Source of the DNA: Eublepharis macularius
Lineage: Eukaryota; Chordata; Lepidosauria; Squamata; Eublepharidae
Assembly (NCBI RefSeq): GCF_028583425.1
Contig: NC_072790.1
Location: 8,414,552-8,478,551 of the forward strand
Direction: 5' to 3'
Length of the DNA: 64,000 nt
Part shown: positions 1 to 64,000 of the stretch, piece after piece
Layout: each line of letters begins with the position of its first letter
Position numbering within the stretch: position 1 is the stretch's first letter
Position numbers and translations under genes: made by a program
Notes under the pieces: model-generated
Databases searched by the model: none
What the model saw: the letters and a program-made list of their open reading frames with translations, nothing else
Told to the model about the DNA's origin: nothing

Positions 1-1998
1 CTCCCCATTGAGAGAGGGACTGGCAACTCTAGCCCTTGCTTGTGATTCTTACAGGAAGCCACCTATAATATCCAGCAAGCTGGAAAATAGGAATTGTGCG
101 TGTGAAAAGAGAGAGATTGTGCCAAATCAAGATCCTTTGGGTGAGTATACTTCAGAGTAGCTAGGAAGGGACCCAGCACATCAGACATGCCTTCTGGCAG
201 ACATGCATAGCAGCTTGTGTTTTTTTCAAGGGGGAAGGGGGTTCCTGGATTCAGTTAATTTCCACAGAAGCCGTTTGCTTATCTGTTGGAACCTCTGACC
301 TCCCTCAGCAGCCAGTATGTGCCACTGCTAATTCTGTCGATTTATGATGGAGCTCACTCACGCCTAACCTTTCTACTTCAACGCCTCTCTTTTCCCCTTA
401 CACTGACATTGACATTTACACATTTTCCATTTGGAAGACTCGTGGTGTAACTCTGGGATTGCCAAGTCCCCTTACCCGCCCCTGGCAGGAAGAGGGGAGA
501 CCTGGCTCTCACCTCGTTCTTCCCGTCTTTATTCTGTGCAGGGGGGCACGAGTGCATCACAGCAGGCCGATGTGGGTCTCAAAGGGGCCCAAGTCAGCCT
601 GGGGTGAAGTGTGGGCGTGCTCCCAGGGCAGCGCGATGGCATCAGTGACATTGTTGCGCTGCCCCGGGAGCACACCTGGAGGGCCCCTTCTGGTGCCTTC
701 CTCCCCCACCACCCAGGTAAGTGGAGGTGGGGGGCGGAGGATGAAAGCGGGGGATCTCCCAACCCCCAACCCCCACCGGGAGAATGGGATCTCTATGTAA
801 CCCACACCGAGCCTCAAATCCCCCCACAGCTGCTCAACAGGCTGGCCTTTATTTTTTAACAGCCGTTCCCTGCAGCTGCTGCAGGGCTGTGGGGAACCTG
901 ACTTGAGTCTGTGGGAGCCCTTCCCAACTCTTTAAATACCTGTACGTTTCGTTTGAGCTGGCCCTGGCTCAGGAGAAACAATTAGGCATTCCTTTTAAAA
1001 CACTATCTTCCCCACTCAACAACTAACAACTTGAAAAAGCCTTTTCTTTTTAATATTCCCTAAAAGGGAAATGCCAACTTACAGTTTCTCCCTGTCTGAG
1101 GCCCATCACATAGCTGCAAAGAAATCGGCAGTTCTCTCCGTTCAGTCTCTAGGCCTTCTCTCTCCTTGGGTAGGCCAGGCTGCCTCAGGAGGCACCCAAA
1201 TTCCATTGCAATGCATGGAGTGCGGAATCCACTGCCAAAAAAAACAGGTAAAACTAGGCCAGAACTACGCAAGAGATACTAGATGGTGAGAGCACACTGG
1301 TCTGGCTTTCATTTTGACTTCTTAGAGAAGCTGAGAGCCACAGGAGATGTGATGGTGGCAAACCCAATAGATGTATTCATTTGCTTCCTTTATACCCCAC
1401 CTTTCCCCACAACGGGGACCCAAAATGAACACTGTAGCTGCGACACCATTCTGATGCTCAGGTTTTAAATCTGGGTCTGGCCCATTCCCCTCGTCTAAGA
1501 GCCAAAGGCTGGACCTCATGGGTCCAGGGGCAACCATAGGATTGGGCAACCGACACACAGTGAACCAAGACAGCATTGACCCTCTGCAGTCGATGACTCT
1601 CCCTTCTCTGTCTGCGTGTACACGCCTTCACAGTTCCTCTCATCAGGAAGAAATCTGTAGCTGTGAACTACCTTCATTAGCTTTGGGGAGCATGTATAGG
1701 CTTCATAAATAATTTAGCATTGTGAGGAAACATCAGTGAGTCATTCGCAAAGCCGTTTCTCTTCCACTACCAAATTATTAATGCAGCTATAGAAAGACAC
1801 CGAAGCTCCAGGCGCTTGAGGCTCAAGTCAGCCTGTGGAGTCAACGTCTCTTTCCGCCTCCCTTTTTGCAGAGGATGGCCCAGTCTTCAGTATGCGGCAT
1901 TCGTGTTTTAAATGCTGGCCTAATTGTAGCCTAATGTCTTCATATCCATGCGGAGATTCTATACACAAACATACCCCTTCAACACCTATTAGCCAGTT
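1..1998. other. Gene-free stretch, nothing firmly recognised
   Basis: No coding exon or clear repeat family found. A short SINE-like scrap (Pol III SINE 3' part, minus) lies near 1385-1440. The small reading frames here have no family signature. Confidence 0.5.
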
Positions 1999-1999
1999 T

Positions 2000-2236
2000 G
2001 GTGTTGGGGTTAAGAGCGGTGGGCTCTAATCTGGAGAACCAGGTTGGATTCCCCACTCCTCCGCTTGAAGCCAGCTGGGTGGCCTTGGGTCAGTCACAGC
2101 TTCAAGGAGCTCTCTCAGCCCCACCCACCTCACAGGGTGTTTGTTGTGTTAACATACTTTGTAAACTGCTTTGAGTGGGTGTTAAGTTGTTCTGAAGGGT
2201 GGTATATAACTCGAATGTTGTTGTTGTTGTTGTTAA
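2000..2236 (+). mobile_element. tRNA-headed SINE with TTG tail
   Basis: The head reads like a tRNA with a GTTAAGAGC A-box-like segment and B-box-like GGTTGGATTCC. A MIR-like core follows (GGCCTTGGGTCAGTCAC, CCTCACAGGG), then AAACTGCTTTGAG and a TTG microsatellite tail. The same core recurs at 18580, 40163 and 47271. Confidence 0.8.
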
Positions 2237-2692
2237 TACACCCACCATTTCTATCTGGAAAGCATGGTGGCAATTGTTTAAAAATAAACTATTTTTATTT
2301 CACCCTGGTCAAGAACACGAGAGGAACCCACAAGGACTCGAGGGAAAAGGAAATTGCATCGCTCCTCCCCAGCCCCATACTGGCCCCCACTTCCCCCCTC
2401 TGGCTCCACTTTCCTCCCCATTGGTTCCAGTTCCCCACATCCCACAATGGTTCTGGTCCTGCTTCGCCCCATTCCAACTTCGCTTCCTTCCTTTACCTCC
2501 GGGTGGTGGAGGGGACAGTGGGTGAGCTGATGTCATGAAGTGCTGCAGCAACCAAATTTTGGGATTTTTCTCTTTTTTTTGCAATGTCTGGGGGGAGGAG
2601 CTATCTCCCAATTAGGGTGTTTTTTACAAATGAGATTTTGTCTGTAGATTTTTCTGAGGATGCCTTTGTTTTGCAGAACTTTAACTTGTAGT

Positions 2693-2993
2693 CAGGGCTT
2701 TTTTTCAGCCGGAACGCAGTGGAGCGGAGTTCCGGCACGTCTTGAAAATGGTCACATGGACGATGGCTCCGCCCCCTGATCTCCAGGCAATCTAAACTCC
2801 CCAGGCAATCTAAACTCCCCTCTGTCTGGAGATCAGGGGGCGGGGCCACCGGCCACGTGACCATTTTCGCCAAGGGCAATTTAAACTTTAAAAAACTCCC
2901 CCCTTGTTCCAGCTGATCCAAAGTGGCGTCATTGTGCGGTCCTGAGTTCCACCACTGAGTTTCACCACCTCTTTTCCCCGAAAAAAAGCCCTG
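2693..2993 (+). mobile_element. hAT-like MITE, family B (TIR CAGGGCTTTTTTTC)
   Basis: A 301-bp element with inverted ends CAGGGCTTTTTTTC and AAAAAAAGCCCTG, flanked by a perfect 8-bp duplication CTTGTAGT (2685-2692 and 2994-3001). Internal arms GATCTCCAG/CTGGAGATC and GGGGCGGGGCC are palindromic. The 8-bp duplication and CAGGG ends point to hAT. It encodes nothing. Confidence 0.9.
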
Positions 2994-3001
2994 CTTGTAG
3001 T

Positions 3002-4722
3002 CATAACGAACGCTGCAGTGCAGGTCCTTTCTATCCAGGTGGGGCCAGCCCAGATGCAAGAGTAGGCACGGAGCCATTGCAGGCATGCTTTCTGGAGAAC
3101 AGCAAGCGGGACGAAACCCACTGCAGACGACTGGGAATACCACGTATAGGGCAGAGAAAGGACTGGCGCCACAGTGCCTGCTGCAGCCCCCCGGCCACGT
3201 GGCACAATCATTCCAGGCAGAGATATGACTGCATTGACCACGATGGAAAGACTATGGGTTGTTCCTTTGTAAAGAAATAATGCACGTTTCTATGCAGCGG
3301 TAAACATTATCTGGGAGTTTCTGTACTATACAGCGGAAATAAGATCGGCCTCACTCCTCCTATGTGCTCCACCACAGAATGCATTGATGCAAAAGGCTTT
3401 AATATTTTAAAGTGGTTATTAAGACTCCAGGCACGCCCCCATGAACAAATCCTCAGCGTATACAAGAACTTGGTCTGCTGAATTATTTACATAGCAGACT
3501 CTGCAGACCTCCCCATTACACCGAGATGGGCGGATATGAGATGTCTTTGTGTAGACAGGCTCTCCTGCGCTGCACCCTCAAGGGTTTCATCCCCAACGAA
3601 AGTGGTTTTCTGACTCAACATGGTAGCGCAGCTCTGCCACTGAAAAAGAAATACGTTGCAAGACAATAGCATGGTTTAGACGTTAGATTATCACAATACA
3701 CAGAAAGGGGGGTGGGGTTGCTCCTTGTTTCTGTACCCTCCCATATATTAGAGCAGCCTTACAAAACACACACATGAAGTTGCCTTATCCCGAGTCAGAC
3801 CGTGGGTCTCTCATGCTCATTTTTGTCTGCTGTCACTAACAAGGACTCGCCAGGGCTTCGGGTGGAAGTCATTCGCATCACCTGATCCTGTTAACTGGTG
3901 ATGCTGATTGGATCCAACCAAGGCTGCCATCTCCTGGCTGCTCAGAGCAGCAGTGGGAAATAGGTCTCATAACAATAGAGTTTCTGGAGATTCCTAGAGA
4001 GGCATGATTTCACTTCTAGGTTTCCCCCTAGAAGTGATGTCAGTGACGGTGCCCCCCTGTGTCCCCACCCCACCAGTTACTAGGCCATGCCTGACCACTT
4101 TAGTTACAACGCTTCTTGTAAATAGATCTTTACTTACATCCTAGTAATGTTCAAAGAGTTTTATAATCAACAGTGAAGTCACTGAATAGAAAATAACAAA
4201 GATTGGAGGGGACGAGTGGAATGGCAGTTTTGTATAGCACCTAAAACCCAATGGCATAGGTGCAATGAAAAAACCTCTAATTTAGCTATTATTTGAAAGA
4301 GCTTTGTTGGTTCTAAATATATCTTTAGAACAAAGTTCATCTTCCCCATATGAGTACACTCTTTGAAAATTACTGTTATTTACAAGGACGGAGAATGTGT
4401 CTTGGGTCTGAATGCTTCAGATTGCCGCTTTTAACTTCTGCCTGAAGCTGGATATCAGGACTAGAGGTAGAAGACTTAAGAGGTAAGGTAAATTGCATCA
4501 TTAGAGTGAAAAGGGTGGGCTGTACGGTTGCCATTCCCCAGCTGCGGGGCAGGGGGTCCCCCCACTCCCACCCTCCGCTCCCTGTCACTCCTTACCTAGT
4601 AGAATAAAGGTTTGCAGCACTTTCTGTCACGTTGATGGTATTTCCACACATGGCACACGTAGGTCAATTTGAGGACCCAAAGAAGCCTATAGCATCATCC
4701 TTCGCTCCTCCATTTTATGCTC
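3002..4722. other. Gene-free stretch, nothing firmly recognised
   Basis: No coding signal found. A scrap resembling the 5' part of the minus-type tRNA SINE (GAAGTTGCCTTATCCCGAGT) lies near 3776-3830. The rest shows no family I can name. Confidence 0.4.
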
Positions 4723-4940
4723 GGGTTGCCCACCTCCCGGTGGGGCTTGGAGATCGCCTGGAATGACGATTGATACCCCAGACTCTCGACATCAGTTCCC
4801 CCGGAAAAAAGGGGTGGCTTTAGAGGGTGGCCTTTATGACGTCATATCCCCGCTGAGCTCTCTTGCCTCCCCAACCCCTTCCTTCCCCAGGCTCTACTCC
4901 CAGGTCTTTGGGAACTTCCTGACCCAGAGTTGGCAACGCC
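4723..4940. mobile_element. Palindromic MITE, family A (ends GGGTTGCCA...TGGCAAC)
   Basis: Inverted ends GGGTTGCCCACCTCC and GAGTTGGCAACGCC enclose a body containing ATCAGTTCCCC and GAGCTC, shared with at least six other copies in the window. It is a non-coding foldback element of about 200 bp. Confidence 0.7.
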
Positions 4941-5836
4941 ATTTCATTCTCACAATCACAACTCCATTTACCTTGTCCATGTTTACTCAGCAATCAGTCC
5001 TATTGGTCATGTTGTTGACTCACAAGCATATATAAGCGCACGATGGAAGATTACTTAAAGAGTTCTATAGCACATTTTGCTTTTCCAGTAACTGTAACAG
5101 AAGAGTAAAGGCTACACTGAGCAGAAAGATCGTGCGTATGACTGAAGAATTACATTTCATCCTACGTTAACAACATATAACGCACCCAAAGAGCATACCA
5201 AGAGGAGTTTGTTTTTGGTATCCTGTGGGGAAATGCCACGATATAGTTTCAGTGCAAATTGCTTTTTCAGCTGATAAAATATTGTGGTTTATCTCAGCAG
5301 AATTGTCAGGGATGTATGCACAGCATTCTGTCTTGGACCCGATCATTCTCTTTGCCTCCTCAGGTGTCTTGTGAGATGGTGGTTAAATCATAGACTTGAG
5401 CCACTGGAAATGTTCAGTGCTTGAGATTTATAGCTTCACCACATGTGTCTATAATATTTGTGGAGAGCCAACAAAAAACTGTAACCCATCTTAGTTCTCC
5501 TTCTCTGGCCTTTTTGCATGGGTGAATTTTGTGGCTTTTGGCCCCGTACCTCTTTGGGTTTTCTTCCAAATTCCAGATGCTTAACTTCCCCTTCAGATTT
5601 CAATGCACCGTTTCAAGGGCTCCCTTCCAAATTTTCTGCCATAAGTTATTATGCCATAAGCTCTTGGGCCCTTTGTGGAAGACCTCATGGTCAGGTTGTC
5701 TTTTGGTGAAAGAAATCCCCTTCACTGACCAAAAAAACCTGCTCCTAGAAATTGCTGATTTGAACCCAAACAGCACCCTACAACCATTTGTATATTTCTA
5801 TTTTTTAAAGTAAAAAGAATCTTTGGGTGCAACAGT

Positions 5837-5986
5837 GGCTGATTCCGCACACGTTGGATAATGCACTTTGAATGTACTTTATCAATCGTTTGAAGTGGAT
5901 ATTTTGTTCCGCACACAAAAATATCCATTCCAAATGATCTATAAAGAGGATTGGAAGTGCATTATCCAACATGTGCGGAATCACTC
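5837..5986. mobile_element. Palindromic MITE, family C (ends TGATTCCGCAC...GTGCGGAATCA)
   Basis: Nearly the whole 150 bp is one inverted repeat: CACGTTGGATAATGCAC on the left and GTGCATTATCCAACATG on the right, with a central AAATATCCA-type bend. Related copies are at 13141, 15786 and 25222. Flanks CAGTGGC/CACTGGC may be a decayed duplication. Confidence 0.8.
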
Positions 5987-6651
5987 ACTGGCTAGTAGCT
6001 TTTGAAATCTTTCCCCTTCTACCTACTCAGGACTGTCCTTCCCAAGAGACTTAGCAAAGTGTTAACTTACAACCCCCTTTCTTTTTCAGATTTTTCCTTT
6101 AACTCTCTTCTTACACCTTCTGGACAGATTGCTGCCACCAGGAATTATATTCCAAAATAGTTAATTTAAATTTCCCCTTTAATAACATGCCCAAGCACCA
6201 GGCTCTTCGTGGGACTATGTGGCCCGGAGGAATGGGATACAGGAATAACATATACTCTGGGATGGAAGAAAACCAAAATAAACTTTTAATTTTTACAAGA
6301 AGCATATCGGTTTCATATTATTTCTTAAGCTTGATGGTTTCAAAGATAGTTCTCAGTTCTTAAAGTTTCTTTACGTAAGCACAGTCACACAGATTTTCAT
6401 AAACTTTCTCTCTCAGGCGCGCACACAGTTTGCCGGCTTTAGACAGAATGAATGTCCTCTCACAGCCACGCACAGTTCAGGCTTCCACACAGGCTGCCTG
6501 TCTAAACCAGGCTGAACCTTCTCTCTCTGCTCAGTAACGAAAAAGAGCAGTTCACGTTGCCCACCCTCTCCGTCATCAACCTGTCATCTCCCTCGGCTCA
6601 TCCCTCTCTTTCACCCTCATTCTTCATCTGTACCACACCAAGCGTTTAAAG

Positions 6652-6677
6652 ACACACACACACACACACACACACAC
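6652..6677. repeat. CA microsatellite
   Basis: Uninterrupted CA dinucleotide run of about 13 units. Confidence 0.95.
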
Positions 6678-7767
6678 CCTTAAAATCATTACAAGGAGCT
6701 TTTGAATTCTTTCCCCTTCTGCCTGCTCAGGACTGTCGTCCCCAAGACACTTTACCTCCCAGGAAAGGAGCACTGGGGGAAGGGGGGGGATTTTAAACAA
6801 GAAAAGAGATGGCAAAGAAAGAGTGAAGACCCCAGGCCCCCAGGCCCTCACCTCTTCTGCCCTCAGGGCCTCTGCGAGTTTCCAGGTTTTTTAGGAAATA
6901 ACCCAGCATCATGGAAAAGAAACACGCCACTGCTTGAAAGCAGCAGTTTGGCCCACAGGCTTGAAGACAACGCTGCAGGTAAGCCTGTTTCTCCAGCCGC
7001 ATCACGTAAGCCTCTCTTAATTGCCAGCCCTGTTTGCGCAACAATGCTCGGCACATATCAGTCGTAGATAGAAAGCATCCCTCCACCCACACGCCTTTTA
7101 GAAGTCGGAGGCATCAGCCACGCGTCTTCTTTAACAAGTGTTGACAGCCTTGGAGGCTGAAGCCCTTTACACATTTCCCCACAGAAGACTGTGGGGAATC
7201 AGTAAATCAGTTCCCGGAAGCACCACTCCGTGGAAGGGCAGAACATTTGATAAGTCTATCGGTGGCTATTAGATGCGTTAGCCGAAGTGGGATTGTGAAA
7301 TTCCAGGTTCGGGAGCAGAATGCCTTTGATCGTCAGATGCTGGAGAGCGGACTAACAACAAAGGACGGGGAACCGCAGGGTGTTCCAACCAGGAAAGATC
7401 AAAGGCCTTCCACGGACGAAGTAGACAATTTGCCGACGTAGTCCAAAGTCAGAATACTCTCTGACGTTCGAATGCAACACAGTGTTGTTTTCCTGCGAAG
7501 CGTCTGTCTTTGCTTTGGATCCATGTGCAGCTACTCGACATGCTCCTCCCTGTGATACTCTGGTTCTAATGCGAGTCGACCAAGCGACTGTGCCCCAAAA
7601 CTCCCGGACACGGATCTGCTCAGCTGCCCCAATCCATGCCAGCTTGGTTTTTCATGGCATCAAATATCTCCCAGTTCCTGCCTCCTGCAACCTTGTAGTG
7701 GGCGAGCAGGTGCAACACAGACATCAGAGACGCGACACACTGGAATTCTGAAAGGTAAATGGACAGG
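6678..7767. other. Gene-free stretch, nothing recognised
   Basis: No coding exon or named repeat found between the CA run and the family A scrap. Reading frames are short and without signature. Confidence 0.4.
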
Positions 7768-7816
7768 AGGGCTGCCAGCTCCGGCTTGGGGAATTCCCGG
7801 AGGTCTGGAGATCAGC
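7768..7816. mobile_element. Fragment of MITE family A next to the L2-like LINE
   Basis: GGCTGCCAGCTCCGGCTTGG and the GGAGGTCTGGAGATCAG motif match one end of family A. The LINE sequence begins immediately after, so this end was probably cut by the LINE insertion or its truncation. Confidence 0.55.
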
Positions 7817-8970
7817 TGAAGGAATCTTCCGTCCTGGACCCATTCCAGTCCGGCTTCTGCCTGGGACATGGGATGGAGACAGTACTGGTTGCCCTCACAG
7901 ACAAGCTTCGCAGACATCTGGATCGAGGTGGGTCGGCGCTGATTTTGTTGGACCTTTCAGCACCATTTAACATGGTTGACTATGAACTGTTGACCCACAG
8001 CCTCACTGAGATGGGGATCCAAGGGACTGCCTTGCAGTGGCTTGTCTCTTTTCTCCACGGTTGGGGTCAGAGGGTGGCACTTGGGGAGAGCTTATCCACA
8101 CAACAGCCTTTGGTGTGTGGCATCCCGCAAGGGGCAATACTCTCCCCCTTGCTATTCAACCTGTATATGTGCCCCCTTGCCCAGCTGGTGCAAAGTTTCA
8201 GACTGGGTTGTCACCAGTATGCTGATGACACCCAGTTGTATCTGTTGATGGGTGGCCGGCCTGACTCTGCCCCGGATGTCCTAGTGACAGCCCTGGAGGC
8301 TGTGGCTGGATGGATAAAGCAGAGCCGGCTGAAGCTGAACCTAGTAAAGATGGAGGTCCTGTACTTGGGCCAGGGATTGCCAGATTTGGGGATCCGGCTC
8401 CCGACCATTGATGGGGCACCATTAGTGCCTGTCTCATCGGACCAGAGTCTTGGAGTGATACTGGATTCCTCCTTATCGATGGAGGGCCAGCTCACGACAG
8501 TTGCCCAGTCTGCATTTTTCCATCTTCGACAGGCCAGGCAGCTTGTGCCCTGTCTGTCGACCCATGATGACCTAACTACAGTGATCCATGCAATGGTCAA
8601 CTCCAGAACAGACTATTGTAACTTGCTCTCTGCAGGGCTTCCCTTGGGCTTAACCCAGAAACTACAGCAGGTCCAGAACGCGGCCGCACGTGTTCTGATG
8701 GGCACACCATACAGGGCACATGTTACTACCATCCTGCAGCAGCTGCACTGGCTCCCTGTGGAGTTCTGGATCAGGTTCAAGGTTTTGGTCTTAACCTTTA
8801 AAGCCCTAAACAGACTGGGACCAGCATACCTGCGGGACCGTCTCTCCCCATATGTACCCCGGAGAGCATTAAGATTAGCAAATAAGAACTTGCTGGTGGT
8901 CCCCAGCCCCAGGGTGGCCTGGCTGGCCTCGACCAGGGCCAGGGCCTTTTCAGTCCTGGCCCCAACCTGG

Positions 8971-9170
8971 GCCGATTCTGCACGGCTTACCTGAAACTGG
9001 AACGTTGCAGAACATGCCGGCAAAAACACGAAAGATCGAGTTTTCTCGCACGAGTTTTGCACGACATTGCACAAAACTCACGCGAGAAAACGTGATCTTT
9101 CACGTTTTTGCTGGCATGTTCCGCAATGTCCTGCAACGTTCCGGCTTCAGGTAAGCTGTGCAGAATCGGC
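8971..9170. mobile_element. Palindromic MITE (family D) inserted in the LINE
   Basis: The 200-bp element runs GCCGATTCTGCAC to GTGCAGAATCGGC. Its arms ACGTTGCAG...CTGCAACGT and GAGTTTTCTCG...CGAGAAAAC fold back along most of the length. CCTGG lies on both sides (8966-8970, 9171-9175). Removing the element plus one CCTGG restores the LINE sequence AACCTGGTGGAAC, which defines the insertion. CCTGG is self-complementary, so the exact ends are ambiguous by a base or two. Confidence 0.85.
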
Positions 9171-9589
9171 CCTGGTGGAACTCTCTGCCTGAGGACACCC
9201 AGGCCCGTCAAGACCTTACGTCCCTTCGGTGGGCCTGTAAGACGGAGTTGTTCCACCAGGCATATGGCTGAGGCCAGTCTTTGACTTTCTGATTGCTTAG
9301 GAGCCTCCCTACCGATCTCCCACCGGGGGAGGCCACAAAGTCATCTGCCTATAAATGCTGTCACCAGAATATTATCAAACTATGCCCCCCACCCACTCCT
9401 CTTGGTTTGTTTATGTTAGGATTGGGGAAACTGGAAGGGGCCGCCATCTGATATGCTGTTGTATGTATTTATGTTTCCTGCATTTTAAAATCTATGTATG
9501 TATGTATGTATGTATATTTTAAATGCTCGTTGAGCATTATATTGTACCCTGACCTGAGCCTGTTTGCGGGAAGGGCGGGCTAAAAAACT

Positions 9590-9662
9590 GAATGAACGAA
9601 CAAACGAATGAATGAATGAATGAACGAATGAACGAACGAACGAACGAATGAACGAACTAATG
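9590..9662 (+). repeat. GAAT/GAAC tetranucleotide tail of the LINE
   Basis: Tandem GAAT and GAAC units directly after GGCGGGCTAAAAAACT, the usual 3' end of this LINE type. Confidence 0.9.
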
Positions 9663-10244
9663 AGTGGGGCTGTAATGCCACAGAGGCTGCACTCCGAAGC
9701 TCCCATTCCCTCAAACGGAACTGATCCCTAATCTGGAGATGGACTCTAATTCCAGGCCCCACCAGGAGGTTGGTAACCAAGATGTACAAGCTGATATAAC
9801 ACGTGTGAGCCCAGCACTGCAGCCGTGTGCAGTGCCCTCGCATATGTTTACTTGGAAGTAAACACAAGTGAGTGTTGAGCAGGGCTTACTCCCTTATAAA
9901 GGTGGTCTGGGGTTGGCTCAGTCAGGCAGCTGCTGGGGCACAGCTCACTGGGAGGGGGGGCCACGACTGCTGCACCCAACCTGTGTGTCCTCCTCACAAC
10001 AACCCTTTGAGAAAGGCCAGGCTCCCAGAGAGTGATGGCCCAAAGTCTCTCAGTTGCTCATGGTGAGTGGTGTCCTGGTTGCCCACTTTCAAAATTCAAA
10101 CCATTGCACCAAAATTCTACAGCTAACCAACTAAACAGGGCCAGCTAACTAAACACACACAGTTGTGTCTGTGCAACCCATACTTGTAAAAGTATGACTA
10201 AAAATGCTTCGTAGACTTTCTGACCAAACAGTATCATTTCAGAC

Positions 10245-10500
10245 TTGGCGATAACAACAACAACAACAACAACAACAACTGTGCATATATACTGCTCTTC
10301 TAGACAGATTAGTGCCTCACTCAGAGCGGTGAACAAGTTAGTGCTATTATTATCTCCACAATACATCTGGGGAGCTGGGCTGAGAGGTGAGGCTGACCCA
10401 AGGCCATCTGCTGAGTTCATGGCAGGAGTGGGATTCGAACCAGCAGAGTTATAATTTGCAGCCGAACCACTTAGCCACTGTGCTACAGCAGCTCAGTGCC
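10245..10500 (-). mobile_element. tRNA-derived SINE (minus)
   Basis: A CAA microsatellite at 10254-10279 is the complement of a TTG tail. The right part holds GGGATTCGAACC, a B-box complement, followed by CCACTTAGCCACTGTGCTAC, resembling a tRNA head on the minus strand. The same type recurs near 50036-50216. Confidence 0.7.
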
Positions 10501-13139
10501 CACCATGTCTCCTGGAGACTGCTAAAGATGAGTGGAGAGAGCCCTTTTAACAGGATGACGTTCACAGCCCCTTTGAAGACCTGCAAGAGCAGAGAGACGC
10601 CATTCCCTGACACGGGGGTTGCTTCCCAGCCCTGCCCTCCCCAAAGCCTGTCTCTGGGTTAGTGGAGGTGTTGGTTGAGTGAGATTAAAAAGGGGAAAGT
10701 TTGCAGAGTTTGATATTAGCACGTTGGAAATAAGTAGAGAGACTTCTGTGGTTTTGGCTCTATAAAAATACTTTTACTACATAGCAGGACAAAGGGTACA
10801 TTTGGTAAGAAAATAAAGAATATCCAACTAACTACATCTTGATGGTTAGAGAGAAAGACTGAGAGTTACTTAGAGACTGAACACTGAACTGAACAAAGAG
10901 CAACAAAACCTTAGTATATGTTTCTAGTTCATCCAATAGGCAATCCGAGATTCCTTCGTTTAGACTAAAGACTCCCCTTTCTATGGCGGGAACTTTTACT
11001 TGGGGTCCTATGCTAACTAACTATCTGACTAAACAAACAGAATAACATTTTAACTCGTTCATTGACTGAATGTTGGACATTTGCAGAAATCCCCTTCTCA
11101 AGTGCCAGAAGCTGAAGTCATGAAGGTTCATCTTCTTGTGTAGCTGTTCCAACGTCTCCTTCTCAGGTGGTTTGATGAGGGTGTCTTTCATGATTGGACT
11201 TAGGGCACTTGCAGAAATGCCAACAAGAGAGCTCAGTGGTTTTTTAAAAAGCACTTAGTAGGACATCCTAACATGGGTTTTTATATTTTAAACACCCGGG
11301 TTCATAAGATTTTAAATGATCAACTTGCTTTTATAAGATTGCTCCCCATCCTCATTTTATCTAAACTAGGGTGGGTTTTGTTTAAATGCAGACATTATTT
11401 TGTTTCTGCTTTGAGACGTCTCCCGCGTCAGACTTCAAGGGAACTTTCCTGAACTTTAGCTTGCGGAAGCTCAGATCAAGATTCTGTAGATTTGCGATGC
11501 AGCAGGCACTCTCTTCCAAGTACCACAATAGTTCGATAAAAACGCTCGGCTCACCTAGAAAGGCAAAACTTGAAAATATTTGAAAAGAAATTGGGAAATG
11601 GGTCCATTGCTATGAAGCATCTACAGAAGTTGGCTTTCTACCTGCCTTGGTCCTACAAACCTGGTCTCCTGGAGAACAATAGAATTATCAGAATATTGTC
11701 CTTAGTAGAGGCACAATGGAGAATAATTAGAACTCTCTCTGAGGAGAGGGCGGTGAATTAACGGAAGGGCACGTTGCCAAACATTCACAACCAGATCCTG
11801 AGAAACTTGTCTCTGGTGCACACAAAGAGCAGAGAGTCTGGATCTGTACACACCTTGTGGACAGGGATCTACTGGGTGTGTGACTAGAAAGGTCTGCACC
11901 ATGTGAGTTTTCAGAACGCAGTGTGGAATTTGTTTCCTAAGTGACCTCAAAAGATATACGGCTGGTGGCTGGACCCACCCCAGACTCGCAGGTGCAACTT
12001 GTCTTAGCTGAAACAAGCCACACATAGTGTGCCGCTGCTTAAAGTGGTCGAGTTTGGCAGCCAGGTGGAGTCCATCACATCATGAAGCACCACCCAGGGG
12101 AGGGACCTACGCAGGAAGGTGAGGCAGGGTTCCAGGGCGCTTCCTGGTTGATTGAAAAGGTGGAGGGGAGGAGACAGCCCTGGGAGGGAATTGGAAGGGT
12201 GGCCTGTGTAAGGAGGATCTGTCGCATTCCTGCTTAGGTAGAGTTGCTAGGTATCCTGGTGGGAGGAAGGGAGAGAGGGAGGGAGGGGGAACTGGTACTC
12301 AGTGGTGTGATGATCTTTACACACCCATGCATATGCCCAGCCCCATCACGATGACATCATTTTTAGAATCAGCCCCCACGAAGTGCGGGAGCACTTCCAC
12401 GTGAAGCGTGCTGACATCACTTCCTGAAGCGATGTCAGTGCTTCCACTGGGAATGCACCCGCCACTCGCTTGCCTAGGGTTGCCTGCTGGTGGTGGGTAG
12501 TTGCCAGACAGCTTGCAACCTCCTGCCGATTGCTGGTGATCAGCAGGCAACGGGGCAAACCACTGGCAGTTGGCCTGCCACCAGTAGGCACCTTGGGTCC
12601 CTCGATCTTGTCCATATATTTATCTATTTATTAGCTTCATTGATAAGCTGACTTCCTCCCCAATGAGTCTTCAAGACTCAGTCATTTCTTTTCCTTGTTC
12701 TGAAGGTAAATGGTCATTGTTCTGTGAGGTTCTCAGTATCTTTCACTGAAAATGTTTGCAAATATTAACTCCCACAGTTCTTTTGGGTCAAAATGAATCG
12801 GGAGAGCATGTGCTCAGTGCAGCTGACCCTAAAGCATTGCCTATATGAAGGTTTGCCCAGCTTTATGATGCCCTATAACAATTCTTTCATTTGTGAATAA
12901 TGAGATGTACTACAGATATGCAAAAACATGAGTAATTTTGAACGGATTTTGAACAGTTATTTTGAGCAGATGGAATAATCTCTGTAGCCACTCCTCAGAA
13001 CTTGTTCTAGTTAACCTCTCATGGGTAGCCAAAGATTATAGGTTAGGCTTAACAAGATAATAGTGAACACAAAGTAAGCAGAAACTTTCCTAAAGAGAAA
13101 ATCAGCCAGAAGAAGTGATGAAAAAGCCCTGACAATGGA
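10501..13139. other. Gene-free stretch, unassigned repeats likely
   Basis: No exon found. Near 12300-12600 there are CATCAC/GATGTCA and GTTGCC motifs seen in other reptile repeats (similar text near 27440-27720), but I cannot assign a family or ends. Confidence 0.35.
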
Positions 13140-13140
13140 T

Positions 13141-13282
13141 GCTTCCACACACGTTGGATAATCCACTTTCAATACTCTTTAGTGAACATTTGAAACTGAT
13201 TTTCCATGTGTGGAACAAAAAATCCACTTCTAAAGGATTGTGAAAGTGCATTGAAAGTGCATTATTCAACGTGTGTGGAAAT
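13141..13282. mobile_element. Palindromic MITE, family C, TTCCACACACG subtype
   Basis: Left arm CTTCCACACACGTTGGATAA pairs with right arm TTATTCAACGTGTGTGGAA. The centre resembles the 5837 copy. The subtype differs by CACAC for CGCAC. Confidence 0.75.
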
Positions 13283-13748
13283 GACCATGGAGAGGGGTAG
13301 AAGGGCTAACGGAGGAAACGGCTTCGACATCGAGGTGGAATTCAGGGCAGGCTCAGGAATGCCTAGCTAGATATTACTGTTTGGGGTCTCAAGTTAACTT
13401 TTTATCTGTGTTACACCCTCAGTATTTGACCTTTTATTTGTATTAAACTAATTGAAGTCAACAGACATACGTTGAAAATAAAATTTCTGTTTATTTTTAA
13501 GATTATACTCAAAATACTCTTATTTTGTGCTTGTGACACTTTGTCATAGTCTGAATTACAACAGTTTGATAGTAGTAGCCTCATAGCATGGGCAGGGGCT
13601 GGCCTTTACACCTTGAGGTTTGATTCCTCTCGTTGCTGAAATGGGGAACTGCCCTGGGGAAGCAGGCCAGTAAATTGGCAACATTAAGGTGCCTGTCAGT
13701 CTTCCCATATAAGATGTGCCAGGCCCAAGGGGAAACCAGTTATGTTTA

Positions 13749-14565
13749 GGTAACATTAACAATTTGAGATATGCAGATGACACCACGTTACTAGCAGAAA
13801 ATAGTGAAGACTTGAAACGACTACTGATGAAGGTTAAAGGAGAAAGTGCCAAAGCGGGATTACAGCTGAACATCAAGACGACAAAAGTAATGACCACTGA
13901 GGAATTACACAATTTTAAAGCTGACAATGAGACAAACTGAAATTGTTTGAGATTTTCTATTCCTTAGCTCAGTCATCAACCAAAAGGGAGACTGCAATGA
14001 AGAACTCAGAAAGAGATTGAGACTTGGAAGAGCAGCTGTGAGGGAGATAGAGAAGATCCTTAAAGATAAAGATCTCTCTCTGGGAATCATGATCAAGATA
14101 AATCCAAACTATGGTATTCCACATTGCCATGTATGGATGTGAAAGTTGGACGGTAAAGAAAGCTGACAGGAAGAAAATGGATTCATTTGAAATGTGGTGC
14201 TGGAGGAGAGTTTTGCAGATACCATGGACGGCCAAAAAGACAAAAAAGTGGGTTCTAGATCAAATCAAGCCAGAATTCTCCTTAGAAGCTAAAATGACAA
14301 GACTAAAGCTATCGTGCTTTGGCCACATCATGAGAAGATACAATTCTCTGGAAAAGTCAATAATGCTAGGAAAAGTGGAAGGCAGCAGGAAAAGAGGAAG
14401 ACTTAAAACGAGATGGCTGGACTCAGTTAAAGAAGCTACGTCCTCCATTTTGCAGTATCTGAGCAAGTCTGTTAAAGATAGGACATTTTGGAAGTCTTTC
14501 ATTTATAGGGTCGCCATAGGTTGGAGGCAACTTGACAGCACATAACACACACACACACACACAGG
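13749..14565 (+). mobile_element. BovB/RTE LINE, 3' part, decayed
   Basis: The fragment starts within the reverse transcriptase (NNLRYADDTTLLAEN; YADD at 13770-13781). After a frame break around 13940-14110 it continues with the BovB C-terminal region: MYGCESWTVKKADRKK, FEMWCWRRVLQIPWTAKKT, LSCFGHIMRRYNSLEKSIML and RGRLKTRWLDSVKEAT, ending about 14545 and followed by a CA run. The endonuclease and early RT are missing. BovB is typical of squamates and is known for spread between distant vertebrates. Confidence 0.88.
14544..14564. repeat. CA microsatellite at the BovB 3' end
   Basis: Short CA run directly after CAGCACATAA at the end of the LINE homology. Confidence 0.85.
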
Positions 14566-14775
14566 TAACTGTCATTGCTCCCATACCTGGAGATAGCTGG
14601 GTTGCAACGTTTCTATTGGATCCCTTTCTTTTTCTTGCAAAGAGCTATAAAGAGTTATGATGTGATTTGCTCTGTGCTTCTGTGGGAGGAGGCTGGCAGA
14701 TCCCGTGCAGATTAAATAAAGCTTTCTGGCTTCAAAGAGAGGGGCTGTTTCTAGTTTCAGTCCAGCAGGCAGAAG

Positions 14776-14868
14776 GAACCCTGACTCTCAAAAGCTGACG
14801 ACGGCCTGAAAATCTTGTTGGTCTCTAAGTGCCACTGGGCTCAGCTCCTGCTGTTTCATTCATTTCTG
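14776..14868 (+). mobile_element. Fragment of Penelope-like tail repeat
   Basis: GACTCTCAAAAGCT, ATCTTGTTGGTCTCTAA and GTGCCACTGGGCTC align in order with the tail seen at 44640-44742 and 52260-52368, though more diverged. Confidence 0.55.
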
Positions 14869-14869
14869 T

Positions 14870-15785
14870 GCCTGGTCTGCAAAATCATCAAATTGGCTGT
14901 TGTCGGCACTGAAAGCGTATTTCATAATAGTTGCTTCATTAATATAACCCCAGCCCTGGCAACCAACGGGGATGGGGTGGGTCTCATACTGCTAACAGTG
15001 ATCCAGTCCCCAACGTTAGCTGGCTTTTTCTTTTTCTTTGTCTTATGTCTGTGTCTATTTGTCTTTCTTATGTGATTGAGTGAAGTTAACCAGGGGACTT
15101 CAATCCCTTCAATGTAATTTAATGTATCTGTTCTGGTCTGAAGTAATGGCTCCCCCTGACTAATGGAGACTTTAAAACTCAGTAGCCCTTTATGGGCTCC
15201 TGGAATACCAATCAGTTCTGTACCATCTAGAAAACTGCCTGCAGGCTAAAGGGAAAAGATTTTCACGATGGCCGTCCTCCTTCCTCAGTTTTGTCCTCAG
15301 TCCTAAGTTTGCCTTTGTCATTTAGCAGTTTTAACCCAGTTCTCAGTAGTGAGCCAGATCACAAGGGTCTGTCCCCTTAGACTCAACTAGGATTTTAATG
15401 GCTTGGAAAACTGGGGACAGCCTCTCTTTAGCTTCAGATAGCAAAAATGAGACTCTTCTTAAAATGGTTGCTCAAAAGAAACCTCGAATGATCTGTTTTT
15501 GATTTTTCTGTCTCATAAACCTTTTTCTGCCATCAGCATTTCTGGCCTGTCTTCTCTGCAAGCTTGACTGCACTGGACTGGTTCTCTGCTAGTTTCTTGT
15601 TAAAGGCTTCCTAAAGCAAACTGTAAACTCTTCTAATCAAGTCATTCTTTCTTTTCCTTGTCCTCCTAGGCGAAAGCAAGTTTGTAAGTTTCTTGGATCT
15701 GCCAGTTACTGTTGTCAAGACTGAGGATTCCTAATTTGGTTCAGTTGGCAAACTACTTCAAGGCCTTACGCGTGCTTCTATTCTA
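14870..15785. other. Gene-free stretch, nothing recognised
   Basis: No exon, RNA gene or named repeat could be supported. Confidence 0.4.
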
Positions 15786-15928
15786 GCTTCCACACACCTT
15801 GGATAATGCTCTTTCAATGCACTTTAGCAATTCTTTGGAAGTGGATTTTCCTGTTTCACACAAGAAAACACAGTTGCAAATGATCACTAAAGAGCATTGA
15901 AAGTGCATTATCCAACGTGTGTGGAAGT
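15786..15928. mobile_element. Palindromic MITE, family C, TTCCACACAC subtype
   Basis: Left arm GCTTCCACACACCTTGGATA pairs with right arm TATCCAACGTGTGTGGAAG. Internal CTTTCAATGCACTTTAG is shared with the other copies. Confidence 0.78.
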
Positions 15929-15967
15929 GCCCTCACCCAATCTCATAGGGATGCTGTGTCATCTAAC

Positions 15968-16202
15968 CAGGGCTTTTTTTCCCTGGGAAAAGAAGTGGTG
16001 GAACTCAGTGGGTTGCCCTTGGAGAAAATGGTCACATGGCTGCTGGCCCCGTCCCCTGATCTCCAGACAGAGGGGAGTTGAGATTGCCCTCCGCGCTGCT
16101 CCCCTCTGTCTGGAGATCAGGGGCGGGGCCACCAGCCATGTGACCATTTTCAAGAGGTTCTGGAACTCCATTCCAACACGTTCCAGCTGAAAAAAAGCCC
16201 TG
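15968..16202 (-). mobile_element. hAT-like MITE, family B, reverse orientation
   Basis: CAGGGCTTTTTTTCCC at the left and AAAAAAAGCCCTG at the right. The body (GTGGTGGAACTCAGTGGGTT first, GGAACTCCATTCC last) is inverted relative to the copy at 2693. No clear 8-bp duplication remains. Confidence 0.82.
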
Positions 16203-17596
16203 CTCTTGCATAAGTTTTTTCCTCCAGGCCTCCATTTTTTGGCGGCAGCAGCAGCGCACCTTGTTGAGGCGCCTGAGGTCAACATGAGCCTCTCGCTCTC
16301 TATTCCCCTCTAACACGAATGGTTCTTTGTTCTGTAAAGCTCAATTTCTCTAGCATCTCTCTCTGTTGCCAGCCTTACTCAGTATGAATCCTTGCTTCTT
16401 TATGCTTCATTCTCCCTCGAGTCTGATACCCATCTCATGCTTTAAGCCAAATCTTTCTGTGAGCCGCATATATCTGGACGTTCACAAGACCTGCAGTTGA
16501 CAATTCTCAGTCTTTTGTTTCTCCTTGATATAATTTCAAGTGTTAGGAGAGAGACGTTTTATGAACTCTTGGGCTCAGTTTTACATTTTGTGAAATGGCT
16601 ATTAAGGAACTGGACTTGCAGAGTAAGGGTGAGAATGAATGTGAAAAGGGACAGATTTGTTAATTGCCAGAACCTTAAAATGAAGGCCTTAAACAGGTTC
16701 TGGTATTGTTATAAGTGGGAAATTGCTATTCTTGAGCAAATGTTCTGATTAAGCAAATACCCTGTGGGAATTGAAACATTTGTGATGAAGCAAAAAATTG
16801 GCAATGAGAGGCCCTGAGGTCTTATACCTTCTCTCTTTTCTAGCCTAGCTTCTAAGAACTATCACCCTTCCATTCAACCCATCACTCACACTCACTGTTT
16901 TACGCCACTTTCACGACTGATAGACTGCTGTTTCTTAGCCGCTATTCTTTATCCTGATTTATCTGATTTCCCTCTCACAAAACCTGGTCTGATGTTATGC
17001 ACTGATGGCTCCCTCTCTGGAAGTCCCTGTCTCCCAGCATCGCACGTTTTACGACCCGTATAACTTGGCTGGGCAGCTTTTCGACTGAAAGCAGGGGGAC
17101 CTCTAGAGGTGAAAGAACACACTAAGCCACCTGTCTGAATTAAAGGTGGTTTCAATTAATACCATACCTGCTAACTGTACTTGTTTTCTCACTGCACTCT
17201 GGATGCTGTTAACCAAGTATGCTTCTAATATGCACACGACAAATCAAAACTGTCTTATTTTTCCAAATTTGGGAGGGGGGGAGTCAAGTTTGTTTTATTG
17301 CTACTATATTGCAGCTACATCTTCATATTAGCATATGGGTGGGGACTGATTTTTTTAGACCATTTGTACCTGGATTTTACTACTAATAGTTCTGTCTTTG
17401 TGATCTGCCCTCACAGTGGAAAAAACAAAGAAGAAAAGCAGTACGTTTTTGTCTGTGTACTTTTATGCTGCCGGTCCCACAAGGAGGTCACAGTGGCGCC
17501 GATAGCTGTTGCCCCACACTAGTTATCTAGTGATAAGTCTTTGAGGGAGGTCAGGCAGAGAGACAGTGAGTGATGGGCCTGAATTCTCCTAGTGAC
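16203..17596. other. Gene-free stretch, nothing recognised
   Basis: No exon or repeat family supported. Reading frames up to about 100 codons here lack any signature. Confidence 0.4.
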
Positions 17597-17654
17597 ATTC
17601 ATTCATTCATTCATTCATTCATTCATTCATTCATTCATTCATTCATTCATTCAT
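17597..17654. repeat. ATTC microsatellite
   Basis: About 14 tandem ATTC units, then ATTT units to about 17680. This is the complement of the GAAT tail of the adjoining antisense LINE fragment. Confidence 0.95.
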
Positions 17655-17990
17655 TTATTTATTTATTTATTATTTTTTCAATTTATATACCGCCCATCCC
17701 CAGGGGCTCTGGGCGGTGAACAGTTAAAATCTATAAAAACAAAAACTAAAATCAATATACAAATAATAAAACAAATTAACAAGGTGCAGTGGTGGGGAGA
17801 ACCTTCCCCACCCCAAAGGTGGGAGGCCGACATGGCACCGCCCCCTTCAATCACCAAACGCCTGGCAGAACAGCTCTGTCTTACAGGCCCGGCGGAACGA
17901 TAATATGTCCCGCTGGGCCCGGGTTTCCATTGACAGAGCGTTCCACCAGGCTGGGGCCAGGACTGAAAAAGGCCCTGGCCCTGGTTGAAG
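17655..17990 (-). mobile_element. L2/CR1-type LINE 3' end (minus)
   Basis: TATATACCGCCCATCCCC and GCGTTCCACCAGGCTGGGGC through AAGGCCCTGGCCCTGGTT are the complement of the LINE 3' region at 8925-9250. With the ATTC tail on its left the element reads on the minus strand. It is 5'-truncated to about 330 bp. Confidence 0.75.
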
Positions 17991-18146
17991 TGACAAAACA
18001 AGGGTTTGAACTCTGGTCTCCTAATCTCTAGCCCAGCCACTACATCACACTAGCCGTCTCTGGGTCTATATACAGTCTTAATGCACATTGGCTGCTACAG
18101 TGATCTCTTCTTACAGGACTGGATAACTCTGTCATTGTGTACTGCT

Positions 18147-18352
18147 AGGGTTGCCAAGCTCCAGGTGGTAGCTGGAGATCTCCCTCAATGACAACTGATC
18201 TCCAGATGCCAGAGATCAGTTCCCCTGGAGAAAGCAGCTTCTTTGGAGGGTAAGCTCAGAGGCATTATACCCTGCTAAGGTCCCTCTCACCCCCCTCCCC
18301 AGGCCCCACCCTCAAAATGTCCAGGAAATTCACAACCTGGAGCTGGCAACGC
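18147..18352. mobile_element. Palindromic MITE, family A
   Basis: AGGGTTGCCAAGCTCCAGG at the left and CCTGGAGCTGGCAAC at the right form the inverted ends. The internal AGATCAGTTCCCCTGGAG is shared with other copies. Confidence 0.78.
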
Positions 18353-18579
18353 GATGCACTGCAGAGCTAGGAAAGTCAGGTGCAGTCTAGCAGGGACCGC
18401 CCCAATATCCAAAGGATTACTGTTCTCTCACTAGTCGCTGGGATTCTTGGAAACAAAACTGGGCCTTATACTTGGTTCAGAGGACAGAAATGGTAGGATG
18501 ATCCTCACCCTTCCAACTGTCAGCAGAAGATCACAGTTTGGAATTCTCCCAGGTTAAAAATTCCCTACAAACAGAAAAA

Positions 18580-18787
18580 GTGTGGTGTAGCTAGCACATC
18601 AGACTAAAATTGGGGAGAGCCTGCAGCTCTGCCCTGGAAGCTCACGGGGTGACCTTGGGCCAGTCACGCACTCTCAGCTTAACCGACCTCACAGGGTTGT
18701 TGTGAGGATAAAATAGAGGCAAGGAGAATGTCCTAAGCAGCTTTAGGTCCCCGCTGGAGAGGAAGCCAGGGAATAAACGAAGAGGGG
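18580..18787 (+). mobile_element. MIR-like tRNA SINE
   Basis: The core reads GTGACCTTGGGCCAGTCACG, CCTCACAGGGTTGTTGTGAG and GATAAAATAGAGG. This is the same module order as the copies at 2000 and 40163. Confidence 0.7.
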
Positions 18788-19645
18788 AAAAAATAGTATA
18801 GCAAGCAAACAGAGTGAGGGTAGAAACCTTTCTCCCCACCGAGCCAGTTTTCTGTTTTCATGGAGCTGTATAATGCAGTGGAACCTTCAAAGCTGGGATC
18901 CATCACCAGCGGTTTGAAATGGTACCATCTCTTCTACCACCTCCTCCTTCCGCCTGGGTTAATCTGCTAGAGCAAAGCACTTCTGTTCTTAGTCATGCAG
19001 TACAGAGATCCTGCTTTGTAAATTTAAAACCAAACAGCATGGACTAGAGAAATTTTAAAAATTAAACTCTGCAAGACCTCTACTTTACCAAATGTTGAAA
19101 TATAAGCCTCTTGTGCATGGGTGTAGATTGTCAAGGCTAGAGACAAAAGCGGTGCTTTGCCATTTCCTGCCTATGCACAGCAACACTGGACTTTCTCGGT
19201 GGTCTCCTGTCCAATAACTAACCAAGGAAAATCCTGCTTAGCTTCGAAGATGAAGCTAGCTCGGGCCAACCAAGTCAGGTTCTAAACATTTTAGTAGGGG
19301 GGAATTTATTGGGGACACTTTGAACTTGCCTCTCTCTCCCAAAAGGACTCAGGGAGGGTTAGAATGTTAGATGAAACCACTATAAAGCCCAATGAACCTG
19401 CAGCATTTTGCCTCTGACAACTAACAAATAATCCCGGATCACTACTGAACCCACACCCGAGATCTCAACGGCCTACAATTCCCCACTTCACAGGAACTCC
19501 TGTCTCTAAAAGACTGACAGTGCGGCAAGGGGATGGATCCACTTATTATTGTTATTGTTGTTGTTGTTGTTACAATATTTCTAATCCACTCTCCCTGAGA
19601 ATGGGCTCAGAGCAGAATACAACATATATAAAGTACATAAACATG

Positions 19646-20575
19646 TTAATTTAAAACCAGATAGAATGCCTTTTGTATTTCTGAAGTATCTGTTAATACC
19701 TTGTCCGCCTCTTGTATTTTCAATTTCATTCTCTTTTCTCTCTCCTTTCTCAGTTTATATGCCAACCATTTCCCTGGCTTATTTGCATATTCAAATGTTC
19801 TTTGTTTGGCATAATTCAATTTTATTTCAATTTCTCTTGACATTAACATCGATTGTTGTTGTTATAAGATCTTAATATGTTTGAGACAGAAGAAGAGCAA
19901 GTAAAAGAATGTATGATTAAATGGGCACAAAACTGTGGACATGACATATTAATAGAGCAATGGGAAAATATGTGGACAAGGAGGTTGAAATTTACATTAA
20001 GCTCTAGTATCAAAGAAAAAATTTATAAGATGATGTATCGTTGGTATATGACTCCTGAAAAATTGGCTAGAATGTATAAGAGTGCTTCAAATGTATGTTG
20101 GAAATGTGCTAAACAAGAAGGGACATTTTTTCACATGTGGTGGACATGTAAGAAAGCAAAGAGTTTCTGGTTGCAGATACAATTATCGATTCAGAAGATT
20201 TTGAAGATTAAAATCCAGTTGAAACCAGAGAATTTGTTGTTGGGAATAATGGACAGCCAGTTGGAAAGCAGCTTTGGAACTTTGTTTTTATATTTGATTG
20301 CAGCGGCAATCTGTGTGTATTCTATGCACAAAAGTGGAAAACTCAAACATTGCCTACAGTGGAGGAATGGTGGATAAAATGGTGGATAAAAGTGTTGGAG
20401 TTTAGTTTAAGGGTTACTTTTTCTGTTTTCTTTTTTCACTTGTCTATGTATTGCTAGTGTCTTCTTTTTAGAATGTTTTTTATCCTCTATGTTGGTTGTC
20501 TATAGTTTTTATGTTATTGTTTATAGTTTAAATAAAGAAAAATTATAACCAAGAAAAAAACAAACAAAAAGTCAA
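19646..20575 (+). mobile_element. L1 LINE 3' part with inverted 5' segment
   Basis: Positions 19877-20377 (+) encode the C-terminal end of L1 ORF2, with RWYMTPEKLARM and the Cys/His motif CWKCAKQEGTFFHMWWTC (20096-20149), followed by a 3' UTR and an A-rich tail near 20550-20570. Positions 19850-19646 encode, on the minus strand, an earlier part of ORF2 (KQRTFEYANKPGKWLAYKLR, VLTDTSEIQKAFY). The two parts are head to head at about 19860, as made by twin-primed L1 insertion. The copy is truncated and not functional. Confidence 0.85.
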
Positions 20576-20581
20576 TAAATA

Positions 20582-20746
20582 CAGGGCTTTTTTTCAAGGA
20601 GAACGCGGGGGAATGGAGTTCCGGCACCACTTGAAAATACTCGGCAATAGTGCTTGAAAATAATATGATTTCAAAGAATCCCGTGTGTTTCTTCCTCATT
20701 TCCCTCTTGAGAGTTCTGCCACCTCTTTTCCCAGAAAAAAACCCTG
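20582..20746 (+). mobile_element. hAT-like MITE, family B, short copy
   Basis: CAGGGCTTTTTTTCAAGG to AAAAAAACCCTG, 165 bp, with perfect 8-bp duplications AATAAATA (20574-20581, 20747-20754). It sits right at the A-rich tail of the L1 and so inserted after it. Confidence 0.9.
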
Positions 20747-20869
20747 AATAAATATATAATACAATTTCTAAAAGACAACAGCACACATATTGCACAACTG
20801 AAATAGCAATCTGTGGGGGCGGATGGCCAACTATTCACTGTTAACAGAACAGGGGATAACCCGCCCCCC

Positions 20870-20950
20870 ATGGCAAGAGGCCACCTGCCTCAACCACCAT
20901 ATGCCTGGTGGAACCTCTCTGCCTTATCCTCTAAGGAGCCTTCCTTCAGC
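20870..20950 (-). mobile_element. Small L2/CR1-type LINE fragment (minus)
   Basis: CATATGCCTGGTGGAAC is the complement of GTTCCACCAGGCATATGG in the LINE at 9250. The surrounding GGCCACCTGCCTCAACCA also fits. Confidence 0.55.
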
Positions 20951-21512
20951 CTAAGAAAATTTCCTCCAATCCTCCAATTTAAGTAGGGGGAAGTTTTCTT
21001 TGACTGGACTCTGGAGGAACTTTGCTCAGTGGAGTTGTCAGCAAGGCTTTTCCACCATGTAAAGGACCGTCACTGAAAATGCTCTGGTACAAGTGGACAA
21101 CTGTTTCACCAGTTTACAGAATGGAGCTTTAAGAAGTCCCTGCTCAGCTGAGCAGAGCAGTTGCAGTGGGAGATGTCGAGAGAAGCAGCCGTGCAGGTTT
21201 GCAGCAAGGCCTCAGGCCATGAAGGACTTGCTAGGGCATAACCAGCACCTTGAAATGAATCTGGAAACTAATGCGTAGCCTCCAAAGCACTTGGGGACTG
21301 TTTGACAATAAAACGTGAGCATATTTATATAACTTATCTGCAAAATTATGAGAGTGAAAAAAATGGGTTTGGGCCTTACCCATTTTTGGGGGGAAGTCTG
21401 TTCCGGTCAAAGAAATGTGGGACAGATTTCACCAAGTCTCTGCATCCTCTGCAACCCTCCAAACTGCTCCCAGAGATGCAGCAATCCTTGGCCCATGACT
21501 TTAGGGGACAGC

Positions 21513-21732
21513 TGGGTTGCCACCCTCTAGATGGGGCCTGAGGATCTCCCAAAATTATAACCAATCTCCAGACTAAAAGAGATCATTTCCCCTGGAGAAA
21601 ATGGCTACTTCGGAGGGTGGATCCTATCATATCACGTCCCTGTTGAGCTTCCTCCCTTCTACAAATTCCACCCTCTCAGCTTGTACCCCCCACCCAATTT
21701 CCAGGAATTTCCCAGCCTGGACTTGGTAACCC
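21513..21732. mobile_element. Palindromic MITE, family A
   Basis: GGGTTGCCACCCTC at the left and TGGACTTGGTAACC at the right. Internal CCAATCTCCAGA and CCCTGGAGAAAATGGCTACT match the family. Confidence 0.75.
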
Positions 21733-21819
21733 AAAGCACAGCAGGGCTCAGAGGGATGGGGGAGGCAGGAAAATTCGGTTCTACGTGCCCTGCTCTGCTA
21801 GATCTAGGTAGGATCCACT

Positions 21820-22011
21820 AGGGTGCCAACTCCAGGTTGGGAAACTCCTAGAGATTTGGAGTGTGGGGCCTACAGAGGGATCTTAGCGGTCTAATGCCAT
21901 AGAATCTACCCTCCAACGCAGCCATTTCATCCAGGGAGACTGATTAATGGAGTTTGGAGATCTCTTGTAATTCCAGGAGATCTCCAGGCTCCACCTGGAG
22001 TTTGGCAACCT
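21820..22011. mobile_element. Palindromic MITE, family A, opposite orientation
   Basis: AGGGTGCCAACTCCAGGTTG to CTGGAGTTTGGCAACCT. The body is reversed relative to the neighbouring copy at 21513, about 90 bp away. Confidence 0.78.
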
Positions 22012-23343
22012 GAGATCCACCCATGTTTATTTCCTCTTGCTGTGTGCCTGTGCCGTCAAGTCGCAATCAACTTATGGAGATGCCAGCAAGGGGCTTTTTA
22101 AGTAAGTGAGAAGCAGAGGTGGTTTGCCAGTGCATTCTTCAGCATTTCTTACATAGCTTCTACTTTTTATTATTATTTTGGGCTGTTCTTGATTCATCGC
22201 TGTCCTTTTGACTTTTATTATCAATCATCCTAGTTGGATGGTATTACTGTATTGTTATGTTGTAAGCCTCTTTTAGAATTTCATTATTAGGGTGGGTTAT
22301 TGAGAGGCGGCAACTGGGATTCTCTACCAATGTTTACTGGGATTGTTCCCTTCAGAGAACTCTTGAAATAATCAGTCAGATGTTCAACTGGAAAGGGTTT
22401 TTTTTTATTAAAAGAGAAATAAAAGGGCAATAATACACACAGAGAGAACACATACAAGGTAACTAAGAGGAAATCAGGGAGGAAAGGCAAGAAAAGTTTC
22501 AGGGAAGGCTATAATTACCAGTTTCAAAGATGGGTGTGTGTGGAAGCAGCAACAGAACAAACAGCATTTCATGGAGAGAAGATCCAAACGGATTTGGGGG
22601 TGCATGGACAGGCCCCAAACTTGATGGGTTTTCTGAAGGAGGATAGCAAGTTGGGAGAGGCTTGATGGATCTACCTGAGGTGGGCTATAGGTTTAAGTGG
22701 TGCTTGAGGGCCCTGTGAGTTCTGGATGGGGAAAGCTACAAGGCTTGGTGAAAAAGCATAGCTAGGTTAGGGTAAATGGACGAGGGGCTGGGTTTTGAGC
22801 AGGTTAGTCAAGAGTTTCTTGGGAGAGCCACTGGACTAAATTATGCATCTCTCCAGGGTATGGAGGGGGCTGTCAGTCAGCCAGCCACTCCAACTGTCCT
22901 TCTAAAATATCTTCCCTGCCTCTGACTTGACTGGCATCCATTTTGTTTCATCTCAGGCCAGGCAGTGCCATGTGCTTATGATAAGTGAGGAAGGGTGTTC
23001 CTGATTTTCCATCTGTAAACTGTCCCTCAGTGACGGGAGGGGTTTGATTGCTAACAGCTCCACACCCGAATCTCCAGGAATTTCCCGAATTGGTGTTAGC
23101 ACACTGACGGGCCACCATTTTAAGCCAATGCTCTACATACACTTGTGCTTTCTACAATATATGTAGTTACTGAAATTATTTCACACAGTTTATGGCTGCT
23201 TTGATATGAAAGTGATCCACAGAGGTAGATGCTATACTTGGTCTCACAAAATAACTTTCCCCTTCCTCTTCTTATGTAGCAAGAAGGAAGGCATCAAGAA
23301 AGAACGGCCCAAGCAGGTAGCCAAAGTAGAGGTTAGCACAAAG
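22012..23343. other. Gene-free stretch with weak SINE-like motifs
   Basis: CCGTCAAGTCGCAATCAACTTATGG-like text and AGAGGTGGTTTGCC near 22050-22130 resemble a repeat also at 34400-34530 and 19120-19230. Ends and family could not be set. Nothing else was recognised. Confidence 0.4.
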
Positions 23344-23597
23344 CAGGGCTTTTTTTCAGCAGGAACACGGTGGAATGGAGTTCCGGAACCTCTTGAAAAT
23401 GGTCACATGGCCGGTGGCCCCGCCCCCTGATCTCTAGACAGAGGGGAGTTGAGATTGCCCTCCACACATGGCACGGAGGGCGATCTAAACACTCCTCTGT
23501 CTGGAGATCAGGGGGCGGGGCCACCAGCCATGTGACCATTTTCTCCAAGGGCAACCCACTGAGTTCCACCACCTCTTTTCCCAGAAAAAAAGCCCTG
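23344..23597 (+). mobile_element. hAT-like MITE, family B
   Basis: CAGGGCTTTTTTTCAGC to AAAAAAAGCCCTG, 254 bp. The flanking octamers GCACAAAG (23336-23343) and GCACAAAA (23598-23605) agree at seven of eight bases. Confidence 0.88.
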
Positions 23598-23748
23598 GCA
23601 CAAAACAATGAGAGTGTTATCTAAAATGTCAAACAGGCATTGCTCTAAAACAGAGAGAACACTATCTTTTGAAAAAGCAACAACATTTGTCACTGGGGCA
23701 AATATCAAACACAGCAAAGAAAATAAAAATTTACATATGATTATTATT

Positions 23749-23754
23749 TTTATT
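23749..23754 (-). terminator. OTOR: Possible OTOR polyadenylation signal AATAAA
   Basis: AATAAA on the minus strand, about 340 bases after the OTOR stop. The area is AT-rich, so this is only a candidate. Confidence 0.35.
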
Positions 23755-24092
23755 TTTTTCTCTTTAGATAACAAAGCTGTTTAGTAAAGAAACTGTATTG
23801 TAGATGCCTAGGAAATACAGAAAGAACGTCTGTCTTTTGCTCAGTTTCTGGATTTCTCTCTAAGATCCTGGTAGGTGGCCACAGTTGGGACAGAACTTAT
23901 AATTCAGACACATTCCCTTATATTAAGGAATTGGTAGTTTGTGGACTCGACCTAAGATCACATGACCTTAGTTTTTTCTAGAACAAGAATCTTCTAAACA
24001 GCTGTATAACATGGCTCAGTTGCTCTTCATATTAAAGTTGTTTTAAGCCATTCCTCATTCCGGCGCTCTTCTATTTGTTGACTCAGAAGGTT

Positions 24093-24116
24093 TTAGTCAC
24101 AGAAGAAGTCGATAAC
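24093..24116 (-). CDS. OTOR: OTOR exon 4, coding part (VIDFFCD and stop)
   Basis: Only 24 coding bases: after acceptor CCTGCAG, seven codons (VIDFFCD) and TAA. The mammalian protein ends DIDFFCE, so position, length and the final Cys all match. It is too short to be found as a reading frame and was identified by family knowledge and the splice site. Confidence 0.9.
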   Translation of the reverse strand, partial: VIDFFCD

Positions 24117-27100
24117 CTGCAGGATGCAACATTAGACGGGAATAGCAAAATGTATTCATTTGACAACAGGGCTGTAGTTATTCAAAAGAAGATGACCTTG
24201 AAGACACCTCCTAAAAATGTTACACTTGGTAAAAATGATAGCAATATAGTGTAATAATAATAGCTATGAATAAACGGGGGGGGGGGGGTTCGAGTGTTGT
24301 TGGAAGTCAACAAAGAAAAGGGGGAGGGGGTGGGGTATATATCTATGTAGAAGGGTTAATTTAGATAAGTTTAATGTATTAATCAATTATTGTATATTGC
24401 CTCATCCAATAAAAATTATTTTTTAAAAAAATGTTACACTAACATACAAAATTTATTGGATGTAGCTGTAACTTCCATGCAAATATAAGATGACGCCCCA
24501 CCCCCCTTTTAATGGCATACCTGGAAAAATGTCGTCTTGCCTTTAGTGTTGCTAACTTCAGGTCGAGACAGGCCTGGAGATTTGGTGGGGGGGGTGCTGG
24601 GGGTGTGTGTGACTTCAGTGGTATATAAAGTCATAGAATGCATCCCCCAAAGTAGCCATTTTCTAGAGGGGAACTGATCTCTGTCCCCTAGAGATAGTTG
24701 TAGTTCTGGAAGATCTCCAGCCACAACCTGAGGTTGGCAACTGTATTTTCATTTGAGAAAATATAGTAAAGTAATTGGAACATAATTCTACCTTTTTTTA
24801 AAAAAGGGGTCTCGAAATTAGATGCGCTGATAAGAGGCCCACCGTGGACTTGATTCTCGAAAGCTTATGCTACAGTAAAGTTGGTTCGTCTTAGAGGTGC
24901 TACTGGACTCTTTTCTATTTTGCTACTACAGACTAACACGGCTAACTCCTCTGGATCTGTGAAGATGTGTCCAGAGACCCAACTTTGCTATTATATCAGG
25001 GCGACTCCCCACCCCCGCCCAAATATCAGCTCCCAAAGTCAAGAAACAGCCGAGCAACTCAGGACCGCTCTCAAAAGGCCCCCTTGTGGCCCACAGCTTG
25101 GGCTGTCAGCTGACTTGGAGGAAAATGTCCTGAACCTTTAATGGGCTCTTAATGTGTGGGATGGAGCAGTTGAAGATTTTCATGGCATGGAAGCAAATGA
25201 CATCACGTGGCAAACAATGGGTGATTCCGCACATGTTGGATAATGCACTTCCAATCCTCTTTATAGATCATTTGGAACAGATTTTTTTGTGTGCAGAACA
25301 AAAAATCCACCTCAAACGACTGATAAAGTGCATTATCCAGCGTGTGCGGAATCAGCCAATATCCCTTTAAGCCTCTGTTAAAGGGACAGGACCCTTTTCT
25401 CTAGGCCCGTGGGCGACCCTATGCACAACTAGGCCTGCCGACTTGGGGTTGGAAAATGCCTGAAGATTTCAAGGGGGAGCCTGGGGAGGGACACCAGCAA
25501 GGCATCATGCCACGAGCTGGCGCTTCCCCCAAGGGAACTGACCTCTGTCGTCTGGAGGTCAGTCGGAATTCCAGATCTCCAGGCCCCCCCTGGAGTTTGG
25601 CAACCTTGTGCTTCTGATGTAGCTGCTGGATCGCAGTCTTATGAGACAAAGATGGATGGAGCACATTTTAAGCTGCTGCTCTTCCATTTTGTAACAGCTT
25701 TTGAGATGTTATTTTGGAGACATCGGAAACAAGCCATGAAATTCCTAAAGAGGGTTTTTAACGGCAGGCATCAGTTTGGAAGCTGGAGCCTCCTCCTCAC
25801 TGAAGGGGTCTGCCAACCTGTGCCTGCATCATCACACTGTTTCGGGCTCCCCGTGGCTGCTCTCCTCTACGAAGAAATCCCCGTCCACACAGAAGCTTTG
25901 GCACCCTAGGGCCCCTCCCCTTTCCCCCCTATATGCAAGCTTCCGATGCGACCGGATCGGTTTTTAGAGCATTCCGTCCCGCGCATCCCCGCTTGCAACC
26001 TGAAGTGTTGCTGCCCTGGCAAAGTTGATCTCCTCAGTGCAAAGCAGCCTGGAGTTATGCATGGGGGAAACTGCTGCTCTCAGTACCACAGACGTTATCT
26101 GCAAACACCTCTGCTTCCTAAGGAGGAAGGAACTAAGAAGGCAGATGCTAAGAATTTGGTGCGTAGCCCAGCTCGGGGGGGGGGGGGGACAGCTACTAGC
26201 CACAGGCGGCAGCCTGGCCAAAAAGCACACAGTGGGCCCCTTGTGCCCAGAAGAGGGTCGCTTTCAGCACATGCCAGGCCAGAGCTAAGCAAAATCTGAC
26301 ACGAGGCTTATTCAACGCTTTCAGGGAAGCAAACGCATCACTCAGTTCGCTTAGCAGCCCTCTTCCTTTGAAAACCAGCCCATCGGCTTCACCACTGCTA
26401 TGGTTACAGGCCAAGAGGCTTTGGCAAAACACCAGCCAGGCCTGCATCCAGTTCAAAAGATGGTAGGACACGACCGATCACCTCTTACCTTTGTGGGAAT
26501 AGTCTTGTTCGCTTCCCGATAGACGTGTTGTTCCGTAACCAAAGTCCTGGGGAAATAACCAACGGTGCCCATCTGGTCCTCATATTGCTCATTGTAAACC
26601 TTCCAGGTTGCAGCAAACAAAAGCCAGAATTAAGCACGGCCCCCATTCTCCAGAGTGCAACTAAGGCTGGGCGTCTTTTTGGAGAGCAAGGCTTGCCACT
26701 GCTCCTTGTTCCCAATGCAAGCTTCTTTGGGACAATGGAAAAGGGGTCAGAGAAATTATCCTTTTTCCTTTGCTAAAATGCCTTGTGAGTGGGGATGTTT
26801 GTTTAGAAGGGGGAACACTGAAGGTGCAAAGAAATATCTTCCTTTTTGAGAAATGGTCAGCGTCAACACTTTATTTCAGCTGCTACTCAACAGCTGCACG
26901 TACCTCAAATCAGTAGTAACATTGCTAGAAAAATTTTGTTCTAGTCACTTCAATAAAGGTTAACTAACAAAACAAAGTTATAGCTTCCATAATTGCTTAC
27001 CTAAATGTATACATGTATTCCGTGTTTGCTGTCTTTTTGCCTCCTGCCTCGCTGCTGCCTAATGGCTTTGTGCAATACACATTTCGGTGTTTTCAAAAGG

Positions 27101-29230
27101 CAATGCCTTCGTTCGGCCGTAGCACGAAACCGACTTTAAACCAACGCCCAGCATGATTGACACATCGGGCCACCGCATTAACTGTGGTTAGGGGGGGCGT
27201 GGCCATTAAACCCGGAGTCAAAATGCTGGCTTGGAGGTTTGTTTAAGTCTTAACTGTGGTTTCGTGTGATATACTAATGCCAGCTTCCTGGGCTGGATCC
27301 AGCGGAGCAAGCAGGATATGCCTTAAGGAAGTGAGTTTTTCCTGCCCTACCCTCAGCCGCAGCCCCCAAAGCCCCCTGAAATGCTGCTTTTGGGGAGGGG
27401 CATTTGGGGCTGCAGCTGGGCTTACCGATTCCTGCTTATGGCGGGAGAGCTGCCGCCTGCCATCACTGCCGCTCAATTGGGCAGTGGGAGGGAAGTGGCC
27501 AGCAAAATGGGAGGGCACGATCATCGCCTCCGGTGTGATGAGGCAACTTGCATCATAGCCCGGAAGTGACATCATCGTGCTGGGAGCAACATGCAGGCAA
27601 TTGGCCCAAACTCTGGCAAATTCTAGGGTATCGCCCCCAGCCGGATGACCTCACTTCCAGGTCATGCCAAAACCTGCGTCATCGTGTCAGGGACAACGAT
27701 GACAGCCACCCCCGTCTACCAGTTACCAGGCCCTGCTTGGCATCCCTAGCTGCAGCAGGATGTGGGGGAGGGGGGAGGGGTTTCATACTCTGTGGGTAGG
27801 AATCCTTCCACTTGGAGAAGCCCTTCCTTTGGATCCAAGCTGGAACCCAGATTTGTTTCTCAGAGCCATCCTGATTCACTCCTCCTGAGCTACAGGATAA
27901 AGGCAACAAAGCCAGCCTTCGTCTCCGTACCGCAAGATTTCAGTAATCACGTGTGAGCAAAACAAGCCATGGCTTAGCATTATGGCAGAAGTGACCTAGG
28001 GCTGCTTTCTTTCTCAATCTCAATGCTTCATTCCAACCCCACCTTGGAGAACTTTATTGGAAAACTCTCCCTTTTGGCCAACAGCTACTCAGCCTTCCTC
28101 CAGACCCTCTTCAGAATGCATGGGGAGGAGGAAGAGGCCAGAATGGACCTGCCCACCGAGAGCCAAGCTACAAGTGACGGCTGACACCGGTTGGACACTT
28201 GTCAGCTTCCCTCAAGTTTTGATGGGAAATGTAGGCATCCTGGTCTTGCAGCTGTAATGGAGAGCCAAGCTGTAAAACCAGGACGCCTACATTTCCCGTC
28301 AAAACTTGAGGGAAGCTGACAAGCGTCCAACCTGTGTCAGGCGTCACTTGTAGCTTGGCTCTGAATCACTGCTTTTTATGGAAAGGAGCTTCCCACCTCC
28401 ACTTCTCCCCCTGTAAACATCTAGCTGGAGAAGGAAAGCGGTGCTCCAGGCACGTAACTAGTTGTGGGGAGAGGTAGGGCTGAGAATCTGTCCCCTGGCT
28501 TGCAAAGAATACTCATCATCCCAGTTTCTCAACATTGCAGGCATTGAAGCCAAGCACAGATAGCAGGCTGTTTGTATGCTGAAGACCTTACACTTCCAGA
28601 CCAGAATTCTCCTGCTTTTTTCTCTTTCACTAGCTTCGAATAAACATAGATCAGTTGCCCCTTCCGGATATTAATGAATCTGCAGTCTGGTGCGTTGTAA
28701 TCGTCTTCTGCTCTTGCAAGGGAGATGGCATCTGGCAGGGAAAGAGAGACAGGCGGAGGGTGAAAAGAGGGCAGGCAGGGCAGCCTGCAGGGAGGACACC
28801 CTGGTATATCTTGGGAAATGCCTTGAACCAAGAGGAAAAGCAAGGTGGAAATGTTTTAATAAAGGAGTAAAATAAATGCCAAACCAAAAAGCAAGACACC
28901 GAGTTCTCTCAAATGCCATTCAACTATAGCTAGAGTACAGAGTGCCTGAAATTTTTGCAACAACTATCATTCTATTTTTTAAAAAATCGTTAACGTTGGG
29001 ACATGGTACACAACAGCTGAAGTTTATCATTGGATATCTCAGAGATTCTAGATATTACTTTCATACACTACTTGTGCCCGCCACAATCAATTAAAAACAG
29101 ACTTACACACACAGTCTTCATCGGCACAGAGCTTCTTTCTGGAAAGTTTGTCCATAAAAATCCCCCTGATGGTAGAGAAAGTAGATCCAAGACAGAGTAG
29201 AAAGAACAGCCGACAAACAGCGCGTGACAT
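24093..29230 (-). CDS. OTOR: OTOR, otoraplin (MIA/OTOR family secreted SH3-like protein; complete, 4 exons)
   Basis: Otoraplin is a small secreted protein of cochlea and cartilage, homologous to MIA. Four coding exons (29230-29107, 28731-28592, 26599-26489, 24116-24093) join in frame at GT/AG sites to give 132 residues; human OTOR is about 128. Residues 1-22 form a signal peptide with a Cys/Leu/Phe core, ending before GIFMDKL. The mature SH3-like domain shows KKLCADEDCVY, EDDYNAPDCRFI, KGQLIYVYSKL, GEFWSGSVY and GTVGYFPRTLV. Cys35, Cys40, Cys58 and Cys131 fit the two disulfides of the MIA family. The start is the Met giving a signal peptide of normal length; other in-frame Met codons upstream are not needed. 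It follows SNRPB2 on the same strand, as in mammals. Confidence 0.96.
24227..24426 (+). mobile_element. Short 5'-truncated LINE 3' end with 14-bp target duplication (OTOR intron 3)
   Basis: About 200 bp with a G run (24278-24289), GGAAGTCAACAAAG, a CCAATAAAAATT signal and an A tail. AAAAATGTTACACT occurs at both sides (24213-24226 and 24427-24440), the direct repeat left by target-primed insertion. The G-rich 3' UTR suggests L1, though no coding part is left. Confidence 0.7.
24545..24740. mobile_element. Palindromic MITE, family A (OTOR intron 3)
   Basis: AGTGTTGCTAACTTCAGG to CCTGAGGTTGGCAACT, with GGCCTGGAGATTTGG and GGGGAACTGATCTCTG inside. Confidence 0.75.
24818..24957 (+). mobile_element. 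Penelope-like tail repeat (OTOR intron 3)
   Basis: TTGATTCTCGAAAGCTTATG, GGTGCTACTGGACTC and GACTAACACGGCTAACTCC match the tail bounding the 43-kb composite. The 5' part is altered so that the CTGATGA core is not intact here. Confidence 0.75.
25222..25354. mobile_element. Palindromic MITE, family C (OTOR intron 3)
   Basis: TGATTCCGCACATGTTGGAT to ATCCAGCGTGTGCGGAATCA. The centre reads GATTTTTTTGTGTGCAG/AACAAAAAATCC. Confidence 0.82.
25433..25607. mobile_element. Palindromic MITE, family A (OTOR intron 3)
   Basis: CTGCCGACTTGGGGTTGG to CCTGGAGTTTGGCAACC, with AAGGGAACTGACCTCTGTCG inside. Confidence 0.72.
26489..26599 (-). CDS. OTOR: OTOR exon 3 (end of the SH3-like domain)
   Basis: This 111-base phase-0 exon encodes residues 89-125. 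It includes GTVGYFPRTLV, the SH3-like Gly-Tyr-Phe-Pro signature, and EQHVYREA. The acceptor is TGGAAG and the donor GTAAGAG. Confidence 0.94.
28159..28362. mobile_element. Long near-perfect palindrome, MITE family E (OTOR intron 2)
   Basis: About 90-bp arms: AGAGCCAAGCTACAAGTGAC on the left pairs with GTCACTTGTAGCTTGGCTCT on the right, and the match continues inward through CTTCCCTCAAGTTTTGA/TCAAAACTTGAGGGAAG. A second AGAGCCAAGCTG lies near the centre. No 8-bp flanking duplication is evident. Confidence 0.85.
28592..28731 (-). CDS. OTOR: OTOR exon 2 (core of the SH3-like domain)
   Basis: The acceptor CTGCCAG precedes 28731. The exon completes Tyr42, encodes residues 43-88 (AISLARAEDDYNAPDC to EFWSGS) and ends at donor GTAAGG in phase 0. 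Confidence 0.95.
29107..29230 (-). CDS. OTOR: OTOR exon 1, coding part (signal peptide)
   Basis: The exon encodes residues 1-41 plus the first base of Tyr42 and ends at donor GTAAGT. It carries the signal peptide and the LCADEDCV motif. The 5' UTR upstream is not delimited. Confidence 0.93.
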
Positions 29231-29967
29231 TTTCTTCCTCAGCCCTCTCTTACAGGGCCCTGGCTTAAATGAAAGGCAGACAGAAAAATGGTTCTCTTTC
29301 ATAGAAACACCAAGACTCGGCAGCAGGGATAAGCATCCCTGGCCACGGGGAGGGGGCAAAGACAACATTCCAGCACTTTGAAAAAACTGCAGAAGTCCAC
29401 AGGGAACCTCTGGTTTTATTTACCAGTCTTTCCAAAATCTCTCTCTCAGCTACACAGATTATTAATGCAAGAGTCTTAAATTTATATCAAGGAAATTTTG
29501 CACAAGAATGGAAGAATCATTAATCTGATAATTGTGCAAATGGTTTAAAGTGCAGCAGCACAAGCAGTCCTGCGTTGGGCCAGGGAGGATGCGCCAATGT
29601 GCCACGGTCAAATACAGGTCTGGAACCAGTACGAAGGGGAACGCTAGCATCCCTCCATCCCTCCCTCTGCCGAGACTTATGAGACACTGGATCCGTTCAG
29701 AAGACAGGGGAAGCAATGTCATTTAATGCAATCTGTAAATCACAGACTTACTCAAACGCTCTCTAGGGATCTCTTTCTCCAATCTCAGTAGCATCTCTAA
29801 AATGCCCTAAGAATATTGCCCATTGGGGAACATCAGACTGAACCCGCAGGGGGCTTCTAAGGCCTTCATGATGTCCCAAAAGAGGAAGGCAGTCTTTCCA
29901 GACTCCACACAAATTATGAACCAAGGTTCAGGAGGACTAGGAACCAGATGTTCTCATTATTGCTCTA

Positions 29968-30213
29968 CTCTCTAATATTTATTTACTTCATTTATACCCT
30001 GCCTTTCTCCCCAATAGGAACCCAAAGTGGCTTACATTGCTCTCCTGTCCTACATTTTTATCCTCACAACAACAACCCTTTGAGGTAGATTAGACTGAGA
30101 GTATGTAACTAGCCCACGGTCACCCAGCAAACTTCCATGGCAGAGTGAGGAACTGAACCCGGGCCTCTGAGGTCCTAGTCCAGCACTCTAACAACCGCAT
30201 CACGCTGGTTCTC
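29968..30213 (-). mobile_element. tRNA-type SINE (minus)
   Basis: CATTTATACCCTGCCTTTCT, CCCAAAGTGGCTTACA, TCCTCACAACAACAACCC and GAACTGAACCCGGGCCTC run in the usual order of a common sauropsid SINE read in reverse. Confidence 0.7.
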
Positions 30214-30711
30214 CATTCAGCCCCCAACATTAAATGGTAAGAATCTGTTGCACTGGGGAGGAGGCATTCGAGGTGGATGCTGCGGATCTGCAAGCTTCTT
30301 CCCACGTTCTGTTCCGCAGATACAAAGGCTGCCAATTAAGGTGCAATTAAATTTTAAAAATATGAATTTTCAGACCTTTATTGATATAAAAAGTGGACAG
30401 CTTTTTGATAATTACGATTTGTAGATAATGGCCGGGATGAAGAATTTTGAAACAAGCTAAATCATAAGCTGGCAGGCTCGTTGCCAACCATCTGGAGCTT
30501 TGTTGTTCTGCTGTTGAGAAGCCCGACAGAGGTTTCTGTGGTGTTCTATTCATCTCAACCTAAAGTATTTAAACTGTTGTAATAGATTGGACTTTGGGAC
30601 TTACCCTTCATATGGACTTACCTATCTTGCGTTGGTTTACTATCATCTTGAATGAATGTAAATTGTTACCCTGATTGAATATAATTATTGGTATTATTTA
30701 TGACTTAAGAG

Positions 30712-31390
30712 TAGATATGGGCACAAACCCAAAAAACCCCGAACCATGGGGTTCATGGTTCGTGCGTTTTTCATGAACCAGGAACCATGAACTGGCATGG
30801 AGCTGGGCCAGTTACGAACCAGTTCGTGGTTTGTGGGGTTTAAATGCCCCTTTCCAGCCACTTAGAAGCAGCAGGGAAAGAGGCATTTAATCTTTAAAAA
30901 GCCCTTTCCTGCCGCTTGCAAGGGGCAGGTTCCTTTAAACTATCAGCTGGGGGGAATCCCCTCCAACAGCCACGGCTGCCATTTGGGGTAAGAGGACCCT
31001 TTTTGGGATTGGGCTGTTTAAAAGGCCCTGCTACTTAGGCAGGTCCCTTTAAAGTATCAGCTGTCAGGTGGTGGAGGGGGGATCCCCACCAGGAAAGGGG
31101 CTGGGGTTTGGGCCATTTAAAGGGCCCTGCCACTTGCAAGTGGCAGGTCCCTTTAAACTATCAGCTGGTAGGTGGTGAGGGGCTGATAGTTTAAAGGGGC
31201 CTGCTGCTTGCAAGTGGCAGGAAAAGTTTAAATGGCCATTAAAACTGCCCCTTTAATACGAACCACGAACCAGTAGTCCAGTTCATGGAAATTCATGGAA
31301 ACGAGCTTCCACTAACCTTGGTTCGCGGACCCCGAACTGGGCTAGTTCATGGGTTTTTTTGCTTCGTATTTAGGTTCGTGCCCATCTCTA
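30712..31390. mobile_element. 679-bp non-autonomous hAT-like element with perfect 8-bp duplication
   Basis: Ends TAGATATGGGCACAAACC and GGTTCGTGCCCATCTCTA, flanked by CTTAAGAG on both sides (30704-30711, 31391-31398). Inside are repeated palindromic blocks: GGCAGGTCCCTTTAAACTAT and its inverse ATAGTTTAAAGGGGCCTGC, and GAACCACGAACC-type motifs near both ends. No transposase frame is present. Confidence 0.9.
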
Positions 31391-31648
31391 CTTAAGAGTG
31401 ATGATGAAAGAAGTCATCAGAAGTGTTTGAAAGAGTGGGTGACAATAAAAATAGTGTTGGTAGGTTCTATTGTGTTAGATAAAAATACCCTACTGTGATG
31501 GACAGGACTGGTTCTGGGTCTGCTTCTCCTCAAAACAGCCAATGACAGTGGGAGAAATGCTGGGCCAATGACAGTTGGAGTCTGTTGGAAGGCAGTTAGG
31601 AGAAGAGAAGGTTTTGGGAGCTGCTGCGGAGAAGGTGGTGCTACACCT

Positions 31649-31679
31649 CTGAAGATGCCAGCCACAGCTGCTGGTGAAA
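31649..31679 (+). ncRNA. Hammerhead-like core, partial
   Basis: CTGAAGA (31649-31655), one spare T, stem II GCCAGC (31657-31662) with GCTGGT (31670-31675), then GAAA (31676-31679). It lies in a repeat fragment, about 31640-31775, of a common sauropsid family. A good stem III and cleavage triplet are not seen, so it is probably a decayed ribozyme. Confidence 0.4.
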
Positions 31680-31975
31680 CGTCAGGAACTACAATGCCAA
31701 GACCACGGCAATACAGCCCGGAAAACCCACAACAACCATCGTTCTCCAGCCGTGAAAGCCTTCGACAATACATCTAAAGTAGTTCCTTTCCATGATAAGA
31801 TCTAACAGGTCTAACAGGTCTAGAAGGAAACTAGTAGGAGGAGATTTCTCAAGGCGTAAATTGAATTGAATTATTTTTCATTTGATGTAAGTAAACGAAT
31901 GGCGTGTGATTATGCAACATTTTTGTGCCATTGGCGTGATAATTGTAGCATTATTGTGTATTGTTAATTTCAGAT

Positions 31976-32047
31976 ATGGTGGCCTGAAGAAAGACATTTT
32001 GGTCTGAAACGAGCAAAGAAAAACTGCCGGCTCGTACTCGTTGCCAT
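31976..32047 (+). ncRNA. Hammerhead ribozyme-like motif with all three stems
   Basis: Read on the plus strand: stem I outer strand ATGGT (31976-31980), core CTGAAGA (31984-31990), one extra A, stem II AGAC/GTCT (31992-31995, 32002-32005), GAAA (32006-32009), stem III CGAGC/GCTCG (32010-32014, 32030-32034). The cleavage triplet GTA follows (32034-32036; its U pairs with the last A of GAAA). GCCAT (32043-32047) then closes stem I after an internal loop. The order is that of a type I hammerhead. The extra A after the core and mismatches beside it in stem I are departures from consensus. Self-cleavage is an inference. Confidence 0.6.
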
Positions 32048-32063
32048 CTACCTACTTCACCAC

Positions 32064-32318
32064 TTATCTGCTTTGAGCGCTGTCTCCTTGTAAACGCGTT
32101 CACGCCACAGTTTGAGTTTTTAGAAATTGTGTAATTACCCATTGTGGCTAAAGATTGTTTCCAATTGGAATTTTGGATGGTAGTGTTGGTGTCTTTATAC
32201 AGCTATTTGCTTCGAGTGTCTTATATGTACCATGCCACGGCTTGAATCCTTATGAACCATACTCACCCATTGTGGTGAAAGACTGACTTTGACTGGGATT
32301 CTGGACGCTCATGTTGTA
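32064..32318 (+). repeat. Diverged tandem duplication beside the ribozyme motif
   Basis: Two units, about 32064-32188 and 32202-32318, share in order CTGCTTTGAG/TTGCTTCGAG, GCCACAGTTTGAG/GCCACGGCTTGAA and ACCCATTGTGG followed by a G(G/C)TTTGGA or GATTCTGGA ending. They look like old tandem copies of one retroelement terminal unit. Confidence 0.5.
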
Positions 32319-32486
32319 GCGATCGTGGAGTTTGTACTTGTAAAATTGTGAAATATATATGTAAATTACAAGTACTATTACGATTGTGCTGCTTTCACTT
32401 CTTTTTTTCTCCTGTTGTACATGTAACTTGGAAGTGATACACCCCCCCTTTTCTTTGCTGATGCAGGAATAAGAGGCACGGACCCA

Positions 32487-32690
32487 TGAAGCTGCCTTAC
32501 GTTGAACCAGACCCTTGGTCCATCTGTGTCAGTATTGTCTACTCAGCCTGGCAGGAGCTCTCCACAGTCGCAGTTAGAGGTCTTTCTCATCACCACCTTT
32601 TAAGTGAAGATGCCAGAGATCGAACCCGAGACCTTCTGAAGTCAAAATGCTCTGCCATTGAGCTGTGCCCCTTCCCTGCAGCCTCGCTTG
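32487..32690 (-). mobile_element. tRNA-derived SINE (minus)
   Basis: On the minus strand the head reads GGCACAGCTCAATGGCAGAG (A box) and GGTCTCGGGTTCGATCTC (B box). On the plus strand ATGAAGCTGCCTTACGTTGA and GACCCTTGGTCCATCTG are the family body. A 126-codon frame lies over it but is only repeat sequence. Confidence 0.82.
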
Positions 32691-32924
32691 ATTACGCAAA
32701 GGAGCCCTGCCATTCTGCGCCTTTCGTCAACAGCGGCCCGCAAACACGGAGGCTGTTCATAAAGGCAACATCCCTCCTTTGGTATTTGCTCTTCACCGCC
32801 GTACCTGGTATTTGCAGGTACACTGTCCTCGAACAGAGAACCTCTCTATTTAGCCCTTATGACTAATAGCCATGGGAGGACCTCTCTTCTGGGAATGTGG
32901 CTACTCTCCTTTGAAAGCCATCTA

Positions 32925-33090
32925 AGAGCGGAACCACAAGTGACAAAAGGCACAGGTTGGACACTTGCCAGCTTCCCTCAAGTTTTGATGAGAAATGTAG
33001 GCAGCTTGGCGGAATGTTGGACAAGTGACAGTTGAAAAGTCCATTGGACAGCAGTCGGAGAGCCAAGCTGCAAGACCAGGATGCCTACAT
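32925..33090. mobile_element. MITE family E, diverged copy
   Basis: AGAGCGGAACCACAAGTGAC and GGTTGGACACTTGCCAGCTT match the left arm of the 28159 element. GAGAGCCAAGCTGCAAGACC matches its centre. The right arm is lost. Confidence 0.7.
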
Positions 33091-34912
33091 CGGGAGTCTG
33101 GAAAATGAGGCAACTACCACTTTAGTGGGGCAGAGGAATACCGCTGGACTGTTTGCCTTCCTAAACTTGACAAAAATATATCTTTAGGTTGGAAGGAGGG
33201 AAAAGTGAAATTGAAACCTTCAGTTTCAGCTGTAGAACAGTCTCTGCATGGGTAACAGAAAGGAACGTGTTAATATTTAAGACATAGTAAGGAGACTCCA
33301 GAGAAGTTCATGGGGTGGACTGTAAAGTCGATGTATAATTTATGATACTGTGCACACATGAATTTTTCCAGTTACCGAAAGTGTTTTGTTCTTTATGACT
33401 ATTACTATTTTCATTAACAAAGCTGTTTATCCAGAATAAAGTTTTTCCCACCTTTTCCCCATAATAATGTGTAAGGTTCTTGTTCGGGGGGAGACTTTTG
33501 AACACTTCTTTAGTAAGATTCGTTTTCAGAAATATGCTGAGGATCGCGCGAGGACATCCCACAACTGATATGCTTAAAATGAAAACACCGGCTCCTTAAA
33601 CTAAAATGGTTCTTTGCTTAACAATTAGTCTTGGATCCCAGTGTGGTACACACTAGCTTACAAAGCTAAAGACTGATGTCCAACATGGCGGGGGGGGGGG
33701 GATTTTCCAGACCACAAGCTGGCGGGAGAAAGGACCCACCACCAATCCTTCGCATTGTAGCTTTACTGTTTGGGTGTGTATTCATCTGTGTACTTAGGAG
33801 ATTGTGGCTGTGTCACACAGTGGGGGGTTTTTTAATTCAGGTGGTAAAAATCATGCTTGGGTAGGAAGGGAAGGCAGCAACCAGCAGTGCCCAACAATCT
33901 TTGGAACAGAAATATTTAAAAGATGCCTGCAGGCTCTAAAAGGTTGGAGATCCTGATTTAATGGTGAGTTAGGTCACCGGATCAGATTAGAATCCAGTAA
34001 AATTGGGGTCATACAGTTTCTGCATTGCAGCGGAGGTTTGTTAGGACTCTGGCCACAGCATTTTGAACCAGCTGCAGGCTCCATCCACTTTCAAAGGCAG
34101 ACCAGCATGGCACATGTTGTCGGGTTTTCTCCCAGGCGCTGCTGCGTTGGGTGCCGGGGTACCTGGCTTTGGCACCGCAATCTAATCTGAATGTTACTAA
34201 GGAATACACAAGAATGGTCAGGGCAGTTTCCTCCAGGAATGGCTGCAACTGGTGCACCAGCCTGAACTGGTGAAAGGCAGAAGTTGCCACTTCTGTTACC
34301 TGCTAATCCACAGACTAACAAGGCTAACTCCTCTGCTAATCCAGGGTTACTAAAGAATACCCCAGACTGCCCACCCGTTCTCTCCCGGGGGTGTACAATT
34401 CCTTCCAGAACAAGCAGTACTCCTGTAGGTGGTGGAGAGAGCCCTCAAGTCAGAGCTGACTTATGGCGACCCCTGGTGGGGTTTCCGTGGCAAGAAGAGA
34501 CTAGGAGAGGTGGTTTGCCATTGATCCAGCAGGGTTTCGCAGAGAATAATCTTCCTAGTACAAATGTGTCTATAGCACCACCTGGTGGAAATGTTGACGT
34601 CTGAAACTAAATATAACCGGATTAGCAGGGGATCTGAAAGTAAAAAAAAATGCATCACTCAATAAAAGGTCCTTGTTAAGATCTAAAGTATTTTGAATTA
34701 AATATTGATTCTTGGGGAACATAATGTGCATGAGGACCCATTCCTAAGCGCTGTATTTCCCCATATAACCATGAATCAATGCACATATTTTTGCTTGCCT
34801 CAGTAGCCAACCTTCACTAGCACTTACTTGTTCCCTCAAATCTTCCATGCACTGCGGAGCATTTGGGGAAGAGGATCCCATACCCAGCCAGGTTTGGAAA
34901 CAGGCAGAACTT
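33091..34912. other. Gene-free stretch with repeat scraps
   Basis: Contains a tiny scrap of the Penelope-like tail (GACTAACAAGGCTAACTCC near 34312) and CTGACTTATGGCGACCCC-type repeat text at 34450-34530. No exon supported. Confidence 0.4.
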
Positions 34913-35110
34913 GTAGGGCTACCATCCTCCGGGTAGGGCTCGCAGTTATAACTGAACTCCAGTGCAGAGATCAGTTCCCTGGAGGAAAGGCAACCCTGGA
35001 ATCAATGGACTCACATCCCTGCCGAGCTCCCCACCCTCCACAAACTCCGCTCTCTCCGGCTCTGCCTCCAAATCTGCAGGAATTTCCCAAGGCAGGGTCG
35101 GCCACCCAAC
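34913..35110. mobile_element. Palindromic MITE, family A, diverged
   Basis: TAGGGCTACCATCCTCCGG at the left, GGAATTTCCCAAGGCAGG and GGCCACCC at the right. CAGAGATCAGTTCCCTGGAG inside is the family signature. Confidence 0.65.
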
Positions 35111-35729
35111 CTCCAGGGCCACCCCTGAGTGCTCACAACATGCTGAGAACTGCGGGGGAGGGACGTGTGCGCGGTGGTCAGCCGGACTCTCCAGAAACCA
35201 GGGTCACGTGCCCTGGTTGAGCTGGGATGGGGCTGAGCGGAGGCTTCACCTCCCCACCCAAGCGCTCCCAGCCCTCACCATTTTCCTTGGCCTTCTCGTG
35301 AAGGAAGCGTCGAGAGTCTTTCCTCTTTTCCTGAATGTGGGAGAAATTTGCCAAGTAAAACAAAGGAGAACGGGTCAAAAAGAGGTCCGATGTTGCTCCT
35401 ACAGCCCTGGGATTCATCCTTACCCTGTCCTGTGGTATTTCCTGAAGCCACGGTGCCAATTCCTTGGCGCATTTAACCACAAATACAGAAGGGTTTATCT
35501 GTAGATGGCAGCTGTCTTTTAACAGCCTTGTTTATGATTTAGCATCTTTTTATGCCCCACCTTTCCCCCACACACAACGAGGACCCAAAGTGGCTGAAAA
35601 TAATGATCTATTACATCAATGAAAACACAAAAAAAAACAGTTAAGTCAGAGCGCATTCCTTCTGTCCCGTAAGCGTAGGGTTACCTGGTCCCCCCTCACG
35701 CATGCCAGCATCCATGCCAGGAGTCTATG

Positions 35730-36215
35730 ACTGTATGTGCACATGCCATGTCTATGTTCTGCATTTAACAGGTCATGTTGATGAGTGCTAATTGCCAAAG
35801 CTGTACTGCATTCTGTACTTGCCATTTGAGAGTCTAAAGGTAAACTCCCAGAGAGCCTCAGAGAGCTGGAAGAGGCCCCCACGTTATCTCTAAGAAATAC
35901 GTACTTTCGGTTCTAACATCCTTGGAGCAGATTGCTCCCAGACCCCAACGTAACTTTCTCAGACACTAAAATAGTTCTTTGTGTGGTTTGTGTAGTCTAA
36001 ACGAAGTCATTCCCACACGACTGTGTGAAGTTTCGCGCCAGAATGTAATGGACTCCGCAGGGGCGGGAAAATCTTCCTATAATTACTGACACCTTTGTTT
36101 GAATTGTCACTTCTGCCAACTACCACCTTCGGGTGAACACCTGTACTGCACAGATCTCAATAAAGCTGCTTCAACTGGAACTCCGGTGTGTTAACTGTGG
36201 AGGGCTTGAGGGACT
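35730..36215 (+). mobile_element. Possible LTR-like fossil fragment
   Basis: AATAAA at 36159-36164 is followed within about 50 bases by sequence of R/U5 character (GCTGCTTCAACTGGAACTCC). The stretch upstream is promoter-like in length. No paired LTR and no internal coding region are seen. Ends are approximate and the family unknown, so the call is tentative. Confidence 0.3.
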
Positions 36216-37267
36216 TACCTGCCAGGGACTGACATCCTCTTAGCCTCCCAGCGGGAGATGGGGGACCGGGCACTTACCTTTTGGCCGGGCCCACGAGGCT
36301 CCTTCCAGTAAGCGACATCATTGAGCGGACGGGCGTGCCGGCGTGCATGTGGTGCAACACAGCCACCCACCGGAAACGATCTACCATCAATATACTCTAC
36401 AGGAGTAAGTTTTTTTGAGAAAACTAGCGTCCACTTATACTTAACTAAGCAGGAAACTGTTTTGGGTATTCCTCTTTGTAAGAAACCAAAGAACTCTGCA
36501 GCATTCTCAACTCTGCGCTTGTCCACTGCAGAGCAGGAGAGGATAACGTGTGTCAGGAGGAACTTCCCTTTTTGTAATTGAACTCCAAGTTGCCAGAGAA
36601 GAAACAACGAACGTTCAGAAAAAGATTTTCAGACCTTTTTATCAAAGGTAGTAAGACCAGTAGGAAAAAAAACCAAACAACAGGCACCCGTATTCTGTAT
36701 TATCAAAGACAGCGTTACGTGGAAGAATTCAGCTGTCAGGAGGAGATTTTGATCGCCATCTGCTTATCTTTCCAGGCGTTGTACTTTCAGTAGAGAAAGA
36801 GCTGCTGCTGACATATTTCTCTCCACCACCAAAAACGGGAACATGAGTGTGGTCAAACGGTCTCCTCCCCACATGTTCACTGACAAAAATGCAGGATCAG
36901 AAAGACTGGTCCACAATCCCCTTTTCTGCCACTCCCAGCATGACGGGGAAGTCAGCACTTCCAAACACAGGTCCGGATCCGCCAGAGCATTTCCACGGAT
37001 GTCAAGGTTTCCTTCCGTCCATGGAGCAGGACTTCCCTGTCTTCCCCCCTCCCTCCCGCTGATGTTCTTGGAAAGTTTGTCCCCTCCACCAGGCACAGCA
37101 CTGGAGGAGGGGGGGGGGCAAGCTGAGATGCAGATGGAGAGGGGGGAGCCATGCTCTGGGGACAGAAACACGGCTACCCACACAGCTACCCGTCTAAAAT
37201 TGTACCAGTCAAGTAATTTGTGAATAAGTGGCTTGGCTGAAATAAAACTACACACCAATTATCATTT

Positions 37268-37573
37268 TTAAAAAAACAAACCACAGCTTTATTCTTTAAC
37301 AGGCAACATTTCCTAAAGGGAACTTGACTATGAAGGGCCTAAGAAAGTCAACATATAACCTGAAAAATAGAAACTGAACATAAGGACAAAAAAACCCCGC
37401 ACAAATAATTATGTTTCCTTAACGTGTGCGTAAGACTCTTACAGACGTCTCTTTGAATGACCCAAGAAATTTCATACAATATATTTCTTGTTAAGTTTTC
37501 ATTTCTTGTGAACCACAATATACCAAAACTCCGATGCTTCATATAAAAAAGCGAGTCCTTTGAGGGTTCCAGT
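37268..37573 (-). other. SNRPB2: SNRPB2 3' UTR (end estimated)
   Basis: About 300 bases of AT-rich sequence follow the stop codon before a consensus polyadenylation signal. The exact 3' end is inferred from that signal. Confidence 0.6.
37288..37293 (-). terminator. SNRPB2: SNRPB2 polyadenylation signal AATAAA
   Basis: AATAAA read on the minus strand, about 280 bases past the SNRPB2 stop codon. It is the first consensus signal I see downstream of the gene. Confidence 0.6.
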
Positions 37574-37733
37574 TCACTTCTTGGCGTAAGTAATTTTCAT
37601 GGCATGGGAGGGGGTGATTTTGAAGCCCTGGAGAGCATCTCGCGCAGCTCCTGCCTGGCCTTCATTTTCAAACTCCACAAACGCAATGTCGTGTCTGCCA
37701 GGGACCAGTCGCACTTCTTTGAAACCAGGGAAC
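37574..37733 (-). CDS. SNRPB2: SNRPB2 exon 7, coding part (end of RRM2 and stop)
   Basis: The acceptor TCAAG lies before 37733. The exon completes Gln173, encodes residues 174-225 and ends in TGA at 37576-37574. It contains the RNP1-like HDIAFVEF and the family C-terminus MKITYAKK. Confidence 0.96.
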
Positions 37734-40700
37734 CTTGAGAGGGAGACAGGGAGGGAGGGAGGAAGAATTGCTTATTTACAGCATTTATTTCCTGCCCAAT
37801 CAGGGCAACCACGGCGGCTTTAGACAAGATCAGGTTCTTTATTGAGTTACGTGGCTGCTCTCGTTCTCTTAACAAAGGAAAAATAAAGTTGAATGCTGCA
37901 GACATTCTCTTGCCCAAATTGCTACACACGCGAAGGCCCCTAATCAGCAAAGGCATCCCCTTGCCAGCAAGGCACAAACACGTGTCTATAGTGGGGTGCT
38001 ATTCTGGGATCTTTAACCCGCGTGTTCCGAGGTCCAGACTCAGCACAGAACTCAGAATAACTAGGGGGAACAAGCACTCTTGAAATGAAAAGGGTTTTCA
38101 TTGAGATAACATAAGCTAAATTAAACAACTGTTACGAGAAAAGAGATTGCAAAACAGCAAGCCAAAAAGAATATTCCCTAACAGCTACGTGTCTATAAGG
38201 GAAAACAGAATGGGGCGGGGGGGGGGGGGGGTGATCGCATTTGACCCGTCCTGCAGAGTGTGGAAATCCTGTCTAGTCCTCGTGTGGAGAACAGAGGAGT
38301 GGGACGTAGAGACAGAGACCCACAAGCGTCTCCAAGCAGCCTGTGCCACTCGGGGGCAGTGGCTGGAAAAACTGCTGCAAAGTACTGCGCGTTTGGGGGG
38401 CTATATGTGTAGTGCAGGTGTTCTTGATCTGGAATGTGTCGGTCACTAATCCTGAAATGTGGTTATCCTGCCTTGGACCAGTATTGCTGTCTACCGCAGT
38501 GGCCTTCGATCTTTCCAGACTGAGGGCCTGCATGAAACCTGCTGAGCGGCAAGTAGGTCAGGAAGATATATGTGACATCAGTTACGGGACAGGGAGAGGG
38601 AGACAGAGGGCTATGACCCCCACCAGGGTCAATGCCAGAGCCGTGTCAGGGATACAAACGGAGCCCCAGAAGCTGAAGAACGAGCCAAGGGTCAGGGCCA
38701 TGGAGGAACCTTTGGACAAACGAGAGCCCTCCCCGTGCCATCCTGCTTGCATGCAAGAGGTGCCAGAAGGTGTGCTGAACCCTCCCTTTCCACATCTGCA
38801 CGCTGGCAGGACGTGCTGCCCCAAAGCAGCAAAACCGGGGAGCTCTGCAGGGGCAGGCAACCCAACTCAAGTGTCCAAGGCTCATGGGCTGAAGACTCCC
38901 ACCGATCCACGGCATCTCCTCTCTTGTAAAGCCATTTCGAGTGCATGAAGCTACGGCCGACTCCGTTTTCATGCTAGGGCTTTTAAAAGCTGTCCCAAAG
39001 ACTTGAGTCAGAGTATGAACACAAACGCCCCAAATGGAATCGGAAGGAAACGGAGGAGGAGGAGGATTCCTGAACCCGACACGGTCAGCTTCCCAGGCTT
39101 AATTTTTCTTTTTTAAAAAAGGAGTGACATATGCCCAGCGACCACACTCAGCCACGCCTGAGGCCTGCCTCCAACCTGAGTGGCTCCTTCACTGGTGGAA
39201 AAGCCACTTGAGAGGAAAGAGGGCGCAAAGCCTGGCTGAGCCAAGCGGGAGAACGTAGGGCCGACATCCTGGCGCTCCCGACTCCCTAAGCGCCAAGTCC
39301 GGACCAAGAGACAGAAGACGGGCAGTTTTAACGCCTCATTATACACATTAATACCACCAAGAGAAAGTCAATTAACCGCAGTGCCTGGCACCGGAATTCA
39401 TCCTCCTTGAACAGAACAAAGGCAGCCAGCTCGGAGCATTGTATCTCACAACAACACCCCATTTTTCCTCTCTGAATGTTTAGGAATGCGAGTATGGAAA
39501 GAGGCGTCTCGGAGACCTCCACCGCCCCCTCGTCGGCCTGCACCGAAGCGGCAGAGGCCTCCATTCATCCCCAGTGCAGACAGCAGGGGGTCACCCGGGC
39601 TCACCTCCCAACCGAGGGCACAAAAGCACCACAAAACCGAGAGCGTGGGAAGCCGCTGCCAGGGACCTAAGGAATCCAGGCACTCTGCTATCTCACCACC
39701 GGGTCTCCTCAGGACCAGAGGGTTACGAAAGAGTGAAGCACAACAAAGGAGGGGAAAGGGCACCGAGTTCCAGGCACACTCACTGATTAAAGAGCATCGA
39801 CAACATCATTTCATTTGTCTCCTCCGGCAAGTTGTTCAGGAAAAGGATGTAGTTGGGCGGATTATCGGGCACCTACAATAAAAACACACATTTGCTTTCA
39901 TAAACTGTAATCATTTTTTTGTTGGCACTCCTGGTTATTCTACAAGTGTTGTTATATTTGATTAAAAAAACGGACTGGGAGTGGGCTAAGAACGGCACGA
40001 TCCCGTACAGGGTTACTCCTGAAAAGACTGAAGAAACTGCACGGGGAGCAATCATAAACAGGTCTACTTCACAGTAAGTGCCATTTTGTTCAATGAGGCT
40101 TACTCCCATGAAAGTGTTCTTAGGATCACAGCCTGAGGCTACTGCAGATCTTCTAGAAGACAGCCAGCATAGTGCAGCGGCCGAGGGTCAGACCAGGACC
40201 TGGGCAACCCCCGTTCAAACCCCAGCTCTCTCCCAGAAGCTTGGTGGGTGACCTGGAGCGAGTCACACACTCTCAGCCTAACCTACCTCACAGGGCTGTT
40301 GCTGGAAGGATAAGATGGAGGAAGGGGCAATACTGCAAACTGCTTTGGGTCCTCATTGGAGAGAAAAGTGGGGTATCAGTGAAATAAATAAAATAAACAC
40401 TAGGTTTTCCAGTTCAGAGCAGCTCTCAAGGATGCCTTGGATCCAGCTGACGGTGACTTTCTTGCCTCACCTCCTGCTGCAGACCAAACAGTCCCTGAAA
40501 GCCTTCTGGGTCACAGCAGGATCGGTGGAAGCAAGGAAGCCATGCTCCGGGGCAGAAACCCTCCCGCCCACAGAAGCACTCCGCTGGATCCAAGCCAGTC
40601 ATTCACTCCGTGTCGTCAGAGAGCTGCATGCGAGGGGCCCGGCTGCAGCGTTGTGAGCTGAGCAGCAGCTACAAGGAATGGAAATATTCTTAGCAATTAT

Positions 40701-43700
40701 TCAGCCTGCCCATTTTCATGATACAAGAACAAACACTGAGGCACGGCTGGGACGGTCAGATTTCATTGCATACTTCGGACCCAATTCATGTTTCCTTTTA
40801 AAAATGAGAAGAAAATAATACCACATTTGTTCAGAGGGATTATAACTGATCGATTAGTTTACTATCATCAGAAGCAGGTCTCAGAAGCCGTTCTGCTTCA
40901 GACAAAAATGGCTATATACAAAAAGTACGTTATTCAGGATGGGCAAATGTGAAAACTAGTTGAGTTTGTTTGAGGGAGATAAAGAGGGAGAAAAGATCAC
41001 CTGCTGATTCTGCGCAGAGCTGGCTTGGGCGTTCGCTGAATTCTGGTTTGCTCCCTGTTAAGAAAGAATGAGAAGATCGAATCTACTTTTATTCCAGAGT
41101 CCAGACCTACAGTCAGAGAACGTTCTGTTAAAAAAAAAACCCTGAGTTCTTAAGCCAGGCGGCTTGCAGTTCTTTGAAATGTTTGCCAATAGGAAACACC
41201 CGGTCTAAGCACGCGGCAGCCCCCTCCCACTGGCCCAGTTTCCCACGGCCTCCGCAAGCACCAGGGATATGGAGAAAAGCTATTTTTATAGTGCAATCCT
41301 AAACCGAGTTACTCCAGCCTAAGCCCACTGATTTCAACGGACTCAGACTGAAGCAACTCTGTTTAAGAGTGCACTGTAGGCGTCCTTGTCTTTCCAGCAA
41401 CCTCCGAGGATATTTTTCTGCTTACTCCTTGGGTTCTCCTCCGCAAAGATCCCCAACATTTGATAAGACAATAAGCAGTCTCATGACATCCCTATAAAAC
41501 TAACACGTTTCTTGTGGCCTACGCCATCATGAACTGGAGCCGTCTTCACCCAAAAAAGGGAGAGAGGTGACAATTTTCATACACATTTAATGAGAAAGGC
41601 CGGCTTTTAATCCCCTAGCGCGTAAGTCCTACACTCTCCACTGCAGCACAGGATGCTTTAGGCAAAGAAGAGTTAATATTTTGGAAGGATCCGGTTAGTT
41701 GAATAAAAGCAACAAAATGTTTTCTGATTCAGAAAAGCAAGTCCGTAGAACTCCGCAGAGTGAAATAAAATACACAGGCCTGCCATTTCTTAAATGCATC
41801 TCTGTGGACGACAGCTCCCATCGTGCCCAACTAGGCCAGATTTAAGGGCTCCTCTTGTCTTGCTTCGGCAACAAACGTCCCCAGGCAAATTATATGTCCT
41901 CAGTACAAAGGAGTCAGTTTTGGAGCTGAGAAGGCTTAGCACAGCTCACAGAACACGCACAATTCTTCTGTATACACAGCCCAGCACAGTTATCCCACCA
42001 ATTATTAATAATTTTAGGCAAACACACACGTGAGCGGTTTTATTCTCTGACCAATGATATTTACAAGTTGTTCAGGACAGTGAAAAACTAGATTGCCAAA
42101 GACCCTTACCTGATTTGGCTTTTTGTTTGCATTCGCAGACTGTTCCAGCAATTTCGATTTCTTTTTTTCCTTTCTCTTCTCCTTATCAGCAAATGTACCA
42201 CGCATTTTAGAAATGACATCGGAGTCTGTTTTTGCATACTGAATACGCTGTTGAAATGAGAAGATTGATACGTTTTGCTATGCCAAGCAATCTGCGTTAA
42301 GCTTCATCAAGGCTGCCACTCTCGAGCCAGATGTTCAGAACACAGGATGCAGGTGGGAACGGATCCAAGGTTATGCAATATTTGGGTAACAACTGAATCA
42401 CTCGGTTGTGTACTGACACTCAAAACGCAGGATTTGTGTGTCAATTCAGTACATTTTTAAAATCCCACTTCCTTTCCAAGGGGATCAGGATAGCTATGTG
42501 GTTCTTCTCTCTGTTATCCTCACAACCACCCTGAGAGACAAATCAGGGGCTGAGACAGGATGGCTGGCCCAGAATCACCCAGTAAGCTCCACAGCAGAGA
42601 AGCCATTCTATCAGGGTCTCCCAGAACCGGGTGTGCATCCCACCACAGAATGAGACCTCCCTGCTTCTCCCTCCTGCTGCAGCGCAGGGAGCTCCCCAAC
42701 CAACCACCCCATTTTGTTCCTGGGAGTTAGAAGACGCTCACGTATAGTGTCAGGGGCAAAGTAGGAGGGCAGAAATTTGGTGGAGGTAAATTGTTTCAGC
42801 GGTTTTGGTTGTATTTGTTCTAATTTGGTGCCTGCATTTATTCTTTTTTTAATTCATAAATTTGTGCATTTTGATCTGTAGACTTTTAATATTGTTTATT
42901 GGACTGTTTCTAATTTGAGTCCTTGCAACCTGATGATTTCATTGATCCTGAGGAGTTAGCCGTGTTAGTCTGTAGTAGCAAAATCAAAAAGAGTCCAGTA
43001 GCACCTTTAAGACTAACCAATTTTATTATAGCATAAGCTTTCGAGAATCAAGTTCTCTTCATCAGATGCCTGATCAAAACTGGGCAGATGTATTGCCACA
43101 GTCCTACAGGCCTGTGTACAATGTCGGAAACTCAAGGGTCCCCATCAACAACAGAAGATGGCTGACCTGCCACCGGAACGACTCAGTACCGAGCCCCCTT
43201 TCACCAATGTTGGACTTGACGTGTTTGGACCCTGGAATGTGGTGACGCGCAAAACCAGGGGAGGACAGGCCAACAGCAAACGATGGGCAGTGCTTTTCAC
43301 ATGTCTGAGTATCCGAGCCGTGCATATTGAAGTGATCGAGTCCATGGATACCTCCAGCTTCATAAATGCCCTCAGAAGATTCCTTGCCATACGGGGACCT
43401 GTCAAGCTATTGAGGTCTGACCGTGGAACGAACTTTGTTGGTGCCTGCAAGGAGCTGGGAATCAATGGAAGCACAGATCTTGATCCAACCCTCAGCAGCT
43501 ACCTGAGTGATCAGAATTGTAAATGGATCTTCAATCCTCCCCATGCCTCTCACATGGGAGGAGTGTGGGAACGCATGATTGGCATTGCGCGCAGAATATT
43601 AGACTCTATGCTAGCAGGAAAACCTTCTCTCACTCATGAGACCTTAACCACCCTCCTGGCAGAGGTGTCTGCTATCATCAATGCCAGACCTTTAGTTCCA

Positions 43701-46700
43701 GTATCCTCTGATCCTGAGAACCCTACCATCTTAACACCAGCCACCTTGCTGACACAGAAGACAGGCAACTGGCCTGCACCTCAGGGAGACTGCATCTCTA
43801 AAGATATGTTCAAGCAGCAATGGAGGCAAGTTCAACTCCTCGCTAACACCTTTTGGAAGCGATGGAAGCAAGAGTACCTCCCCACTCTACAATGCCGACG
43901 CAAGTGGGAGAAGTCCGAGCCCAACTTACGAGAAGGCGACGTCGTCCTCCTGAAAGACAAGGACGCCCCCAGAAACTCATGGCCCATGGGACTCATAGAC
44001 CGAGTTCTGCCCAGTGCGGATGGGTTAGTCCGCAAGGTTGACATCCGTGTCGCTAGACATGACGGCCCGAAGATTTTCACCAGACCAGTCACCGAGGTGG
44101 TCCTGCTTGTACGGAAGACTGATCTTGAAGACTGAATCTCAAGCTTTGCATGTCACTGTTTTGCTTATCTTAGCCTGTAGAGTAGCATGCCTTATATACT
44201 CAGTTACGTATGTAGTGCATGTAGTATATGCTTAGTATTCTACTAGCCTTGCATGTTGGGGTGGAATCCACAGGATCCCAGGCGGGGAGTGTGCTGTTAG
44301 CCACAGCTTAGAGACTATGAACGGTTATCACATTACCACAGGTAACAGATTCTCTTTACAGAGGCGTGATCTGGGGGAGCCCAGTGACGCCTGGTGTGGG
44401 CTTTCGGGGACCACAGTTCTCTTTGTCAGATGCAACAGGCAGGGAGAGCTGTGGTTACCGAAGGCTTATACTACATAGGAATTGGACACCTTCACTGCTA
44501 CAAACTGACTGCACACCAAAAGGAGATGTTTACATTTCCAAGCAAAGGAATGTTTTGATTGCCTCTATGCTAATTGCATTCTGCCTTCTTGTGATTTATG
44601 ACCCCTCCCTTTTCTCTCTCTTTCCCCCTCCTCTTCTGTATCTGCCCAGTTTTGATCAGGCATCTGATGAAGAGAACTTGATTCTCGAAAGCTTATGCTA
44701 TAATAAAATTGGTTAGTCTTAAAGGTGCTACTGGACTCTTTTTGATGATTTCATTGTTAGCCGTCCAGAGTCTGAAAAGATAAGGCACAACAGGAATGTC
44801 TTAAACAAACAAACAAGGGCCCTTAGGTCTGGCCGCACAGCATGCTGCAGGCTTACAGAACTGAACCACAGCGGAACGGCCCACTCCCACAGAACGAAGT
44901 CACATCCACCCCCCCTAAGCACTGATATCAACGTGGAACATCAGTTGAACTTTAGAAATATCCAAAATTGGACTTTTATGCAAAGATAAACATTTTCTAC
45001 ATGTGTGTAGAATGTACAGCTTTAATCTTAAAAAGCTGATCTGGGGAGTTCTGGATAGCTTGGGATCATGTCTCAGAAATTATATCTGGCATACTTCACA
45101 ACAGGTTACTCAAAGCACAGCTAATTCAGTTCACGGATAATACAAGTAATACTTTCACCCAAACAGTCACATTAAGTGGAGTGTTTCACAACAAAAGCAC
45201 CTTTGTATTCACTTTGAAATTTTACTCAATACACAAGCTTCCTGACAAAGGGGAAATTAAGTTGTGCCTGTGGAATACTGCGAGGAACTTGCTAGGAAGC
45301 ACAGCCTTCTCTCGTGTGCAGCACAAACCGAAAGGAGTCATGTTAGTTAAAGACTACCAGATTTACTGGAGCGCAAGTTTCAGGAGCCAGAGCACACTTC
45401 CACAGCCGCATGTGGTGAAACCTCAACCAGCAGAATATACACACAGCAGAGAAAACTAAACCAAAAAAATGTGAAGAGCAGGTGAAAAGGCCATGGAAAG
45501 TAAAAGATGAAGCCTGTGCCATTTCTATGCAAAGAAGTTTACGAGGAAGGCGTAACAGCCATTCTCATATGCTGGGAAGTGTTTTAAAACATGCAAGAAA
45601 AACAGCTTCCTAGGGAGCCAGTTGCTGAAGGCAGAGAAGAATAACACAATCTCTGTTGTGTTATTGCACTCACCCCATCTTTAGCAACCAAGACTTACCA
45701 TTGGCTTGCTGTAAAATGGGAATCCCTGCAGCTGCCTCAGCGCGTTGGTGGAGGACCCCAGCTCCTTAAAGATCACAAAAGCCTGTCCTCTCATCTTCAT
45801 GGTCTTGAGAGCCACAATGTCCACGACACGGCCGAACTGAGAAAACAGCGCGTACAAAGACCTCTTCAGTTCTGCCAAGGAAAAAGCCACAAGAATTATT
45901 GTATATGCCTTTATTTATTTAAGGCACTTTTAAACCCCACCTTTCTCCTTGAAAGGACTCCAAGTGAATAATGACATTGTTTTATGAATACATCTTGGAA
46001 CAAGCCAGATGACTATTAAAATCTGCAAATCCAACCATTAAAATGACCCAGCCAATCAAACTACACCATGCAATGGCTATTAGCTAAACAGAGCAGAGAG
46101 ACAAACAGGAAAGGAATATTGCTCTGCTTGTAGATGTATCTAATTTATTCTTTTCATTTATACTCCACCTGTCCCCTCCAACAGGGCCCCCAAGGGGCTT
46201 GTACCAGTTTCCTACCCTCCATTTTATCATCAGCACAGCCCTGTGGGGTAGGGCTAGGGTGAGGGTGTGTGACTGGCCCCAGGTCAGCCAGTGAGCTCCC
46301 ATGACCGAGTGAGGATTCAAAGCAGAGCCTCCGAGATCCCGGCCCAGCCCTCTAACCAACCATACCACTCTAGCTCTTATTACATTTCTTAGATCCATCA
46401 GTTTTCTTGTGTTAAAAACAGCCTGTAAGAACTGTATAGACCCCCATTCTGATCCTTACACCTTCCCGCTTCTAAAAGACCATCCTGCCTTACAGGTCAG
46501 CCATACACAGTTGGGGCAAGGTGCGGCACAATCAAACTTCTTGCCAGGAAAGTAGAAAAATCCAACAACTTGCCAGTCCTATGGTGTCTCCTCCCTCAAA
46601 TGGCTCCAAACTTTTAATGGTTTACAGCCGCTGCATTCTGATACATGTTACTCCACCGTCTCACTCACTGACTATACTATCCTCCCACCACTGCCTCTGG

Positions 46701-47194
46701 AACATCGTGGCAGGATTTGAGAAAAAAACAGCTGTTTACTATCCTACAAGCAAAGCCACATCGTGACAGATTCGCCAGTGAAGCTTAAAACAATAGCAGT
46801 TCGTTTGTACACATTTCCCACAGAAATATTACATCACTGCAGCAGCTTCAGAAATGGATTAGCAGAACAGCAGCCAACCTTGCTAATTCTGCCCCCTGCT
46901 GGGGCTGCTCCCCACTAGACATCAGCGTGCTAAAGGTCAGCTGTGAACGGCTGGAATATTCTCCTCATTTGTTTGCCTCAGAAAAAGCTTGTTTGAGAAA
47001 ATCTCCCAGCGGAGGGTCCTCTTTCAAGATGAGGAAGGAAAGGTGCGAACAGTAACGCTGGTCTAACACAAGTGCTTCCTACTGCTCCAAGCCTGCAGCC
47101 TAAGGTGGAAGTGATATATGATTTTCATACCTTCCTTCTTAATTTTGTCATTAACGTTGTTGATGTAAAGCGTGTGGTTTGGTCGTATATCCAT
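37574..47194 (-). CDS. SNRPB2: SNRPB2, U2 small nuclear ribonucleoprotein B'' (complete, 6 coding exons)
   Basis: U2B'' binds stem-loop IV of U2 snRNA together with U2A' and acts in the nucleus as part of the U2 snRNP of the spliceosome. Six coding exons (47194-47131, 45871-45699, 42247-42110, 41054-41001, 39872-39784, 37733-37574) join in frame at GT/AG sites to give 225 residues, the length I recall for human SNRPB2. RRM1 has RNP2 LYINNV (residues 9-14) and RNP1 RGQAFVIF (49-56). A basic Lys/Glu-rich linker follows (about 95-125), then RRM2 with RNP2 ILFLNNL (152-158) and RNP1-like HDIAFVEF (187-194), ending YAKK. The start MDIRPNHT and the RRM1 sequence match U2B'' rather than its paralogue U1A (SNRPA), which starts MAVPETRPNHT. 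No frame break is seen. Ser76 stands where I recall Gly in human. Intron 3 (42248-45698) hosts a large composite repeat insertion. Confidence 0.97.
39784..39872 (-). CDS. SNRPB2: SNRPB2 exon 6 (start of RRM2)
   Basis: The exon encodes [20 protein letters not shown] and onward (residues 144-172) plus two bases of Gln173. It carries RNP2 of the second RRM. The acceptor is TTGTAG and the donor GTGAGTG. Confidence 0.95.
40163..40400 (+). mobile_element. MIR-like tRNA SINE (SNRPB2 intron 5)
   Basis: CATAGTGCAGCGG head, B-box GTTCAAACCCC, GGTGACCTGGAGCGAGTCAC core, CCTCACAGGGCTGTTG, ending GGGGTATCAGTGAAATAAAT. It lies antisense to SNRPB2. Confidence 0.78.
41001..41054 (-). CDS. SNRPB2: SNRPB2 exon 5 (54-base linker exon)
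   Basis: This small phase-0 exon encodes 18 residues (126-143), rich in Asn, Gln, Ala and Ser. It matches the position and character of the mammalian inter-RRM linker. The acceptor is TTAACAG and the donor GTGATC. Confidence 0.93.
42110..42247 (-). CDS. SNRPB2: SNRPB2 exon 4 (RRM1 end and basic linker)
   Basis: The exon has 138 bases in phase 0 and codes residues 80-125, from [10 protein letters not shown] through the Lys/Glu-rich stretch to KKPNQ. The acceptor is CAACAG and the donor GTAAGG. The charged linker is where nuclear localisation signals lie in this family. Confidence 0.96.
42945..43089 (-). mobile_element. Penelope-like tail repeat, left arm (antisense)
   Basis: Complement of the tail ending GCTAACTCCTCAGGAT. 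It includes the full 3' terminus (42945-42982), which the right arm lacks. It carries the hammerhead core in reverse. Confidence 0.8.
43090..44290 (+). mobile_element. BEL/Pao LTR-retrotransposon fossil: integrase and pol C-terminus only
   Basis: This is the 3' part of a BEL/Pao pol. It opens with the end of the integrase zinc finger ([11 protein letters not shown]), then the integrase core ([49 protein letters not shown]), then the BEL-type C-terminal domain ([25 protein letters not shown]). The reading frame covers 43158-44135. Gag, protease, reverse transcriptase and RNase H are not in the window, so it is a fragment. A purine-rich GGCGGGGAG near 44281 may mark the start of a 3' LTR. It is read on the plus strand, antisense to SNRPB2. 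Confidence 0.88.
44640..44742 (+). mobile_element. Penelope-like tail repeat, right arm (sense)
   Basis: GATCAGGCATCTGATGAAGA, TTCTCGAAAGCTTATGC, TTGGTTAGTCTTAAAGGTGC and TACTGGACTCTTTT. It is identical to the left arm and is cut before the GACTAACACGGC terminus found in other copies. Confidence 0.8.
44646..44712 (+). ncRNA. Hammerhead-like motif in the tail repeat
   Basis: Core CTGATGA (44664-44670), one spare A, stem II GAGAA/TTCTC (44672-44676, 44682-44686), GAAA (44687-44690), tiny stem III GC/GC round TTAT (44691-44698), and cleavage triplet CTA (44698-44700). CCAGTTTT (44646-44653) pairs with AAAATTGG (44705-44712) as an outer stem I with one G-T pair. The pairs beside the cleavage site are poor. 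The same motif lies in reverse in the left arm. Confidence 0.5.
45699..45871 (-). CDS. SNRPB2: SNRPB2 exon 3 (most of RRM1)
   Basis: The acceptor TTGGCAG precedes 45871 and the donor GTAAGT follows 45699. The 173 bases supply the last two bases of Glu22 and residues 23-79, including RNP1 RGQAFVIF and the end of RRM1 (FYSKPM). Confidence 0.96.
46138..46380 (-). mobile_element. tRNA-type SINE (SNRPB2 intron 2, sense to the gene)
   Basis: CATTTATACTCCACCTGTCC, CCCCAAGGGGCTTGTACC, CAGCACAGCCCTGTGGGG and AGGATTCAAAGCAGAGCCTC appear in the same order as the copy at 29968. Confidence 0.7.
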
Positions 47195-47217
47195 CTTCCA
47201 GCTGGTTTCACGCCACT
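47131..47217 (-). CDS. SNRPB2: SNRPB2 exon 2 (start-codon exon; coding 47194-47131)
   Basis: The acceptor is a T-rich run then CCAG, so the exon opens at 47217 with 23 bases of 5' UTR. The ATG at 47194 begins MDIRPNHT. The exon encodes residues 1-21 plus one base of codon 22 and ends at donor GTATG. Confidence 0.95.
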
Positions 47218-47270
47218 CTGGAAAAAAAAGACAGGTCATTGAGCTCACGGACTCTACCCTTTCTTCAAGG

Positions 47271-47450
47271 TGAGAGCCAGTGTGGCAGAGCAGTTGGGGC
47301 ATCGGTGCAGGATCTAGGGCACCCTGTTGGGAACCCCCATACTTCCATGGAAGCTGGCTGGGTGACCTTGGACCAGTCCTACCTCACAGGATTGTTGGGA
47401 GGATAAAATGGGTCCCCAGTGGGAGAGAGAAGTGGGGGATAAATGAAGAA
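47271..47450 (+). mobile_element. MIR-like tRNA SINE (SNRPB2 intron 1)
   Basis: GAGAGCCAGTGTGGCAGAGC head, GGCTGGGTGACCTTGGACCA core, CCTCACAGGATTGTTGGGAG and GGATAAATGAAGAA end. It starts about 50 bases upstream of the start-codon exon's acceptor. Confidence 0.75.
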
Positions 47451-48864
47451 TACTCAAAGCAGTTTATGTGGGGATGATCAATCACAACCTCCTTATAAGA
47501 TAGGCAAGAGTAAAAGAGTGACTTGCTCAAACTCATCAATGAGCTTTGGGGCAGAGCAAGAACTGGAATCCAAACCTGCCCAGTCTAAGCCCTAAATCTC
47601 TTGCTGTCACAGCACAATGGCTCATTATACAAAAGCAGAACACACATTACATGAAAAAGAAATCACAGCTAAAAAAAATTCAAAACCACAAGACCAATTT
47701 CAGTTACAAAAAAAACTGGATCACAATTAACAAGGGTTAAGAAGTCTTGTAGAAACGTGAGATGAACTCATCAGGCAGCCTCAGGCAAAATATTCCGGAC
47801 TCCCATCTTTAAAATTGTGGGGGAAACAGCCATGCACCGTAGCCCTTGTTCAGACTACAAATAAGAAGCACTTGAGACTCAGAAGAGCCACGTAAAAATG
47901 CTGAGTATTATACAGCAAAAGCCTGCAGAAAATGTTGTTTGCTGGTGTGGTATTAAGAGTGCCTGCTGAGGGCTGCGGAGGCTTGGATCATGTAGTGACC
48001 CAGGTGTCAGGCTGTGCCCAGGGATTCTCCTAGACGACATCAGACCAAGCTGGATGAGTACAAGGTCTTTATTAGGAGATTATCACCATTAGGGCACAGT
48101 ACAAAGTAATTGCCAGGAATACCAGGGCAAGGGGCAGTGGGCTAGTTATACTCTCTCCTCTCCTCCCCGGCCCCTTTTTTTAAGTGTTAGGCCTGGCGTG
48201 TGTTTCCTAGCGGGAAAGCTGGAAGGGGGAAGAGGCGCCAGCACCCCCAGGCTCCAGGGTCATTCGGCTGGTTCCCAGGCGCCTCGAGCGCCGCCCCCCC
48301 CCGCCCCCCACACGTACGGATAAGACAGCAGAGAAAACAGCAAGAGAACAGCAAAGCAGCGACAAAGCATCCACCCGCCACCCTAAAAGACATCACTGAG
48401 CAGGGCAGGCAGGTCGCAGGCGCTCTCGCCAAGCCTGGCCTGCTTTGCGGGGCTGTTGTCAGAGTAAGCGAGAGGGAGGCCATGTCGGCGTGTGGCGCAG
48501 TCAGCATCAAGGCCAAACGCCACCGCGCCTGGGCCAGCCGCCCGCTCACGCCCTAACCTCCCCCACAGGGTCGTAACGAGGCGAAGCTGGAGGAGGTTTA
48601 TTAGAATGAGCTAGTTGGGGCGAGGAGAAGACAAAACAACGCTAAACAATAAACGGCGGAGTCAAGGAGGGGCTCAGGCGGCAGCCCGGGCGCCCGTCCC
48701 ATTGAAGCCTCACACCAGCCCTGCGAGGCAGGCCCCGGCGAGGTGTGCCAGGGAGGGAGGGAGGGAGGGAGGGAGCCCAGGCCCCCCCCCCCGCTGGCCC
48801 CTGAGGCCCGGCCGGGAATCAATCCCAGGCCCGCCCGAAGCCCGACTCGAAGGTCCCTCCTTAC

Positions 48865-48960
48865 CGGCCGGAGCCCCACGCCGACTCCCTCGTTTCCGCT
48901 TCCGGCAGCCGCCTCGGCGCTGGCCGCGCCCACTTCCGGGAGCACACTGACGCCGCTGCC
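48865..48960 (-). other. SNRPB2: SNRPB2 exon 1 (5' UTR, non-coding); upstream end estimated
   Basis: On the minus strand a strong donor, CCG then GTAAGG, ends this exon at 48865. The next acceptor downstream is that of the start-codon exon at 47217. The upstream end is a guess from the position of ETS-type CTTCCGG elements in the CpG island. No start codon in frame with the protein is needed here. Confidence 0.65.
48931..48940 (-). promoter_or_regulatory. ETS/GABP-type site near the SNRPB2 start
   Basis: CACTTCCGGG on the plus strand contains the CCGGAAGTG core on the minus strand, tens of bases upstream of the exon 1 donor. This is a common position for ETS sites at CpG-island start sites. 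Confidence 0.45.
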
Positions 48961-49599
48961 CGGCTCCGCGTAGAAAGAGGCCGAGGGGGCAACGGAGCGT
49001 TGGCCACAAAGGCGGCGGGGACAGAGCGGCCCCGGGTCTCTCTTAAGCGGGGAGGGGGAGTTTTAAAAAGTGGGTCTCCACGGGCGCTCCCGCCGGCCGT
49101 CCTGGAGCAGAAAAATGCATCCGCGGCCTTAACTTCCGGTAAAAATGAACCCCGCCCCCGTTGCTCGCCAGCCTTAGGAACGGCCGCTCTATCCGCCCTT
49201 AGCCATAGAGCGGAAGGCACTCGAAGGAGCGCCGCGGGGCGTCTCTCTGCGACGCCCCCCGCGGTTGCTTTGACTACGGGGAAGTGGAATCGATCCCTGC
49301 ACGATCGATAAGCGAACCCGCTCCGCGGCGGGCTCTCAATCGTGGCCTCGGCGCTCTCCCCAGGCGGCACAGGCGCGCGACTGCGCATGCTCAGAGGGCC
49401 CGCCTGGGGCGCTTCCTCCGCGGGGCCGTTCAGGTCGCCATAAAACCGGTCGATCGCGCGAGGCAGGAAAAGATCCGCGATAAAATCGGAGCCAAGCCTC
49501 GTGAGGGGATCTTCTGCCCGCAATCCGCGGGATGGGAAAGCAGGCGCTGCGCGGGGTTTCTGCTGGCGCCTGAGACGTCTTGCGGGAATCGCCGCGGCC

Positions 49600-52228
49600 T
49601 CTTAGATGCAGCCAACAAATAACAAGGATTCATAAGACAGACAATAATTTTTCCATCCCAAGCAGAGTTACTGCAGCCGCTCTCTTTAGGGCGGTGCTGC
49701 GAGCCTCCCGGACCCCACCCAGGCCTCCCGCTGGCTCCGTTTTTATCATTGGGGCCCCGCGCTCTTAACCACGACGCCAAACTGGCTCTCATGCAGCTCT
49801 GCAACATCATGATTAATTTACATTATTTATAGTCTGCGTTTCTCACTGACACTCGAGTAGGATCACACAGTGTCTGTCAATGCAATCGATACAAAGCAGA
49901 AATCGGAAACAAACCCAAGTATTGCACATAACATGGTACACAATGCAGAAAATGATCTCGTGAGTTGTAATAGAACACCGTGAGAGCAAGCGAATGCATT
50001 GAGCAACGTGTAATGCCATTCACAGTAATCATAATTGTGCTGATACACCTCTCTTCCAGACATTTTAGTGCCCCGCTCGGAATGGTGAACGAAGTCAGTG
50101 TTGTTATCTCCACAATACAGGAGTGGCTTCCCCAAGGCCACCTGTAGAGCTCATGGCGGCAGTGGGAGTTGAACTAGCAGAGTGCGGATTCACAACCCAG
50201 CCACTTAACCAGACTCCCATGCCGTTTATGAAAGCACTTTTCTGGCCTGTTCCGTTATAATGCAGCCCCCATTCCCTTTGTTAAAATGTCCTCTGGAACA
50301 ATTCTGTTTTATGTAGTTTGCAGAATGCCAGAATTGTGGGACCCTTCCCAACCTCCTCAGGCAAGCCATCCGGTAGGGCAGGGGCCACAACAGAGAGTGC
50401 CTGTATGCGGGTAGATGTTGGTCTTAATTACTCCCTTTAGATGTGTGGGGACTTCCGAATCATTTCCTGTACCTATGAAGTGGAGGAAAGCCAAGACTAG
50501 CTTTTCTGTACTTTGGGGAAGAAGGAAATGGGCTCCAGGAAGCCTTGGCCTGTGCCTGGTGCCGTGTGCGGGATCACTGGGTCAGAGTGCACAAGCCATT
50601 AATGACTTTAAATGTGAGAATCAGCACCTAGAATTGGGTCCAGAAGCTAAAGTCCATAGTTGTTTTTCTTTACTCCGGTCCACAAATGAATGTGGTGTTC
50701 TGTACAACATGTCGCTTCCAAACTGCTTTCACAGGCAGTTGAACATTAAATCCAGACAAGACCAAAGACCAGTGAATGACAAATGGACCAAGATTACCAG
50801 GTTAGGGGAGAGGTAAATGTGTTTAGCAGAGAACATGACATAGTTTTTATTAGACAACAGTCACTCGTGATATCCTCATTTTAGTTCTTCTGTACTGTTG
50901 CTATCTGAACTGTTGAGCTATTGACACTGGAATGCCAAATCTGGTAACCAGCCACAGTTCCGAAACTCATTGCCTAATTGTGCAATGCAACAACCATTGT
51001 TGTGGCTGAGCAATTGGTCCCCACACTGGAGTTTTACAAATTTAAACTGCAAAGCAGTTTGTTCCTTCAGCCATCACACCAAAAATGTCAGAGAAACAAC
51101 CTGCTGTTTACTTGATCCTCTCCCATTAAGCACAAACAATTTTTCCTGGATTTTATCAACAAATTAAGTGTCTGAATTTTAATCTGGAATCTTTTAAACT
51201 GTAAATAAGTAATCTGGAAGCTGTAAGTAAGTAATCTGGAAGCTTTTAAGCTGTAAGTAGATGTTGGAATGGTGTTCTGAGAACTTGTTCTTTGAGGCCA
51301 GTCAGGCTATCCCTGGAGGACCCAACTGGACCCAATTTCTAGGCCATTTGGGTCTCCTACCCTGCACTTGCATTTATTCATAGATTTTGCCATTTTCTGT
51401 GATCCCAGGAATGGATCTCCTGCAAATGGTGAGGGGCTGCTGTGCAGCTTTGTTGCAAAGGACTTTGTACTGGCCTAAGCAGGACTTGACCTGCTGATCA
51501 AGCAAGACAACATCTGTCAACTTAATTATATAAATAAAAAAAGAAAATGTTAATGCAGCAATCCTAACTGCGCTTAGTAAGGAGGAAGTACTGCTCCAGG
51601 GTTGCCATATCCTCCCAAACAGGGCGGGCGTCTGCGTTTCTGGCGCTTGAGGCAGATTCAGGGGTGTTAGCGTGCACACGCTTTGCGTGCGTGTGCATCC
51701 GGCCTGCGTGATGATGTCACTGCGTGTGATGTCATCATGTGGGGCAGGGAGGCGCACGGGTGGCCCCCCAGCCCTCCCGTTCAGTTGCCCCACGCCGCCC
51801 CAGCTGCCTGCTGCACCTGGCGGCAGCACAGAGCAACTGAGCGGGAGGGCTGGGAGGCTGCCCACTCAGCTGCCCCACGCTGAGAACCAAGGTGACCCTG
51901 GGAAAATTGGAGGAAAGCTGAAATAACTACAAAGGAAGAAAGGGCTTCATATATACACTAAGCATACTTTGTGGAAGAGAGGGCAAACAATATCAGTACG
52001 TGCCTGTTGCTGTGTGCCAGCACATCAGTCTACAATCCCCTTCCAGTTGAGAGGCATCTTGACTTGGCCAGACCCATCTAGGCAGGCAGGGTCGGGTTAG
52101 GGTTACTGGTTCTGGCTGCAGCAGCGATAGTTGCTAGCTTAGGACAAGACCCTTCGCGGACTGTCAAAAACTCTACCTTCAATAGCAAAGCAAGATCCGG
52201 GGGGCAAGAGCATCTTATACCACTTAGA
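49600..52228. other. Sparse stretch upstream of SNRPB2
   Basis: No exon found. A minus-strand SINE fragment lies at about 50036-50216 (GAGTTGAACTAGCAGAGTGC, CCACTTAACCAGAC). GATGATGTCACTGCGTGTGA-type text near 51705-51740 suggests an unassigned repeat. The rest is unremarkable. Confidence 0.45.
50036..50216 (-). mobile_element. tRNA-derived SINE fragment (minus)
   Basis: Shares CTCCACAATACA, CCCAAGGCCACCTG and GAGCTCATGGC with the SINE at 10245. Confidence 0.65.
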
Positions 52229-52368
52229 TTTCCAAGCTATGAGCTTTCAAGAGTCCAAGGGAGCCTTAACTCTTGAAAGCTCATAGCTTGGAAATCGGGC
52301 TGGACTTGAAGGTGCTCTTGGAGCCAGATCTTGCTCTTCCACTGAAGGCCAACGCAGCTACCCACCTG
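52229..52368 (+). mobile_element. Penelope-like tail repeat with short inverted partner
   Basis: The sense tail 52260-52368 reads TTGAAAGCTCATAGCTTGG, CTTGAAGGTGCTCTTGGAGC and AACGCAGCTACCCACCTG. In front of it, 52229-52256 is the exact reverse complement of 52271-52298, making a perfect 28-bp hairpin with a 14-base loop. It is a smaller version of the inverted arrangement at 43 kb. Confidence 0.65.
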
Positions 52369-53573
52369 AAACGATCTACCATCAATATACTCTACAGGTG
52401 TAAGTTTTCTGAGGGATGTACTAAAACGAATGACAGGATTGCCCATTGGAAATAATGGGAGAGGCTCGAATGCCCATAGGAAATAATGGGAAACTGGAAT
52501 GCCCGTTGACTTGCATGGGCTCCATTGAAACACATTAGAGCAAAAAAAGAGGTGCAAAGAAAACGTGGAATGGATTTTGAAGGAAAGTGTCTGGGCTCAG
52601 ATAACCTGTTCTGGGACTGGATTGACAGGTCCCATGCTGGAATGACGGCCCCTGGGTGTGCCAGAAGGGCTCTGGGACCGGAATGACAGGGCCCTGACTA
52701 GAATGACGGCCCCTGGGTGTGCCAGAAGGGCTCTGGGACCGGAATGACAGGGCCCTGACTAGAATGACGGGCCCTGGGTGTGACAGAAGGGCTCAGGGAC
52801 TGGAATGACAGGCCCCTGACTGGAATGACGGCCCCTGGGTGTGCCAGAAGGGCTCTGGGACTGGAATGACAGGCCCCATGCTGGAATGACAACCCCTGAG
52901 TGTGCCAGAAGGGCTCTGGGACTGGAACGACAGGCACTGTGCTGGAATGACGGCCTCTAGGTGTGACAGAAGGACTCAGAGACTGGAATGACAGGCCCCT
53001 GACTGGAATAACGGCCCCTAGATGTGCCAGAAGGGCTCGGGGACTGGAATGACAGGCCCCTGACTGGAATAACGGCCCCTGGGTGTGCCAGAAGGGCTCT
53101 GGGACTGGAATGACAGGCCCCAGACTGGAATAACAGCCCCTGGGTGTGCCAGAAGGGCTCTGGGACTGGAATGACAGGCCCCTGACTGGAATAACGGCCC
53201 CTAGATGTGCCAGAAGGGCTCGGGGACTGGAATGACAGGCCCCTGACTGGAATAACGGCCCCTGGGTGTGCCAGAAGGGCTCTGGGACTGGAATGACAGG
53301 CCCCAGACTGGAATAACAGCCCCTGGGTGTGCCAGAAGGGCTCTGGGACTGGAATGACAGGCCCCATGCTGGAATGACGACCCCTGGGTGTGCCAGAAGG
53401 GCTCTGGGACTGGAACGACAGGCTCTGTGCTGGAATGACGGCCCCTAAGTGTGACAGAAGGGCTCAGGGACTGGAATGACAGGCCCCTGACAGGAATGAC
53501 GGGCCCTGGGTGTGCGAGAAGGGCTCGGGGACTGGAATGACAGGCACCTGACTGGAATGATGGCCCCTAGGTG

Positions 53574-56500
53574 TGACAGAAGGACTCAGAGACTGGAATG
53601 ACAGGCCCCTGACTGGAATGAAGGGCCCTGGGTGTGACAGAAGGGCTCAGGGACTGGAATGACAGGCCCCTGACTGGAATAACGGACCCTAGATGTGCCA
53701 GAAGGGCTCGGGGACTGGAATGACAGGCCCCTGACTGGAATAACGGCCCCTGGGTGTGCCAGAAGGGCTCTGGGACTGGAATGACAGGCCCCAGACTGGA
53801 ATAACAGCCCCTGGGTGTGCCAGAAGGGCTCTGGGACTGGAATGACAGGCCCCATGCTGGAATGACGACCCCTGGGTGTGCCAGAAGGGCTCTGGGACTG
53901 GAACGACAGGCTCTGTGCTGGAATGACGGCCCCTAAGTGTGACAGAAGGGCTCAGGGACTGGAATGACAGGCCCCTGACAGGAATGACGGGCCCTGGGTG
54001 TGCCAGAAGGGCTCGGGGACTGGAATGACAGGCACCTGACTGGAATGATGGCCCCTGGGTGGGCCAGAAGGGCTCTGGGACTGGAATGACAGGCCCCTGA
54101 CTGGAATGACGACCCCTGGGTGTGACAGATGGGCTCTGGGACTGGAATGACAGGCTCTATGCTGGAATGAAGGACCCTGGGTGTGACAGAAGGGCTCTGG
54201 GACTGGAATGACAGGCCCCTGACTGGAATGACGGGCCCTGGGTGTGACAGAAGGGCTCGGGGACTGGAATGACAGGCCCCATGCTGGAATGACGGACTCT
54301 GGGGGTGCCGGAAGGGCTTGGGGACTGGATTGACAGGCCCCATGCTGGAATGACGGCCCCTGGGTGTGACAGAAGGGCTCGGGGACTGGAATGACAGGCC
54401 CCATGCTGGAATAACGGCCTCTGGGGGTGCCAGAAGGGCTCTGGGACTGGAATGACAGGCCCCTGACTGGAATGATGGTCCCTGGGTGTGCCAGAAGCAC
54501 TCTGGGACTGGAATGACAGGCCCCAGACTGGAATAATGGCCACTGGGTGTGCCAGAAGGGCTCTGGGACTGGAATGACAGGCCCCAGACTGGAATGACGG
54601 CCCCTGGGTGTGCCAGAAGGGCTTGGGGACTGGATTGACAGGCCCCATGCTGGAATGACGGCCCCTGGCTGTGCCAGAAGGGCTCTGGGACTGGAATGAC
54701 AGGCTCTGTGCTGGAATGACGGCCCCTGGGTGTGCCAGAAGGGCTCTGGGACTGGAATGACAGGCCCCAGACTGGAATGACGACACCTGGGTGTGCCAGA
54801 AGGGCTCGGGGACTGGATTGACAGGCCCCATGCTGGAATGACGGCCCCTGGGTGTGCCAGAAGGGCTCTGGGACGGGAATGACAGGCCCCTGACTGGAAT
54901 GAAGGGCCCTGGGTGTGCCAGAAGGGCTCTGGGACTGGAATGACAGGCCCCTGACTGGAATAAAGGCCCCTGGGTGTGTGAGAAGGGCGCTGAGACTGGA
55001 ATGACAGGCCCCTGACTGGAATGACGGGTCCTGGGTGTGACAGAAGGGCGCTGAGATTGGAATGACAGGCACCTGACTGGAATGATGGCCCCTAGGTGTG
55101 ACAGAAGGACTCAGAGACTGGAATGACAGGCCCCTGACTGGAATGAAGGGCCCTGGGTGTGACAGAAGGGCTCAGGGACTGGAATGACAGGCCCCTGACT
55201 GGAATAACGGACCCTAGATGTGCCAGAAGGTCTCGGGGACTGGAATGACAGGCCCCTGACTGGAATAACGGCCCCTGGGTGTGCCAGAAGGGCTCTGGGA
55301 CTGGAATGACAGGCCCCAGACTGGAATAACAGCCCCTGGGTGTGCCAGAAGGGCTCTGGGACTGGAATGACAGGCCCCATGCTGGAATGACGACCCCTGG
55401 GTGTGCCAGAAGGGCTCTGGGACTGGAACGACAGGCTCTGTGCTGGAATGACGGCCCCTAAGTGTGACAGAAGGGCTCAGGGACTGGAATGACAGGCCCC
55501 TGACAGGAATGACGGGCCCTGGGTGTGCCAGAAGGGCTCGGGGACTGGAATGACAGGCACCTGACTGGAATGATGGCCCCTGGGTGGGCCAGAAGGGCTC
55601 GGGGACTGGAATGACAGGCCCCTAACTGGAATGACGACCCCTGGGTGTGACAGATGGGCTCTGGGACTGGAATGACAGGCTCTATGCTGGAATGAAGGAC
55701 CCTGGGTGTGACAGAAGGGCTCTGGGACTGGAATGACAGGCCCCTGACTGGAATGACGGGCCCTGGGTGTGCCAGAAGGGCTCGGGGACTGGAATGACAG
55801 GCCCCATGCTGGAATGACGGACTCTGGGGGTGCCGGAAGGGCTCTGGGACTGGAATGACAGGCCCCTGACTGGAATGACGGGCCCTGGGTGTGACAGAAG
55901 GGCTCGGGGACTGGAATGACAGGCCCCATGCTGGAATGACGGCCTCTGGGGGTGCCAGAAGGGCTCTGGGACTGGAATGACAGGCCCCTGACTGGAATGA
56001 TGGTCCCTGGGTGTGCCAGAAGCACTCTGGGACTGGAATGAAAGGCCCCAGACTGGAATAATGGCCACTGGGTGTGCCAGAAGGGCTCTGGGACTGGAAT
56101 GACAGGCCCCAGACTGGAATGACGGCCCCTGGGTGTGCCAGAAGGGCTTGGGGACTGGATTGACAGGCCCCATGCTGGAATGACGGCCCCTGGCTGTGCC
56201 AGAAGGGCTCTGGGACTGGAATGACAGGCTCTGTGCTGGAATGACGGCCCCTGGGTGTGCCAGAAGGGCTCTGGGACTGGAATGACAGGCCCCAGACTGG
56301 AATGACGACACCTGGGTGTGCCAGAAGGGCTTGGGGACTGGATTGACAGGCCCCATGCTGGAATGACGGCCCCTGGGTGTGCCAGAAGGGCTCTGGGACG
56401 GGAATGACAGGCCCCTGACTGGAATGAAGGGCCCTGGGTGTGCCAGAAGGGCTCTGGGACTGGAATGACAGGCCCCTGACTGGAATAAAGGCCCCTGGGT

Positions 56501-56624
56501 GTGTGAGAAGGGCGCTGAGACTGGAATGACAGGCCCCTGACTGGAATGACGGGTCCTGGGTGTGACAGAAGGGCGCTGAGATTGGAATGACAGGCTCCTG
56601 ACTGGAATGATGGCCCCTGGGTGT
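53574..56624. repeat. Higher-order repeat of 25 units (1525 bp), two copies
   Basis: The pattern of variant units starting near 53574 recurs 1525 bp later, exactly 25 x 61. Matching marks include the AAGTGTGACAG variant at about 53935 and 55460, GACAGATGGGCTC at about 54124 and 55649, and GGTGCCGGAAGG at about 54305 and 55830. The copies are not identical, so the duplication is recent but not brand new. Confidence 0.75.
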
Positions 56625-58260
56625 GAGAGAAGGGCTCGGGGCCTGGATTGACAGACCCCATGCTGGAATGACGGCCCCTGGGTGTTCCAGAAGAGTTCGG
56701 GGACTGGAATGACAGGCCCCAGACTGGAATAACAGCCCCTGGGTGTGCCAGAAGGGCTCTGGGACTGGAATGACAGGCCCCATGCTGGAATGACGACCCC
56801 TGGGTGTGCCAGAAGGGCTCTGGGACTGGAACGACAGGCTCTGTGCTGGAATGACGGCCCCTAAGTGTGACAGAAGGGCTCAGGGACTGGAATGACAGGC
56901 CCCTGACAGGAATGACGGGCCCTGGGTGTGCCAGAAGGGCTCGGGGACTGGAATGACAGGCACCTGACTGGAATGATGGCCCCTGGGTGGGCCAGAAGGG
57001 CTCGGGGACTGGAATGACAGGCCCCTGACTGGAATGACGACCCCTGGGTGTGACAGATGGGCTCTGGGACTGGAATGACAGGCTCTATGCTGGAATGAAG
57101 GACCCTGGGTGTGACAGAAGGGCTCTGGGACTGGAATGACAGGCCCCTGACTGGAATGACGGGCCCTGGGTGTGCCAGAAGGGCTCGGGGACTGGAATGA
57201 CAGGCCCCATGCTGGAATGACGGACTCTGGGGGTGCCGGAAGGGCTCTGGGACTGGAATGACAGGCCCCTGACTGGAATGACGGGCCCTGGGTGTGACAG
57301 AAGGGCTCGGGGACTGGAATGACAGGCCCCATGCTGGAATGACGGCCTCTGGGGGTGCCAGAAGGGCTCTGGGACTGGAATGACAGGCCCCTGACTGGAA
57401 TGATGGTCCCTGGGTGTGCCAGAAGCACTCTGGGACTGGAATGAAAGGCCCCAGACTGGAATAATGGCCACTGGGTGTGCCAGAAGGGCTCTGAGACTGG
57501 AATGACAGGCCCCAGACTGGAATGACGGCCCCTGGGTGTGCCAGAAGGGCTTGGGGACTGGATTGACAGGCCCCATGCTGGAATGACGGCCCCTGGCTGT
57601 GCCAGAAGGGCTCTGGGACTGGAATGACAGGCTCTGTGCTGGAATGACGGCCCCTGGGTGTGCCAGAAGGGCTCTGGGACTGGAATGACAGGCCCCAGAC
57701 TGGAATGACGACACCTGGGTGTGCCAGAAGGGCTTGGGGACTGGATTGACAGGCCCCATGCTGGAATGACGGCCCCTGGGTGTGCCAGAAGGGCTCTGGG
57801 ACGGGAATGACAGGCCCCTGACTGGAATGAAGGGCCCTGGGTGTGCCAGAAGGGCTCTGGGACTGGAATGACAGGCCCCTGACTGGAATAAAGGCCCCTG
57901 GGTGTGTGAGAAGGGCGCTGAGACTGGAATGACAGGCCCCTGACTGGAATGACGGGTCCTGGGTGTGACAGAAGGGCGCTGAGATTGGAATGACAGGCTC
58001 CTGACTGGAATGATGGCCCCTGGGTGTGAGAGAAGGGCTCGGGGCCTGGATTGACAGACCCCATGCTGGAATGACGGCCCCTGGGTGTTCCAGAAGAGTT
58101 CGGGGACTGGAATGACAGGCCCCTGACTGGAATGAGGGGCCCTGGGTGTGCCAGAAGGTCTCGGGGACTGGAATGACAGGCCCCTGACTGGAATGAAGGA
58201 CCCTGGGTGTGACAGAAGGGCTCTGGGACTGGAATGACAGGCCCCTGACTGAAATGACGG
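55458..58260. repeat. Higher-order repeat of 23 units (1403 bp)
   Basis: From about 55458 the same series of variant units reappears 1403 bp downstream (23 x 61), starting near 56861 with the same AAGTGTGACAG, GACAGATGGG and GGTGCCGGAAGG marks. A two-unit difference from the 25-unit period suggests an internal loss. Confidence 0.7.
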
Positions 58261-61200
58261 GCCCTGGGTGTGACAGAAGGGCTCGGGGACTGGAATGACA
58301 GGCCCCATGCTGGAATGACGGACTCTGGGGGTGCCGGAAGGGCTCTGGGACTGGAATGACAGGCCCCTGACTGGAATGACGGGCCCTGGGTGTGACAGAA
58401 GGGCTCGGGGACTGGAATGACAGGCCCCTGACTGGAATGACGGGTCCTGGGTGTGACAGAAGGGCGCTGAGATTGGAATGACAGGCTCCTGACTGGAATG
58501 ATGGCCCCTGGGTGTGAGAGAAGGGTTCGGGGCCTGGATTGACAGACCCCATGCTGGAATGACGGCCCCTGGGTGTTCCAGAAGGGCTCGGGGACTGGAA
58601 TGACAGGCCCCTGACTGGAATGAGGGGCCCTGGGTGTGCCAGAAGGTCTCGGGGACTGGAATGACAGGCCCCTGACTGGAATGACGGGCCCTCGGTGTGC
58701 CAGAAGGGCTCGGGGACTGGAATGATGGCGCCTGGGTGTGCCAGAAGGGATCGTGGACTGGATTGACAGGCCCCCTTGCTGTAATGACGACACCTGGGTG
58801 TGACAGAAGGGCTCAGGGACTGGAATGACAGGCCCCTGACTGGAATAACGGCCCCTAGATGTGCCAGAAGGGCTCGGGACTGGAATGACAGGCCCCTGAC
58901 TGGAATAACGGCCCCTGGGTGTGCCAGAAGGGCTTTTGGGACTGGAATGACAGGCCCCCAGACTGGAATAACAGCCCCTGGTGTGCAAGAAGGGCTCTGG
59001 GACTGGAATGACAGGCCCCATGCTGGAATGTCGACCCCTGGGTGTGCCAGAAGGGCTCTGGGACTGGAACGACAGGCTCTGTGCTGGAATGACGGCCCCT
59101 AAGTGTGACAGAAGGGCTCAGGGACTGGAATGACAGGCCCCTGACAGGAATGACGGGCCCTGGGTGTGCCAGAAGGGCTCGGGGACTGGAATGACAGGCA
59201 CCTGACTGGAATGATGGCCCCTGGGTGGGCCAGAAGGGCTCTGGGACTGGAATGACAGGCCCCTGACTGGAATAACGACCCCTGGGTGTGACAGATGGGC
59301 TCTGGGACTGGAATGACAGGCTCTATGCTGGAATGAAGGACCCCTGGTGTGACAGAAGGGCTCTGGGACTGGAATGACAGGCCCCTGACTGGAATGACGG
59401 GGCCCTGGGTGTGACAGAAGGGCTCGGGGACTGGATTGACAGACCCCATGCTGGAATGACGGCCCCTGGGTGTTCCAGAAGGGCTCTGGACTGGAACGAC
59501 AGGCTCTGTGCTGGAATGACGGCCCCTAAGTGTGACAGAAGGGCTCAGGGACTGGAATGACAGGCCCCTGACAGGAATGACGGGCCCTGGGTGTGCCAGA
59601 AGGGCTCGGGGACTGGAATGACAGGCACCTGACTGGAATGATGGCCCCTGGGTGGGCCAGAAGGGCTCTGGGACTGGAATGACAGGCCCCTGACTGGAAT
59701 AACGACCCCTGGGTGTGACAGATGGGCTCTGGGACTGGAATGACAGGCTCTATGCTGGAATGACGGCCTCTGGGGGTGCCAGAAGGGCTCTGGGACTGGA
59801 ATGACAGGCCCCTGACTGGAATGATGGTCCCCTAGGTGTGCCAGAAGGACTCTGGGACTGGAATGACAGGCCCAGACTGGAATAATGGCCACTGGGTGTG
59901 CCAGAAGGGCTCTGGGACTGGAATGACAGGCCCCAGACAGGAATGACGGCCCCTGGGTGTGCCAGAAGGGCTTGGGGACTGGATTGACAGGCCCCATGCT
60001 GGAATGACGGCCCATGGGTGTGCCAGAAGGGCTCTGGGACTGGAATGACAGGCCCCTGACTGGAATGACGGGCCCTGGGTGTGACAGAAGGGCTCGGGGA
60101 CTGGAATGACAGGCCCCATGCTGAATGACGGACTCTGGGGGTGCCGGAAGGGCTCTGGGACTGGAATGACAGGCCCCTGACTGGAATGACGGGCCCTGGG
60201 TGTGACAGAAGGGCTCGGGGACTGGAATGACAGGCCCCATGCTGGAATGACGGCCTCTGGGGGTGCCAGAAGGGCTCTGGGACTGGAATGACAGGCCCCT
60301 GACTGGAATGATGGTCCCTAGGTGTGCCAGAAGGACTCTGGGACTGGAATGACAGGCCCCAGACTGGAATAATGACCACTGGGTGTGCCAGAAGGGCTCT
60401 GGGACTGGAATGACAGGCCCCCAGACAGGAATGACGGCCCCTGGGTGTGCCAGAAGGGCTTGGGGACTGGATTGACAGGCCCCATGCTGGAATGGACGGC
60501 CCATGGGTGTGCCAGAAGGGCTCTGGGACTGGAATGACAGGCTCTGTGCTGGAATGACGGCCCCTGGGTGTGCCAGAAAGGGCTCTGGGACTGGAATGAC
60601 AGGCCCCAGACTGGAATGACGACACCTGGGTGTGCCAGAAGGGCTCGGGGACTGGATTGACAGGCCCATGCTGGAATGACGGCCCTGGGTGTGCCAGAAG
60701 GGCTCTGGGACTGGAATGACAGGCCCCTGACTGGAATGAAGGGCCCTGGGTGTGCCAGAAGGGCTCTGGGACTGGAATGACAGGCCCCTGACTGGAATAA
60801 AGGCCCCTGGGTGTGTGAGAAGGGCGCTGAGACTGGAATGACAGGCCCCTGACTGGAATGACGGGTCCTGGGTGTGACAGAAGGGCGCTGAGACTGGAAT
60901 GACAGGCTCCTGACTGGGAATGATGGCCCCTGGGTGGTGAGAGAAGGGCTCGGGGCCTGGATTGACAGACCCCATGCTGGAATGACGGCCCCTGGGTGTT
61001 CCAGAAGGGCTCGGGGACTGGAATGACAGGCCCCTGACTGGAATGAGGGGCCTGGGTGTGCCAGAAGGTCTCGGGGACTGGAATGACAGGCCCCTGACTG
61101 GAATGATGGGCCCTCGGTGTGCCAGAAGGGCTCGGGGACTGGAATGATGGCGCCTGGGTGTGCCAGAAGGGCTCGTGGACTGGATTGACAGGCCCCATGC

Positions 61201-64000
61201 TGGAATGACGACACCTGGGTGTGCCAGAAGGGCTTGGGGACTGGATTGATAGGCCCCATGCTGGAATGACAGCCCCTGGGTGTGCCAGAAGGGCTCTGGG
61301 ACTGGAATGACAGGCCCCTGACTGGAATGAAGGGCCCTGGGTGTGCCAGAAGGGCTCTGGGACTGGAATGAGAAGCCCCTGACTGGAGTGAATGGCCCTG
61401 GGTGTGAGAGAAGGGCTTGGGGACTGGAATGACAGGCCCATGACTGGAATGATGGCCCCTGGGTGTGACAGAAGGGCTCTGGGAGTGGAATGACAGGCCC
61501 CTGACTGGAAGGACGGGCCCTGGGTGTGACAGAAGGGCTCTGGGACTGGAATGACAGGCCCCTGACTGGAATGACGGGCCCTGGGTGTGACAGAAGGGCT
61601 CGGGGACTGGAATGACAGGCCCCTGAGTGGAATGACGGCCTCTGGGGGTGCCAGAAGGGCTCTGGGACTGGAATGACAGGCCCCTGACTGGAATGATGGT
61701 CCCTGGGTGTGCCAGAAGGGCTCTGGGACTGGAATGACAGGCCCCAGACTGGAATAACGGCCACTGGGTGTGCCAGAAGGGCTCGGGGACTGGAATGACA
61801 GGCCCGTGACTGGAATTATGGCCCCTGGGTGTGCCAGAAGGGCTCTGGGACTGGATTGACAGGCCCCATGCTGGAATGACGGCCCCTGGGTGTGCCAGAA
61901 GGGCTCGGGGACTGGAATGACAGACCCCTGACTGGAATGACGGGCCCCGGGTGTGCCAGAAGGGCTCGGGGACTGGAATGACAGGCCCCTGACTGGAATG
62001 ACGGGCCCTCGGTGTGTCAGAAGGGCTCTAGGACTGGAATGACAGGCCCCAGACTGGAATGACGACACCTGGCTGTGCCAGAACGGCTTGGGGACTGGAT
62101 TGACAGGCACCATGCTGGAATGACGGCCCCTGGGTGTGCCAGAAGGGCTCTGGGACTGGAATGACAGGCCCCTGACAGGAATGACGGGCCCTGGGTGTGC
62201 CAGAAGGGCTCGGGGACTGGAATGACAGGCCCCTGACTGGAAAGATGGTCCCTGGGTGGGCCAGAAGGGCTCTGGGACTGGAATGACAGGGCCGTGACTG
62301 GAATGATGGTCCCTGGGTGTGCCAGAAGGGCTCTGGGATTGGAATGACAGGCCCCAGACTGGAATAACGGCCACTGGGTGTGCCAGAAGGGCTCTGGGAC
62401 TGGAATGACAGGCCCCAGACTGGAATGACGGCCCCTGGGTGTGCCAGAAGGGCTTGGGGACTGGATTGACTGGCCCCATGCTGGAATGACGGCCCCTGGG
62501 TGTGCCAGAAGGGCTCTGGGACTGGAACGACAGGCTCTGTGCTGGAATGCCGGCCCCTGGGTGTGCCAGAAGGGCTCTGGGACTGGAATGACAGGCCCCT
62601 AACTGGAATTATGGCCCCTGGGTGTGCCAGAAGGGCTCGGGGACTGGATTGACAGGCCCCATGCTGGAATGACGGCCCCTGGGTGTGCCAGAAGGGCTCG
62701 GGGACTGGAATGACAGGCCCCTGACTGGAATTACGGGCCCTGGGTGTGCCAGAAGGGCTCTGGGACTGGAATGACAGGCCCCTGACTGGAATGACGGGCC
62801 CTCGGTGTGCCAGAAGGGCTTGGGGACTGGATTGATAGGCCCCATGCTGGAATGACGGCCCCTGGGTGGGCCAGAATGGCTCTGGGACTGGAATGACAGG
62901 CCGCTGACTGGAATGAAGGGCCCTGGGTGTGAGAGAAGGGCTCTGGGACTGGAATGACAGGCCCATGACTGGAATGATGGTCCCTGGGTGTGCCAGAAGG
63001 GCTCTGGGACTGGAATGACAGGCCCCTGACTGGAATGACGGGCCCTCGTTGTGCCAGAAGGGCTCGGGGACTGGAATGACAGGCCCCTGACTGGAATGAC
63101 GGTGCCTGGGTGTGCCAGAAGGGCTCGTGGACTGGATTGACAGGCCCCATGCTGGAATGACGGCCCCTGGGTGTGCCAGAAGGGCTCTGGGACTGGAATG
63201 ACAGGCCCCTGACTGGAATGAAGGGCCCTGGGTGTGTCAGAAGGGTCAGGGACTGGAATGACAGGCACCTGACTGGAATGACGGGCCCTGGGTGTGCCAG
63301 AAGGGCTCTGGGACTGGAATGACAGGCCCCAGACTGGAATAACGGCCACTGGGTGTGCCAGAAGGGCTCTGGGACTGGAATGACAGGCCCCAGACTGGAA
63401 TGACGGCCGCTTGGTGTGCCAGAAGGGCTTGGGGACTGGATTGACAGGCCCCATGCTGGAATGACAGCCCCTGGGTGTGCCAGAAGGGCTCTCGGATTGG
63501 AATGACAGGCCCCAGACTGGAATGACGGGCCCTGGGTGTGCCAGAAGGGCTCTGGGACTGGAATGACAGGCCCCATGCTGGAATGACAACCCCTGGGTGT
63601 GCCAGAAGGGCTCTGGGACTGGAACGACAGGCTCTGTGCTGGAATGACGGCCCCTGGGTGTGCCAGAAGAGCTCTGGGATTGGAATGACAGGCCCCTGAC
63701 TGGAATCATGGCCCCTGGGTGGGCCAGAAGGGCTCGGGGACTGGATTGACAGGCCCCATGCTGGAATGACGGCCCCTGGGTGTGCCAGAAGGGCTCTGGG
63801 ACTGGAACGACAGGCTCTGTGCTGGAATGACGGCCCCTAAGTGTGACAGAAGGGCTCAGGGTCTGGAATGACAGGCCCCTGACAGGAATGACGGGCCCTG
63901 GGTGTGCCAGAAGGGCTCGGGGACTGGAATGACAGGCACCTGAGTGGAATGATGGCCCCTGGGTGGGCCAGAAGGGCTCTGGGACTGGAATGACAGGCCC

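Follow-up and report, generated by a model that had tools for sequence, protein, structure and literature searches.

A BEL/Pao segment at the central joint of a head-to-head Penelope-like insert in an SNRPB2 intron of Eublepharis macularius

A composite insert within SNRPB2

The DNA analyzed here (the window) is a stretch of 64,000 nucleotides from the genome of Eublepharis macularius that includes SNRPB2, a splicing-factor gene. Its minus-strand exon matches, obtained by tblastn with the human protein as query, lie at 47194-47123, 45872-45699, 42364-42110, 39872-39783, and 37807-37577. The intron between the matches at 45872-45699 and 42364-42110 holds an insert composed of sequences from two different classes of retrotransposon, a Penelope-like element (PLE) and a BEL/Pao element, with the following features:

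37577..47194, minus strand: span of the SNRPB2 exon matches (tblastn, human protein as query)
42931..42944, no strand: left copy of the target-site duplication TGATGATTTCATTG, 14 bp
42945..43089, minus strand: left arm, the inverted 3' end of a PLE with full tail; 145 nt, 99.3% identical to the PLE arm of the sister copy L051
43039..43065, minus strand: hammerhead-like core, inverted copy (motif only)
43074..44132, plus strand: open frame of 353 aa through the BEL segment, its first codons within the PLE arm
43086..43089, no strand: overlap AGAT at the left joint, common to PLE arm and BEL (BEL copies match from 43086, the arm to 43089)
43090..44308, plus strand: captured BEL/Pao segment, consisting of a 3' part of pol (integrase, DUF5641), a stretch of 3' UTR and the opening 20 nt or so of the putative 3' LTR
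44309..44312, no strand: overlap TAGA at the right joint, common to BEL and PLE (44312 is the last position matched by BEL copies, 44309 the first matched by PLE copies)
44309..44746, plus strand: right arm, a PLE 3' part of 438 nt with its tail 38 nt short
44664..44690, plus strand: hammerhead-like core, direct copy (motif only)
44743..44756, no strand: right copy of the target-site duplication TGATGATTTCATTG, 14 bp, of which the first 4 nt (TGAT) could equally belong to the PLE tail

The initial annotation of this locus had recorded two 107-nt arms that are exact reverse complements (42983-43089 and 44640-44746), a BEL/Pao pol lying inside these arms, and direct repeats of 14 bp bracketing the whole (42931-42944 and 44743-44756), and all three observations stand. 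The junctions that it placed at about 43089 and 44640 are only half correct; BEL does meet PLE at 43086-43089, but the other junction is at 44309-44312, and 44640 is simply the point where the shorter left PLE copy ends. The 107-nt arms are portions of longer PLE stretches (42945-43089 and 44309-44746), the left of which stops 0 nt from the 3' end of the L051 PLE. The assignment to the PLEs is made because L051, the one sister copy examined for domains, has RVT_1 (E 1.2e-11) and GIY-YIG (E 1e-4; 22.9 bits against a cut-off of 22.6) in a single frame, and the right arm begins within the last 11 codons of that frame (stop at 44343-44345) before continuing through the 3' region. The tails had also been described as hammerhead-bearing. 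The core motif CTGATGA...GAAA is indeed present in both arms, at 44664 on the plus strand and from 43039 on the minus strand, but an Rfam search with the gathering score as threshold listed no hammerhead family, nor did a search of 42900-44800 with E values as high as 5 allowed.

The frame at 43074-44132 matches DUF5641 (E 6.5e-29) and, below the Pfam cut-off, the rve integrase core (21.4 bits against 32.6; E 3.1e-4). Its genomic relatives we take, from the order of their domains, to be BEL/Pao; the genome has 29 matches to R/U5, and five copies carry two such motifs 7409-7428 nt apart. A purine run with TG suggests that the 3' LTR would start near 44290. The segment (43086-44312) is 98.9-99.6% identical in DNA sequence to 12 close genomic copies. 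Each of these young copies differs from it at 5-9 positions, and against 15 genomic copies it has 3 changes of its own over 1,219 nt (3 of the 18 loci, L045, L047, and L048, do not span the segment and were left out). With an identity of up to 99.6% to other copies in the genome, it is not the fossil for which it had been taken. It begins and ends inside the BEL element, at neither a natural RNA end nor a natural cDNA end, and the insert as a whole lacks the bounding LTR pair and the short integrase-type duplication of a BEL/Pao insertion: a single LTR is represented by no more than some 20 nt, the termini are PLE, and the flank repeat measures 14 bp.

Insertion habits of the PLE family

The PLE of this insert is both young and abundant in the same genome. 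A 53-mer drawn from it occurs exactly 609 times, the reversed control not at all, and all 43 matches listed for the probe 44480-44680 (40 of 1,110 candidates scored) are 100% identical, 41 of them full-length and two partial. A genome search with the 107-nt arm alone, by a method that skips very common words, gave no matches. We considered 28 distinct inserts, a count that excludes the duplicate L032, older and diverged PLE pieces, and one place among the 44480-44680 matches (C1:41416683).

The usual PLE insert is a head-to-head pair with its tails outward. Among 100 of the 609 places there are 27 neighboring pairs within 5 kb, of which 23 are head-to-head with tails outward, three are in tandem (spacing 3123-3142 nt), and one is tail-to-tail. 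The 23 take in the window insert, its duplicate, and four pairs of near-equal spacing that are possibly duplicates; with each duplicate set counted once, 19 head-to-head pairs are left. Each of the 19 fully visible pairs conforms to the same rule, by which one arm stops 0-5 nt short of the element end and its partner 30-45 nt short; the window insert, included in this number, has a full left arm and a right arm 38 nt short. Nine of the 28 inserts, in which one end or arm is absent or not visible, were left out: L022 and L066 (head-to-head, one end outside the extracted sequence), L070 (its tail-outward partner 3.6 kb away), L012 and L019 (single-armed, each with 10-bp repeats), and L016, L025, L065, and L068.

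A flank repeat of 12-14 bp borders all 19 two-armed inserts, and the 14 bp of the window insert fall within this range. These repeats are not due to chance, since they measured 12-14 bp at 18 of 18 inserts (the window insert among them; the nineteenth, L010/L011, with 13 bp, was measured apart), whereas flanks that do not belong together, compared 306 times, shared no more than 8 bp. The suggestion that Penelope-like machinery had inserted a chimeric molecule is supported: the insertion looks like the product of such machinery, its flank repeat has the length found in the sister inserts, and the inserted product is chimeric.

The central joints, where the two arms meet, were compared in 19 other inserts (17 of the 18 other full pairs, together with L022 and L066); L051 was omitted because the PLE reference had been cut from it at its joint. 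Their arms either overlap, by 0-28 nt, or are separated by a filler of 2-24 nt, so that foreign sequence amounts to at most 24 nt, as against 1,219 nt in the window insert. Two fillers repeat adjacent sequence, one exactly over 10 nt and the other over 11 nt with one mismatch, and in this they resemble what microhomology end joining would produce. The arms of a single insert differ by 0.32% (16 inserts) and those of separate inserts by 0.39%; as these values are nearly the same, the arms are uninformative as to the number of template RNAs, one or two. Apart from the 1,219 nt of BEL at its central joint, the locus in SNRPB2 is thus a typical two-ended PLE insertion.

Origin of the chimera

Both BEL junctions are present, among the matches listed, at the locus and in a 50-kb duplicate of it near C1:1.875 Mb, and nowhere else: each is spanned by 2 of 41 matches (40 of 43 candidates scored for the left junction, 40 of 969 for the right). 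The chimera therefore probably arose once. The annotation's alternative that the tails mobilize unrelated cargo finds no support, as a regular process, in these searches of the same genome, which yielded no second insert with this BEL cargo among the matches listed, nor in the 19 other measured joints with their 24 foreign nucleotides at most; the idea of a recurring family of BEL cargo enclosed by PLE tails was accordingly rejected. The window case is a single event, one insert with this cargo plus its 50-kb duplicate. A possible second BEL-PLE fusion is L048 (C1:104.08 Mb), where BEL runs to the equivalent of 44167 and gives way to roughly 100 nt from the tail of an older PLE, beyond which the flank is non-BEL. 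For its putative duplication a single 13-mer was searched for, with no second copy found nearby, and its contig carries 0 of the 29 BEL R/U5 matches; L048 was excluded from the count of BEL captures.

We consider it very probable that the insert stems from a single two-ended insertion by an EN+ PLE in which the joint took up BEL sequence, from whatever source. Against this weigh the single occurrence of the cargo, the position of both BEL ends inside the element, and the existence of the single-armed inserts L012 and L019. The sequence itself shows how the insert is built, the tail rule of the family, the microhomologies, and the presence of both junctions, among the matches listed, at locus and duplicate alone; the enzymatic steps, their order, and RNA rather than DNA as the source of BEL are what we infer. 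The PLE endonuclease would cut both strands about 14 bp apart, and each DNA end would prime reverse transcription of PLE RNA. One end would start at a distal site and give the left arm with its full tail, while the other would start at an internal site 38 nt upstream and give the right arm. The left cDNA would stop after 145 nt and the right cDNA would run 438 nt to 44309, where the 1,219-nt BEL/Pao segment would enter the joint. The cDNA ends would then be joined at the second 4-nt match, AGAT, and the filling of the staggered cut would create the 14-bp duplication. As to the entry itself, we incline slightly to the right-hand cDNA having switched at TAGA onto a sense BEL RNA and copied it to 43086.

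A variant of this two-ended insertion, which leaves its probability untouched, has BEL as a DNA fragment (e.g., an incomplete BEL cDNA) ligated by microhomology-mediated end joining. It is a serious though less favored possibility: both ends of the segment are internal to the element, which makes a captured DNA fragment conceivable, both BEL joints have 4-nt overlaps (at least 4 nt at both has a chance of about 2.4e-4 under a random-base model), and repair-type templated fillers occur in two sister inserts. However, none of the fillers at the 19 other joints exceeds 24 nt, and BEL has the orientation expected of a right-hand cDNA that copied sense RNA, an agreement with an even chance of arising by itself.

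Other explanations abandon some part of the two-ended insertion. Self-priming by fold-back on an antisense template, the origin favored for head-to-head PLE copies in the rotifer account (PMC3846280), would fit the four nearly symmetric joints of the 19 (L001, L014, L020, and L026), but in the remaining 15 the arms end at different element positions, and fold-back alone leaves the 30-45-nt tail difference in each of the 19 pairs unexplained; we think it improbable. Somewhat more doubtful still is a PLE RNA that was already chimeric, a BEL-to-PLE transcript of a PLE inserted in a BEL LTR and reverse transcribed whole. BEL and the right arm do share a strand, and their joint is about 20 nt within the inferred 3' LTR; nonetheless, the 44309 junction is confined to locus and duplicate among the matches listed, and its 4-nt overlap is unexpected for a nested insertion. 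Finally, stepwise nesting, in which separate insertions and deletions gave the arrangement by coincidence, could draw on young PLE and BEL copies that are both present in the genome, but it is very unlikely given the lack of a BEL LTR pair, the flank repeat that encloses the whole, and the adherence of both arms to the family tail rule.

Under the two-ended insertion, the BEL piece lies where the two cDNAs met and suggests that sequence of a different retrotransposon class can enter at that point. The chimera is a clue both to the mode of insertion of these poorly understood elements and to the pick-up of foreign sequence, and it bears on how PLE insertions are brought to completion and why head-to-head arrangements are so common among them. 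The two-ended model can be tested directly on sequence in this young family, which offers hundreds of near-identical copies, a tail rule followed by 19 of 19 pairs, and an intact flank repeat at each pair. A wider rule, in which PLEs of this family insert from two ends and two start sites, the cDNA meeting point is open to template switching, and the PLE reverse transcriptase can thus copy BEL/Pao RNA into a chromosome, we put forward tentatively, at a little short of an even chance.

Comparison with known systems

The captured segment is like the BEL/Pao elements of this genome in its near-identity to 12 close copies, but the insert differs from them in having neither LTR pair nor element start and in its PLE-type 14-bp flank repeat. 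U6-L1 is a LINE template-switch chimera. Such chimeras (PMC2104539, PMC13174262) likewise have unrelated RNAs joined by one reverse transcriptase per insertion, but they belong to another class of retrotransposon, and the window insert would consist of two cDNAs from two target ends.

Parallels also exist in the rotifer Adineta vaga, whose Pen2a_Av and Pen3a_Av are described in PMC3846280: one end bears an inverted pLTR, a 31-bp tail may be present on one inverted pLTR, and the duplications measure 8-10 bp. In the same account Pen3a pLTRs frame a host NRPS gene, a few unrelated sequences lie enclosed by solo pLTRs, and template jumps are proposed for N-rich inserts. Unlike the window insert, whose cargo is a retrotransposon piece at a head-to-head joint with 4-nt overlaps, the NRPS gene lies between two direct pLTRs and has kept its introns (PMC3846280).

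Another close system is Poseidon_Ac (PAc) of Anolis, described in PMC11167929. The sections compared treat what follows cDNA synthesis as still in need of validation and describe no foreign segment at a joint; the start sites, in contrast to the tails compared here, are pooled rather than paired by insertion and are the same for the top and bottom strands, so that the study does not itself predict the rule of one full and one short arm. Nevertheless, its element has a hammerhead sequence, and its RT and GIY-YIG protein, like that of the present family in domain content, cleaves and extends both target strands, with reverse transcription beginning at two neighboring sites that delimit the tail found in the genome. 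We would match the distal of two such starts to the left arm of the window insert and the internal one to the right arm, and the Anolis biochemistry, as reported in these sections, agrees with the two-ended model (PMC11167929).

Architecture and duplication of the insert

The insert lies in an intron of SNRPB2, a minus-strand gene, and combines parts of a Penelope-like element (PLE) with a BEL/Pao segment.

47194-47123, 45872-45699, 42364-42110, 39872-39783, 37807-37577, minus strand: SNRPB2 matches (human protein query)
42945-43089, minus strand: left PLE arm, 145 nt, inverted, the 3' end common to the right arm's PLE
43090-44308, plus strand: BEL/Pao segment
44309 onward, 438 nt, plus strand: right PLE arm, the last 11 codons of a reverse transcriptase/GIY-YIG frame (stop codon 44343-44345) and the 3' region

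The initial annotation had described 107-nt arms that are exact reverse complements and a 14-bp flank repeat; both were confirmed, the arms at 42983-43089 and 44640-44746 and the repeat, TGATGATTTCATTG, at both 42931-42944 and 44743-44756. A 353-aa open frame (43074-44132) crosses the interior; it matches DUF5641 (E 6.5e-29) and, weakly and under the cut-off, the integrase core. No hammerhead ribozyme was found at the insert by Rfam; the hammerhead-like core motif CTGATGA...GAAA, as a motif only, is present in both arms. Within the right arm there is also an imperfect hairpin (44395-44470) whose first half resembles an inverted hammerhead segment and whose microRNA matches in Rfam are all sub-threshold.

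The locus, in a window at C1:8414552-8478551, belongs to a duplicated block of about 50.4 kb, which would be either a segmental duplication of recent date or a product of the assembly: positions 9322-59756 correspond to 1.84-1.89 Mb of the same contig, 6.58 Mb apart, the two copies differ by 11 mismatches and 66 gap openings, and the block takes in every SNRPB2 exon match. The alignment stops within a long tandem array (52610-64000, unit roughly 61 bp) that fills the window's end. Elsewhere on C1, four head-to-head PLE pairs (inverted, tails outward) at 4.66, 5.01, 5.28 and 7.05 Mb share a spacing of 2966-2968 nt and may be additional segmental duplicates at the beginning of the contig.

The usual form of inserts in this PLE family

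Throughout the 2.24-Gb genome searched, an exact 53-mer of the PLE 3' region occurs 609 times and its reversed control not at all. When the best 40 of 1,110 candidates were scored with a 201-nt probe (44480-44680), all 43 matches listed were 100% identical; 41 of them covered the whole probe and 2 a part of it. Homology to the window begins at 44309 in the other copies, where these are long enough; upstream of the equivalent position they carry the end of a frame, which in the sister copy L051 encodes a reverse transcriptase and a GIY-YIG endonuclease. An older 3' end with a full tail (24848-24956) is 93.6% identical to this young family over 109 nt.

Among 100 exact sites listed, 27 neighbour pairs are close: 23 head-to-head, 3 tandem and 1 tail-to-tail; the tandem spacing of 3123-3142 nt suggests the unit length. 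Head-to-head is likewise the arrangement of 22 of the 28 distinct inserts (19 with both ends visible, L022, L066 and, by coordinates, L070); two are single-armed and four show no clear arrangement. In all 19 fully visible pairs, the window's included, one arm ends 0-5 nt from the element end and the other 30-45 nt short, a regularity with a probability of at most 1.9e-6 were the ends independent. All 19 also have a 12-14-bp flank repeat, a length that includes bases that might equally be tail; no shared run exceeded 8 bp when mismatched flanks were compared 306 times. By eye, the base preceding the duplication is C in 13/18 inserts and that following it G in 11/18, a symmetry that hints at a single endonuclease acting on both strands.

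Origin of the inverted pair and its cargo

The PLE protein of Anolis cleaves both strands and extends them, and reverse transcription begins at two neighbouring internal sites, which delimit the genomic tail, with no difference in start sites between strands (PMC11167929); for rotifer PLEs, self-priming on antisense RNA is favoured for the head-to-head form, and template jumps are proposed for some inserts (PMC3846280). At the central joints of 19 other measured inserts the arms overlap by 0-28 nt or are separated by fillers of 2-24 nt, two of which copy neighbouring sequence (10 nt exactly, 11 nt with one mismatch). Self-priming by fold-back would also fit the four near-symmetric joints (L001, L014, L020, L026) and may account for a minority of inserts, but in the other 15 of these 19 joints the element positions at which the two arms end are clearly different, and all 19 fully visible pairs use the two different start sites. 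For these reasons we favour a model in which two cDNAs would be made inward, one from each target end, and joined end to end.

The BEL/Pao segment most likely entered the joint when the right-hand cDNA switched onto a sense BEL RNA; the main rival is capture of BEL DNA there by end joining. BEL copies align to 43086-44312, the left PLE part extends to 43089 and the right one begins at 44309, so both joints carry 4 nt that belong to BEL and PLE alike (AGAT left, TAGA right); in a random-base model, overlaps of 4 nt or more at both joints would arise with a probability of about 2.4e-4. For the BEL family, 29 R/U5 matches were counted in the genome, and in five copies two such motifs stand 7409-7428 nt apart. 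In a comparison with 15 spanning copies, 3 changes among its 1,219 nt are private to the segment, which differs from 12 young copies at 5-9 positions and from three older ones at 41-52.

The search for shared junctions that had been proposed found each in 2 of 41 matches listed, this locus and its duplicate at C1:1.875 Mb only; the chimera therefore most likely arose a single time and ahead of the 50.4-kb duplication, if the second place is not an assembly duplicate. At L048 (2582-2682; C1:104.08 Mb), a BEL copy adjoins roughly 100 nt of older PLE tail, after which the sequence is non-BEL; this is a possible second capture.

Comparison with known PLE inserts

Rotifer PLEs are reported to have inverted pseudo-LTRs (pLTRs), an optional tail on one and 8-10-bp duplications; pLTRs also frame a host gene, and there are a few other captured sequences (PMC3846280). 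Among the titles and abstract openings listed on PLE inversion, priming and cargo, which cover the subscription literature thinly, none reports a PLE insert with a piece of an LTR retrotransposon. An inverted PLE insertion with foreign sequence is of a known kind; what sets the one in E. macularius apart is a cargo from another retrotransposon class, placed at the central joint.
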